From an uncultured Porphyromonadaceae bacterium (lineage in GTDB: Bacteria > Bacteroidota > Bacteroidia > Bacteroidales > Muribaculaceae): a stretch of 38,647 bases of DNA. Positions within the stretch are counted from its first letter, which is position 1, and each line of letters starts with the position of its first letter. The position numbers and the translations under genes were made by a program. The notes beneath the pieces are model-generated. The model did not search any database, was not told where the DNA came from, and saw only the letters and a program-made list of their open reading frames with translations. Location of the stretch: NCBI GenBank assembly GCA_947575235.1, contig CANPMT010000026.1:1-38647 (forward strand), written 5' to 3'. This document shows, in pieces, positions 1-38,647 of the stretch.

Positions 1-42
1 ATCCCCGATGAAATCAGGGATTAAACTGCTGCAGCGCGGAGT

Positions 43-897
43 TTGGGCCGTTTACATAAAAACGTCATCATCCGTTTCCTCAACATACTGTTCAAGGATG
101 AGGGTCTGGCTGTTGAGGACGTAGTCTTTCATGACAAGGAGGTGATACCCGATTTCTCCTCACACGAGAAAGGGGTACCCGGCAAACGGATAGTCTACGA
201 TGTCTATTGCACGAGCCACGACAAGAAAACACATTTCATCCTCGAGATGCAGCAGGGAGACAACGGTCTGTTCAACGACAGGGCCGTATACTACATGACC
301 CGCGGCATCACACTTCAGGGCTATGCGGGCTGGGATTTCAATCTCTGTCCGTTGTATTCCATCTTCATCCTAAACTTCAACCTGAGAGGGATGTCAAAGA
401 GACTCATACATGACATAGCGTTGATGGACCGTCACACCAAGGAGGCGCTGACCGACAAGGTCCGGATGATTTTCATCTCGTTGCCCCAGACAAAGAAGAA
501 CTGGGAGGACTGCAAAACCGAACCGGAGCAATTGATGTTTTTAATAAAAAATATGCACAAGATGGATAAGGAGTCAATACCATACAAGGAAGGGAAATAC
601 AACGACCTGTTCGAGGCATCAGAGATAGGGTCGATGGCGCAGGAGGACATAGTTCTCTACAGCCAGTCACGCACCAAGATGCTCCAGGACCAACGCGCCA
701 TAGAATATGCAGAAGCCAGAGGCGAGGCCAAAGGCAGAGCAGAAGGCAGAGCGGAAGGCAGAGCAGAAGGAATAGCCAAAGGCAGAGCAGAGGGTATATC
801 AGAAGCGAATGCAGCTACGGCAAAGAAATTGTTTGCTGCCGGCCTGCCCCGTGATTTTATAAAAGAGATAACGGGCGTAGATATCCTCGATCTGTAA
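43..897 (+). CDS. Rpn/PD-(D/E)XK nuclease family protein (putative transposase-like), 5' end damaged
   Basis: This reads as a member of the Rpn/PDDEXK_2 family of recombination-promoting nucleases. Asp53 followed by Glu68-Met-Gln70 fits the PD-(D/E)XK catalytic core. The C-terminal third carries the family's typical Gly-Arg-Ala-Glu repeats (about residues 228-255), then a short helix. Known members are DNA endonucleases linked to RecA-independent recombination. The start is unsure: the only usable codon is TTG at 43, an in-frame stop lies at 22-24, and the usual N-terminal segment before the conserved helix (here about residues 6-16) is missing. A 5' truncation or upstream frameshift is likely, so the product may be inactive. 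It stands alone on the plus strand, at the edge of the window. Confidence 0.62.
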   Translation: MGRLHKNVIIRFLNILFKDEGLAVEDVVFHDKEVIPDFSSHEKGVPGKRIVYDVYCTSHDKKTHFILEMQQGDNGLFNDRAVYYMTRGITLQGYAGWDFNLCPLYSIFILNFNLRGMSKRLIHDIALMDRHTKEALTDKVRMIFISLPQTKKNWEDCKTEPEQLMFLIKNMHKMDKESIPYKEGKYNDLFEASEIGSMAQEDIVLYSQSRTKMLQDQRAIEYAEARGEAKGRAEGRAEGRAEGIAKGRAEGISEANAATAKKLFAAGLPRDFIKEITGVDILDL

Positions 898-936
898 TCA
901 GCCATCTGGATGCACCGGAAACGGCGGAGCAAGGAG

Positions 937-1008
937 GACAGGCTTCCAGCCTGTCACAGAAGAAGGAGCCCAGAAGACACAGCAAGGAGGACAGGCTCTT
1001 AGTCTGTC
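937..1008. repeat. Two copies of the ACAGGCT/AGCCTGT palindromic repeat
   Basis: A perfect inverted repeat with 8-base arms (937-944 and 948-955, loop TCC) is followed about 53 bases later by a degenerate copy (990-997 and 1001-1008, one arm mismatch). Both are flanked by GGAGCAAGGAG on the left and CAGAAGA on the right. The same family recurs at 1561, 20458, 20975-21099 and 23164-23297. The 334-base gap 898-1231 holds these repeats, a long hairpin and a short possible reading frame. Confidence 0.9.
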
Positions 1009-1060
1009 GCAGAAGACGGAGTCCCTTGAGTTGCGATTTCCCTGAATTTTCTTGGAAATA

Positions 1061-1114
1061 CCAAATATTTAGGCCGATTTCGTAGTCAAGCTACGAAATC
1101 GGCCTAAATTTTGG
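1061..1114. repeat. Long near-perfect hairpin (about 24-bp arms)
   Basis: Bases 1067-1085 are exactly complementary to 1091-1109, with a 5-base loop. With one bulged base (1066) the stem extends to 1061-1065 and 1110-1114. There is no clear T-run on either side, so this is not a textbook terminator. It could be a small non-autonomous palindrome or a transcript-stabilising hairpin upstream of the antitoxin-like gene. Confidence 0.8.
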
Positions 1115-1145
1115 ATAAAATACGAAAAGATACGGGAGTTTTGGA

Positions 1146-1235
1146 TTGAAAACTATCTCACTCAAATTCGTAGAAGATGGAACAATAATCATTTCCGAAA
1201 ACGAAATTGACACCGATAAAACCTTTGATATATGA
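1146..1235 (+). CDS. Possible short peptide or gene remnant preceding the HTH gene
   Basis: This frame is open from 1119 to a stop at 1233-1235 and overlaps the next gene's ATG in an ATGA arrangement, which is typical of translationally coupled toxin-antitoxin pairs. The only plausible start is TTG at 1146, giving 29 residues rich in Ile, Glu and Asp. No family is recognised. It may be the 3' remnant of a toxin gene whose 5' part was replaced by the hairpin at 1061-1114, or a chance frame. The evidence is only the overlap and the protein-like composition. Confidence 0.25.
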   Translation: MKTISLKFVEDGTIIISENEIDTDKTFDI

Positions 1236-1498
1236 AAACAGCATTTGAAGAATACAATCAGATTGTTGCCTCCATTCCAAAGGAGATACAGGAGGAAGTA
1301 GACTTGGAAATGGCTATTTCAAATAAGATATACACTCTTATGACAGAAAGAGGCCTGTCAAAAGTTGAATTTGCAAGAGCACTCGGCAAACGTCCTTGTG
1401 AAATTACAAAATGTCTCAGCGGCCAGCATAACTTCACACTTGCCACGCTTGGTATGCTATCCACATTCTTCGGCCAACCCATCGTCACAGTGGGCTGA
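1232..1498 (+). CDS. Xre/Cro-type helix-turn-helix protein, antitoxin-like
   Basis: This is an 88-residue DNA-binding protein. After a helical N-terminal arm (residues 1-35), residues 41-75 have the spacing of an Xre-family helix-turn-helix: a Gly-Leu-Ser turn, a Phe-Ala-Arg-Ala-Leu first helix, a recognition helix around Pro55-Lys60, and the conserved Ser-Gly then Phe-Thr-Leu-Ala-Thr-Leu. Such proteins are often the antitoxin of HigBA- or RelE-type pairs and repress their own promoter. Here no complete toxin gene is visible on either side; only a 29-codon frame overlaps its start. It may therefore be an orphan antitoxin. The ATG at 1232 is preceded by an A/T-rich stretch, as is usual in Bacteroidetes. 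Confidence 0.7.
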   Translation: MKTAFEEYNQIVASIPKEIQEEVDLEMAISNKIYTLMTERGLSKVEFARALGKRPCEITKCLSGQHNFTLATLGMLSTFFGQPIVTVG

Positions 1499-1560
1499 TG
1501 CGCCGTCTGAGAGGTTCATGAAACTTGGCTCCTGGAGCAATCAACCGTCGGAGCAAGGAG

Positions 1561-1579
1561 GACAGGCTTCCAGCCTGTC
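1561..1579. repeat. ACAGGCT/AGCCTGT palindromic repeat copy
   Basis: Perfect 8-base arms around a TCC loop, in the same orientation as the copies at 937-1008 and with the same flanks (GGAGCAAGGAG before, CAAAAGAAGGAGCCC after). It lies in the 618-base gap between the HTH gene and the end of the pilus operon. The rest of that gap holds hairpins at 1643-1700 and 1718-1747, then about 340 bases of A/T-rich sequence in which I see no gene. Confidence 0.9.
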
Positions 1580-1642
1580 ACAAAAGAAGGAGCCCAAAAG
1601 CCGCAGCCCAAAATAACACCACATCGACGACCCGTCGAAAAC

Positions 1643-1700
1643 CCCCTACGGGGAGTCATATCCTATCAGATATGGCTCCCCGCAATTTGTTGCCGTAGGG
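1643..1700. repeat. Nested inverted repeats in the gap after the HTH gene
   Basis: An inner stem pairs GGGGAGTCATAT with ATATGGCTCCCC (one G-T pair). An outer pairing CCCTACGG/CCGTAGGG encloses it. No T-run follows on the plus strand. It may end plus-strand transcription from the HTH gene or be a mobile palindrome. Confidence 0.6.
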
Positions 1701-1710
1701 TAGGGGGAGG

Positions 1711-1747
1711 AAAAAGAGAACAGGGGCGCTTCGCAGCGTCCCTGTTC
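1711..1747 (-). terminator. Probable Rho-independent terminator of the pilus operon
   Basis: Read on the minus strand, GAACAGGGACGCT pairs with AGCGCCCCTGTTC (13-base arms, one G-T pair, loop GCGA) and is followed by TCTCTTTTTCC. It lies about 370 bases beyond the stop of the last pilus gene, so the operon would have a long 3' leader or a second, closer hairpin (2105-2135). Confidence 0.6.
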
Positions 1748-2104
1748 CGGTATCTTGAAAACTGGGTCATGATTATACGTCATGAGATCCAATTAAACCT
1801 AAAAACAATCCCTTAGGTATCTAACATTATAACTAACTATTTTCATCTCTATCAATTTTGATGAATCATCTGACTTGACGAATCACTTCGTAAACCAGAC
1901 TATGTTGATACATAATTCGCTTACTACTTTTAAAAATTATTTCACCTTTAATTCATTTAGTTAATACGTTTCCCAAATCCAATCCAATAACCAAATCCAT
2001 TCCATTCTTGAATCTATTCTGTTGGCCGACTCCATCCGATTGACAGGGTAGAGTCACAAGGTCAAGGTAGAGACCTCGCCAGTGGCATACCCTCCGTGGA
2101 GGGA

Positions 2105-2135
2105 GGTAAAGAAGGGCTATCTGCCCTTCTTTACC
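2105..2135 (-). terminator. Perfect hairpin spanning the stop codon of the last adhesin gene
   Basis: The 13-base arms 2105-2117 and 2123-2135 are exactly complementary around a 5-base loop that contains most of the TAG stop. The right arm encodes the basic C-terminal tail of the 1428-residue protein. No clear T-run follows on the minus strand, so it may protect the mRNA end or act as a weak terminator. Confidence 0.5.
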
Positions 2136-5100
2136 TGATTAATCGAACGGGCCTTGCGACGCGGTGCCGACTGAGGCTTTGACTTCCCTGGAGCTAATTT
2201 AGGCGAAGCTGGATTTGCCCATGTGCTTACACCATTTATATTGGTCTCAGAATAGTCATACCTATTAACCAAATTGAGAGTAGGTGATGTCCACTCGTCA
2301 TGTCCCGCTACATCATCATGAATACGAAATTGTTGGAACGTGGGTTTTTTCTTAAAGAAGAGTGCCCAACCACCCTCATAATTAGCTTTTGAATAATCAC
2401 CTACTGCCGTGGCTGTTGAACTATTCCAGAGGATAGGATTAGACCAACCAGTATATGAAACATCTGCAGGTTTAACCCTTATCGCCCAGGGTTCGCCTGA
2501 ATAACCACCATCTGATGACATCAGAGTATACACTTTGTAATTGGTTATACCTTCACCCATTGATTCAAACTCATTCAAATCAAGAGTTGGGGAAGAGGCG
2601 GTGGGAGTATCACCACTATAAGATAAGGAGTATTGAAGTTTCTTTACCTTCTCTATGTCTACAAAGAAATCCATATACGCATATTTCTTACCGAAGATAG
2701 TTGTATAGTTGAATTTACTTTGTTCAGCTCCTGATTGCGCTCCATTTCCTTGATATGTACCTCCAATAGCTTTGAATGATTCATCTTCAAATTCACAACG
2801 AAGCCAAAGGGTATTGTGTGAGTTATCGTAGGGCCAGTAGATACGATATTTAGTATCTACCTTCGGACTTCCCGGTTTGACGTTATCGGCACTATAAATT
2901 GTACGATGGTAACGCCCATCGGCTTCCTTGGTAGAGGTATTGGCAGTATCATAAATATTACCAATATTTAACCTATCAGAGTTGTTAAATTTAAGAATAT
3001 CTTTATCATTGATACTATTGTAGATACTTACTGTAAGGGATGTATTATCCGGAGTGTCAGATGTATTTTTAGTTTTGACATCTATATAGAAGAACTTCAC
3101 ATTGTCAACATATGCAATTGCCGCTTTATCGTTATAGGAGGGATTTTCAATCCATATTTTATCATAAGTATGGACCACATTATCTATAGTAACCTCACCG
3201 GGCCACCAGAGACGGAATGTGTGGACATTCTGCTTCTCTTCAGAAGAGGGTTGTGCATTATAGCAGTAAAGCGTTTTATTGTCATGATTCCAACGCCAAT
3301 AATACCCATTATCTGTTGGATAGCCTCTATACGACTCATGAATTCCAGACTCAAGCGATGAATTTTTAAATGCTTCATCGCCAACTACTTTCCAACCGGT
3401 TATTTCTGACAGTGGCTTACCGGTAGAGTATATAGCTCCGCCCTCAGGCTTTGGGTTCTTGCCCAAAGAGTGGATTATGCCGCTGTCGTCCACATAATTG
3501 AATATGACGTAGAAATCCTCCGGTTGGAGGTTATCAGATTCATAAGAGAACTGGAACCAGTTGTTAAGATTAGACATGGTCGTGGCATTGCCGATTACAT
3601 GGCCCGGCCATGTGGTGGTGGCAATACGAGTTCCACTCTCATCTATACGGTAAAGGTAGACATGTGTGGCACCTGCTACAACAAGTTCTGTACGCGAAGG
3701 ATTGGCAGAATCATCAATATCATTGATACATCTTACAGACATGGCATAGCCATTGTCTTCAAGATTCTGCTCATCGTCTTCACCCTTATTTATTATATAT
3801 CCATATCCAATTGAATAGACAGCACCATTAATATATGAGGTCGTCTCACCTGAAATACTTAGAACTTTCAGCCATCTGCCTGTCTCCTCCTTCTCAACTC
3901 CGGATGCCTGAGTTGATGTCCAGTAATATCCTGCGCGCGATTCACCCACATGATTACCGTTCGCATCAATATAACGGGATTTGGGGAAGAACACATCACC
4001 TACTGAACTGTGGTAACAGGAGTTAAAGTAACCTCCGACTGCCTCAGTATCGAAGGCCGTGGAGTTTCGGAGGGCATTCCATACTTTCTGCATGGGAACA
4101 CGATAGCCGGGAGGAGATACTCGGTCAGCCTGAGAAGAACTTGCGTCATACATTACAGGCTTACCTTCTACGGAATATCGACCTGCGCTGTAATAACCAC
4201 CGGCAGCTTCATCATCGCCATAGTAAGTCACCTCACCTGTAGCCTGAATATACAGTCCGGCAGATTTGGCTCCCAAATTACGGTCGAGCCAATAGCGCAT
4301 ACGTGATGCACCCATTATAGGCACAACTTCATAATAGTAATAGTTATTATCAGCTGTGGTAACATCCACACGGTGATTCACGTATTCATTCTTATGGAAG
4401 AACCCTGTATGATAAAGGTCGAAATGATACTCTTTTGAAGCACCTGCTTCGGTTGTGACTGTCAGAGTAAGTGTGCCTGTGCCATATGTGTAGTCATTCT
4501 CGCCACCGCTCATGCTGCTGCCATCAACGTCAATGGCATTGCCAACGCGTGTAAGATTGAAATTCCAATCTTCTCCAGCATTATGGTATCCTTCCAACCT
4601 TTCGGGATTACCGTCAATCTTTACAAAACTTGTAATCGTCGGACTTCCGGATATTTTAAGTTCCCACTTAAAGTTACGGCTTTTAAGGTCTTCATCAATA
4701 AGAGAGATATCATAAGCGTAGCTCCAACGTGAGTCTTTTCTCCCGTTATGTGCTTGTGCTCTTGCACCATACATTACAGGGAAATGGAAACCCTCGTTAC
4801 GTACCTTCTGGTTATTGCTTGAGGGTTTTACACCATACAGTTTCAGTGATGAAGATCCTTCGTCCTCAGATTTAAGGAAAGCAAAGTAATCATATATAGT
4901 TTTTTGCGAATTATTCTCCTTGCCACCAGATTTGGTGTAATCCTCAGGATACATCACCTCATCCTTTTCATTGTAGATGGTCAGTGAAGCTCTTACCAAT
5001 TTACTGGTATCGAAGTTACGTTCCCAAGTCACGGGTACTTTACGTGTGAGCCCGTGCCAGCTTACTGTCAGTTCAGTAGAGAGGTCACCGAAGTCATCGG

Positions 5101-6403
5101 GTTCTGTGAACCATACCTCAGCCTCATAAACCCTACCTTCATCTTTTGTTTGATCCGGGTCATCCTTTCCCTGTTGATCGTCTATGAGCTTAAAAGAACC
5201 GATTTTTAACCAGTCATTCTCTCCTTCGATATCGATTGCATCCGGGAGATTGATATAGTCAGCGTCTCCATTTTTTGAATAGAGTTTGACGTTGAGTTTC
5301 ACACCAACATGATGCTCGCCATCCCAATCTCCATCTTTTGAAGCTTCGCCTGAATAGATAATCTCATGATTCACGCCAAGTTCACGGATACCGTCAGAAA
5401 CCATGTTGTAGATTACAGGAGAGTGATCATGAATGTCATATTCGATAAGGGGAGTGGGGTTAGCAGCCGCCTCTTCGGGAGTAGAAGCGCCTGGACCTGT
5501 CACATCTTTGATAAGGAACTGATACCAATGGTTGGCAACTACATTGAGAATCTCCTCTGATTCTTCATCTTCATTTACTCTCTTGAAATCGAGACGGTAA
5601 TAGTAGTCCTGACCATTGAAAGCAGCTTTGACAATTACAAAAGCCGCTTTAGAATCTTTTTTGTTATCTGTCGGGTTGACGTACTCAAACTCACTGTTGC
5701 TAATATCGTCCGGGAAATTTCCAACAGTCGATACACTTCCGAGAAGAGTGTTGTTTTGACCACTTATAATTATACAATTAGAAGCAGTGGCGAAAGTCTG
5801 GAAAGGGAAAGAGTTTGAGAGGTCAGCCAATGAGTCATCCTTATCAGCTTCCTCCAAAGGTTTAGTCACTGAAATCTTCGCTCCATTCCTTTTAAGAGTG
5901 ACTTCAGAATCGTCAAGTGTGGCATCTCCGCTCATAGTCATGTAGTTACCAACAGTTACATTTGTAACAAAATTGGGAAGATCTTCCACCTTCGTTACAT
6001 TCGGTGTCAGACCATTGTTGGTAAAGTTAGCTAAGAAATAGAAATGAAGAGAGGAGGCATTCTTGCGTAGTTCGCTGTTATTGATTTTAAATGATACGCG
6101 ATAGGCGGCGTCACAGTCGTTAGCAGCAGATGTCTTCTCCTTAGTGATAGCGTCATTATCTATGACAGCTTTCAGTACGGAGGAATCCTCATTCCCATCG
6201 AAAACAAGAATAGTGAGATATTCGACGCTATTCTCGTCGATGTCGCCAGCGCGGGTGGCGAGAGTCTGCATGGCCGGGACTGTGAGATCAAACTCAACTG
6301 TACCGTCCGGATCCATTCCATAAGGTCTGGGAAGGTCGAAATCGTCATGGCAGCCCATGAGGGTTACCAGACAGATGAGGGATATATAGAGTTTCTTTAA
6401 CAT
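2117..6403 (-). CDS. Giant fimbrial lipoprotein adhesin with FISUMP-like and starch-binding-like modules
   Basis: This 1428-residue exported lipoprotein (lipobox Leu-Met-Gly-Cys18) is the last gene of the pilus operon. Residues about 36-310 are fimbrillin-like, with a Thr-Arg51-Ala site matching the Arg cleavage site of type V pilins. Residues about 690-890 have the hallmarks of the Fibrobacter major-domain (FISUMP) fold: Trp-Leu-Asp-Arg-Asn-Leu-Gly-Ala, then a Gly-Tyr-Arg-Val-Pro, Tyr-Trp-Thr-Ser-Thr and a closing Ser-Val-Arg-Cys. Residues about 900-1340 contain several beta-rich modules with Trp-Pro-Gly or Tyr-Trp-Pro motifs, resembling CBM26-type starch-binding modules. The last 30 residues are Pro/Lys/Arg-rich. 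The N-terminal half resembles DUF4906-type proteins found in such loci, but I am not certain of that name. By position and size it is probably a tip adhesin that binds glycans. Its start is 33 bases after the preceding gene. Confidence 0.82.
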   Translation of the reverse strand: MLKKLYISLICLVTLMGCHDDFDLPRPYGMDPDGTVEFDLTVPAMQTLATRAGDIDENSVEYLTILVFDGNEDSSVLKAVIDNDAITKEKTSAANDCDAAYRVSFKINNSELRKNASSLHFYFLANFTNNGLTPNVTKVEDLPNFVTNVTVGNYMTMSGDATLDDSEVTLKRNGAKISVTKPLEEADKDDSLADLSNSFPFQTFATASNCIIISGQNNTLLGSVSTVGNFPDDISNSEFEYVNPTDNKKDSKAAFVIVKAAFNGQDYYYRLDFKRVNEDEESEEILNVVANHWYQFLIKDVTGPGASTPEEAAANPTPLIEYDIHDHSPVIYNMVSDGIRELGVNHEIIYSGEASKDGDWDGEHHVGVKLNVKLYSKNGDADYINLPDAIDIEGENDWLKIGSFKLIDDQQGKDDPDQTKDEGRVYEAEVWFTEPDDFGDLSTELTVSWHGLTRKVPVTWERNFDTSKLVRASLTIYNEKDEVMYPEDYTKSGGKENNSQKTIYDYFAFLKSEDEGSSSLKLYGVKPSSNNQKVRNEGFHFPVMYGARAQAHNGRKDSRWSYAYDISLIDEDLKSRNFKWELKISGSPTITSFVKIDGNPERLEGYHNAGEDWNFNLTRVGNAIDVDGSSMSGGENDYTYGTGTLTLTVTTEAGASKEYHFDLYHTGFFHKNEYVNHRVDVTTADNNYYYYEVVPIMGASRMRYWLDRNLGAKSAGLYIQATGEVTYYGDDEAAGGYYSAGRYSVEGKPVMYDASSSQADRVSPPGYRVPMQKVWNALRNSTAFDTEAVGGYFNSCYHSSVGDVFFPKSRYIDANGNHVGESRAGYYWTSTQASGVEKEETGRWLKVLSISGETTSYINGAVYSIGYGYIINKGEDDEQNLEDNGYAMSVRCINDIDDSANPSRTELVVAGATHVYLYRIDESGTRIATTTWPGHVIGNATTMSNLNNWFQFSYESDNLQPEDFYVIFNYVDDSGIIHSLGKNPKPEGGAIYSTGKPLSEITGWKVVGDEAFKNSSLESGIHESYRGYPTDNGYYWRWNHDNKTLYCYNAQPSSEEKQNVHTFRLWWPGEVTIDNVVHTYDKIWIENPSYNDKAAIAYVDNVKFFYIDVKTKNTSDTPDNTSLTVSIYNSINDKDILKFNNSDRLNIGNIYDTANTSTKEADGRYHRTIYSADNVKPGSPKVDTKYRIYWPYDNSHNTLWLRCEFEDESFKAIGGTYQGNGAQSGAEQSKFNYTTIFGKKYAYMDFFVDIEKVKKLQYSLSYSGDTPTASSPTLDLNEFESMGEGITNYKVYTLMSSDGGYSGEPWAIRVKPADVSYTGWSNPILWNSSTATAVGDYSKANYEGGWALFFKKKPTFQQFRIHDDVAGHDEWTSPTLNLVNRYDYSETNINGVSTWANPASPKLAPGKSKPQSAPRRKARSINQVKKGR

Positions 6404-6436
6404 AGTTTTAATCTGTTGGTCAGTTGATTCATTCTA

Positions 6437-9400
6437 TTAGAAATCGTGATTTGGATTTCCGGAATACCTGGTGTCTGGATTTTCGTAAGTATATACTTTA
6501 CGATCCTCTACAGTTGTAAAGTCAGTAATTTTGACTTCAATGTTACTTCCTTTAGCCGAATATTGATATCGGTTCCCTAAATACTTGTCATCCCTATCTT
6601 TAGTTTTCTTTAGTAGGAATTCTACGGGAGACTCAGTATCCTTAGGGATAAAGTTAAGATAATACCACTTTCCGTTTGTTGTGAGAGTACCGGCATTGGC
6701 GATATAATAATCAACACTTATACCACTCATCCAGATGTAGGGGTAAGATTGACCATCAATTGTAGCTGGCCAGTATATACGGTAAGATGAAATAGGAGCG
6801 GCAGTATTTGGATTCTGCGAGGTAAAAGCTTTCACCTCAGCGTCCACATCAAACCATCCCTCTTTATCAGGATAATCGAACAACGGGATACCTACCTGAT
6901 TATTTGCAGGATAGCGTCTTCCGGCTATGATTGCATGATTACCATCTTGATCGCTAAACATTATAAGAGCCTTTCCAGGGGTTGCGACACCGGTCAGTTC
7001 GAATTTCCACCAGTTGTTACCCTCATATTGCATCTTAATTCCAGGCCAAAGTCTTGCAAAGTCAGTTCCTTTACATTTATAGCAATCACATACATTTTCA
7101 CGATAATCTTTGCAGAAATCCATGTTATCGTTATAATGCCTTGTGAGTTCTACACCTGTGGTTCCGTTTTTGAGCCAATTCCAATCATCAGTTCGATCTG
7201 TGAAATATCTGAAATTATATTTATCAGTTGGTAAAGATGCTTGATCCGGATCATTGTATTCACCAACATTCCAACCCTTAAAAGCTACTTTCCCAGTGAA
7301 TGAGTATTCCAAAGATGCATTATCTCCCTGTGCATCACAGGCTACAGGCGCGTTTGGATATTGGGAATTAGCTGGAAATTCCAGACACTGATATACATAT
7401 ATATGAGGACTTGACCAATTTGTGCCTTTGAAGTGTATTGTATAGTTCTGTATGTTCGGGATAACGTTAATTGTGACAGTACGTGGCGCTACCTTATCTT
7501 CGGGATATACATTCCCATCTTTATCTACAGGATAGACAGTGAAGGTAAGTGTCCGACGGGATTTCCAAAAGTCATCGCCACCGTTAAGATCCTTGAAACT
7601 TACTTTTAATTCAGTCGTGCCAGGGTCTACTTTAAAAATTTTGCCGTCCTCTATTCTTTCATCCTGAGTAGTTTCGTCATCTTTTTTAACAGGTCGTTTG
7701 ACTGTAAGTACTCGTGTCTCTGCATCCTCAGAGAGAAGATTCCAAGCATCCTCGTTACCACGTACAATCTTTACCTGTGGTACGTTCGTTGTCATGAAAA
7801 TGCTAAGATATCCGTAGTAGTTACCGCCCGCGATAATCTCGCGTACGTCGATGGTTATGTTCTCACGCGATAGCGTAAGATATTCATGAAGGTTGAGTGG
7901 ACTGACGTCAATTCTCTTCATGAGATTGCCGGCATTGATATGGAAGAAATCGTAGGTATGATTAGTCTTAGAATTCTCCATAATCTCCTGGAATGCAGAA
8001 TTCGGAATCTCCGGATTAACTTGTATTGAGATCTTTCCATTCTTTTTGTCAATCGAGAAAAGATACAAATCAAGGTCCCCATATTTAGGTGAGATACAGT
8101 GTATATCTGTGTCGGATTCATACTCGAGCTCGGTTGTCTCGCCGGCGGTTACGGGGATTTCTGTTTCCCAAACGTGCAGGTAATAGGGGCCGTGGAGGGT
8201 ATATACAAGCTGCTCGAGGTGCCAGGGCTCTACCTTCAGGTAGAAGACGCCGTTGGCGGTGCCTACGTAGTCGTAGAAAGTGGAGCGGTGGAGGGCGTCG
8301 GGATGGCCGGTCGTCGGATTAACAATATGACGGATGGAGGTTGTACCCTCAGAGTCAGCACCGCCGATAGTGCCATCTACGGCACCGCCGACAGAGCCTG
8401 TGCCGTAGCCGGAGTTGGCTTCGGTGCTGCCGATTATGAGGCTTTTCTCGTTATTGTCGCTAAAGGAGAGATTTATTCTGGCATAATCCGAAGAGGCAGT
8501 CGTACCGTTGTCGCCAACCAGTCCACCGGTTGAATCCAGGTCTTTGTAGAGACGCTCCGGGATGTACCATACACCCTGCCAAGCCCATGTTGTGGTGGGC
8601 TTGCTGTCGGTCAGCTTGTCAGTGGGGTAGGCTGCGAGACCATCCACGTCTACTTTGGCAGGATCAATCTCTATGGCCTCCCCGTTCTTTCCGGTCGGGA
8701 GAGACTTGTAGGCACCTGTTAACTCGAATGAGGGTACTGTGTTACCTGTCAGAAGGGTAGGTTTGAGGAGGTTTACGGAGTTCGCGCCATTTAAAAGGGC
8801 TGCCCCGCCCATTGTCAGCGAGGGGTTCTGCTCGTTGAGCAGCGTCACGCGAACTTTCGCTACGGCGAAGGTCAGCGGGGCGTACACGTTGGTCGACATT
8901 CCCGAAGTGATTTCAACTACATCGTTTGTGAATCTGCCAGAAACACCATCCGTTGTCAGTGAGGTATAGTTGCAGCTCATCGGTATGCCTCCGAAACCTT
9001 CCTCTGCGATATCGGCAGAGGAGAACGGAGCCATTCCGGTAAGATTGGCCTCACGAAGCTCCGACTCAGAGATATCTTTCCATGAGGATTGAGATACAGA
9101 GAGGTCATCAGTATCCACGTTGGCAAGCACATAGATATGGTAACTTCCTTTGCTGAGAAGCACTGGGATATGCTTGTAGGTTTTATTGTTATCCTGATTG
9201 AAGTCAGAAGGGAGAGTAGAAGAGGTATGTTCTACCACAGTCGGACCGCCGTCAGTGGTAGCGTTGCCGTCGCTGTCAACCGACTGGGGGTAGGCAAGGA
9301 TTGTGAGCGACTTGATGGCAGCCTCATTCACCGAAGCCTCCGAGCGTGTAGCCTCTGTAGGGGCCACAACATTCGGGATCGAAAGCATGATACCCTCGAA

Positions 9401-9511
9401 CTGCTCACCCGGGAGTGGGGTATCGTGATTAAACGCGTCATCGCTGCAACCCCACAGCAGAAGCGGGGCAGACAGCGTGACAAAAGTTTTTATGATGTCA
9501 GTAGGTTTCAT
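6437..9511 (-). CDS. Large fimbrillin-family lipoprotein with C-terminal carbohydrate-binding-like modules
   Basis: This 1024-residue lipoprotein has lipobox Leu-Trp-Gly-Cys22 and a Thr-Arg56-Ser candidate processing site. Residues about 36-450 are clearly paralogous to the 390-residue protein at 10935-12107 (shared Phe-Glu-Gly-Ile-Met-Leu, a Met-Ser-Cys-Asn-Tyr and an Ala-Val-Ala-Lys-Val-Arg). The rest is an extension absent from that paralog. It has Ig-like beta regions (about 475-730), then modules with a Leu-Trp-Pro-Gly motif (about 815), a Lys-Ala-Leu-Ile-Met-Phe-Ser strand and a Tyr-Arg-Ile-Tyr-Trp-Pro repeat (about 915), like CBM26-type domains. A compact cysteine cluster (C-x7-C-x-C-x2-C) lies near residue 800. 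Only 6 bases separate it from the upstream gene. It is probably a pilus tip or subtip adhesin. Confidence 0.82.
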   Translation of the reverse strand: MKPTDIIKTFVTLSAPLLLWGCSDDAFNHDTPLPGEQFEGIMLSIPNVVAPTEATRSEASVNEAAIKSLTILAYPQSVDSDGNATTDGGPTVVEHTSSTLPSDFNQDNNKTYKHIPVLLSKGSYHIYVLANVDTDDLSVSQSSWKDISESELREANLTGMAPFSSADIAEEGFGGIPMSCNYTSLTTDGVSGRFTNDVVEITSGMSTNVYAPLTFAVAKVRVTLLNEQNPSLTMGGAALLNGANSVNLLKPTLLTGNTVPSFELTGAYKSLPTGKNGEAIEIDPAKVDVDGLAAYPTDKLTDSKPTTTWAWQGVWYIPERLYKDLDSTGGLVGDNGTTASSDYARINLSFSDNNEKSLIIGSTEANSGYGTGSVGGAVDGTIGGADSEGTTSIRHIVNPTTGHPDALHRSTFYDYVGTANGVFYLKVEPWHLEQLVYTLHGPYYLHVWETEIPVTAGETTELEYESDTDIHCISPKYGDLDLYLFSIDKKNGKISIQVNPEIPNSAFQEIMENSKTNHTYDFFHINAGNLMKRIDVSPLNLHEYLTLSRENITIDVREIIAGGNYYGYLSIFMTTNVPQVKIVRGNEDAWNLLSEDAETRVLTVKRPVKKDDETTQDERIEDGKIFKVDPGTTELKVSFKDLNGGDDFWKSRRTLTFTVYPVDKDGNVYPEDKVAPRTVTINVIPNIQNYTIHFKGTNWSSPHIYVYQCLEFPANSQYPNAPVACDAQGDNASLEYSFTGKVAFKGWNVGEYNDPDQASLPTDKYNFRYFTDRTDDWNWLKNGTTGVELTRHYNDNMDFCKDYRENVCDCYKCKGTDFARLWPGIKMQYEGNNWWKFELTGVATPGKALIMFSDQDGNHAIIAGRRYPANNQVGIPLFDYPDKEGWFDVDAEVKAFTSQNPNTAAPISSYRIYWPATIDGQSYPYIWMSGISVDYYIANAGTLTTNGKWYYLNFIPKDTESPVEFLLKKTKDRDDKYLGNRYQYSAKGSNIEVKITDFTTVEDRKVYTYENPDTRYSGNPNHDF

Positions 9512-9517
9512 ATCTTT

Positions 9518-10879
9518 TTAAAAGTCGAAAGTTTCGCGTTCTGTATCAACCCAAGGATTAACCTTGACGTAGAAATGCATACCTGTAGAAGTGATTTTTC
9601 CTATTATGTCATAAAAATGACCTCGTTTCAATATATTTTCGCCCGGTGTGGCGGGAGTATGGTCAAGGTCCTCATCGCAGCCTTCATTTTGGTTAGTCGG
9701 GAGGATGATGTTGTAGCTATACCCTACGTCGCTCAAATTCATGGCGACACGCATTATGGTCTTTCCGTCAGACGTATTGGTATTGCAATTCTCAGGGAGG
9801 TAGACAGTCCCCTGGTAAGCGCGACAGTCTCCCGGCTTCTCAGCCTTACCGCTGAGGTCAATGGGGGTCTTTATGAAATCCTCAATTGAGGAGAAGAGGG
9901 GAGTCTTATCCTCTTTTTGAAGTGTAGTGGGGTAAGGGTAATGACTGCCGGGAAGGTCAGCTGTGTTTGTAAGATCATTGGAATCGCTCCAGTTGGCGTC
10001 GTCCATCAACGGCATGGATGCGGTGAGATTCTTTAATGAGATATTCGTTACCTCAAAAGATGTATATGGATAAGAGAAGCCATAGTCGGTCTCCTCCGTA
10101 GTATTGTCTGCTTTGGATGTAGTGGTTACATGATTGTCGAAGAGAAAGGTGTAGCGCACTTTAGCGCAGAGGATAGTCATCTCACCCTGGATGGTTACAG
10201 ATGATGTCCCGGAAAGATTGGAGAGGTCGACAGAACCATCAGTATCCGGAGAAATGGTATTCTGGTAGACGGTCATCTCGGAAGCCGGCACGAACATTGG
10301 GAGAACAGCGTTCTCATCAGCCAATGAGATAAAGGAGGAGAAGGTCAGTTGAAGTTTGGTCAGTTCCTCCTCTGAAAGATTAGAGAGATAATCCTCGACA
10401 CTCTGCCCCTCATCCGTCGAAAGGAAACCGTCGACGTTAGCCAAGACATAGAAACGGTACTTACCGGCTTTGATAGGAGCCTGATAGATGCCTGTATATT
10501 GGGCAGAGAGATTATTCTTATTAAGATCGTCAATCTGGGCTGAGCAGTTGACAAACTTAAACGGCTTGGCGTCCTCTTCGGTCGAGGCCGCGTCATAGAT
10601 GAAGAGATAGAGCGAAGAGAGGCGAGTCTCGGCATTCGAGACAGCGGAATTGGAGAGGGAGGGGGTAGTTGTCTCACCCTCGGCACGTGTGGCGGAATAG
10701 CCACGTGTCAGCACCGGGGTAAACACCTTGATGGTGACAGTAGGTTCGAGAGAGACAGAAGAGGGGTCATCGGGCGACCCCTCTCCGGAGCAGGAGACCA
10801 GAGAGGGGGCCGATGACAATAGAGCCATCGCCATCAAAGCAACAGAGCCAAATCTATGTATGAATTTGCAATCTTTCAT
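9518..10879 (-). CDS. Fimbrillin-family lipoprotein (minor pilin), copy 2 of duplicated module, gene A
   Basis: This is a 453-residue minor fimbrillin. I chose the ATG at 10879 over a TTG 15 bases upstream because the ATG begins a clean signal peptide and follows an A-rich stretch. The lipobox is Leu-Val-Ser-Cys30 and a Thr-Arg65-Ala site follows. It is a paralog of the 446-residue protein at 12132-13472: both have Asn-x-x-Cys-Asp-Glu, Arg-Gly-His-Phe-Tyr-Asp-Ile-Ile-Gly near the end and a closing Asn-Pro-Trp-Val. In type V pili such proteins reach the outer membrane as lipoproteins, are cut after the Arg, and join the shaft by strand exchange. It is likely an accessory subunit. Confidence 0.85.
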   Translation of the reverse strand: MKDCKFIHRFGSVALMAMALLSSAPSLVSCSGEGSPDDPSSVSLEPTVTIKVFTPVLTRGYSATRAEGETTTPSLSNSAVSNAETRLSSLYLFIYDAASTEEDAKPFKFVNCSAQIDDLNKNNLSAQYTGIYQAPIKAGKYRFYVLANVDGFLSTDEGQSVEDYLSNLSEEELTKLQLTFSSFISLADENAVLPMFVPASEMTVYQNTISPDTDGSVDLSNLSGTSSVTIQGEMTILCAKVRYTFLFDNHVTTTSKADNTTEETDYGFSYPYTSFEVTNISLKNLTASMPLMDDANWSDSNDLTNTADLPGSHYPYPTTLQKEDKTPLFSSIEDFIKTPIDLSGKAEKPGDCRAYQGTVYLPENCNTNTSDGKTIMRVAMNLSDVGYSYNIILPTNQNEGCDEDLDHTPATPGENILKRGHFYDIIGKITSTGMHFYVKVNPWVDTERETFDF

Positions 10880-10934
10880 TTTTAAATTATTCAATCTAAT
10901 CGCATGTCAGGCGGTGTGAGTAAATGCAGGGGGA

Positions 10935-12107
10935 TTAATCCTGAGAATCAGAGTTGTTGTCGGCTTCAAGGTCGTCGCCGAGATCGAATGTGTACTTGTG
11001 ATACTGCCATTCCTTAACCTTAACCTTGAGGGTAAGGTCTTTTGAAGAGAGGTAACCTAACACGTCGTAGTACACGCCACGCTTAACGCCATCGTTACCG
11101 TTAGCCTTACCGATAGTCTGGATAGCGTTTGCGTCATACTGCGAGTCAGAGAACTTGAACGCCATCTGGGTAGGATTGGTAGTATTTGAGTCGAAGAGAC
11201 GCTCGGGTACGTATACCAAGCCCTGATAAGCCCACTTAGCAGCATCTGCACCAAGTGTTGCGAGTTTATCAAGGTTAACCTTTTCCATATCGGAAGCATC
11301 TTCGGGATAAGCATAGTATGCTCCGGAGAGGTCTGCATTAGCCAACTTTTCATTATCGATGCTCTGGATACCGGTCATCAGACCAACCTCAGTGGCATAG
11401 TTATTCAGTTTGACCGGAGTTTCCTCAGCCATCTTAAGGGTCGAGTTAGCACCGTTGAGGATAGTGTAACGAACTTTGGCAACTGCATAGGTGAGGTCAG
11501 CGTATACGGCAGTAGTCTTCTTCTTGGTAATTGTGACATTACCGTCAGCGAAAGGGTTGCCAGATGCAGAGGGTTTAACTACGTTGTAGTTGCAGCTCAT
11601 CGGCAGACCTTTATCACCGATAGTAGTGATTTGAGTCATCTCCTTGATGTTAGCGTCCTGAAGGTCACTCTCTGTGATGGTGGCATAATTGCAGTTCTCA
11701 ATATTGAGCATATCCGCAGTAATGTTAGCCACAACATAGATGTGGTATGTGCCGGCGGGGAGAACTACAGGGAGCTGCTTGTAGTCCGTATCAGAGAGCT
11801 TGCCATCCTCAAAATCTGTAGATGTGAAATTTGCAAGGATAGCGGGATCGTTTTTTTTGCCATCAGCCTGGTCATAAGCGAAGACGGTAAGAGAGGAGAT
11901 CTTTGCCTCATCTTCGGTTATTGCCAAAGTAGTGGTTTCGTCGGCACGGGTATTTGTAGATACCTTGTAAGGTACGTTCAGCATGATACCCTCGAAGTCG
12001 CCGAATTCGTAAGAGGGGGTAGCGGGTTCCTCGCTGTTGCTGCAGGATGCGAGCATCAGCGGAGCTGCCATCAAGAGGAGAGATTTATATATTGTATAAC
12101 CTTTCAT
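10935..12107 (-). CDS. Fimbrillin-family lipoprotein (minor pilin), copy 1 of duplicated module, gene B
   Basis: This 390-residue lipoprotein has lipobox Leu-Ala-Ser-Cys22 and a Thr-Arg54-Ala-Asp site. Its single fimbrillin unit aligns with the N-terminal 450 residues of the 1024-residue adhesin. It ends in a Lys-Val-Lys-Glu-Trp-Gln-Tyr-His-Lys strand, a C-terminal pattern shared with the 388-residue subunit at 13571-14737. It lies 24 bases after the gene A copy at 12132-13472. It is probably a minor shaft or adaptor subunit; the polymer position cannot be told from sequence. Confidence 0.85.
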   Translation of the reverse strand: MKGYTIYKSLLLMAAPLMLASCSNSEEPATPSYEFGDFEGIMLNVPYKVSTNTRADETTTLAITEDEAKISSLTVFAYDQADGKKNDPAILANFTSTDFEDGKLSDTDYKQLPVVLPAGTYHIYVVANITADMLNIENCNYATITESDLQDANIKEMTQITTIGDKGLPMSCNYNVVKPSASGNPFADGNVTITKKKTTAVYADLTYAVAKVRYTILNGANSTLKMAEETPVKLNNYATEVGLMTGIQSIDNEKLANADLSGAYYAYPEDASDMEKVNLDKLATLGADAAKWAYQGLVYVPERLFDSNTTNPTQMAFKFSDSQYDANAIQTIGKANGNDGVKRGVYYDVLGYLSSKDLTLKVKVKEWQYHKYTFDLGDDLEADNNSDSQD

Positions 12108-12131
12108 GATTCTGTTATCTGTAGATTGATA

Positions 12132-13472
12132 TTAGATTTCGAAAATGTCACGTTTAGCCTTAACCCAAGGATTGATCTTCACGTAGAATGCCATACCCTC
12201 AGAAGTGACGCGACCGATGATGTCATAGAAATGACCGCGCATCAGGACGTTCTCACCATTGGTGGCAGTATTGTGACCCACATTTTCATCGCAATTCTCA
12301 TTATTGTTGTTCGGAAGGGCGATTGTGTAGGTCTTATCCTTGCCATCCTCCTTTACTGTGAGGGTCATAGTAGTTTTACCATCCTTCTCAGTAGCTAAGT
12401 TCTCGGGGATATAAACCTTACCCTGGTAGGCTACTTTTGAAGTAGCAGGCCAAGCAGTCTGATCTTCGGTAAGGTAATCCGGCTGGTTAACGAATGAAGT
12501 GTAATCGGAAGGATACACACAACGGCTTCCTGTAAGAGTTGCGGGATTCTCTACAAAAGAAGTTGCGGTGGTGGTGTAGAGCGGAGTAACAGACTTGATT
12601 TTGGAAAGCTTAAGTCCTGTAACCTCAAACGACTGGAGAGGATAAGAGAACCCGGCGTTGGCATAGCCTTCTGAGTCAAGTTCGGTAGGAGCAGTGTTAT
12701 CGAAGAGGAAAGTATAGCGCACTGCTGAGCAGAGGAAAGTCATGTCAGCCTTGACAGTAACACTGCCGGCCTTGATTGTGAAGATACCATCCTTAGTCTC
12801 TACCCCTGTACCCTCGGCAGTAATGTCTGCGCCCGGACCGGCAGCCATAGGAAGCGCCTCATCGAGAGAAAGGATTGAATTCTCGCCAGACGCTACGTCA
12901 ACAAGATTGTAGCTTTTCAGTTTAGCTTCGAAAGCAGCTTTAGCATCTTTATCAAGATCGCCTAATTCATCTGGATTAATCTCGTTGTCACTGCTTTGAT
13001 AGTTATCAAGATTGGCCATAACATATATGCGATAGTCACCTGCAGGGATATTGAGACCGGAAATAACCTCATGATAGGCCGCTCCCTTAACATTCGTTGG
13101 GAGTGTTAGTTTCGCTCCTGTGCTGCTATGAGTTGAAGTTTCGATATTGATAGCTTGCCAGAGAGAAGAGGTGCCTGCTTCCTTATCGACACTGAAGATA
13201 TATACCCAAAGTGAATTGATGTGAGCCTCAGCCTCGGTAACGTCGGGGGCGGAGGGTGTCTCACCGGAGCGGGTCATAGCGGCACGGGTCAGGCCGGAGA
13301 GGAACGGAGTAGAGAGGGTAAGAGAGAGTGTGGGGGCTGCGTTGGGGTCTGATTCCTCCACCTGGGGGGTATCGTCTGATGAGCAGCTGCTCAACAGCGG
13401 GGCTGACATGAGGAAGCCTGCCGACATCATGGCGGCAGTCCCTATCCGGTATATCAAGCTTTTCGTTTTCAT
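12132..13472 (-). CDS. Fimbrillin-family lipoprotein (minor pilin), copy 1 of duplicated module, gene A
   Basis: This 446-residue lipoprotein has lipobox Leu-Ser-Ser-Cys30 and two nearby candidate Arg sites (Thr-Arg63-Ala and Thr-Arg68-Ser). Its C-terminal 100 residues closely match the protein at 9518-10879, including Cys-Asp-Glu, the Gly-His-Phe-Tyr-Asp-Ile-Ile-Gly strand and Asn-Pro-Trp-Val. Together with the next gene it forms the first of two A-B pairs in the operon. Its length is close to that of Porphyromonas Mfa3/Mfa4-class accessory pilins, but I cannot assign orthology. Confidence 0.85.
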   Translation of the reverse strand: MKTKSLIYRIGTAAMMSAGFLMSAPLLSSCSSDDTPQVEESDPNAAPTLSLTLSTPFLSGLTRAAMTRSGETPSAPDVTEAEAHINSLWVYIFSVDKEAGTSSLWQAINIETSTHSSTGAKLTLPTNVKGAAYHEVISGLNIPAGDYRIYVMANLDNYQSSDNEINPDELGDLDKDAKAAFEAKLKSYNLVDVASGENSILSLDEALPMAAGPGADITAEGTGVETKDGIFTIKAGSVTVKADMTFLCSAVRYTFLFDNTAPTELDSEGYANAGFSYPLQSFEVTGLKLSKIKSVTPLYTTTATSFVENPATLTGSRCVYPSDYTSFVNQPDYLTEDQTAWPATSKVAYQGKVYIPENLATEKDGKTTMTLTVKEDGKDKTYTIALPNNNNENCDENVGHNTATNGENVLMRGHFYDIIGRVTSEGMAFYVKINPWVKAKRDIFEI

Positions 13473-13570
13473 GTGTTATTTTGGTTTTTTATTTGTTGTT
13501 TCTTGTCGGGTTCGCGGGTCGCTTCGCTGCCGCGCTGCTCGCTCGGAGCGTCACTCGGGTCGGGTGTCAA

Positions 13571-14737
13571 TTACTCCAGGTCATGGGTGTTCTTGTGGTA
13601 TTGCCAGTCCTTCACCTTGGCCTCTACCGATATCTTCGAGTCCTGCACACCGGTTATCGTGTATTCGTAGATGTGATTACGGACTATATCCCAGAGGTCG
13701 CTTCCCGGTTTTGGTAGACCGTCCTGATAGAGGCAGAAATGGATTGTTCCCTCTTTCTCCTCAACCTTGTCAAGGCGGTATTTCACTTTAAGCTTAATAT
13801 CGTTCGAGGAACCGTCAGCTGCATATTTACCGTCAGCATTTTGGGTCTCAGGGATATAGAAGAAGATGCTCTCGGTATTTTCGGTGGTGGAATTAACCAC
13901 GAGATTAGTAGCACCCGCAATTGTTATTGGATTGAAGGTATCGGAGGCGAGTTTCAGTTCCTTTGTTGAAGCTACCGCTGACCAATTCTTCGGCACCAGA
14001 TAACCGGCAGTCTGATAATTAGAGAGAGTCAGAGAAACCAGTTCCACACGTCCTTTCTGTTCAGCAGGTAAATCGAGGTTTACCTCAATCTTTGCCATCG
14101 AACGGAGAAGAGAGATCTCATTGGGTAGTTCATAAGTTTCACCCTCATTTATACCAGCCAGAGATATGTCGCTTACTCCCCACATCGGGATTGCTTTGAA
14201 TGTCTCGGAGGGCTTGCCAAACAGATTGAAGGTCTTGCCGGAGAGGCTTCCTGTGCCGGCATCTTCGAAATTTGCTGTGATTACCAATCTGTATTTCTCA
14301 GTTGAATGCAGGAAATTGGTAGTGCCATCTGTAGGTATAAGCAAACCTTGCACTCTGTAGACAACTGACTGAGTCCCTTGATTGATAACTGACTGACCCA
14401 TTACGAAAACTTTGCCGATAGGCTGATCATCTGTAATGGTGTTATCCGCATCAACCTTGTAGAGAAGAGGAGAAATGTTGGTGAGAGTGCTTTCAAACTC
14501 GTCACCGGTCATTGAGTCATAAGTGTTGCCCCAAGTTTGGTCGCCAGTGTCGAAAGGATCCGATGTATAATCACCATCAGCTCTGGTGGCACTGGGCAGT
14601 CTGTTCATAGTCAGAGTGAACGCCACAAATATCATCTCGTCCTCCTTCGGCTCTTCGGGAAGAGCGGAGTCATGGCTGCAACCTGTGAGGATGAGTGATA
14701 CTCCTGCCACAATATGTGAAAATTTTTTGTACGTCAT
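13571..14737 (-). CDS. Fimbrillin-family lipoprotein, Mfa3-like by position
   Basis: This 388-residue lipoprotein (lipobox Leu-Thr-Gly-Cys20, Thr-Arg52-Ala-Asp site) directly follows the Mfa2-type anchor. The middle has the fimbrillin signature Ser-Leu-Leu-Arg-Ser-Met-Ala-Lys-Ile-Glu-Val, and the end has the Val-Arg-Asn-His-x-Tyr-Glu-Tyr strand followed by Val-Lys-Asp-Trp-Gln-Tyr-His, both typical of P. gingivalis FimA/Mfa family subunits. In P. gingivalis the gene after mfa2 is mfa3, which encodes the subunit between shaft and tip. The same role is inferred here from order only. The 98-base gap to the next gene holds a GC-rich stretch without a clear stem. Confidence 0.83.
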   Translation of the reverse strand: MTYKKFSHIVAGVSLILTGCSHDSALPEEPKEDEMIFVAFTLTMNRLPSATRADGDYTSDPFDTGDQTWGNTYDSMTGDEFESTLTNISPLLYKVDADNTITDDQPIGKVFVMGQSVINQGTQSVVYRVQGLLIPTDGTTNFLHSTEKYRLVITANFEDAGTGSLSGKTFNLFGKPSETFKAIPMWGVSDISLAGINEGETYELPNEISLLRSMAKIEVNLDLPAEQKGRVELVSLTLSNYQTAGYLVPKNWSAVASTKELKLASDTFNPITIAGATNLVVNSTTENTESIFFYIPETQNADGKYAADGSSNDIKLKVKYRLDKVEEKEGTIHFCLYQDGLPKPGSDLWDIVRNHIYEYTITGVQDSKISVEAKVKDWQYHKNTHDLE

Positions 14738-14795
14738 CAGAGTGAGGCTCTATTCAAAGGGTTAATGTTATCTGGGGTTCTGATTTGTGTTTGGT

Positions 14796-15923
14796 TTATT
14801 GGAAATCAATATCCTGAAGAACTACTCGCCAGGAGTTGATTATGATTGTTGATGCTGTCCAGTAGTAGTGGGAGTCAAGGAAGAAAGTCAGTGTATAATT
14901 ATCCTGACGGTCAAGATACTCCTGGTCGGTCATCGGTTTCTTATACTTATCCTTAATAAGGAGAGCATAATCAGTAAGTGGGATTCGGGCTACAGTCTTC
15001 CCCTCTCCGTTACGGACGGTCAGGATTGACTTGCGGTTAGCCATCAGTCGGCTTACTGTGAGGTCGGCAATTGCAACTTTCACATCCGTGATAGCACGTG
15101 TCGAGAGGTCAGTACTGATAGGATTCTCAATAGGCCAGGCACGTGTGCCGACTTCGGGGTAATCTTCGGGACTTGCCAGACCGGCTACTCCGGTCTGTTT
15201 CTGCCATTCATGATATGTAATAGTTTCATCATCAAGGAGCGAGTTGTCATGATTGAGCAGACCGTTGCTCTCTTCCACCGTATAGGTGAATTGGTCGGCA
15301 TTGATATCATCTCCTGAGAGCTGCTGGAGGATGATACGGACGCTGTTTGTATCCTTCTTGAGGTCTACAGTGTATGTATGGTCACCGGTATGTTCCGGAT
15401 CATTATTATCATAGATAGTGACGTCTGAGACAGTTCCATGGAACAGGTCGTAGAGGTCGGTTGAGGAGTGGTGGGTGCCGTCTTCGCGAATCTCGCGTTC
15501 CATACGGCAGATAAAGTCCTTGCGTGTTGACACGCCCGGGACGAGGTCAGAAACGAGGAACGATTCCGGACGTTCTCCGTCGTTTTCAAGGCCGCACCAG
15601 GCGACTATTGTATATTTGCCGGGAGCCACGCCGTTCAGGTCGAGCGTGTAACCGTCGGCTGAAAGAGCCTCCCCCTTCTCAGTAAGCACCCATGCGAAAG
15701 TATCGGTGTCAGCGTCGAAGCCATAAACGGCAACAGAACCGACATTTCCTTGGAATGCATCCGTGAACAGGATGTTGTGGTCCCAGCGGAAGCGGAGACG
15801 GTGGTTAACCTCGCAGGGGTCGAGATCCTCATATATGACACTGTCACAGGAGGAGAATGAGGCAGCTGTAGCCATGAGGGAGCAAGCTGCGAGTGTGTTA
15901 AGGAAAAAATTGGCGTTACGCAT
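14796..15923 (-). CDS. mfa2: Mfa2/FimB-family fimbrial anchor lipoprotein
   Basis: This 375-residue protein matches the Mfa2 (PF08842) family. After the lipobox (Phe-Ser-Ser-Cys26) comes Val-Ile-Tyr-Glu-Asp-Leu-Asp-Pro-Cys and then an Arg-Phe-Arg-Trp-Asp-His-Asn strand and Asp-Ala-Phe, which are hallmarks of the family. Known members stay lipid-anchored in the outer membrane, cap the base of the shaft and limit its length. Consistent with that role, it lacks the early Thr-Arg-Ala/Ser processing site that every other fimbrillin here carries. It follows the mfa1 terminator, so it probably depends on read-through or on a promoter in that gap. The symbol reflects family, not proven orthology. Confidence 0.88.
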   Translation of the reverse strand: MRNANFFLNTLAACSLMATAASFSSCDSVIYEDLDPCEVNHRLRFRWDHNILFTDAFQGNVGSVAVYGFDADTDTFAWVLTEKGEALSADGYTLDLNGVAPGKYTIVAWCGLENDGERPESFLVSDLVPGVSTRKDFICRMEREIREDGTHHSSTDLYDLFHGTVSDVTIYDNNDPEHTGDHTYTVDLKKDTNSVRIILQQLSGDDINADQFTYTVEESNGLLNHDNSLLDDETITYHEWQKQTGVAGLASPEDYPEVGTRAWPIENPISTDLSTRAITDVKVAIADLTVSRLMANRKSILTVRNGEGKTVARIPLTDYALLIKDKYKKPMTDQEYLDRQDNYTLTFFLDSHYYWTASTIIINSWRVVLQDIDFQ

Positions 15924-15980
15924 TGTGATTGAAGAGGGTTAGCTTGGGAGAGATGATTAGCTTAAAATTCTTATATGCTT

Positions 15981-16038
15981 AGAAAAAGAGAGGCTTGTCA
16001 GGGCATCCGGCATCAGAGCTGAATGCCCTGACAAGTCT
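15981..16038 (-). terminator. Strong Rho-independent terminator directly after mfa1
   Basis: On the minus strand CTTGTCAGGGCAT pairs perfectly with ATGCCCTGACAAG (13 bp, 16-base loop) and is followed by TCTCTTTTTCT. It lies 44 bases after the mfa1 stop and before the mfa2 start. A second A/T-rich hairpin (16047-16060 with 16063-16075) sits between it and the stop codon. Most transcripts from the mfa1 promoter should end here. Confidence 0.85.
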
Positions 16039-16081
16039 GTTCATGAATTATTCGGATTTTTGAAAATCGAATAATCTGGGA

Positions 16082-17773
16082 TTATTTGTAATCGTGACCG
16101 AAGTTTACAGTCTGCTTAACAATCTTCCACTCGAGGATGTTGATCTTGGCAGCGAGGTAGAAGAGCTGATCCTCTTTGGGCTGGTTAGGAATGATTGTCT
16201 CATCCGGGTTAGCTACAGGTACACCGAAACCAGTGATGCTGTTGAGGGTGAGGTCGTATACGTGGTTACGAACTACGCCATCGAGGTGCTCATTGTTGAT
16301 GTTTACGTAGTAGTATGCACAGCCATTTGTCCATTTCCATGCACGATACTCTTTTGAGCAGAGTGCTTTTTCAACATCATCTGAAGTGGCAGGATCATAT
16401 TCACGAGTAGTTCTATTCCATTTTACGAGTGTAGCCTCGCCAGGAATATTATCACCTTTGGCTGAACCGAATGTCAGACGTACTTCCCAACCTTCGTCAA
16501 CACCATTCAAGCGCTCATCTGCGTACTTGTTGTCTCCGATTGTTGTGAGATCTTTCCAGTTGAAAGCCTCTACAGGAAGAGTTGCATAGTGCTTGTTGCC
16601 AGCAGCGTCTTCCCACGCGTAACGGAAGTCAGAGCTTTCAATGAACATACCGGCAAGCTGTTTCTTAGCACCAGCTTCAGTATACATCTGTGACGCAATG
16701 CGGAAGAAGGTTACAGGTGTCTCGCCGGCTTCATCTTCAGTGAACTGTGCTGTTACGAGAACTGCAGTCTGTGCACCCTGATTCTCAGCATTCTCCTGGA
16801 TGTAGAATGCGTTATTCAAATCATTGGTACCAATGTTGGTCCATGACTTATTGTAGTAGTCATCTTTAGCCTTGAGTTCGGGAGAAACTGCCCAGTAAGA
16901 ACGGAAGTTTTTAACATCATTCCAATTCCAAGTACCTTCCCCGATTGTAAGAGGGTTGGAAAGGAGAGAACCTTCATTCTCAAGCTGCTTTACCAAGTAT
17001 GATTTCTTAGCTACGTTGGCAATCTCTACACCTTTGATCTGACGATATACAGTCATGGCTTCAGTTCCATCTGCATATGTGAGTACTTCAGTGTTTGATT
17101 CATTGAATTTTGAATCAGCAGAGGTTTTTACCTTTGCAGCAAGACGCTCTACATATATCTGAACAGGGCTGTTTTTAGCAGCTTCAGCAGTCTTGCAGAT
17201 ATTCTTTTCATCAATTACTGCAAGGTTGAGAACTGCTGTTGCATCGGTATTTGCATCAAGATATGATGAGTTTGTCATAATGAAGTTGCCATCTGACTGG
17301 TACTCTGTTACATAGTCAGCTGTCATTTTCATTACATCCGCTACCTTAGTAGAATTGTCGTTGATAGCGTCAGAAACTGATTTAGGGCAGTTGAGGATTG
17401 CGAGGATGTGGGTAGCGGTAGGTTTATCTTCTGCCTTGTTGATGACGAGAGTTGCGCTTGAAATGCGAGCTACGTTGTTGTCATCCTCTGCGAGATCGCT
17501 CCAGGGTTCGAGGTTCTCAGATGAGTGCTGCTGGATAGTTCCATCTCCATCTACTACGAGGAACAATGCGTTCTCTGCATAGTTCTCACCATCTGTACCT
17601 GCCTCGAAGTCGGTAGCACGAGTTGCGTTGTTAGGAGTACAGATGTTGACTGTGAGGTACTGAGCTTCGCCAGAAGCCTCATTGCCGCCGTTTACGACGG
17701 GTTCGCTCTCGTTGGAGCAGCTTGCGAGCATCAGGACTGATGCAGCGAAAGCGTAGCTATAAATCTTCTTCAT
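16082..17773 (-). CDS. mfa1: Mfa1-family major fimbrial subunit (fimbrillin)
   Basis: This is a 563-residue lipoprotein, the major shaft subunit of a type V pilus. The lipobox is Leu-Ala-Ser-Cys19. The Arg52 in Ala-Thr-Arg-Ala-Thr is where a trypsin-like protease would cut to free the donor-strand groove. The C-terminal 130 residues carry the Fimbrillin_C pattern of Mfa1: Tyr-Tyr-Val-Asn-Ile, Val-Val-Arg-Asn-His-Val-Tyr-Asp-Leu, a Gly-x-Gly-x-Pro-Val, Ile-Ile-Pro-Asn-Gln-Pro and Ile-Asn-Ile-Leu-Glu-Trp. The length is about that of P. gingivalis Mfa1. A 285-base upstream region with a direct repeat (17905-17939) and a strong terminator after the gene suggest it has its own high-level transcript. 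Confidence 0.92.
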   Translation of the reverse strand: MKKIYSYAFAASVLMLASCSNESEPVVNGGNEASGEAQYLTVNICTPNNATRATDFEAGTDGENYAENALFLVVDGDGTIQQHSSENLEPWSDLAEDDNNVARISSATLVINKAEDKPTATHILAILNCPKSVSDAINDNSTKVADVMKMTADYVTEYQSDGNFIMTNSSYLDANTDATAVLNLAVIDEKNICKTAEAAKNSPVQIYVERLAAKVKTSADSKFNESNTEVLTYADGTEAMTVYRQIKGVEIANVAKKSYLVKQLENEGSLLSNPLTIGEGTWNWNDVKNFRSYWAVSPELKAKDDYYNKSWTNIGTNDLNNAFYIQENAENQGAQTAVLVTAQFTEDEAGETPVTFFRIASQMYTEAGAKKQLAGMFIESSDFRYAWEDAAGNKHYATLPVEAFNWKDLTTIGDNKYADERLNGVDEGWEVRLTFGSAKGDNIPGEATLVKWNRTTREYDPATSDDVEKALCSKEYRAWKWTNGCAYYYVNINNEHLDGVVRNHVYDLTLNSITGFGVPVANPDETIIPNQPKEDQLFYLAAKINILEWKIVKQTVNFGHDYK

Positions 17774-17904
17774 GTAAGAAATGATTTAAATAGGTTAGTA
17801 ATTATTTGTTTGTTTATTTAGTTTTTGTCTTTTTGGGTTGAGAGTCTGTCTCGTGGTTGAGATTGTCTCTTGCGTCTGACGCCCTCTTTATTGGCGCCCG
17901 TGTC

Positions 17905-17939
17905 TAATTGTCTGTCAGGTGGGTTTAATTGTCTGTCAG
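17905..17939 (-). promoter_or_regulatory. Tandem 14-base direct repeat upstream of mfa1
   Basis: TAATTGTCTGTCAG occurs twice (17905-17918 and 17926-17939) with a 21-base period, about two helical turns, 132-166 bases upstream of the mfa1 start. That spacing suits a dimeric regulator binding one face of the DNA. No clear Bacteroidetes -7 box (TAnnTTTG) was found next to it, so promoter position and regulator are unknown. Confidence 0.4.
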
Positions 17940-18000
17940 TTTGGGTTTTATAGTGATTGTATCGGGTTTTCAGGCCGATTCAAAAAGGTTGCGAAGGGGG

Positions 18001-18030
18001 CGGGTTGGAGGTCTTGCGACCTCTAACCCG
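18001..18030 (-). terminator. Hairpin after the DUF3868 gene
   Basis: The 13-base arms 18001-18013 and 18018-18030 pair with a single G-T, around a TTGC loop, 29 bases beyond the stop. No T-run follows on the minus strand. It may be a weak terminator or an RNA-stabilising stem between the DUF3868 gene and mfa1. Confidence 0.5.
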
Positions 18031-18058
18031 GTGGGTATTCGTGGCGGTTTTTGTTTGT

Positions 18059-19555
18059 TTACGGGGGTGTTATCGTGGTGTTGATGATACGGTAACTGCT
18101 GCCGGTGCCTTGGATGAGTCCCTCGATCTGGGTCTCGGCATCTTTCGCCTCTTTCATGTTGCTAATCCCTTTCAGCAGACGGGCGGCTTCCTCGGCCTGT
18201 CCCTGCTTTGCTGTGAGGATGGCTCTCGCATACCGGGCCTGCTCGCTTGTGCCGGCCTTGGCGAGGTAGCGCTCCGCGCTCTGGAGGTCGTCGCGGTTGA
18301 TTGCCGCGAAGGCCGCGTTGAGGTTGGCCGTCTCATCCTCGGGGTACATCCTCACGGCGAGGTCGAACGCCTCGTTGTAGATGTCGCTGCCCGGCTCGAC
18401 GCTGTTGGCGGCTACGAAGAACTCGTTGAGCGAGAGGTTTTGCGGAGCCGTCCGCATCTTGGCGATAATCTCCTGAGGGTCGTTGTACTGACGCACGTTG
18501 AAGTTGACAGCGTAGTCAGAGTGACGGAGTCCGGGGTAGATTGTCGCGAGGAGATATTTATAGTCGTCGGGGAATCTCTTCTTAAGGAGTGCCTCCCTCT
18601 CGTCGTCACGACCGTAGAATGCGGGGTCGGTGATGAGGGCGAGGATGGCGTCGCGGTTGCGGAGGGTGTAGAGGGCGGCGTCAGATTTCACGTATTCAAT
18701 CAGACCGTCCCAGTCCTCCGGCTGGAAGGAGGTGGTTATCGTGTTGCGGTCGAAGTGATAGAGACCGCGTACATAGTCGGCGAGGGTGGCTGTACGGCCC
18801 TTGGCGAGACGCTCGTTGTTGGCGTAAGTGCCCTCAGGCGACGCGAAGCCCTTGATGTGGATTGAGGTGATCGTGAGGTCGCGGTCGTTGCGCACGGAGT
18901 CGATTGTTCCGCGAATCTTGGAGAGCTCTTCCGGGTTGCGACGGTAGTCGGGGAAGATCTCGGTGCGGTTTACGGGGAAGTCAATGTATGCGCGGGCGTT
19001 GATCGAGCGGGTCTTCACTGCCTCGGCCTTCGGGGTGACGTAGCTCATCTCCGGGGTGAATACCTTCGGCACGAGGTCGATCTCAGCGATGGGTGTCACC
19101 GCGTTACCTTTCGGGGCGGCGCAGCATCCGCACTCCTGCGAGTCCATCTCGAGTGTCGAGGTGGCCATCCATTCCTGATAGGGGGTCTGCTCGGCGAGCT
19201 GTATAGGCTCGGCAATCTGACCGGAGCGGAAGAGGGGGAGGGCGTAAGCGTCGTCGTTGCGCTGATGTTCGAGCCAGCGGTTGCGTCCGGCGATGATGAA
19301 CGAGTCGAAGCGCACGGTGTCGGTGCCGTTGACGAGCATGGGGGTATATATCACCTCGCGTTCGCTTTTGATTGCGAGGCCTGAAGCGTCGAGAACAAGG
19401 TTGAGTTTAAGGTCGGTGCCGTTTTTCTGAATGTCGAGCGACGAGACCTTGAGGGCGTTGTCGGGGCGGACTTTTGCTGCGGGTGTGCCCACGACAGCTG
19501 CCGGCATCGACTGCGCGCCTAAAGCGAGAAGCAATATGGGAAAGGTAACTTTCAT
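18059..19555 (-). CDS. DUF3868 protein with C-terminal OmpA-like domain
   Basis: This 498-residue protein has a signal peptide (about residues 1-20) and no lipobox. Residues about 25-185 match the DUF3868 N-terminal region found beside Bacteroidales fimbrillin loci, including a Cys-Gly-Cys-Cys cluster (near residues 140-145). Residues about 188-300 look OmpA-like: Tyr-Ile-Asp-Phe-Pro-Val-Asn, then Ile-His-Ile-Lys-Gly-Phe-Ala-Ser-Pro-Glu-Gly, followed by Asn-x-x-Leu-Ala-x-Gly-Arg. The last 130 residues look helical and TPR-like. The likely location is the periplasmic side of the outer membrane, contacting peptidoglycan and supporting pilus assembly. The exact role is not established. Confidence 0.85.
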   Translation of the reverse strand: MKVTFPILLLALGAQSMPAAVVGTPAAKVRPDNALKVSSLDIQKNGTDLKLNLVLDASGLAIKSEREVIYTPMLVNGTDTVRFDSFIIAGRNRWLEHQRNDDAYALPLFRSGQIAEPIQLAEQTPYQEWMATSTLEMDSQECGCCAAPKGNAVTPIAEIDLVPKVFTPEMSYVTPKAEAVKTRSINARAYIDFPVNRTEIFPDYRRNPEELSKIRGTIDSVRNDRDLTITSIHIKGFASPEGTYANNERLAKGRTATLADYVRGLYHFDRNTITTSFQPEDWDGLIEYVKSDAALYTLRNRDAILALITDPAFYGRDDEREALLKKRFPDDYKYLLATIYPGLRHSDYAVNFNVRQYNDPQEIIAKMRTAPQNLSLNEFFVAANSVEPGSDIYNEAFDLAVRMYPEDETANLNAAFAAINRDDLQSAERYLAKAGTSEQARYARAILTAKQGQAEEAARLLKGISNMKEAKDAETQIEGLIQGTGSSYRIINTTITPP

Positions 19556-19581
19556 AATAATCCTAATTTATCGCCGTTATT

Positions 19582-20163
19582 TCAGAATAGGTATACTATA
19601 TTGAGGGCGAGCTTTGTAAGCCCGAAGTAGTTGCGGTTGTAGCCTGAGTCGAGTTTGTTTCCGCATTCGGCGCAGGGGTAGACGTCGCTCCTCGTGTGGA
19701 TCCATCCGGCGCCGATTTCGGCTTCGAGGTTCCAGTGCTCGGAGAGGAGCCAGTCGTAGCCGTAGGCTATTCCGGCGCCGCCCATCCAGCCTTGGTAGCG
19801 CTTGGATGCGAGGTCTTTGAAACCGAGAATGGGGAAGTCGTGTCCGATGTTGCCGACGTTGTACTGACCTGCGATTGCGTGCAGACCGAAGAAGTGGCCG
19901 TGGAAACGCTGGCAGAGCCAGTAGCGAGCCTCGGGCATTACGGTCCAGTGTCGGAACCGGCGGTCGCCGTTGTTCCAGAGGACAGCGTTGCCGTTGATGT
20001 CGAGCGACCATTTCGGAGCGAGTGCGAACTCGATGCCCAAGTCGGGGCTGAGCAGGACGTCGCTGAGCATGTTGCTCTTCAAGGCTACTTTCTGCGAGAA
20101 TCCGGGTAGGATTGCGAAAGTGGCGGCTATAATAGCGGCTATCAGTTTAACGTGGAGTTTCAT
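19582..20163 (-). CDS. DUF3575 outer-membrane protein
   Basis: This 193-residue protein has a signal peptide ending near Gln24 and a small beta-barrel-like body, matching DUF3575: Ala-Leu-Lys-Ser-Asn-Met-Leu, then Asp-Leu-Gly-Ile-Glu-Phe, a Trp-x-x-Pro-Glu-Ala-Arg-Tyr-Trp strand and Gly-Gly-Ala-Gly-Ile-Ala-Tyr-Gly-Tyr. The closing Leu-Asn-Ile-Val-Tyr-Leu-Phe fits an outer-membrane C-terminal strand. A Cys-Ala-Glu-Cys pair lies near residue 165. DUF3575 and DUF3868 genes usually travel together at the head of fimbrillin loci. Here only 26 bases separate them. Confidence 0.87.
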   Translation of the reverse strand: MKLHVKLIAAIIAATFAILPGFSQKVALKSNMLSDVLLSPDLGIEFALAPKWSLDINGNAVLWNNGDRRFRHWTVMPEARYWLCQRFHGHFFGLHAIAGQYNVGNIGHDFPILGFKDLASKRYQGWMGGAGIAYGYDWLLSEHWNLEAEIGAGWIHTRSDVYPCAECGNKLDSGYNRNYFGLTKLALNIVYLF

Positions 20164-20318
20164 GTCTTTGGGTTAGTCGACCGGACATAGTGACACAATG
20201 CTTCTTTTCATGACTTTGCACGGGTCAGGAGCCGGACGGCAATTTATTTAGTTTAGCAATATTTATTAGTTAAGCAAACAGGTGGTTCTGTTTGTAAAGC
20301 GCTGCGAAGTTACAAAGG

Positions 20319-20342
20319 TTTTTTTTTTTTTTTGCAAATTTA
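20319..20342 (-). promoter_or_regulatory. Candidate -7 box beside a 15-base poly-T/A tract, upstream of the DUF3575 gene
   Basis: On the minus strand TAAATTTG (20342-20335) fits the Bacteroidetes -7 consensus TAnnTTTG. It is followed after one base by 15 consecutive A (plus-strand T 20319-20333), where transcription would start. No good -33 TTTG is visible. The leader to the ATG would be about 160 bases. The 340-base gap 20164-20503 otherwise holds an A/T-rich tract, three GGGGGTTA-type repeats and one palindromic repeat. Confidence 0.4.
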
Positions 20343-20457
20343 TTAACGTTTATTAACATTATTAACATTGTTGGTGGTGGGTAATTCTTTGGGGGTTAGG
20401 GGGTTAGGGGGTTGGTGGTTTTTTGCTTTGGGTGGGATGGTTGCTCCTTCTTTTGTT

Positions 20458-20476
20458 GACAGGCTGGAAGCCTGTC
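20458..20476. repeat. ACAGGCT/AGCCTGT palindromic repeat copy
   Basis: Perfect 8-base arms with loop GGA, in the opposite orientation to the copies at 937-1579. The flanks are CTTCTTTTGTT before and CTCCTTGCTCCG after. It lies just after the end of the small coiled-coil gene. Confidence 0.9.
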
Positions 20477-20503
20477 CTCCTTGCTCCGTCTCCTTGCTCC
20501 GTT

Positions 20504-20917
20504 TTAGTAGCCGCGGCGTTCGCGGAGCTGGTTCTCGAGCTGGTTGATGCGGTTCTGGATGTCGTCGCGGCTGGAGGTGAGCTCGGCGAGCTGTCGGTCG
20601 AGTTTGTTGATCTCGTAGTTGGCGATGGCGTTGCGGAGCTGGTCGGTGGCTTCGAGGAGCATGTGCATGTCGCTTTCGTTCAATTGGGGGAGGTCGCCTA
20701 CGGCTTTGACCATTTTGCGGATGGTATCGGCGATGGCGGCGGGGGTCGCGGGGGAGGTGCTTGTGTCGGCTTTGGCGTTGCCGTGACGGCGTTTCCAGGT
20801 CATGATTACCTGGTATTGTTTGTTGATCTCTTTTTCGTCGAATTTGCGACGTGCGTCGTCGGATTTGCCTTCGAGGTAGGCTTCGCGGTATAGCGCGATT
20901 GTGTCTTGTTTTTTCAT
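20504..20917 (-). CDS. Small coiled-coil protein of unknown function
   Basis: I do not recognise this 137-residue protein. It is hydrophilic with no signal peptide or membrane segment, so it is probably cytoplasmic. The N-terminal 45 residues are charged and helical, with a Tyr-Gln-Val-Ile-Met-Thr-Trp-Lys-Arg-Arg segment. Residues 46-60 are a Ser/Thr/Pro/Ala linker. Residues 62-137 form heptad-like helices (Leu-Asp-Arg-Gln-Leu and later Ile-Asn-Gln-Leu-Glu-Asn-Gln-Leu) ending in Arg-Arg-Gly-Tyr. The ATG follows an A/T-rich stretch. It is bounded on both sides by palindromic repeats, so it is probably not part of the queE-queD unit. Confidence 0.65.
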   Translation of the reverse strand: MKKQDTIALYREAYLEGKSDDARRKFDEKEINKQYQVIMTWKRRHGNAKADTSTSPATPAAIADTIRKMVKAVGDLPQLNESDMHMLLEATDQLRNAIANYEINKLDRQLAELTSSRDDIQNRINQLENQLRERRGY

Positions 20918-20974
20918 TTTTTTTATTTGTGTGTGGGGTTATTTTGGGGGGGGGGTTGTGCTCCTTCTTTTGTT

Positions 20975-21099
20975 GACAGGCTGGAAGCCTGTCTTCCTTG
21001 CTCCGTCTTCTGACTCCTTCTTTTGTTGACAGGCTGGAAGCCTGTCTTCCTTGCGCCTTCTTCTTGCTCGTTCTTTTGTTGACAGGCTGGAAGCCTGTC
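20975..21099. repeat. Array of three ACAGGCT/AGCCTGT palindromes
   Basis: Perfect palindromes lie at 20975-20993, 21028-21046 and 21081-21099, at a regular 53-base period, each followed by TCYTCCTTG. They fill most of the 226-base gap between queE and the coiled-coil gene. On the minus strand they follow queE and might act as RNA stems. No spacer-like unique sequences separate them, so they are not a CRISPR array. Confidence 0.9.
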
Positions 21100-21143
21100 C
21101 TCCTTGCGCCTTCTTCTTGCTCTACTACTTGCTCCGTCTTTTG

Positions 21144-21845
21144 TTAGGGGATTTGGAGGAAGCGGTGGAGCTGGACGGAGAGGGTCCAGCGGGGGTCGGC
21201 GAGGACGCGGCGGACGGTTGCGTTGCGGTTGGCGAGGGCTTGCGCCTCGTCTGGTACGTAGCAGGGCTGAAGGTACATCTTTGTTGTCTCGTCTACGCAG
21301 GGTAGCGCGAAGTAGGGTTCCAGGTCCTGACCTACATCCACTACTTTCAGTTCGTCTGCATGCGCTACCTTCAGCTCGGCCGCCTGGGCTTCGCCGGCGT
21401 GGTTGGCTTTGGCTTCTGCCGCCTGGGCTTCGCCGGCGTGGTTGGCTTTGGCTTCTGTTGCTTTGGCTTCGTTGTTGGCTTCGGTGGGCGGGGTGTGTTT
21501 GCCGACTTGGGGGGCGACTGTTACCCTGTCGATTGCGGGGGGGCGGGGGTTGGTGCCGTTGGTTTCGATGGCTACTTTCTTGCCGGTGGCTTTTTTGAGG
21601 AGCCGTACGAATTCGGAGTCGATCCATAGGGAGGGTTCACCTCCCGTCAGGATTACCCAGTCGGCCTGGTAGAGTTTGACGGCGCGGATTATGTCGTCGT
21701 CGGTCATCAGGGTGCCCTCTTCGTGGCGGGTGTCGCAGAAGGGGCATCTCTTGTTGCACCCTGAGAAGCGGACGAATACCGAGGGATGTCCGGCATGGGC
21801 ACCCTCCCCTTGCAGTGAGTAGAATATCTCGTTAATCTTTCTCAT
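21144..21845 (-). CDS. queE: 7-carboxy-7-deazaguanine synthase (radical SAM), with internal repeat insertion
   Basis: QueE converts 6-carboxy-tetrahydropterin to 7-carboxy-7-deazaguanine, a step toward queuosine. The radical SAM motif C-x3-C-x2-C is at Cys30, Cys34 and Cys37. The N-terminal Glu-Ile-Phe-Tyr-Ser-Leu-Gln-Gly-Glu-Gly and the Leu-Thr-Gly-Gly-Glu-Pro-Ser motif (about residue 67) are canonical. About residues 117-160 are an Ala/Glu/Lys-rich insert with two identical 13-residue units and a third diverged one, placed between the Thr-Val-Ala-Pro strand and the Glu-Leu-Lys-Val-Val strand, where QueE proteins are normally continuous. The ends are intact, so it is probably functional. It lies 27 bases after queD. 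Confidence 0.92.
   Translation of the reverse strand: MRKINEIFYSLQGEGAHAGHPSVFVRFSGCNKRCPFCDTRHEEGTLMTDDDIIRAVKLYQADWVILTGGEPSLWIDSEFVRLLKKATGKKVAIETNGTNPRPPAIDRVTVAPQVGKHTPPTEANNEAKATEAKANHAGEAQAAEAKANHAGEAQAAELKVAHADELKVVDVGQDLEPYFALPCVDETTKMYLQPCYVPDEAQALANRNATVRRVLADPRWTLSVQLHRFLQIP
21381..21458. repeat. 39-bp tandem duplication inside queE
   Basis: Two 39-base units (21381-21419, 21420-21458) are nearly identical, and a third diverged unit continues toward 21345. The unit length keeps the reading frame. The encoded unit is Ala/Glu/Lys/Gly-rich with Asn-His-Ala-Gly. Confidence 0.88.
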
Positions 21846-21872
21846 TGATACTCGTTGGTGTTGGATTGTCGG

Positions 21873-22205
21873 TCAATCTTTCTCGTAGATTGCTGTGTTA
21901 CCTTCGCTCTCCTGTACCTCGCAGCGCCAGCAGTTGGGGACGGTGTCAACTATCCAGCGGGCGATGTTCTCGGCTGTGGGGTTGCAGGGGATCACGTCGT
22001 TGATTACGGCGTGGTCGAGACGGTCCATGACCATCTCTTTTATGTGGGTGAAGTCGACTACCATACCGTCTTGGTTGAGCTCGGCTGCACGGCATTCCAC
22101 GGTGACAATCCAGTTGTGGCCGTGGAGGTTGGTGCATTTGCTCTTGTAGCTCAGTTCGAGACGGTGGGCAGCGCTTATTTCGAATCTTTTCTTTACGTAG
22201 TACAT
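21873..22205 (-). CDS. queD: 6-carboxy-5,6,7,8-tetrahydropterin synthase
   Basis: QueD turns dihydroneopterin triphosphate into 6-carboxy-tetrahydropterin. The 110-residue length is usual for the short bacterial form. The zinc ligands are His14 (Ser-Ala-Ala-His), His28 and His30 (His-Gly-His), and the catalytic Cys24 precedes them. The Asp-Phe-Thr-His-Ile-Lys and Leu-Asp-His motifs, and the Pro-Thr-Ala-Glu-Asn-Ile-Ala segment, complete the fold. It is followed by queE after 27 bases and preceded by a 279-base repeat-filled gap from queC. Confidence 0.95.
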   Translation of the reverse strand: MYYVKKRFEISAAHRLELSYKSKCTNLHGHNWIVTVECRAAELNQDGMVVDFTHIKEMVMDRLDHAVINDVIPCNPTAENIARWIVDTVPNCWRCEVQESEGNTAIYEKD

Positions 22206-22229
22206 TTTTTGGTTTTTTTGCGGTTTTGA

Positions 22230-22480
22230 CCGGTGGGGTTTGACCGTGGGGGGTGACCGTGGGGGTGACCGGGGGTTTGACCGGGGGTTTGACCGGTGGA
22301 CGCGCCGCGGCGCGTCCGTACGTCAAATGGGGGGGGCGGACCATGTAGGGGGGGTTGTCGCGGGGGGCGGGCCCCGGCGGGGCGCGTCCGTACGTCTGGG
22401 GGCGGGTCCGACCATGCGCGGCCGTACTTTGACCGGGGGTTTGACCGGTGGACGCGTCCGTACGTCAATTGGCGCGTCCA
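22230..22480. repeat. GC-rich repeats between queC and queD
   Basis: The gap holds short tandem TTTGACCGGGGG-type units (about 22235-22298), then a GGTGGACGCGCCGCGGCGCGTCC palindrome-type copy (22295-22317) followed by GTACGTCAA. Partial copies follow near 22381-22396 and 22447-22490. The same family appears as three tandem copies at 24011-24175. No gene is visible; long frames here are repeat artefacts. Confidence 0.82.
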
Positions 22481-22484
22481 CAGG

Positions 22485-23141
22485 TTAATTGTCGTAGGGG
22501 GTGGGGTCGGGGATGCCGGCTTCGGCGAAGGCCTCGCGGCGCTCGACGCATGTTCCGCATTTGCCGCAGTGCCGCTCCCCACCCTTGTAGCAGGAGTAGG
22601 TGTGGGAGAAGTCCACGCCGATGCGGTGGCCGAGTCGGGCGATGTCGCCTTTGGTGATGTTGGTGAATGCGGCCTCGATGGTGACGCCGTCGTATGTGCC
22701 GGCCTTCATGGCCTGGCTCATGGCGTCGACGAATTCGGGACGGCAGTCGGGGTAGATGGCATGGTCGCCGCCGTGGTTGGCCATCATCACGTGTTTCAGA
22801 CCGCGGGATTCGGCGAGTCCGCAGGCTATGGAGAGCATGATGCCGTTGCGGAAGGGTACGACGGTCGATTTCATGTTGTCGTCGGCGTAGTGTCCTTCTG
22901 GTATGGCGTCGGCTCCGCTGAGGAGGGAACTGCGGAAGTATTTTGCCATGAAGTCGAGGGGTATGACGAGGTGTTCGATGCCGAGCAGGCGGCATTGTTG
23001 GGCGGCGCACTCGATTTCACGGGCGTTGTGGTTTGAGCCGTAGTCGAAGCTTACGGCGAGGGCTATGCGGTCTTTGCGGTAGTGGAGGAGGGTTGTGCTG
23101 TCCATACCGCCTGAGAGGATTATGATTGAGTCTTTTTGCAT
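22485..23141 (-). CDS. queC: 7-cyano-7-deazaguanine (preQ0) synthase
   Basis: QueC uses ATP and ammonia to make preQ0 from 7-carboxy-7-deazaguanine. The ATP-pyrophosphatase loop Leu-Ser-Gly-Gly-Met-Asp-Ser is at residues 9-15. The zinc-binding Ser-Cys-Tyr-Lys-Gly-Gly motif with three further cysteines (Cys-Gly-Lys-Cys-Gly-Thr-Cys) lies at about residues 184-199. The Pro-Phe-Arg-Asn-Gly-Ile-Met motif is also present. Length (218 residues) is typical. Its stop lies within the edge of a repeat region. Confidence 0.95.
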   Translation of the reverse strand: MQKDSIIILSGGMDSTTLLHYRKDRIALAVSFDYGSNHNAREIECAAQQCRLLGIEHLVIPLDFMAKYFRSSLLSGADAIPEGHYADDNMKSTVVPFRNGIMLSIACGLAESRGLKHVMMANHGGDHAIYPDCRPEFVDAMSQAMKAGTYDGVTIEAAFTNITKGDIARLGHRIGVDFSHTYSCYKGGERHCGKCGTCVERREAFAEAGIPDPTPYDN

Positions 23142-23163
23142 TGTTTTTGCTCTTTCTTTGGGT

Positions 23164-23297
23164 ACAGGCTGGAAGCCTGTGTTCCTTGCTCCTTATTTTG
23201 TGACAGGCTGGAAGCCTGTGCTACTTACTCCTTCTTTTGGTACAGGCTGGAAGGATGTGGTTCTGGCTCCGGCTTTTGTTACAGGCTGGAAGCCTGT
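23164..23297. repeat. Array of four ACAGGCT/AGCCTGT palindromes between queF and queC
   Basis: Copies lie at 23164-23180, 23202-23219, 23242-23258 (degenerate in its right arm) and 23281-23297, spaced about 39 bases. They occupy nearly all of the 184-base gap. Orientation matches the copies at 20458-21099. Confidence 0.9.
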
Positions 23298-23325
23298 GCT
23301 CCTTGCTCCGTCTTCTGGCTGCTTA

Positions 23326-23793
23326 TTAGAGGGTGCGGAAGTAGGCTTCGCGGCGGGAGAGGAGGAGGGCCTGGTGGTCGGGGTCGGCCATGTTGGCGAA
23401 GGGGTGGATGGAGATGCCACCACGGGGCATGAAGATGCCGCGTACCTCGATGTATTTGGGATCCATGAGGCGCCAGAGGTCTTTCATTATGATGTTGACG
23501 CAGTCTTCATGGAAGTCGCCGTGGTTGCGGAAGCTGAAGAGGTAGAGCTTGAGACTCTTGCTCTCTACCATGCGCTGGCGGGGTATGTAGGATATGATGA
23601 TGCGGCCGAAGTCAGGCTGGCCGGTCTTCGGACAGAGGGTTGTGAACTCGGGGCAGTCGAAGGTTACGACGTACTCGTTCTCGGGGTGTTTATTTTCAAA
23701 GGTCTCGAGGAGACCGGGGGCGTAGTCGGTAGGGTAGGTTGTGCCTTGGTTGCCTAACAGCGTCACGCCTTCTAATTCTTGTTCGTTCCTCAT
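23326..23793 (-). CDS. queF: NADPH-dependent 7-cyano-7-deazaguanine reductase
   Basis: QueF reduces preQ0 to preQ1. This is the short, single-domain form (155 residues). The catalytic Cys54 lies in [13 protein letters not shown], which also gives Asp61. The QueF motif Glu78-Ser-Lys-Ser-Leu-Lys-Leu-Tyr85 binds NADPH, and Phe-His-Glu-Asp-Cys-Val-Asn supplies the substrate Glu96. With queC, queD and queE it completes the path from dihydroneopterin triphosphate to preQ1; tgt and queA are not in the window. A 400-base gap with large inverted repeats lies upstream, and no preQ1 aptamer was seen there. Confidence 0.95.
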
Positions 23794-23863
23794 TCAACTA
23801 ATATTGTTTTACTTGGTTTGTCTCCAATTATTAGAACTGTTTACAACAATAATATATTATAAC

Positions 23864-23989
23864 GAAAGCCTCCAACTATTACAACTATTAACAACTAATT
23901 TTTATTACAACTAATAGTTGTTAATAGTTGTAATAGTTGGTGTTGCACCACAACGTAGTTGTTAATAGTTGTAATAGTTGGAGGCTTTC
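23864..23989. repeat. Three-armed inverted repeat upstream of queF
   Basis: The 34-base left arm (23864-23897) is exactly complementary to 23956-23989. Its last 26 bases are also exactly complementary to a second right arm at 23915-23940. Only one of the two long pairings can form at a time. The arms are built from TAGTTGTTAATAGTTGTAAT-type A/T-rich sequence. It lies 71-196 bases upstream of queF, between it and the zinc-ribbon gene. The rest of this 400-base gap is the palindrome array at 24011-24175. Confidence 0.9.
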
Positions 23990-24010
23990 AAACAATTTTA
24001 TTGTAATGGT

Positions 24011-24175
24011 TGACCGGTGGACGCGCCGCGGCGCGTCCCTACGTCGATTGACGTGTGGTTTTTTTGACCTGTGGACGCGCCACGGTGCGTCCCTACGTCA
24101 ATTGACGCGTGGGTGGTTTTTTTTGACCTGTGGACGCGCCGCGGCGCGTCCCTACGTCAACGCGTGGGTGTTTTT
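24011..24175. repeat. Three tandem GGACGCG/CGCGTCC palindromes
   Basis: Three units of about 55-58 bases each hold GTGGACGCGCC then GGCGCGTCC or a diverged form, followed by CTACGTCAATTGACG-type sequence and a T-run. The stems are strong and each is followed by 7 T on the plus strand, so they look terminator-like in that direction although no plus-strand gene precedes them. Related copies lie between queC and queD. Confidence 0.88.
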
Positions 24176-24193
24176 TTGCCGGGTGGTAGTTGG

Positions 24194-25006
24194 TCAGAGG
24201 GAGGATTTGAGTTTGCGTTTCGGTTTGGCGGGTGCCTCCACTACCGGTTGCTCGATGCCTACGAGGGCGCCGTCTACCATGATGCGGCCGCAGTATTCGC
24301 ATACAATCACCTTCTTGTGCATCTTGATCTCGAGCTGACGCTGGGGCGGGATGCGGTTGAAGCAGCCGCCGCAGGCGCTGCGCTGTACGGTGACGATGCC
24401 AAGACCGTTGCGGGCGTTCTTGCGGATACGCTTGAAGGCAGCCAAGGTGTAGTCGTCGATCTTTGTCTCGAGCTCCTTGGCCTTGGCGCGGATATTCTCC
24501 TCCTCGAGGCGGGTCTCGTTGACGATATCCTCCAGCTCCTTGCGCTTCTCCACGAGGATATGCTCATTGTCGGCGAGCTCCTCCTCGGCGCGCGCGATGT
24601 CGGCGGTCTTCTGCTGCTGTTTCTCGAGTGCCTCGCGGATATTCTTCTCGGCGAGCTCAATCTCAAGACCCTCGAACTCCTTCTCCTTCTCGAGGAAGGC
24701 GAACTCGCGGTTGTTGCGCACGTTATTGATCTGGTCGTCATAGCGTGCTATCTTATCCTTGCGCTCGATGATCTCATCCTTCTTGCGGACAACGAAAGCC
24801 TTGAGCTCCTCGATCTCGTCCTTATGTTTCTGGATACGGGTCTGGTAACGTATGATCTCATCCTCGAGGTCCTTCACCTCGTTGGGGAGCTCGCCGCGGA
24901 GAATCTTGATGCGGTCGATCTCAGAGAGATAGGTCTGCAGCTGGAAAAGGCTCTGGAGACGTTCCTCCACGCTGCGTTCTTTGTCGTTCTTTTTTTCTGT
25001 AGCCAT
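24194..25006 (-). CDS. Coiled-coil protein with C-terminal C4 zinc ribbon (CdsZ-like)
   Basis: This 270-residue cytoplasmic protein has a long charged coiled coil over about residues 10-190. A zinc ribbon follows with a Cys-Gly-Gly-Cys pair near 211-214 and a Cys-Glu-Tyr-Cys pair near 235-238, then a basic tail. Proteins of this C4-type zinc-ribbon family are widely found beside Nif3-like genes, as here (15 bases after it). Proposed roles involve nucleic acid binding or translation, and none is firmly fixed. It is probably co-transcribed with aspS and the Nif3-like gene. Confidence 0.88.
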   Translation of the reverse strand: MATEKKNDKERSVEERLQSLFQLQTYLSEIDRIKILRGELPNEVKDLEDEIIRYQTRIQKHKDEIEELKAFVVRKKDEIIERKDKIARYDDQINNVRNNREFAFLEKEKEFEGLEIELAEKNIREALEKQQQKTADIARAEEELADNEHILVEKRKELEDIVNETRLEEENIRAKAKELETKIDDYTLAAFKRIRKNARNGLGIVTVQRSACGGCFNRIPPQRQLEIKMHKKVIVCEYCGRIMVDGALVGIEQPVVEAPAKPKRKLKSSL

Positions 25007-25021
25007 ATCTATGGTGGGGTG

Positions 25022-25810
25022 TTACATGTATTTTACAGGATTTGTCTCCGTCTCGGCGAAATAAGTGACGAAGTCGGGGTAGGTCTGGCGGATGATGCGC
25101 GACAGGAGCTCGCGTGTGCAGAGCTCGCTCTCATAGTGGCCTATGTCGGCTATGATGATGTCGAGTCCATAGGTGGTGAAGTCGTGATATTTCACATCGC
25201 CCGTGACGATGACGTCGGCGCCGCGGCGGATAGACTCGCGTATGAGCGAGGCGCCGGAGCCGCCGCATACGGCCACTTTGCGCACCACAAGTTGCGGGCT
25301 CTGGGCCGAATAGCGCAGGGCGCGCACCTTGAAAGCCTCCTTTATATTACGGAGGAACTCCAGTTTGGGGGTGGGCTGCACGTCGCCGATCACGCCGAGA
25401 CCGGCCTCGGGGTTACCCTCCTTCGGTTCGAGCACGCTGAGATTGGTGAGCTTCAGGATATGCGCTATCTGATGGCTGACACCCTCCCAGGTGGAGTCGA
25501 GGTTGGTATGGGCCGAATAGATGGCCACGTTCTCGCGGATGGCGCGCATCACGATGCGCTCGGTGGCGGTGCGTCCCGTCACCTCCTTGAGTCCTTTGAA
25601 GAGGAGGGGATGGTGTGAGACGATGAGATTGCAGCGGCGTTCCAGGGCCTCGTCGAGCACCTCTTCGGTGACGTCGAGACAGAGGAGAGCCGCGGCGACT
25701 TCCATTTCAGGGTCGCCCACCTGGAGGCCTGCGTTGTCGTACGACTCCTGCAGGCCCTTGGGGGCGAAATCTTCAATTGCTTTTGCTATGTCCTTGACTT
25801 TAAGCATCAT
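25022..25810 (-). CDS. Nif3-like dinuclear metal centre protein (GTP cyclohydrolase I type 2 family)
   Basis: This 262-residue protein carries the Nif3/DUF34 metal ligands: Ser-His66-His67-Pro, Ser-Ala-His-Thr-Asn-Leu-Asp-Ser around residues 99-106, and Gly-His-Tyr-Glu-Ser-Glu near residue 230. Many Bacteroidetes members are about 365 residues with a PII-like central insert; this one has no such insert. Family members form hexamers with a two-metal site. The reaction is not settled. It starts 2 bases after the aspS stop, so translation is probably coupled. Confidence 0.9.
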   Translation of the reverse strand: MMLKVKDIAKAIEDFAPKGLQESYDNAGLQVGDPEMEVAAALLCLDVTEEVLDEALERRCNLIVSHHPLLFKGLKEVTGRTATERIVMRAIRENVAIYSAHTNLDSTWEGVSHQIAHILKLTNLSVLEPKEGNPEAGLGVIGDVQPTPKLEFLRNIKEAFKVRALRYSAQSPQLVVRKVAVCGGSGASLIRESIRRGADVIVTGDVKYHDFTTYGLDIIIADIGHYESELCTRELLSRIIRQTYPDFVTYFAETETNPVKYM

Positions 25811-25812
25811 AC

Positions 25813-27570
25813 TTATTTTGCGGGTTTCAGCTCGAGGTTAAGCTCCTCGAGCTGTGCCTGGTCGATAGGTGAGGGTGACTCGTTCATGACGTCGCGGCCC
25901 GAGTTGTTTTTCGGGAAGGCGATGACGTCGCGGATGGTGTCGAGACCTGCCAGGATGGAGACAAAGCGGTCGAAGCCGAGGGCGAGACCGCCGTGAGGGG
26001 GGGCACCGAATTTGAAGGCGTTCATGAGGAAGCCGAACTGCTCCTCGGCCTTCTCGGGGGTGAAGCCGAGAAGCTCGAACATCTCGTCCTGGAGCTTGGC
26101 GTCGTGGATACGGATTGAACCGCCTCCGAGCTCTGTGCCGTTGACGATGATGTCGTAGGCTGTGGCGCGTACATTGCCCGTGTCAGTGCGCAGTTTGTCG
26201 ATATCCTCGGGGTTGGGTGAGGTAAAGGGATGGTGCATAGCGTAATAGCGCTGGGTCTCCTCGTCCCACTCGAAGAGGGGGAAGTCAACCACCCAGAGGG
26301 GGGCGAAGACGTTGCGGTCGCGCAGACCGAGACGGTTGCCCATCTCCAGACGGAGCTCGCAGAGCTGCTTGCGTGTCTTCATCTTCTCGCCGCTCATGAT
26401 GAGCATGAGGTCGCCGGGTTTGGCCTCCATGCGGGTGGCCCACTCGCCGAGCTGCTCTGCGGTGAAGAACTTGCCGACAGAGCTCTTGAAGGAGCCGTCG
26501 GGCTCAACCTTAACCCACATCAGACCCTTGGCGCCCACCTGCGGACGTTTAACGAACTCGGTGAGCTCGTCGATCTGCTTGCGGGTGTAGCCGGCGCAAC
26601 CGGGAGCCACGATGCCCACGGTGAGCTCGGCGTCGTCGACAACCGAGAAGCCGTGACCCTTCACGAGGTCGGTAAGCTCAACGAACGGCATGCCGAAGCG
26701 GATATCGGGTTTGTCGCTGCCGTAGAGACGCATAGCGTCGTTCCACGTCATGCGGGGGAAGGGTTCCGTGAAGTCGATACCCTTGACATACTTGAAGATA
26801 TGCTTCACCAGACCCTCGAAAGTGCGGATGACATCCTCCTGCTCAACGAAACTCATCTCGCAGTCGATCTGGGTGAACTCGGGCTGACGGTCAGCGCGGA
26901 GGTCCTCATCGCGGAAGCACTTCGCGATCTGGAAATAGCGGTCGAAGCCGCTCACCATGAGGAGCTGCTTGAAGAGCTGCGGGCTCTGCGGGAGGGCGTA
27001 GAACTCGCCCGGGTTCATGCGCGAGGGGACAACGAAGTCGCGTGCGCCCTCAGGTGTAGACTTCACGAGCACCGGGGTCTCGATCTCGAGGAAACCCTCC
27101 GAGTCGAGGTAGCGGCGGATCTCGAAAGCCATACGGTGGCGCAGTTCGAGGTTGGCGCGCACAGAGGGACGACGGAGGTCAAGATAGCGGTATTTCATCC
27201 GGAGGTCGTCGCCGCCGTCGGTGTTATCCTCGATAGTGAAGGGAGGAATCTCGCTGCGGTTGAGCACCTTAAGCGAGTCAGCGATAATCTCGATCTCGCC
27301 TGTGGGGATGTTGCGGTTCTTGCTGGTGCGTTCGGCCACTTTGCCGCTCACCTGCACCACGAACTCGCGTCCGAGGGCGTTTGCGGCGTTGAAAAGAGAA
27401 TTGTCCTCGTGGTCGGAATCGAACACCACCTGAGTGATGCCATAACGGTCGCGGACATCAACGAAGGTCATGCCGCCCATCTTACGGGTACGCTGCACCC
27501 ATCCGGCTATGGTAACGTTTTTGCCGGCGTCGGAGAGTCGCAGTTCACCGCATGTCTTGTCTCTATACAT
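25813..27570 (-). CDS. aspS: Aspartyl-tRNA synthetase
   Basis: AspS charges tRNA with aspartate. At 585 residues it has the usual bacterial layout: an OB-fold anticodon-binding domain (about 1-110, with Gly-Trp-Val-Gln-Arg and Val-Asp-Val-Arg-Asp), the class II core with motif 2 Phe-Arg-Asp-Glu-Asp-Leu-Arg (about 218), a GAD insert (about 290-410), and motif 3 Gly-Leu-Ala-Leu-Gly-Phe-Asp-Arg (about 528). Pro-Gln-Ser-Pro-Gln-Leu-Phe-Lys-Gln is the flipping-loop region. It heads the aspS/Nif3/zinc-ribbon unit. Confidence 0.97.
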
Positions 27571-27616
27571 CTCTGTAGTTTGATAAAATTCTGTAATTCA
27601 GTAATATAAGTATTTT

Positions 27617-27669
27617 AACCTATCACGTCGGGGCAGCCGGAACGGATTCCGACTGCCCGTGATAAGGTT
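27617..27669. terminator. Large hairpin between manA and aspS
   Basis: Bases 27617-27642 pair with 27647-27669 over most of their length (AACC with GGTT at the base, GGGCAG with CTGCCC, CGGAA with TTCCG at the top, small bulges) around a 4-base loop. It lies 58 bases after the manA stop and would end or stabilise that transcript. Neither side has a good T-run, so the call is moderate. Confidence 0.5.
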
Positions 27670-27726
27670 TAAACGTGCAAATTTACATAGAAATTTGCGA
27701 ATTTCCCACGATTCAGGCTACAAAAA

Positions 27727-28689
27727 TCACTTTATATAGGTTTCGAGGGCCTCGAACACCCCCTTCGGGGTAATGGTGAGGCGGCTGCAGGAGGCGGGGA
27801 TGAGCACCGACATGCCCTCCTTCATCTCGACAGAGTCGTCGCCAGTGGAGAGGGTGGCCTTACCCTTTGTGCAGATGATAGCCACGAAGGTATCCCATTC
27901 CGAATAGTCGCGCATCACCTCATGGTCAATCTGCCAGATGTTGGTGGTGAAGAAGGGTGATGTGACGAGGTTGATGGGGAGGTCGCGGCGGATTGTGTAT
28001 TCCACCGGTTTGCCCTCGGTGTCGTTGAAATTGATAGCGTCGAAGGCCTCCTTGGTGTGGAGCTGTCGTTCGTTGCCATCCTGGTCGACGCGCTTGTAGT
28101 CGTAGAGGCGGTAGGTGATGTCGGAGGTTTCCTGGATCTCGGCCACGAAGCAGCCCTTGCCGATGGCGTGGACGCGGCCGGCGGGGATGAAGAAGGTATC
28201 GCCCGGGGCGATTGTGTTGAAATTCAGCACGTCCATAATCTCGCCTGTCTCCACGAGGTGCTCATACTCATTCTTGTCGACGGGACGGTTGAAGCCGTTG
28301 GCGAGGCGGGCTCCTTTCTCGGCTCCGAGCACATACCACATCTCGGTCTTGCCGAATTTGCCGCCGCGCTCGCGTGCGAGTTCGTCGGTGGGGTGCACCT
28401 GTACGGAGAGGTCCTGGCGTGCGTCGATGAATTTGATGAGGAGGGGGAATGTGTCGCCATATTTCTTGTAGTTCTTCTCGCCGAGGAGGGATGCACCGTG
28501 CTTTTTGATGAGCTGAGTGAGTGTGAGACCGGCATCGGGGCCGTCGGCCACGATAGATTCGGAGCCTTCCACGCCGGAGATTTCCCAGCTTTCGCCGATG
28601 GAAGTCTGGGTTGTCTCGATGCCTTTGAACGGGGCGATCTTGTCGCCGCCCCAGATGATTGTCTTGAAAATAGGATTAAATTTCCACAT
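27727..28689 (-). CDS. manA: Mannose-6-phosphate isomerase, class I
   Basis: This 320-residue enzyme interconverts fructose-6-phosphate and mannose-6-phosphate, feeding GDP-mannose/GDP-fucose synthesis or mannose use. The metal ligands sit in Val-Gln-Val-His-Pro (about residue 98), Lys-Thr-Glu-Met-Trp-Tyr (about 115) and Gly-Arg-Val-His-Ala-Ile-Gly (about 175). The N-terminal Trp-Gly-Gly and the Gly-Glu-Ser-Trp-Glu-Ile-Ser motifs are canonical for the short class I form. It stands alone, with a repeat-filled region upstream and a hairpin downstream. Confidence 0.95.
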   Translation of the reverse strand: MWKFNPIFKTIIWGGDKIAPFKGIETTQTSIGESWEISGVEGSESIVADGPDAGLTLTQLIKKHGASLLGEKNYKKYGDTFPLLIKFIDARQDLSVQVHPTDELARERGGKFGKTEMWYVLGAEKGARLANGFNRPVDKNEYEHLVETGEIMDVLNFNTIAPGDTFFIPAGRVHAIGKGCFVAEIQETSDITYRLYDYKRVDQDGNERQLHTKEAFDAINFNDTEGKPVEYTIRRDLPINLVTSPFFTTNIWQIDHEVMRDYSEWDTFVAIICTKGKATLSTGDDSVEMKEGMSVLIPASCSRLTITPKGVFEALETYIK

Positions 28690-28735
28690 ATGTTTTGTTT
28701 ATGCTTTGGTTGTTGCTTTTTTTGCCTGCGGGGGA

Positions 28736-28781
28736 CCTCCGGGGCCGTGGCCCCGGAGGCGGGGGACTGAGACCAATGAGC
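28736..28781. repeat. Palindromic element copy A4 (intergenic)
   Basis: The 24-base inverted repeat 28736-28759 has GGGGCCGTGGCCCC as its core. It is followed by a conserved tail at 28765-28781 (GACTGAGACCAATGAGC) that matches 13 of 17 bases of the tail in copies A1 and A2. A tandem-repeat tract follows directly on the same side. Confidence 0.85.
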
Positions 28782-28925
28782 CTTAGCTCTTGGCCTTCGC
28801 CTTAGCCTTCACTTTAGCCTTGGCCTTAGCTCTTGGCTCTTGGCTCTTGGCTTTGGCTTCTGGCTTTGGCTTCTGGCTTTGGCTTCTGGCTTCTGGCTTT
28901 TGGCTCTTGGCTTTGGCTTTTGTAT
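28782..28925. repeat. TTGGCTCT/TTGGCTTCTGGC tandem-repeat tract upstream of manA
   Basis: A degenerate array of short units (TTGGCTCT, TTGGCTTCTGGCT) runs for about 140 bases. On the minus strand one frame stays open through it, encoding a Lys/Ala/Ser/Gln/Pro-rich peptide that ends at a stop at 28783-28785, with no start codon. The 329-base gap 28690-29018 contains this tract, the palindromic element A4 and an A/T-rich leader for the small plus-strand gene. Confidence 0.8.
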
Positions 28926-29018
28926 TTGCTTGCGCAAACCGGAGGGGAGGAGAGGGCGTTATTATTATAACGATGATTTATTACAAATCAGATGATTGTT
29001 TATTAAAAATATCAGATT

Positions 29019-29255
29019 ATGAGTGACATTCTTAATGCTGAGGAGAGGAAGGAGCTTCCTGACAGCCTCTATGGTCTTCCCGAGAGAAGAGAGTATCCTA
29101 TGCCTGACGCGGCTCATGTGAGAGCCGCTGAGGCTTATTTCCGTTATTGCCCGGAGGAGCTTAAGCCGAAGTTGGCGAGGGCTATCCTGCGGTTCGCCCG
29201 CCAGTATGGCGTCGATGTCGAGAGCCCTACGGTGCTCTCATATGCCGCTGAGTAA
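29019..29255 (+). CDS. Small conserved-looking protein of unknown function
   Basis: This 78-residue protein is the only plus-strand gene in the right half. It has no signal or membrane segment. The pattern Glu-Arg-Lys-x-Leu-Pro-Asp-Ser-x-Tyr-Gly-Leu-Pro, then Tyr-Pro-Met-Pro-Asp-Ala-Ala-His-Val-Arg-Ala-Ala, then Phe-Arg-Tyr-Cys-Pro, is a recognisable motif in small proteins and in tails of phage-type proteins (DUF6582-like, from memory and not certain). The ATG at 29019 is preceded by an A/T-rich stretch. A roughly 29-base unit starting at the 3' end of the gene (GCCGCTGAG then AATAGCTTTCC) is repeated 2-3 times to about 29310. Confidence 0.7.
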   Translation: MSDILNAEERKELPDSLYGLPERREYPMPDAAHVRAAEAYFRYCPEELKPKLARAILRFARQYGVDVESPTVLSYAAE

Positions 29256-29340
29256 TAGCTTTCCCTTGCTCGCCGCTGAGGAATAGCTTTCCTTTGCTTC
29301 GCCGCTGAGGTTGCTTCGGCGCCGGGGTTGCTTGGCGGGG

Positions 29341-30411
29341 TTAGTCCTCGTCGGGTGGCTCCGGGAGGGGGAGGTCTTTCAGCAGGTCGATCGCGTGGTC
29401 GAGGATGGCGTCCTTGCCCGCCGCGAGTTCTTCGGGGAGGGAGTGTACCTCATGTCCTTCGGACGGGTCCACCCCCTCCTCGATGCATTCTCCCTCCGGG
29501 GAGAGGAGGGGACAGGCCGAGAAGCGTATCGACCAGCCGATGGGCACCTCCGAGGAGAAGGGCAGCCCCCCGCCTCCACCGGTCTTCGCCCCCACGACTG
29601 TGACGTTGGGGAGGCTCTTCATGACCGAGGTGAAGTCGTTGGCCGCCGAGAAACATGAGCGGTTGGTGAGAAGCACTACCGGACCGTCCCACTTGATGCG
29701 TCCCGGTTCAGCGGGTTCGTATTCAACGGGATACGGCTCCGAGAAGTCGCCGTGCCCCGGCCCTGTCTTGTGCAGGATGTATCCGCCGGTAATCTTGTGG
29801 TCGATGAACCGTCCCACGAGGGTAGATATATTTGTGAGGGCACCCCCGCCGTTGTCGCGGATGTCGATTATCAGTCCGCGGCTGTTGTGAAGGATAGCCA
29901 GGATATAGTCGAGCGACGTCTCCCCGACAGTATACGAGAAGGAGGGGTAATACATATAGGCAATCTCCCCAGGGAGCTGCTTATACATTATGCCGCTTGT
30001 GGAGAGCCAGTTGAACTCCAGGTAATTCTCCTGCAGAGTGCGCAGGTTGAAATCCTGGGGGTAGGCCGTCCACCACTCGCGGTAATAGCTTGTGTCATAG
30101 CGCGAAGAGAGATTTACATGTCCGTCGCGCAATTCATTGATCATGGCCGAGCAGATGAAGAAGAGGTCGATCGAGGTCGTCTCCTCGTCGATCAGGGCGC
30201 GGTAACGCTCTCCGATGTCGGCCCAGTCGATATCCTTCTCGCGGAAGAAACAATAGCGCTGGTCGACAATCTCCCAGAGGGCGTCGAAATTGCCGTAGAG
30301 GTCGTTGCCGTAGTCGGGTTCGTCGTGGCATGACGGGAGGAGGGTGAGAGCCATTCCCACTCCGACGGTCAGCGCCGCCTTGCGTATTATATTACGTTTC
30401 ATCTTCATCAT
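29341..30411 (-). CDS. S41-family (C-terminal processing-like) serine protease lipoprotein
   Basis: This 356-residue lipoprotein (lipobox Leu-Pro-Ser-Cys28) has a helical N-terminal region (about 35-130, with Leu-Arg-Asp-Gly-His-Val) and a tail-protease core. The core holds Ile-Asp-Ile-Arg-Asp-Asn-Gly-Gly-Gly (about 180), then Asn-Arg-Ser-Cys-Phe-Ser-Ala-Ala-Asn, whose second Ser near residue 256 is the likely nucleophile, and Gly-Ala-Lys-Thr-Gly-Gly-Gly-Gly near 281. No PDZ domain is evident. It probably cleaves envelope proteins at the periplasmic face. Its ATG shares one base with the stop of the upstream gene (TGATG), indicating coupled translation. Confidence 0.88.
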   Translation of the reverse strand: MMKMKRNIIRKAALTVGVGMALTLLPSCHDEPDYGNDLYGNFDALWEIVDQRYCFFREKDIDWADIGERYRALIDEETTSIDLFFICSAMINELRDGHVNLSSRYDTSYYREWWTAYPQDFNLRTLQENYLEFNWLSTSGIMYKQLPGEIAYMYYPSFSYTVGETSLDYILAILHNSRGLIIDIRDNGGGALTNISTLVGRFIDHKITGGYILHKTGPGHGDFSEPYPVEYEPAEPGRIKWDGPVVLLTNRSCFSAANDFTSVMKSLPNVTVVGAKTGGGGGLPFSSEVPIGWSIRFSACPLLSPEGECIEEGVDPSEGHEVHSLPEELAAGKDAILDHAIDLLKDLPLPEPPDED

Positions 30412-31289
30412 CAGTAAATTGAATAGACCACCTCCGACGGTATACGGTTGGGACGCTTCTTCAGACCGATACCGCCCGGTATGACACCGATCACGAAACT
30501 ATGGCTCGTCAGGCGCGTGTTGAGCTGACAGGCCCATTGCGTGTAAGCCTCGAAACGGTAGCCTACGGTCATGGCCGTGCGACCGAAATCGAGAGTGGCC
30601 GAGAGGAGGTTGTCGATACGGAAATTGTTGCCCCACCAGCCGCCGTGGAGGAGTCCTTTGTGGTTGCCGAGGTAAATCTCATAGTAAGTCTCGCCATATT
30701 CAGGCGAGAAGAAGAGGCTTGCCGAGGGGAGGCGTACCTCGTCGCGCAGCAGCACCGGGAGGCGGCCGATGCGGAAGGGCCGCGACACGGAGGCCCGCAG
30801 CGAGAGCGAGACGTTGGCGATGGCCTCGACCGGGTTGTTGCCGTTGCGCAGCAGCCAGTATGCGCCGCCATAGATACCCACGGCACCACCCGCTGTCACC
30901 TGTATGTCGTAAGGGAGACGGGTGCGCCACGACATACCCCAGTTGAAATCGGCCGTCAGACCCACCATCGAGGCGGTCTGCGCCGGGTTGAGCATACGCG
31001 AGAAGTGGGCCGCGCCGTCAAACTGCATCACGGCATGTTCCGGGGAGAAAGGCATCGCCTTGCTCCATTCGCCCGACACTCCGTAGCGCGTACCCTTGTA
31101 ATGGAGGGGGGAGAGATAGGTGGCCAGCACGTCGTGGCTGCCCATCTCGACGGCATAGACCGACGTGACAGGTCGCGACTCACCGCCCGGGAGCGAAGTC
31201 TTGCTCTGGGCTGAAGCCTCGCTTTGGGCGAAAGCCGGGAGGGCCGAGGCTGCCATAAGCAGGCCGGACAGTAGTTTATGCTTCATCAT
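30411..31289 (-). CDS. DUF3316-like outer-membrane protein
   Basis: This protein of about 292 residues has a signal peptide (residues 1-22, ending Ala-Phe-Ala-Gln). I chose the ATG at 31289 because it directly precedes that signal; a longer frame from 31331 adds 14 residues that spoil it. The start overlaps the last codons of parC by 14 bases. The body is rich in alternating strands and aromatic residues, and the segment Val-Tyr-Ala-Val-Glu-Met-Gly then Thr-Tyr-Leu-Ser-Pro-Leu-x-Tyr-x-Gly resembles DUF3316. It is probably a beta-barrel outer-membrane protein. Its linkage to the protease suggests a joint envelope role. Confidence 0.78.
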   Translation of the reverse strand: MMKHKLLSGLLMAASALPAFAQSEASAQSKTSLPGGESRPVTSVYAVEMGSHDVLATYLSPLHYKGTRYGVSGEWSKAMPFSPEHAVMQFDGAAHFSRMLNPAQTASMVGLTADFNWGMSWRTRLPYDIQVTAGGAVGIYGGAYWLLRNGNNPVEAIANVSLSLRASVSRPFRIGRLPVLLRDEVRLPSASLFFSPEYGETYYEIYLGNHKGLLHGGWWGNNFRIDNLLSATLDFGRTAMTVGYRFEAYTQWACQLNTRLTSHSFVIGVIPGGIGLKKRPNRIPSEVVYSIY

Positions 31290-34200
31290 CGGGTGTGGGA
31301 TTTTCAGTAGGGATAGAGCCGGAGGTGTCATCGTCAGGGAGCGCGAAGAGGTCGCCCATCACCACCTTCGGGTTCTGGCTCTCCTCCTGAGGCTCCTCCG
31401 GTTCGTCGGGTGTCTCCGGCTCCGGCTCCGGTTCCGGTTCGGGAGGGAAGCGGAGTGGTTCGAGTTCGGTGATCTCCCCGATGGTATAGGTGGATATACG
31501 CTTACCTTTAGCCTTGAAGCTCTTCACACCGATAAATTCCTCAGCGTCAATCTCAAGCGACGGACGGATCTCGTCGGCGCCGCCGAACTTCACCCCGATG
31601 CGCGGGTAGAAAGTGTCGGTGAGCAGGATGATTGAGGAGGAGGCATCCGTGCCCACGAAACGCTGCGGTTTGGCCGAGGGCTCGAACGCGAAACGTTTCA
31701 GGTAGGGGAAGCCCAACGCGCTGTCGTTGAGCGCGAGGGTCCATATCTTGTGCGGGTCGAACTTCTCGATCCGCAGGATGTTGTCGTCGTAATGGTTGGA
31801 ATCGGCGAAAGATGAGGTGAAGAACTCGCCGGTCTTCGTGATGATGAGCACGAGGTCGTCGCCCTGGAACACGCCGAGACTCTCGCCGCGCCCGTCATAG
31901 TTGAGACGGAGCACGTCGCGGTCGAACCATACCTCGCGTCCGCCGAGGGTGCTCGAGCCCTTCTCCACGAGTCGGACGTCGTCGATCTGATACTTCGTGA
32001 CGAGATTGCCGAGCGATTCCTTACCCTTGATGTCGAGGTCGGCGAAATTCACCATCACCTCCTTGGCGCGTGGACGGCGCCCGGTCTCGTTCGGTTCATC
32101 CTTGAGCACCACCTTCACCACCTCAGCCTCGCCGTTGGGGTTGCAGGTGAGCCACTCCACGCGCGAGCCCGGAAGTCCCTTGGTGAGGGTGTACTCCTTC
32201 TCGCGGGTGAGACCCGTGATGAAGAAACGCTTCTTGTAGGAATAGGCATCCTTGCCGCCGTTGCGGTAGATCACGTTATATACCGTGCGCTTGTCACCCT
32301 TCTTGAAGAGGCCGATGTGTATGATCTTCTTCCCGACGTAAAGCTTATCCTGCACCTTTACAATCTTGTACGTGCCGTCGCGGTAGATTATCAGGATGTC
32401 GTCGATGTCGGAGCAGGTGAAGAGGAACTCGTTATCCTTCAGACCGGTGCCGACGAATCCGCCCGACTTGTCGAAATAGAGGCGTTTGTTAGCCTCGGCC
32501 ACCTTCGCCGCCTCGATCGAGTCGAAGCCGCGCAGGGCCGTACGGCGCGGGAACGCCTCGCCATACTTCTCCTTGAGGTGGGCATACCATGCGCAGGTGT
32601 ATTCCACGATATGGTCGAGGTCGAACTGGAGACGCTCGATATCCTTCTGGAGGGCCGCTATACGTTCGTCGGCCTTCTGCGAGTTGAACTTCAGTATACG
32701 TCCCATCTTGATTTCCCAGAGACGCACAAGGTCGTCGCGGGTCACCTCGCGGAAGAAATCCTTCTTGAAGGGGTCGAGGCGTTTATCCACATGGGCGATT
32801 GCCGCGTCCATGTCGGTGGCCTCCTCCACCTCCTTATCCTTATATATACGCTCCTCGATGAATATTTTCTCGAGCGAGCAATAGAGGCGTGTCTCGTGGG
32901 TCTCGCCGAGTTTGATCTCAAGTTCGCGGCGGAGCAGTTCGCGGGTATGGTCGACAGAGAAGCGTAGCAGTTCGCTCACCGTCATGAACTTCGGTTTGCG
33001 GTCGACAATCACGCAACAGTTTGGTGAGATGCTCACCTCGCAGTCGGTGAAGGCGTAGAGGGCGTCGATAGCCTTGTCGGACGATGTGCCCGGGATGAGA
33101 TGCACGAGGATTTCAGCCGTGGCGGCCGTGTTGTCATCGACCTTCCTGATCTTGATCTTACCCTTCTCCATGGCCGAGAGGATAGAAGAGATAAGAGTGG
33201 TGGTGGTTTTGCCGAAGGGGAGTTCGGTTATGGAGAGTGTCTTGTTGTCGATTTTCTCGATTTTCGCGCGCACTTTCACGCTGCCGCCGCGTGCGCCGTC
33301 GTTATATCGCGAGGCGTCGAGCAGACCGCCGGTCTGGAAGTCGGGGATAAGTCGGAAGGGTTCGCCGTGGAGGTAAGCCGTGGCGGCGTCGCATATCTCG
33401 TTGAAGTTGTGGGGGAGGATCTTCGAGGATAGACCTACGGCGATACCCTCCACACCCTGTGCGAGGAGTAGGGGGAACTTCACCGGGAGGGTTACCGGTT
33501 CCTTCTTGCGGCCGTCGTAAGAGGGGGTCCATTCTGTGATTTTGGGGGAGAAGACGGTCTCGAGGGCGAATTCCGAGAGGCGTGCCTCGATGTAACGGGG
33601 AGCGGCTGCGGAGTCGCCGGTGAGGATGTTGCCCCAGTTACCCTGGGTGTCGACGAGCAGTTCCTTCTGGCCGAGCTGCACGAGGGCATCGCCGATCGAG
33701 GCGTCGCCGTGGGGGTGATACTGCATGGTGTTGCCCACGATGTTGGCAACTTTATTGAATCGGCCGTCATCGAGGGTCTGCATAGAGTGCAGGATGCGTC
33801 GTTGTACGGGTTTGAGACCATCCTCAATGTGGGGGACGGCTCGCTCGAGAATAACATAACTGGCATATTCGAGATACCAGTTTCGGAACATTCCGGAAAG
33901 GACTGTCTTTTTGTCGGTGATGGTTGCCTCGCCTGTCGGCTCCTGGGCTGAGGAAGTTAGCTCAGCGGACGGCTCCTCTGCCGCGGAGGTTAGTTTTGCT
34001 TCGGGCTCCTCAGCCGCGGAGGTTAGCCTGGCTTCGGGCTCCTCTTCCGAGGAGGTTAGCTTGCCTTCGGGCTCCTCTGCCGCGGAGGGTAGCTTGGCAT
34101 TTGCCTCCTTTGCCGAGGAGGTTAGTTTGGCAGTGCGCTCCTTTTTGGGGGAGGTTAGCTTGGCAGTTGGCTGCTGGTCGGAGCCGTTGGGCTGTTTGGC

Positions 34201-34299
34201 TTCGGGCTGCTGATCGGAGCCGTTGGGCTGTTTGGCAGTCGGCTCCTGGTCGGCGGGGTTATTGGTTGCGTTGTCTGGTAATTCAAAATCTTCGGCCAT
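31276..34299 (-). CDS. parC: DNA topoisomerase IV subunit A with repeat-rich N-terminal tail
   Basis: This 1007-residue protein is the DNA-cutting subunit of a type IIA topoisomerase that separates daughter chromosomes. The catalytic core starts near residue 130 (Tyr-Ala-Ser-Tyr-Val-Ile-Leu-Glu-Arg-Ala-Val-Pro), with His-Pro-His-Gly-Asp near 185 and the active Tyr near residue 236 in Ala-Pro-Arg-Tyr-Ile-Glu. C-terminal beta-pinwheel blades follow to about 930. Lack of a clear GyrA-box and overall similarity to Bacteroidetes ParC favour topo IV. The first 127 residues are an extra tail: two QPNGSDQQP units then seven 11-12 residue Lys-Leu-Thr-Ser-type units. The C-terminus is Pro/Glu-rich. parE is not in the window. 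Confidence 0.93.
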   Translation of the reverse strand: MAEDFELPDNATNNPADQEPTAKQPNGSDQQPEAKQPNGSDQQPTAKLTSPKKERTAKLTSSAKEANAKLPSAAEEPEGKLTSSEEEPEARLTSAAEEPEAKLTSAAEEPSAELTSSAQEPTGEATITDKKTVLSGMFRNWYLEYASYVILERAVPHIEDGLKPVQRRILHSMQTLDDGRFNKVANIVGNTMQYHPHGDASIGDALVQLGQKELLVDTQGNWGNILTGDSAAAPRYIEARLSEFALETVFSPKITEWTPSYDGRKKEPVTLPVKFPLLLAQGVEGIAVGLSSKILPHNFNEICDAATAYLHGEPFRLIPDFQTGGLLDASRYNDGARGGSVKVRAKIEKIDNKTLSITELPFGKTTTTLISSILSAMEKGKIKIRKVDDNTAATAEILVHLIPGTSSDKAIDALYAFTDCEVSISPNCCVIVDRKPKFMTVSELLRFSVDHTRELLRRELEIKLGETHETRLYCSLEKIFIEERIYKDKEVEEATDMDAAIAHVDKRLDPFKKDFFREVTRDDLVRLWEIKMGRILKFNSQKADERIAALQKDIERLQFDLDHIVEYTCAWYAHLKEKYGEAFPRRTALRGFDSIEAAKVAEANKRLYFDKSGGFVGTGLKDNEFLFTCSDIDDILIIYRDGTYKIVKVQDKLYVGKKIIHIGLFKKGDKRTVYNVIYRNGGKDAYSYKKRFFITGLTREKEYTLTKGLPGSRVEWLTCNPNGEAEVVKVVLKDEPNETGRRPRAKEVMVNFADLDIKGKESLGNLVTKYQIDDVRLVEKGSSTLGGREVWFDRDVLRLNYDGRGESLGVFQGDDLVLIITKTGEFFTSSFADSNHYDDNILRIEKFDPHKIWTLALNDSALGFPYLKRFAFEPSAKPQRFVGTDASSSIILLTDTFYPRIGVKFGGADEIRPSLEIDAEEFIGVKSFKAKGKRISTYTIGEITELEPLRFPPEPEPEPEPETPDEPEEPQEESQNPKVVMGDLFALPDDDTSGSIPTENPTPDDEA
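33935..34260. repeat. In-frame 33-36-bp tandem repeats in the 5' end of parC
   Basis: GAGGTTAGCTTGGCTTCGGG-like units of 33-36 bases repeat about seven times, and a different 33-base unit (encoding QPNGSDQQP) twice at the 5' side. All unit lengths are multiples of three. Confidence 0.9.
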
Positions 34300-34323
34300 A
34301 GTTCACTTAAGTGGAATTTGGCG

Positions 34324-34354
34324 TAAAGTTAATAAAAAAAAGCCGCAAATGCAA
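34324..34354 (-). promoter_or_regulatory. parC: Candidate parC promoter overlapping the upstream terminator
   Basis: On the minus strand TAACTTTA (34331-34324) is one base off the -7 consensus TAnnTTTG, and a TTG (34354-34352) lies 20 bases upstream, a good distance for the -33 element. The start codon would be about 20 bases after the start site. The elements lie inside the A2M terminator stem and T-run. Confidence 0.4.
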
Positions 34355-34373
34355 ATTGAATTGCATTGCGGCT
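34334..34373 (-). terminator. Rho-independent terminator after the alpha-2-macroglobulin gene
   Basis: On the minus strand AGCCGCAATGCAA pairs with TTGCATTTGCGGCT (one bulged base, 6-base loop) and is followed by 8 consecutive T. It separates the alpha-2-macroglobulin transcript from parC. The 520-base gap 34300-34819 also holds two tandem-repeat arrays and a palindromic element, which would form a long 3' untranslated region. Confidence 0.88.
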
Positions 34374-34390
34374 GTAATTGCAGCTATAGT

Positions 34391-34473
34391 GAGAGAGGGA
34401 GGCATTTTGATTGAGAGAGGGATGTATTTTTATTGAGAGAGGGATGCATTTTTATTGAGAGAGGGTGTATTTT
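34391..34473. repeat. 22-bp tandem repeat, about 3.8 copies
   Basis: Units of the form GAGAGAGGGATGCATTTTTATT repeat almost perfectly four times, just before palindromic element B1 on the plus strand. The unit length is not a multiple of three, and there is no gene here. Confidence 0.9.
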
Positions 34474-34481
34474 GTAGGGAC

Positions 34482-34521
34482 GACACCATCGGGTCGGGGA
34501 CCCGATGCACGAACGAGAGAC
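34482..34521. repeat. Palindromic element copy B1 (intergenic)
   Basis: ATCGGGTC (34488-34495) pairs with GACCCGAT (34499-34506). It is preceded by CACC and followed by GCACGAACGAGAGAC (34507-34521). Both flanks are identical to those of copy B2 inside the alpha-2-macroglobulin gene. Confidence 0.88.
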
Positions 34522-34557
34522 AACCTCCAACTCCGGGACATTCAACATCCAAATCCG

Positions 34558-34710
34558 TGTGATAAGCCTCCCCTCGGTGTGATAAGCCTCCCCTCGTTGC
34601 GATAAGCTGCCCCTCGTTGCGATAGCCTCCACTCGTTGCGATAGCCTCCCCTCGTTGCGATAGCCTCCCCTCGTTGCGATATGCTGCCCCTCCGTGCGAT
34701 AAGCCTCCAC
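34558..34710. repeat. 19-20-bp tandem repeat, about eight copies
   Basis: Units of the type CCTCCCCTCGTTGCGATAAG repeat about eight times with small changes. They lie on the same side of element B1 as the arrays that follow the other palindromic elements. Confidence 0.9.
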
Positions 34711-34819
34711 TCTGGACGGGGAAGCAGCTAAGCTTGGGAGGGTGCCGATTTGGGGAAGGCGGCAGATTTGAGGGAGGCTTCAGATTGGGGGAGGAGAGGC
34801 AGAAGATACTGGAGGAATG

Positions 34820-37800
34820 CTACAAATCGGAGAGATTGGCTTCTTTCAAAAGCACTTTCTTGTTGGGGGCCAGGAGGTAGATTGTCGGCATTGTGTCGAA
34901 GACGTAGGTCTCATTCTCCTGTATAGGATCGAGGGCGAAGCCTACGGTCCAGTCTTCCGGGAGAGCCGGAGCTGTTTCATCCCATAGTTCGCGGTCTTCT
35001 TCGGTGTCGATGGCCATGATTGTGTATTTCTCCTCATATTCTCCATTTCTTAGAGTTTCGATTACCTCCTGGCAGTGGTCGCAGTCGGGGTCGTAGAAAA
35101 GCAGAAGGATATTCTTCTTGCTCTTCAACTTGTGGAGCGACTGTTTTTTGCCGTCGCGGGTTGTGAAGGAGAAGTTGGCGGCCTTGGTGCCGGGACGGTT
35201 CTTGGCTGCTATTTCGGCACGGTAAGCTGCGCGGAGCTTGTCGGCTTCCGACTGAGGTGCAGACTGGGGTGCTACCGACCCATGGGGCCGTGGCCCCATG
35301 GGGGTTGACTTAGACGACTGAGCTTGTGCGTCGCTTGGCAGCGCGGGATTGGCATCGGCTCCTGCATTTGCTTGTGCATTTGCTTGTGCTTCGCTTGGCA
35401 GCTGGGCGTTTGCTTGTGCTTTGCTTGTCTGCAGGGCATTGGCTTGTGCTTCGCTTGGCAGCTGGGCGTTTGCTTGAGCTTTGCTTGTCTGCTGAGCATT
35501 GGCTTGAGCTTTGCTTGCCTGCAGGGCGTTTGCTTTTGCTTTGCTTGTCTGCAGGGCTTTGGCTTGTGCTTTGCTTGCCTGCTGGGCGTTAGCTTCTGCT
35601 TTGCTTGTCTGCGGGGCGTTGGCTTGTGCTTTGCTTGTCTGCTGAGCATTGGCTTGAGCCTTGCTTGACTGCGCGGGTTCGACTGTTATCTCCTGGCCGG
35701 CGGAGTGGGCGGCGGTGAGGTCGGAGAGGCGGCTTACGGCTGAGGCTATGCCTAAGGCGTAGGTGCCGGCACGGTCGATGTGGCAGTCGTAGGTTATTGT
35801 GTGGGTGCCTTTGGGGAGGAAGGGGATGAAGAATGTGGTGCGTGTGTCGCGCACTTCACGGTAGGCACCGAGGCTGTTGCTGCCTGGGGAAGGATGGCTG
35901 CCGATGGAGGCGTTGCTGCCGAAGGCGGGATGGAGAACGGAGCCGGCGTAGCCGGAGAGCTGGTTGTCGGGCTCGAGGCAGGCTGAGCGCTCGTCGGTGA
36001 GCTCCACGTAATCCATGTCTTTGGCGGCGGTTATCGTGAGGGTGATTCTCACTTTGTCGCCGACGTGATACGGCACCATCGGGCCATGGCCCGATGCACG
36101 AACGAGAGACGGCTCAGAGCTATTGCCGGCTTGGGGTGCTTGTGAGGCGGGGCTATTGGCAGTTTGGGTGGCTTCTGAAGCTGGGGTATTGGCTGAGAGA
36201 GCGGCTTCAGAGGCGGGGGTATTGCCGACTGGGGCGGCTTGCGTGGGGGCGGTATTGTCGGGGGGGAGGAGGGTGAGGGTTTTGGTGATGGAGAGGTTGG
36301 GGCTGGCAGCGGCTTTTACGCCAGCTATGGGGGCGACGTAGGTGCTGACTATGCCTCCCCAGGCTGGGCCTTCGGAGGTCTTGACAATCTTCAGCTCTTT
36401 GCCTGAGGCGGCTTTTGCCTCAATCGGAATGGTGAAGGAGCCGGTGTTGAACCCTTGGGGCCATGGCCCCAAGGTGACCGACTTAGACGACTGAGCCTGG
36501 GCATTTGCTTGGGCTTGGGCTTTTGCTTGGGCATTTGCTTTTGCTTGGGCATTTGCTTTTGCTTGGGCATTTGCTTGGGCCTGTGCGTTTGCTTGAGCCT
36601 GGGCGTTGCTTGGCTGGAGGTTGATAGGCTTGCCGTTGAGGGTTATTTCGGGAATAGATGTTGCTCCTGTCCAGTCTGTGCCGGGGGTCTGGCTTGTGCC
36701 GGCTGAGAGGATGGCGGAGGTGATCTCGACGGTGTAGGGGCGCGTTGACCAGTCTTCGGTCTCTTTCTGGAGTACGAGCCATTGACGGAGACCGTCTATG
36801 GCTTCCGTATTATCGGTGGTTTGGGCAGTTTTGGCTGCGGCAGCCTGGGTGGTTTGGGCTGCGGTTGTGTGGGCAGTTTGGGCTGCGGTGGTCTGGGCTG
36901 TCTGGGTTGTCTGGGCTGGGGTTGTCTGGGTTGCGGTGGTGAAGGCTTCGAGGACACGGGCTGTTGTGAGGAGGGAGTTCATGCCCATGGGGCCGGAGGC
37001 CAGATTGTCATACCACCAGCCTCCTGTGGGGGTGTGGGAGGCATATTGCTTCAGCGATTCCAGAATCTGTGCCGTCGCTTCCTTGGCTTTGGTGTTTTGC
37101 TGGCTTGCTTCGGTGTTTTGCTGAGCTACTTCGGCATTGGGCTGAGCTGCTTCGGCGCGGGTGAGGACGATTGCTGCTGTGGCTTTGTCGTAGATGCTGA
37201 AGTTGCGCCATTCGTTGATTATGGCATCGATGGCTGCTTTGTAGAGGGTGAGGAAGGCGGGGACAGCTGACCCTTGGGGCCGTGGCCCCAAGGTGGAGGA
37301 CTTAGACAGCTTAGCTGAGTTTGCTTCCTGGGGTGAGGGGGCTTGCTCGGCTGAGTTTGCTTCCTGGGATGAGGGGGCTTGCTTAGCTGTGTTTGGCTGT
37401 TTTGCCGGAGTGAGGCATTGCTGGCGGGCGTAGAGATAGCGGAGGAGGTCGGTGGTGGAGAATTTGTAGTTGTTTTTTTGCCAGTTTTGTACGTATTGGC
37501 CGTCACAGTAGGCTATGGCTTTTGTTAGCATGTCGGCGCAATCGGCGGGGAGGGCGCCGTTTTGTTGCATCGCTCCGAAGTTTGTCAGGGCGCTGACTGT
37601 CATGTAGAGGGATGAGTTCATGCCGGGGCACCAGCTCCAACCGCCGTCGGCGTTCTGGAGAGCTTTGATGCGCTCCAGCAGAGAGGGAAGTGCTGCACTG
37701 TATGTGGCTGCTGCTGCCTGAGAAGCTGCTGCCTGAGAAGCTGGTGTCTGAGAAGCTGCTGCCTGAGAAGCTGGTGCCTGAGAAGCTGGTGCTTGGGAAG

Positions 37801-38647
37801 CTGGTGCCTGATTGGCTGGTGCTTGAGAAGCTGCTGCCTGATTGGCTGCTGTTGTCTGGGTAGCGGCTTCGGTTGCCGGAGTTGTTGCCGGGGTTGAGGG
37901 CGGCATCGGGGTGTAGAGGGTGAGGAGGTGGGCGGCGAGGGAGTTGGCGTAGAGGGCCCGGGTTAGGGCGAGGATGTTGTCGGAGTCGGGGGTGGCGACT
38001 GCGGGGAGGGAGTTGAGGCATTCCCACACGGGGTTGTTGCAGTATTTCAGCGTGAGGGTCGCGTCTTTGCGGTATTTGGGGAGGCGTATGGTGAATTCGC
38101 CCGGGTTGAGACCAAGGTAGAATTGGGTGGCCTCGGTTACGGGTGTCGAGGAGGGGAGAACCGGTACCGTTGTCTGTTCGCCGTCGGAGTGGTTGCCTCC
38201 TATTGCATAGGCCCTTACAATCAGATCGGTGCAGTCGGAGGGGGTGTCGAAGTCGAGGGTGAGGGTGCGGTTGGCGGAGGGGAGGAGGCGCTCGGGACGG
38301 GAGGTGACTGTGGCTACGGTCTTGCCGGTGGCGGGGTTGATCACCTCGATGCGGCCCGATATGTCGAGCGGTTTGTCTGAGTTGTTGAAGAGGGTGGCCG
38401 AGATTGTGGCCTTGTCGCCCGTGCGCAGATAGCGCGGCTGGTTCATGCTCACCATTACCGGTTTCGACGCCGTGGCGTCGAGCATGAGTGTCGTGGTGAG
38501 GAGCGAGTCGGTGTAGCTGACGAGCTGGAACTGCCAGGTGGTGTTGAGGTCGGGCGTCGTGAAGTCGACGTTAAGCATACCCTCGCTGTCGGTTGTGAGA
38601 GTGGGGTAGAAGAAGGCTACGGGATGTGTGAGCTCGTGGGTCTTCAC
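34820..38647 (-). CDS. Alpha-2-macroglobulin-like protein fused to a thioredoxin-like domain (5' end outside window)
   Basis: The visible 1275 residues are the C-terminal part; the frame runs off the right edge. The start of this part has macroglobulin-type beta strands (Met-Leu-Asn-Val-Asp-Phe, Pro-Arg-Tyr-Leu-Arg-Thr-Gly-Asp). Then comes a thioester-domain-like helical region (Asn-Pro-Val-Trp-Glu-Cys, Gly-Gly-Trp-Ser-Trp-Cys-Pro-Gly) without the Cys-x-Glu-Gln thioester, and a receptor-like final domain (Leu-Pro-Lys-Gly-Thr-His, near Ile-Thr-Val-Glu-Pro). A linker of roughly 120 residues of 10-residue repeats leads to a TlpA/DUF5106-like thioredoxin domain with Cys1189-Asp-His-Cys1192. Bacterial homologues trap proteases in the envelope. 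At least six Ala/Gln/Ser/Thr/Asn-rich tandem-repeat inserts and four translated palindromes enlarge the gene, mostly in loops. Confidence 0.85.
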   Translation of the reverse strand: MKTHELTHPVAFFYPTLTTDSEGMLNVDFTTPDLNTTWQFQLVSYTDSLLTTTLMLDATASKPVMVSMNQPRYLRTGDKATISATLFNNSDKPLDISGRIEVINPATGKTVATVTSRPERLLPSANRTLTLDFDTPSDCTDLIVRAYAIGGNHSDGEQTTVPVLPSSTPVTEATQFYLGLNPGEFTIRLPKYRKDATLTLKYCNNPVWECLNSLPAVATPDSDNILALTRALYANSLAAHLLTLYTPMPPSTPATTPATEAATQTTAANQAAASQAPANQAPASQAPASQAPASQAAASQTPASQAAASQAAAATYSAALPSLLERIKALQNADGGWSWCPGMNSSLYMTVSALTNFGAMQQNGALPADCADMLTKAIAYCDGQYVQNWQKNNYKFSTTDLLRYLYARQQCLTPAKQPNTAKQAPSSQEANSAEQAPSPQEANSAKLSKSSTLGPRPQGSAVPAFLTLYKAAIDAIINEWRNFSIYDKATAAIVLTRAEAAQPNAEVAQQNTEASQQNTKAKEATAQILESLKQYASHTPTGGWWYDNLASGPMGMNSLLTTARVLEAFTTATQTTPAQTTQTAQTTAAQTAHTTAAQTTQAAAAKTAQTTDNTEAIDGLRQWLVLQKETEDWSTRPYTVEITSAILSAGTSQTPGTDWTGATSIPEITLNGKPINLQPSNAQAQANAQAQANAQAKANAQAKANAQAKAQAQANAQAQSSKSVTLGPWPQGFNTGSFTIPIEAKAASGKELKIVKTSEGPAWGGIVSTYVAPIAGVKAAASPNLSITKTLTLLPPDNTAPTQAAPVGNTPASEAALSANTPASEATQTANSPASQAPQAGNSSEPSLVRASGHGPMVPYHVGDKVRITLTITAAKDMDYVELTDERSACLEPDNQLSGYAGSVLHPAFGSNASIGSHPSPGSNSLGAYREVRDTRTTFFIPFLPKGTHTITYDCHIDRAGTYALGIASAVSRLSDLTAAHSAGQEITVEPAQSSKAQANAQQTSKAQANAPQTSKAEANAQQASKAQAKALQTSKAKANALQASKAQANAQQTSKAQANAQLPSEAQANALQTSKAQANAQLPSEAQANAQANAGADANPALPSDAQAQSSKSTPMGPRPHGSVAPQSAPQSEADKLRAAYRAEIAAKNRPGTKAANFSFTTRDGKKQSLHKLKSKKNILLLFYDPDCDHCQEVIETLRNGEYEEKYTIMAIDTEEDRELWDETAPALPEDWTVGFALDPIQENETYVFDTMPTIYLLAPNKKVLLKEANLSDL
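35279..35323. repeat. Palindromic element copy A1, inside the A2M gene
   Basis: The 24-base inverted repeat 35279-35302 (core GGGGCCGTGGCCCC) is followed at 35307-35323 by GACTTAGACGACTGAGC. In the gene's frame it encodes Ser-Ser-Lys-Ser-Thr-Pro-Met-Gly-Pro-Arg-Pro-His-Gly. A repeat array adjoins on the high-coordinate side. Confidence 0.9.
35330..35690. repeat. 30-bp tandem array in the A2M/thioredoxin linker
   Basis: About eleven diverged 30-base units encode the 10-residue repeat Ser-Lys-Ala-Gln-Ala-Asn-Ala-Gln-Gln-Thr and variants. It lies between the last macroglobulin-type domain and the thioredoxin-like domain. Confidence 0.9.
36078..36110. repeat. Palindromic element copy B2, inside the A2M gene
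   Basis: ATCGGGCCATGGCCCGAT (36078-36095) is a perfect palindrome, followed by GCACGAACGAGAGAC (36096-36110), identical to B1. The core GGGCCATGGCCC is also that of copy A2. In frame it encodes Ser-Leu-Val-Arg-Ala-Ser-Gly-His-Gly-Pro-Met-Val. Confidence 0.9.
36118..36265. repeat. About 33-bp array following element B2
   Basis: Three to four diverged units encode Ala-Asn-Thr-Pro-Ala-Ser-Glu-Ala-type repeats within the alpha-2-macroglobulin gene. Confidence 0.75.
36453..36496. repeat. Palindromic element copy A2, inside the A2M gene
   Basis: The perfect 22-base palindrome 36453-36474 has core GGGGCCATGGCCCC. The tail GACTTAGACGACTGAGC lies at 36480-36496. It encodes Ser-Ser-Lys-Ser-Val-Thr-Leu-Gly-Pro-Trp-Pro-Gln-Gly in frame. 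Confidence 0.92.
36497..36615. repeat. 18-bp-type array following element A2
   Basis: Units such as GCATTTGCTTGGGCTTGG repeat about seven times and encode alternating Ala-Gln-Ala-Asn and Ala-Lys-Ala-Asn. Confidence 0.88.
36815..36950. repeat. Gln/Thr/Ala tandem array in A2M
   Basis: Units of about 15-18 bases (GTTTGGGCTGCGGTTGTG-like) encode Ala-Gln-Thr-Thr repeats in a probable loop. No palindromic element adjoins this array. Confidence 0.8.
37065..37155. repeat. 21-bp array in A2M
   Basis: Three to four 21-base units (GCTTCGGTGTTTTGCTGGCTT-like, one base shown beyond the 20-base core in some copies) encode Gln-Asn-Thr-Glu-Ala-Ser-Gln-type repeats. Confidence 0.75.
37272..37315. repeat. 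Palindromic element copy A3, inside the A2M gene
   Basis: The inverted repeat 37272-37293 (core GGGGCCGTGGCCCC) is followed by the diverged tail GACTTAGACAGCTTAGC (37299-37315). In frame it encodes Leu-Ser-Lys-Ser-Ser-Thr-Leu-Gly-Pro-Arg-Pro-Gln-Gly. Confidence 0.9.
37316..37400. repeat. Two-copy array following element A3
   Basis: A unit of about 42 bases beginning GCTGAGTTTGCTTCCTGGG occurs twice and then decays. It encodes Ala-Pro-Ser-Pro-Gln-Glu-Ala-Asn-Ser-Ala-type sequence. Confidence 0.82.
37695..37870. repeat. 15-bp tandem array in A2M
   Basis: About eleven units of GCCTGAGAAGCTGGT type encode Ala-Ser-Gln-Ala-Pro repeats in the region preceding the helical thioester-like domain's Trp-rich segment. 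No palindromic element adjoins this array. Confidence 0.9.

Follow-up and report, generated by a model that had tools for sequence, protein, structure and literature searches.

Hairpin elements with tail-side tandem arrays in a Muribaculaceae genome and their possible relation to a REP-associated-type transposase

Six elements and their arrays

The window, i.e. the whole stretch of DNA analysed here, comprises 38,647 nucleotides of contig CANPMT010000026.1 (assembly GCA_947575235.1, an uncultured Porphyromonadaceae bacterium placed in the Muribaculaceae). Between 28736 and 37315 it contains six elements, each made of a hairpin, a tail and a tandem array, in that order on the plus strand. Four of them (A2, B2, A3 and A4) lie in frame inside an alpha-2-macroglobulin-like (A2M-like) gene, where the arrays are insertions. 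The features are listed below, with array coordinates as called by Tandem Repeats Finder (TRF).

28736-28759 (hairpin), tail to 28781, plus: element A1, between divergent genes, a mannose-6-phosphate isomerase-like gene (minus) and a small plus-strand ORF
28779..28922, plus: A1 array, TTGGCTCT-like units, TRF periods 6-20, starting 2 bp before the tail end
34390..34473, plus: B1 hairpin-side array, 22-bp unit, the exception to one-sidedness
34487-34507 (hairpin), tail to 34521, plus: element B1, between a topoisomerase IV A-like gene and the A2M-like gene
34561..34712, plus: B1 tail-side array, 19-20 bp unit, starting 40 bp past the tail end
34820..38647, minus: host ORF, 1275 aa, continuing past the window edge
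35279-35302 (hairpin), tail to 35323, plus: element A2, where the A2M-like part of the minus-strand ORF joins the thioredoxin-like part
35363..35672, plus: A2 array, 30-bp unit, in-frame AQANAQxxSK-type linker, TRF start 40 bp past the tail end
36077-36096 (hairpin), tail to 36110, plus: element B2, inside the ORF, its hairpin edge being the edge of a 52-aa insertion
36121..36240, plus: B2 array, 33-bp unit
36453-36474 (hairpin), tail to 36496, plus: element A3, inside the ORF, marking one end of a 51-aa insertion
36492..36613, plus: A3 array, 18-bp unit, AQANAQAK protein linker, starting 4 bp before the tail end
37272-37293 (hairpin), tail to 37315, plus: element A4, inside the ORF at the site of a 42-aa insertion, the hairpin codons aligning with residues of relatives
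37309..37395, plus: A4 array, 36/18-bp unit, starting 6 bp before the tail end

A preliminary description of this DNA had named six copies with the plus-strand order palindrome, tail, array, and all six were found, with a TRF array after each; the unit of about 42 bases that it gave gives way to the 36/18-bp unit called at A4, and it made no mention of the minus-strand ORF that contains four of the copies. Its statement that the array is always on the same side holds in that a tail-side array is present in six of six elements, but arrays are exclusively tail-side in only five of the six, because B1 also carries the 22-bp array on its hairpin side. The repeat units differ among all copies in the window. 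Each of the six elements has an array that starts at most 45 bp from its tail, whereas 7.9% of the non-array positions in 28-38.6 kb are as close to an array start, so that six of six would arise by chance with a probability of about 2.5e-7. The region is unusual: arrays of at least 60 bp number 12 in 28-38.6 kb, versus 29 in an 800-kb sample from other parts of the genome. Seven of the 13 merged arrays of this region lack an element on their left. Since all six elements lie on one strand, the window alone cannot separate polarity of the element from polarity of the strand.

The host ORF has A2M (11-96) and bMG10 (859-970) domains and a C-terminal part that is AhpC/TSA-like with an E-value of 3.2e-4, below the cut-off. 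Its frame of 1275 codons is open across seven insertions, the last of which is the fused C-terminal part. The array insertions sit between conserved segments and are missing from all nine aligned relatives (nine of the 20 fetched relatives being used for the insertion list). Among the best 120 of 229 homologues none exceeds 59% identity, candidates having been taken at 0.55-1.75 times the query length, a range that a full-length strain orthologue (estimated at about 2450 aa) could escape.

The element family and a transposase gene on another contig

Judged by their sequences, types A and B belong together in a single family, as had been suggested when they were first described: they share a 9-bp stem, in which 72 of 72 pairs are Watson-Crick and five of nine positions have changed on both sides (pairs counted by script), and a tail of 10-12 nt plus an invariant AGAC. 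Read on the tail strand, the order is GTCT, 10-12 nt, hairpin in eight of eight copies. The consensus pattern, which A1 escapes by one letter, matches only one of 61 genomes of the genus, in five window copies and a pair on contig C14 of the same genome; no match was found in the 60 other genus genomes. The genome total is thus six elements in the window, two beside the transposase gene described below, and one tail-less core on contig C81. A tail match on contig C17 was dropped, as it has no adjacent hairpin. A genome-wide dispersed repeat was rejected, the core and both tails being almost confined to the window contig.

Searches of viral contigs with the type A core plus tail and with the type B tail gave no match, and the transposase had none in phages, so we rejected a virus-borne element. 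A scan of a genome contig collection, from which records of this genome were possibly excluded, returned one unrelated match in Geodermatophilus, and Rfam returned a single match on 28.6-38.6 kb, with an E-value of 0.31 and a score short of the gathering threshold; both are taken as chance.

Contig C14 encodes a divergent transposase of the REP-associated type (Y1 HUH), 328 aa long, with the HUH motif and catalytic tyrosine of the Y1 fold (motifs PDHAH, WE and YISDNP) and an extra C-terminal domain. It scores 23.6 bits (E 3.9e-5) against NCBIfam NF047646, short of the curated cut-off of 80 bits, and we therefore term it a divergent relative rather than an NF047646 equivalog. The enzyme has a 97% homologue (P0241). 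For a close homologue, modelling predicts a fusion of an HUH domain with a DprA-like domain. A Y1 transposase with such a fusion was absent from the titles and abstracts searched, and the classification paper (PMC6006769) makes no mention of DprA in its main text. The pair of family elements lies just downstream of the gene, with the first copy at 95 bp. Its two copies, whose tails differ, face inward and enclose an array, which means that polarity follows the tail and not the strand. An arrangement characteristic of RAYTs, a gene flanked by its palindromic elements with further copies elsewhere in the genome, is found here. Another Y1 gene, on contig C18, is flanked by an abundant GACAGGCT..AGCCTGTC repeat, which shows no array side bias.

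Relatives and known systems

The same architecture was found beside transposase genes in other genomes of the genus. Inverted pairs enclosing arrays are present at nine of 50 transposase loci versus none of 20 control loci, as counted by a pair-finding script that misses the C14 pair itself because of its differing tails; in a separate inspection some of the loci were not oriented to the gene, so that upstream and downstream are possibly swapped there, which leaves this count unaffected. One relative, G013, has an unrelated element of like build. Among its 27 isolated copies, a count that leaves out 24 rows whose nearest neighbouring copy is no more than 400 bp away, 14 carry an array solely on the tail side, one carries arrays on both sides and 12 carry none, while no copy has one solely on the hairpin side; a recount of polarity with a separate script agreed. 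The G013 copies as a whole are found in both orientations (27 forward, 22 reverse), non-coding sequence is about equal on the tail and hairpin sides, and copies with a common flank vary in array length and order. The G013 table has 51 rows for 49 places and the CAAAAGC family 11 rows for 10 places, since a copy truncated at a contig end or by N letters can be entered twice; one inspection of G013 covered 30 of the 49 places. The suggestion that the element marks or provokes local repeat growth, which arrays equally frequent on both sides would have contradicted, withstood these counts.

The view that no element of this layout had been described goes too far, since what is seen here resembles a REP family, if an atypical one, next to a gene for a REP-associated-type transposase. 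We regard the system as a variant of REP/RAYT systems, the variant being new. As described in PMC3733652, PMC6006769 and PMC8266576, those systems likewise have short hairpins with one-sided unpaired sequence, beside and away from a Y1 HUH gene, singly and as inverted doublets, and tail-tail doublets with variable spacers are reported (PMC3733652). Unlike canonical REPs, the window family lacks GTAG or CGTC at the hairpin foot (eight of eight copies), and it differs further from REP/RAYT in its tail of 10-12 nt plus AGAC, in its few copies, mostly at one locus, in its arrays anchored on the tail side, and in the DprA-like C-terminal domain predicted by modelling for the transposase. Within the TnpA-Y1 classification, subclass 2.6 is from the same phylum (Bacteroidetes) and, according to PMC6006769, its genes have "atypical secondary structures" at their flanks, further copies of which are found in other parts of the genome; its signature as given there (NH[LIV]H, WQ, YIH[QN]NP, 179 aa) differs from the motifs and length of the C14 enzyme.

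The C14 pair and the nine relatives' loci resemble REPIN doublets in having two inverted elements and a spacer (PMC3116915), but the spacer here is a tandem array, and an inverted doublet as a dispersed unit is not what we find: the pair occurs only at C14, and in the window each of the six copies stands alone, all of them facing the same way. BrickBuilt of Porphyromonas gingivalis, a MITE holding a minisatellite, is likewise from the Bacteroidales and has a tandem array between inverted ends; its own features are IS5-type ends, a constant 23-nt unit and an always intergenic position, and the parts of PMC4596501 drawn on here report no link to a Y1 transposase. In the window all units differ and each copy has one end, rather than a constant-unit minisatellite between two. 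Rickettsia palindromic elements (RPE) are palindromes in frame within protein genes, as are window elements, and we know of no arrays in them. According to PMC3733652 they have a CGTC tag and lack a dedicated transposase, unlike the window family.

How the arrays may have arisen

The window elements belong to the family of the C14 pair. What is observed is the shared consensus, the compensatory stem changes, the location beside the transposase gene, tail-side arrays in both orientations, the same polarity in the unrelated G013 element and inverted array-enclosing pairs at homologous loci. We consider it somewhat more probable than not that the transposase recognises the elements and that a predicted single-stranded nick on the tail side would lead to re-copying of neighbouring sequence into tandem arrays.

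One may also consider that the array is cargo, i.e. that it travels together with the element as single-stranded DNA in one mobile unit (a doublet of the REPIN or MITE kind with a minisatellite spacer), the single window copies being one-ended relics. The array-enclosing inverted pairs at C14 and nine of 50 homologous loci fit this, as do the absence of the A2M-like gene arrays and most of their elements from nine relatives, the coincidence of the B2 hairpin edge with an insertion edge, and the word AQANAQ common to the A2 and A3 arrays. However, repeat units vary by copy, several arrays start within the tail, G013 copies with a common flank differ in their arrays, and single copies prevail (all six in the window; 27 of 51 G013 rows isolated), so we regard it as unlikely. 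Several arrays starting within the tail also argue against plain replication slippage, in which any stable hairpin would stall the fork and adjacent arrays would result without the transposase. That the region is array-rich with seven of 13 arrays element-free agrees with slippage, and elsewhere in the genome a palindrome, in some cases terminator-like, is found no more than 60 bp from six of 29 arrays, versus 3% expected. Yet polarity tracks the tail in both orientations, at C14 and in G013, while slippage at a symmetric hairpin should track fork direction, and canonical-type REP hairpins in the same genome, in few copies, have no side bias; slippage is thus distinctly unlikely.

Selection for low-complexity protein linkers, with the arrays as favoured surface loops of the A2M-like protein and the palindromes incidental, would explain why arrays lie in frame between conserved segments and why several are element-free. 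It seems very improbable, as A1, B1 and their arrays are intergenic, the architecture recurs beside transposase genes of relatives, and the compensatory stem changes point to a signal at the DNA level. An artefact of the metagenome assembly may come to mind for a draft genome of 135 contigs that is 90% complete, arrays being hard to assemble, but a 1275-codon frame open across seven insertions and the recurrence of the layout in other genomes of the genus make it extremely improbable.

Under the transposase-based reading, the C14 enzyme would act on the window elements, cleaving at or near the tail end and leaving a free 3' end; the DprA-like domain might then anneal or bridge single strands, so that repair slips and units are added. 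Arrays within the A2M-like gene would have survived only if they kept the frame and contained no stop, as loops between conserved segments. A bolder proposal, which we hold to be unlikely, is that the RAYT-DprA fusion is a tandem-repeat writer that nicks its own hairpin tails while the annealing domain builds new arrays of changing units, both intergenic and in frame in surface-protein genes, and that throughout the genus it drives the diversity of repeats and protein loops in gut Muribaculaceae.

To our knowledge, the birth of bacterial tandem repeats and the cellular role of RAYT enzymes are open questions. A transposase-linked element that fixes the side of the array would make repeat birth testable, with a defined enzyme, a DNA signal and a predicted nick position, and the system would be an example of how repeats can get into protein genes without disrupting the frame.

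The element family and its distribution

The window is contig C26 (bases 1-38647) of a draft genome that comprises 3.32 Mb in 135 contigs and is 90% complete; proteins of the window have named homologues from Muribaculaceae, Muribaculum and Bacteroides MAGs, which makes Muribaculaceae the very likely family of the source. Between 28 and 38.6 kb of the window, tandem arrays cover 16.7% of the sequence, against 0.6% elsewhere (800 kb sampled on 20 other contigs). The six palindrome-tail-array elements of this contig are present as the preliminary description had them, with some corrections of detail, and types A and B, which it took to be possibly related, do belong to one family. Its eight copies (A1-A4, B1, B2 and two on another contig of the same genome, C14) share the consensus C-NNN-GGG-N-C, a loop of 2-3 nt, G-N-CCC-NNN-G, 10-12 nt and AGAC, in an alignment laid out as hairpin then tail; the C14 copies came to light after those of the window. 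The AGAC of the tail is invariant (8/8), while A1 departs from the hairpin consensus by a T in place of the first C. All 72 stem cells of the aligned copies are paired, with both-sided change at five of nine positions, a count subject to selection bias toward pairing, since the copies were first spotted as palindromes. A pattern search with no pairing requirement at the N positions, however, returned seven places, all with every N position paired. Selection could account for such compensatory change, and so could palindrome-correcting mutation.

The core GGGGCCRTGGCCCC occurs at five places in its own genome, four in the window and one, tail-less, on contig C81, and at none in 60 other genomes of the genus; the full consensus has seven distinct places among 61 genomes, namely A2, A3, A4, B1, B2 and the two on C14. 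The tail-less C81 core, CCTTTGGGGCCATGGCCCCAAAGG (L003:2750-3400), lies downstream of a tRNA-Cys gene and is flanked by arrays on both sides.

Other palindromic repeats were noticed as well. GGAG-GACAGGCTTCCAGCCTGTC (window 919-1607 and 20427-23327; L080:1359, 2102 and 2153 on contig C18) is often tandem and at contig ends, and adjoins another Y1 transposase gene on C18, with which it makes up a REP system of more canonical type within this genome. A third repeat, GTAGGGACGCGCCGCGGCGCGTCC (window 22289-22327 and 24010-24176; L100:3673-3828 and 19885-19974), bears a GTAG tag as in canonical REPs and is also often tandem, and at window 23864-23989 inverted repeats 26-48 nt long (CCAACTATTACAACTATTAACAACTA) are nested, their spacers being short.

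The side on which arrays lie

The two C14 copies face inward, in the order hairpin, tail, array (28-bp unit), tail, hairpin; because they face each other around the array, it is on the tail side whichever way the element points. A further short 22-bp array lies about 64 bp away from the hairpin of one of them. Two canonical-type REP families of this genome, with few copies, showed no side bias of arrays.

In many relatives, homologous transposases have elements next to them that are unrelated to this family but built alike. Of 50 such loci, nine had inverted pairs with a tandem array between them, against none of 20 control loci, and arrays numbered 93 (203 kb in total) against 11 (221 kb), the control loci all being centred on one gene and perhaps array-poor for other reasons. 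Arrays also favoured the tail side in one relative, G013, which has 49 dispersed copies of its own element (27 forward, 22 reverse), some around its transposase gene: among 27 isolated copies, arrays scored at 100 bp were tail-only in 14, hairpin-only in none, on both sides in one and absent in 12. Four of the isolated copies are copies of one REP-plus-array cassette with a common hairpin-side (upstream) flank, one with a 5S rRNA upstream, and in two the array units carry another hairpin, which leaves about ten independent plain cases, all tail-side. Non-coding sequence is equal on the two sides (1330 and 1346 bp), whereas array sequence amounts to 115 bp on the hairpin side and 1216 bp on the tail side, by a crude ORF mask and with L205 and L222 having array bases on the hairpin side in this count. 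A further family of nine copies gave three tail-only, no hairpin-only and one two-sided case (two shared arrays), and another, of 11 rows, five tail-only and one hairpin-only.

Arrays within genes and their growth

Four elements lie antisense in a 1275-codon ORF with A2M and bMG10 domains:

35279-35323, plus strand, A2
36077-36110, plus strand, B2
36453-36496, plus strand, A3
37272-37315, plus strand, A4

Every element within this gene has an array. Compared with nine relatives, the ORF contains in-frame insertions of 42 (A4), 51 (A3) and 52 (B2) aa, consisting of the arrays and all or part of the elements. A2 and its array mark the junction of the A2M-like part and a thioredoxin-like part, fused here in one ORF (at 34823-35668); in five relatives the latter is a separate open frame of 260-342 aa. 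Three further insertions (20, 38 and 20 aa) and the array at 37710-37841 are element-free, so repeat growth in this gene is possible without the element. A topoisomerase IV subunit A-like gene (minus-strand ORF 31276-34299) has an N-terminal extension of more than 100 aa from 33- and 36-bp arrays (33938-34253) that lack a palindrome; among the homologues listed (at least 120), the longest has 975 aa against its 1007, and its residues 1-400 are 68-89% covered.

Arrays could have grown where they stand or have been carried there finished. In A1, A3 and A4 the array starts 2-6 bp before the tail ends, in B2 11 bp after it, and in A2 and B1 40 bp after it; several G013 copies have an array that starts 8-9 bp before the tail end, with the last bases of the tail recurring in the units. 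The four flank-sharing G013 copies (L188, L191, L204, L205) amount to a natural experiment on how arrays grow: theirs range from 112 to 396 bp and differ in unit order. These differences and the tail-internal starts speak for arrays that grew in place rather than ones moved there ready-made, although transport is also possible.

A REP-associated transposase and its possible role

One gene of C14 lies beside the paired elements:

C14:20948-21934, transposase gene, 328 codons

The first C14 copy follows 95 bp downstream, and the second, array included, about 260 bp downstream. The top family match of the gene is REP-associated tyrosine transposase (E 3.9e-5, under the curated cut-off). A search of 5.8 billion proteins found six, all matching that family at E <=1 (best 1.9e-13), and a 97% identical homologue is named RayT by its source. 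The HUH motif and the tyrosine show no variation among the 22 sequences compared. For the 97% homologue, an AlphaFold model (mean pLDDT 86, six sequences) combines an IS200/IS605-type HUH domain with a C-terminal domain matching DprA-like proteins; profile matches for this domain are weakly DprA-like too, with one unrelated enzyme scoring among them. DprA itself is a protein that binds single-stranded DNA, anneals it and loads RecA.

According to passages of PMC8266576, cleavage by HUH enzymes yields a 5' phosphotyrosine and a free 3'-OH; the latter may be rejoined or serve as a replication primer, and the E. coli enzyme cleaves at CT, 5' or 3' of its REP. In the most likely mechanism, the transposase would recognise the hairpin-plus-tail elements and nick on the tail side, leaving a free 3' end which, aided by the annealing domain of the same protein, would re-copy neighbouring sequence and add units. 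Parts of PMC3733652 and PMC6006769 describe REP/RAYT systems, tail-tail doublets with variable spacers, REPs within genes and "atypical secondary structures" beside Bacteroidetes transposases, and PMC4596501 a minisatellite-bearing MITE in P. gingivalis. Neither fixed-side arrays anchored at REP-type elements nor a RAYT with a DprA-like domain attached was found in titles, abstracts and passages, drawn mostly from papers outside subscription.

Of 61 genomes searched (its own and 60 relatives), 31, again counting its own, have homologues of the transposase at 24-43% identity, with 1-5 matches each; the alignments mostly span most of the length, and some matches are fragments. Each homologue in the genus (L121, L122, L129 and other loci) seems to have its own element sequences, with little sharing seen between species, which suggests fast co-evolution.
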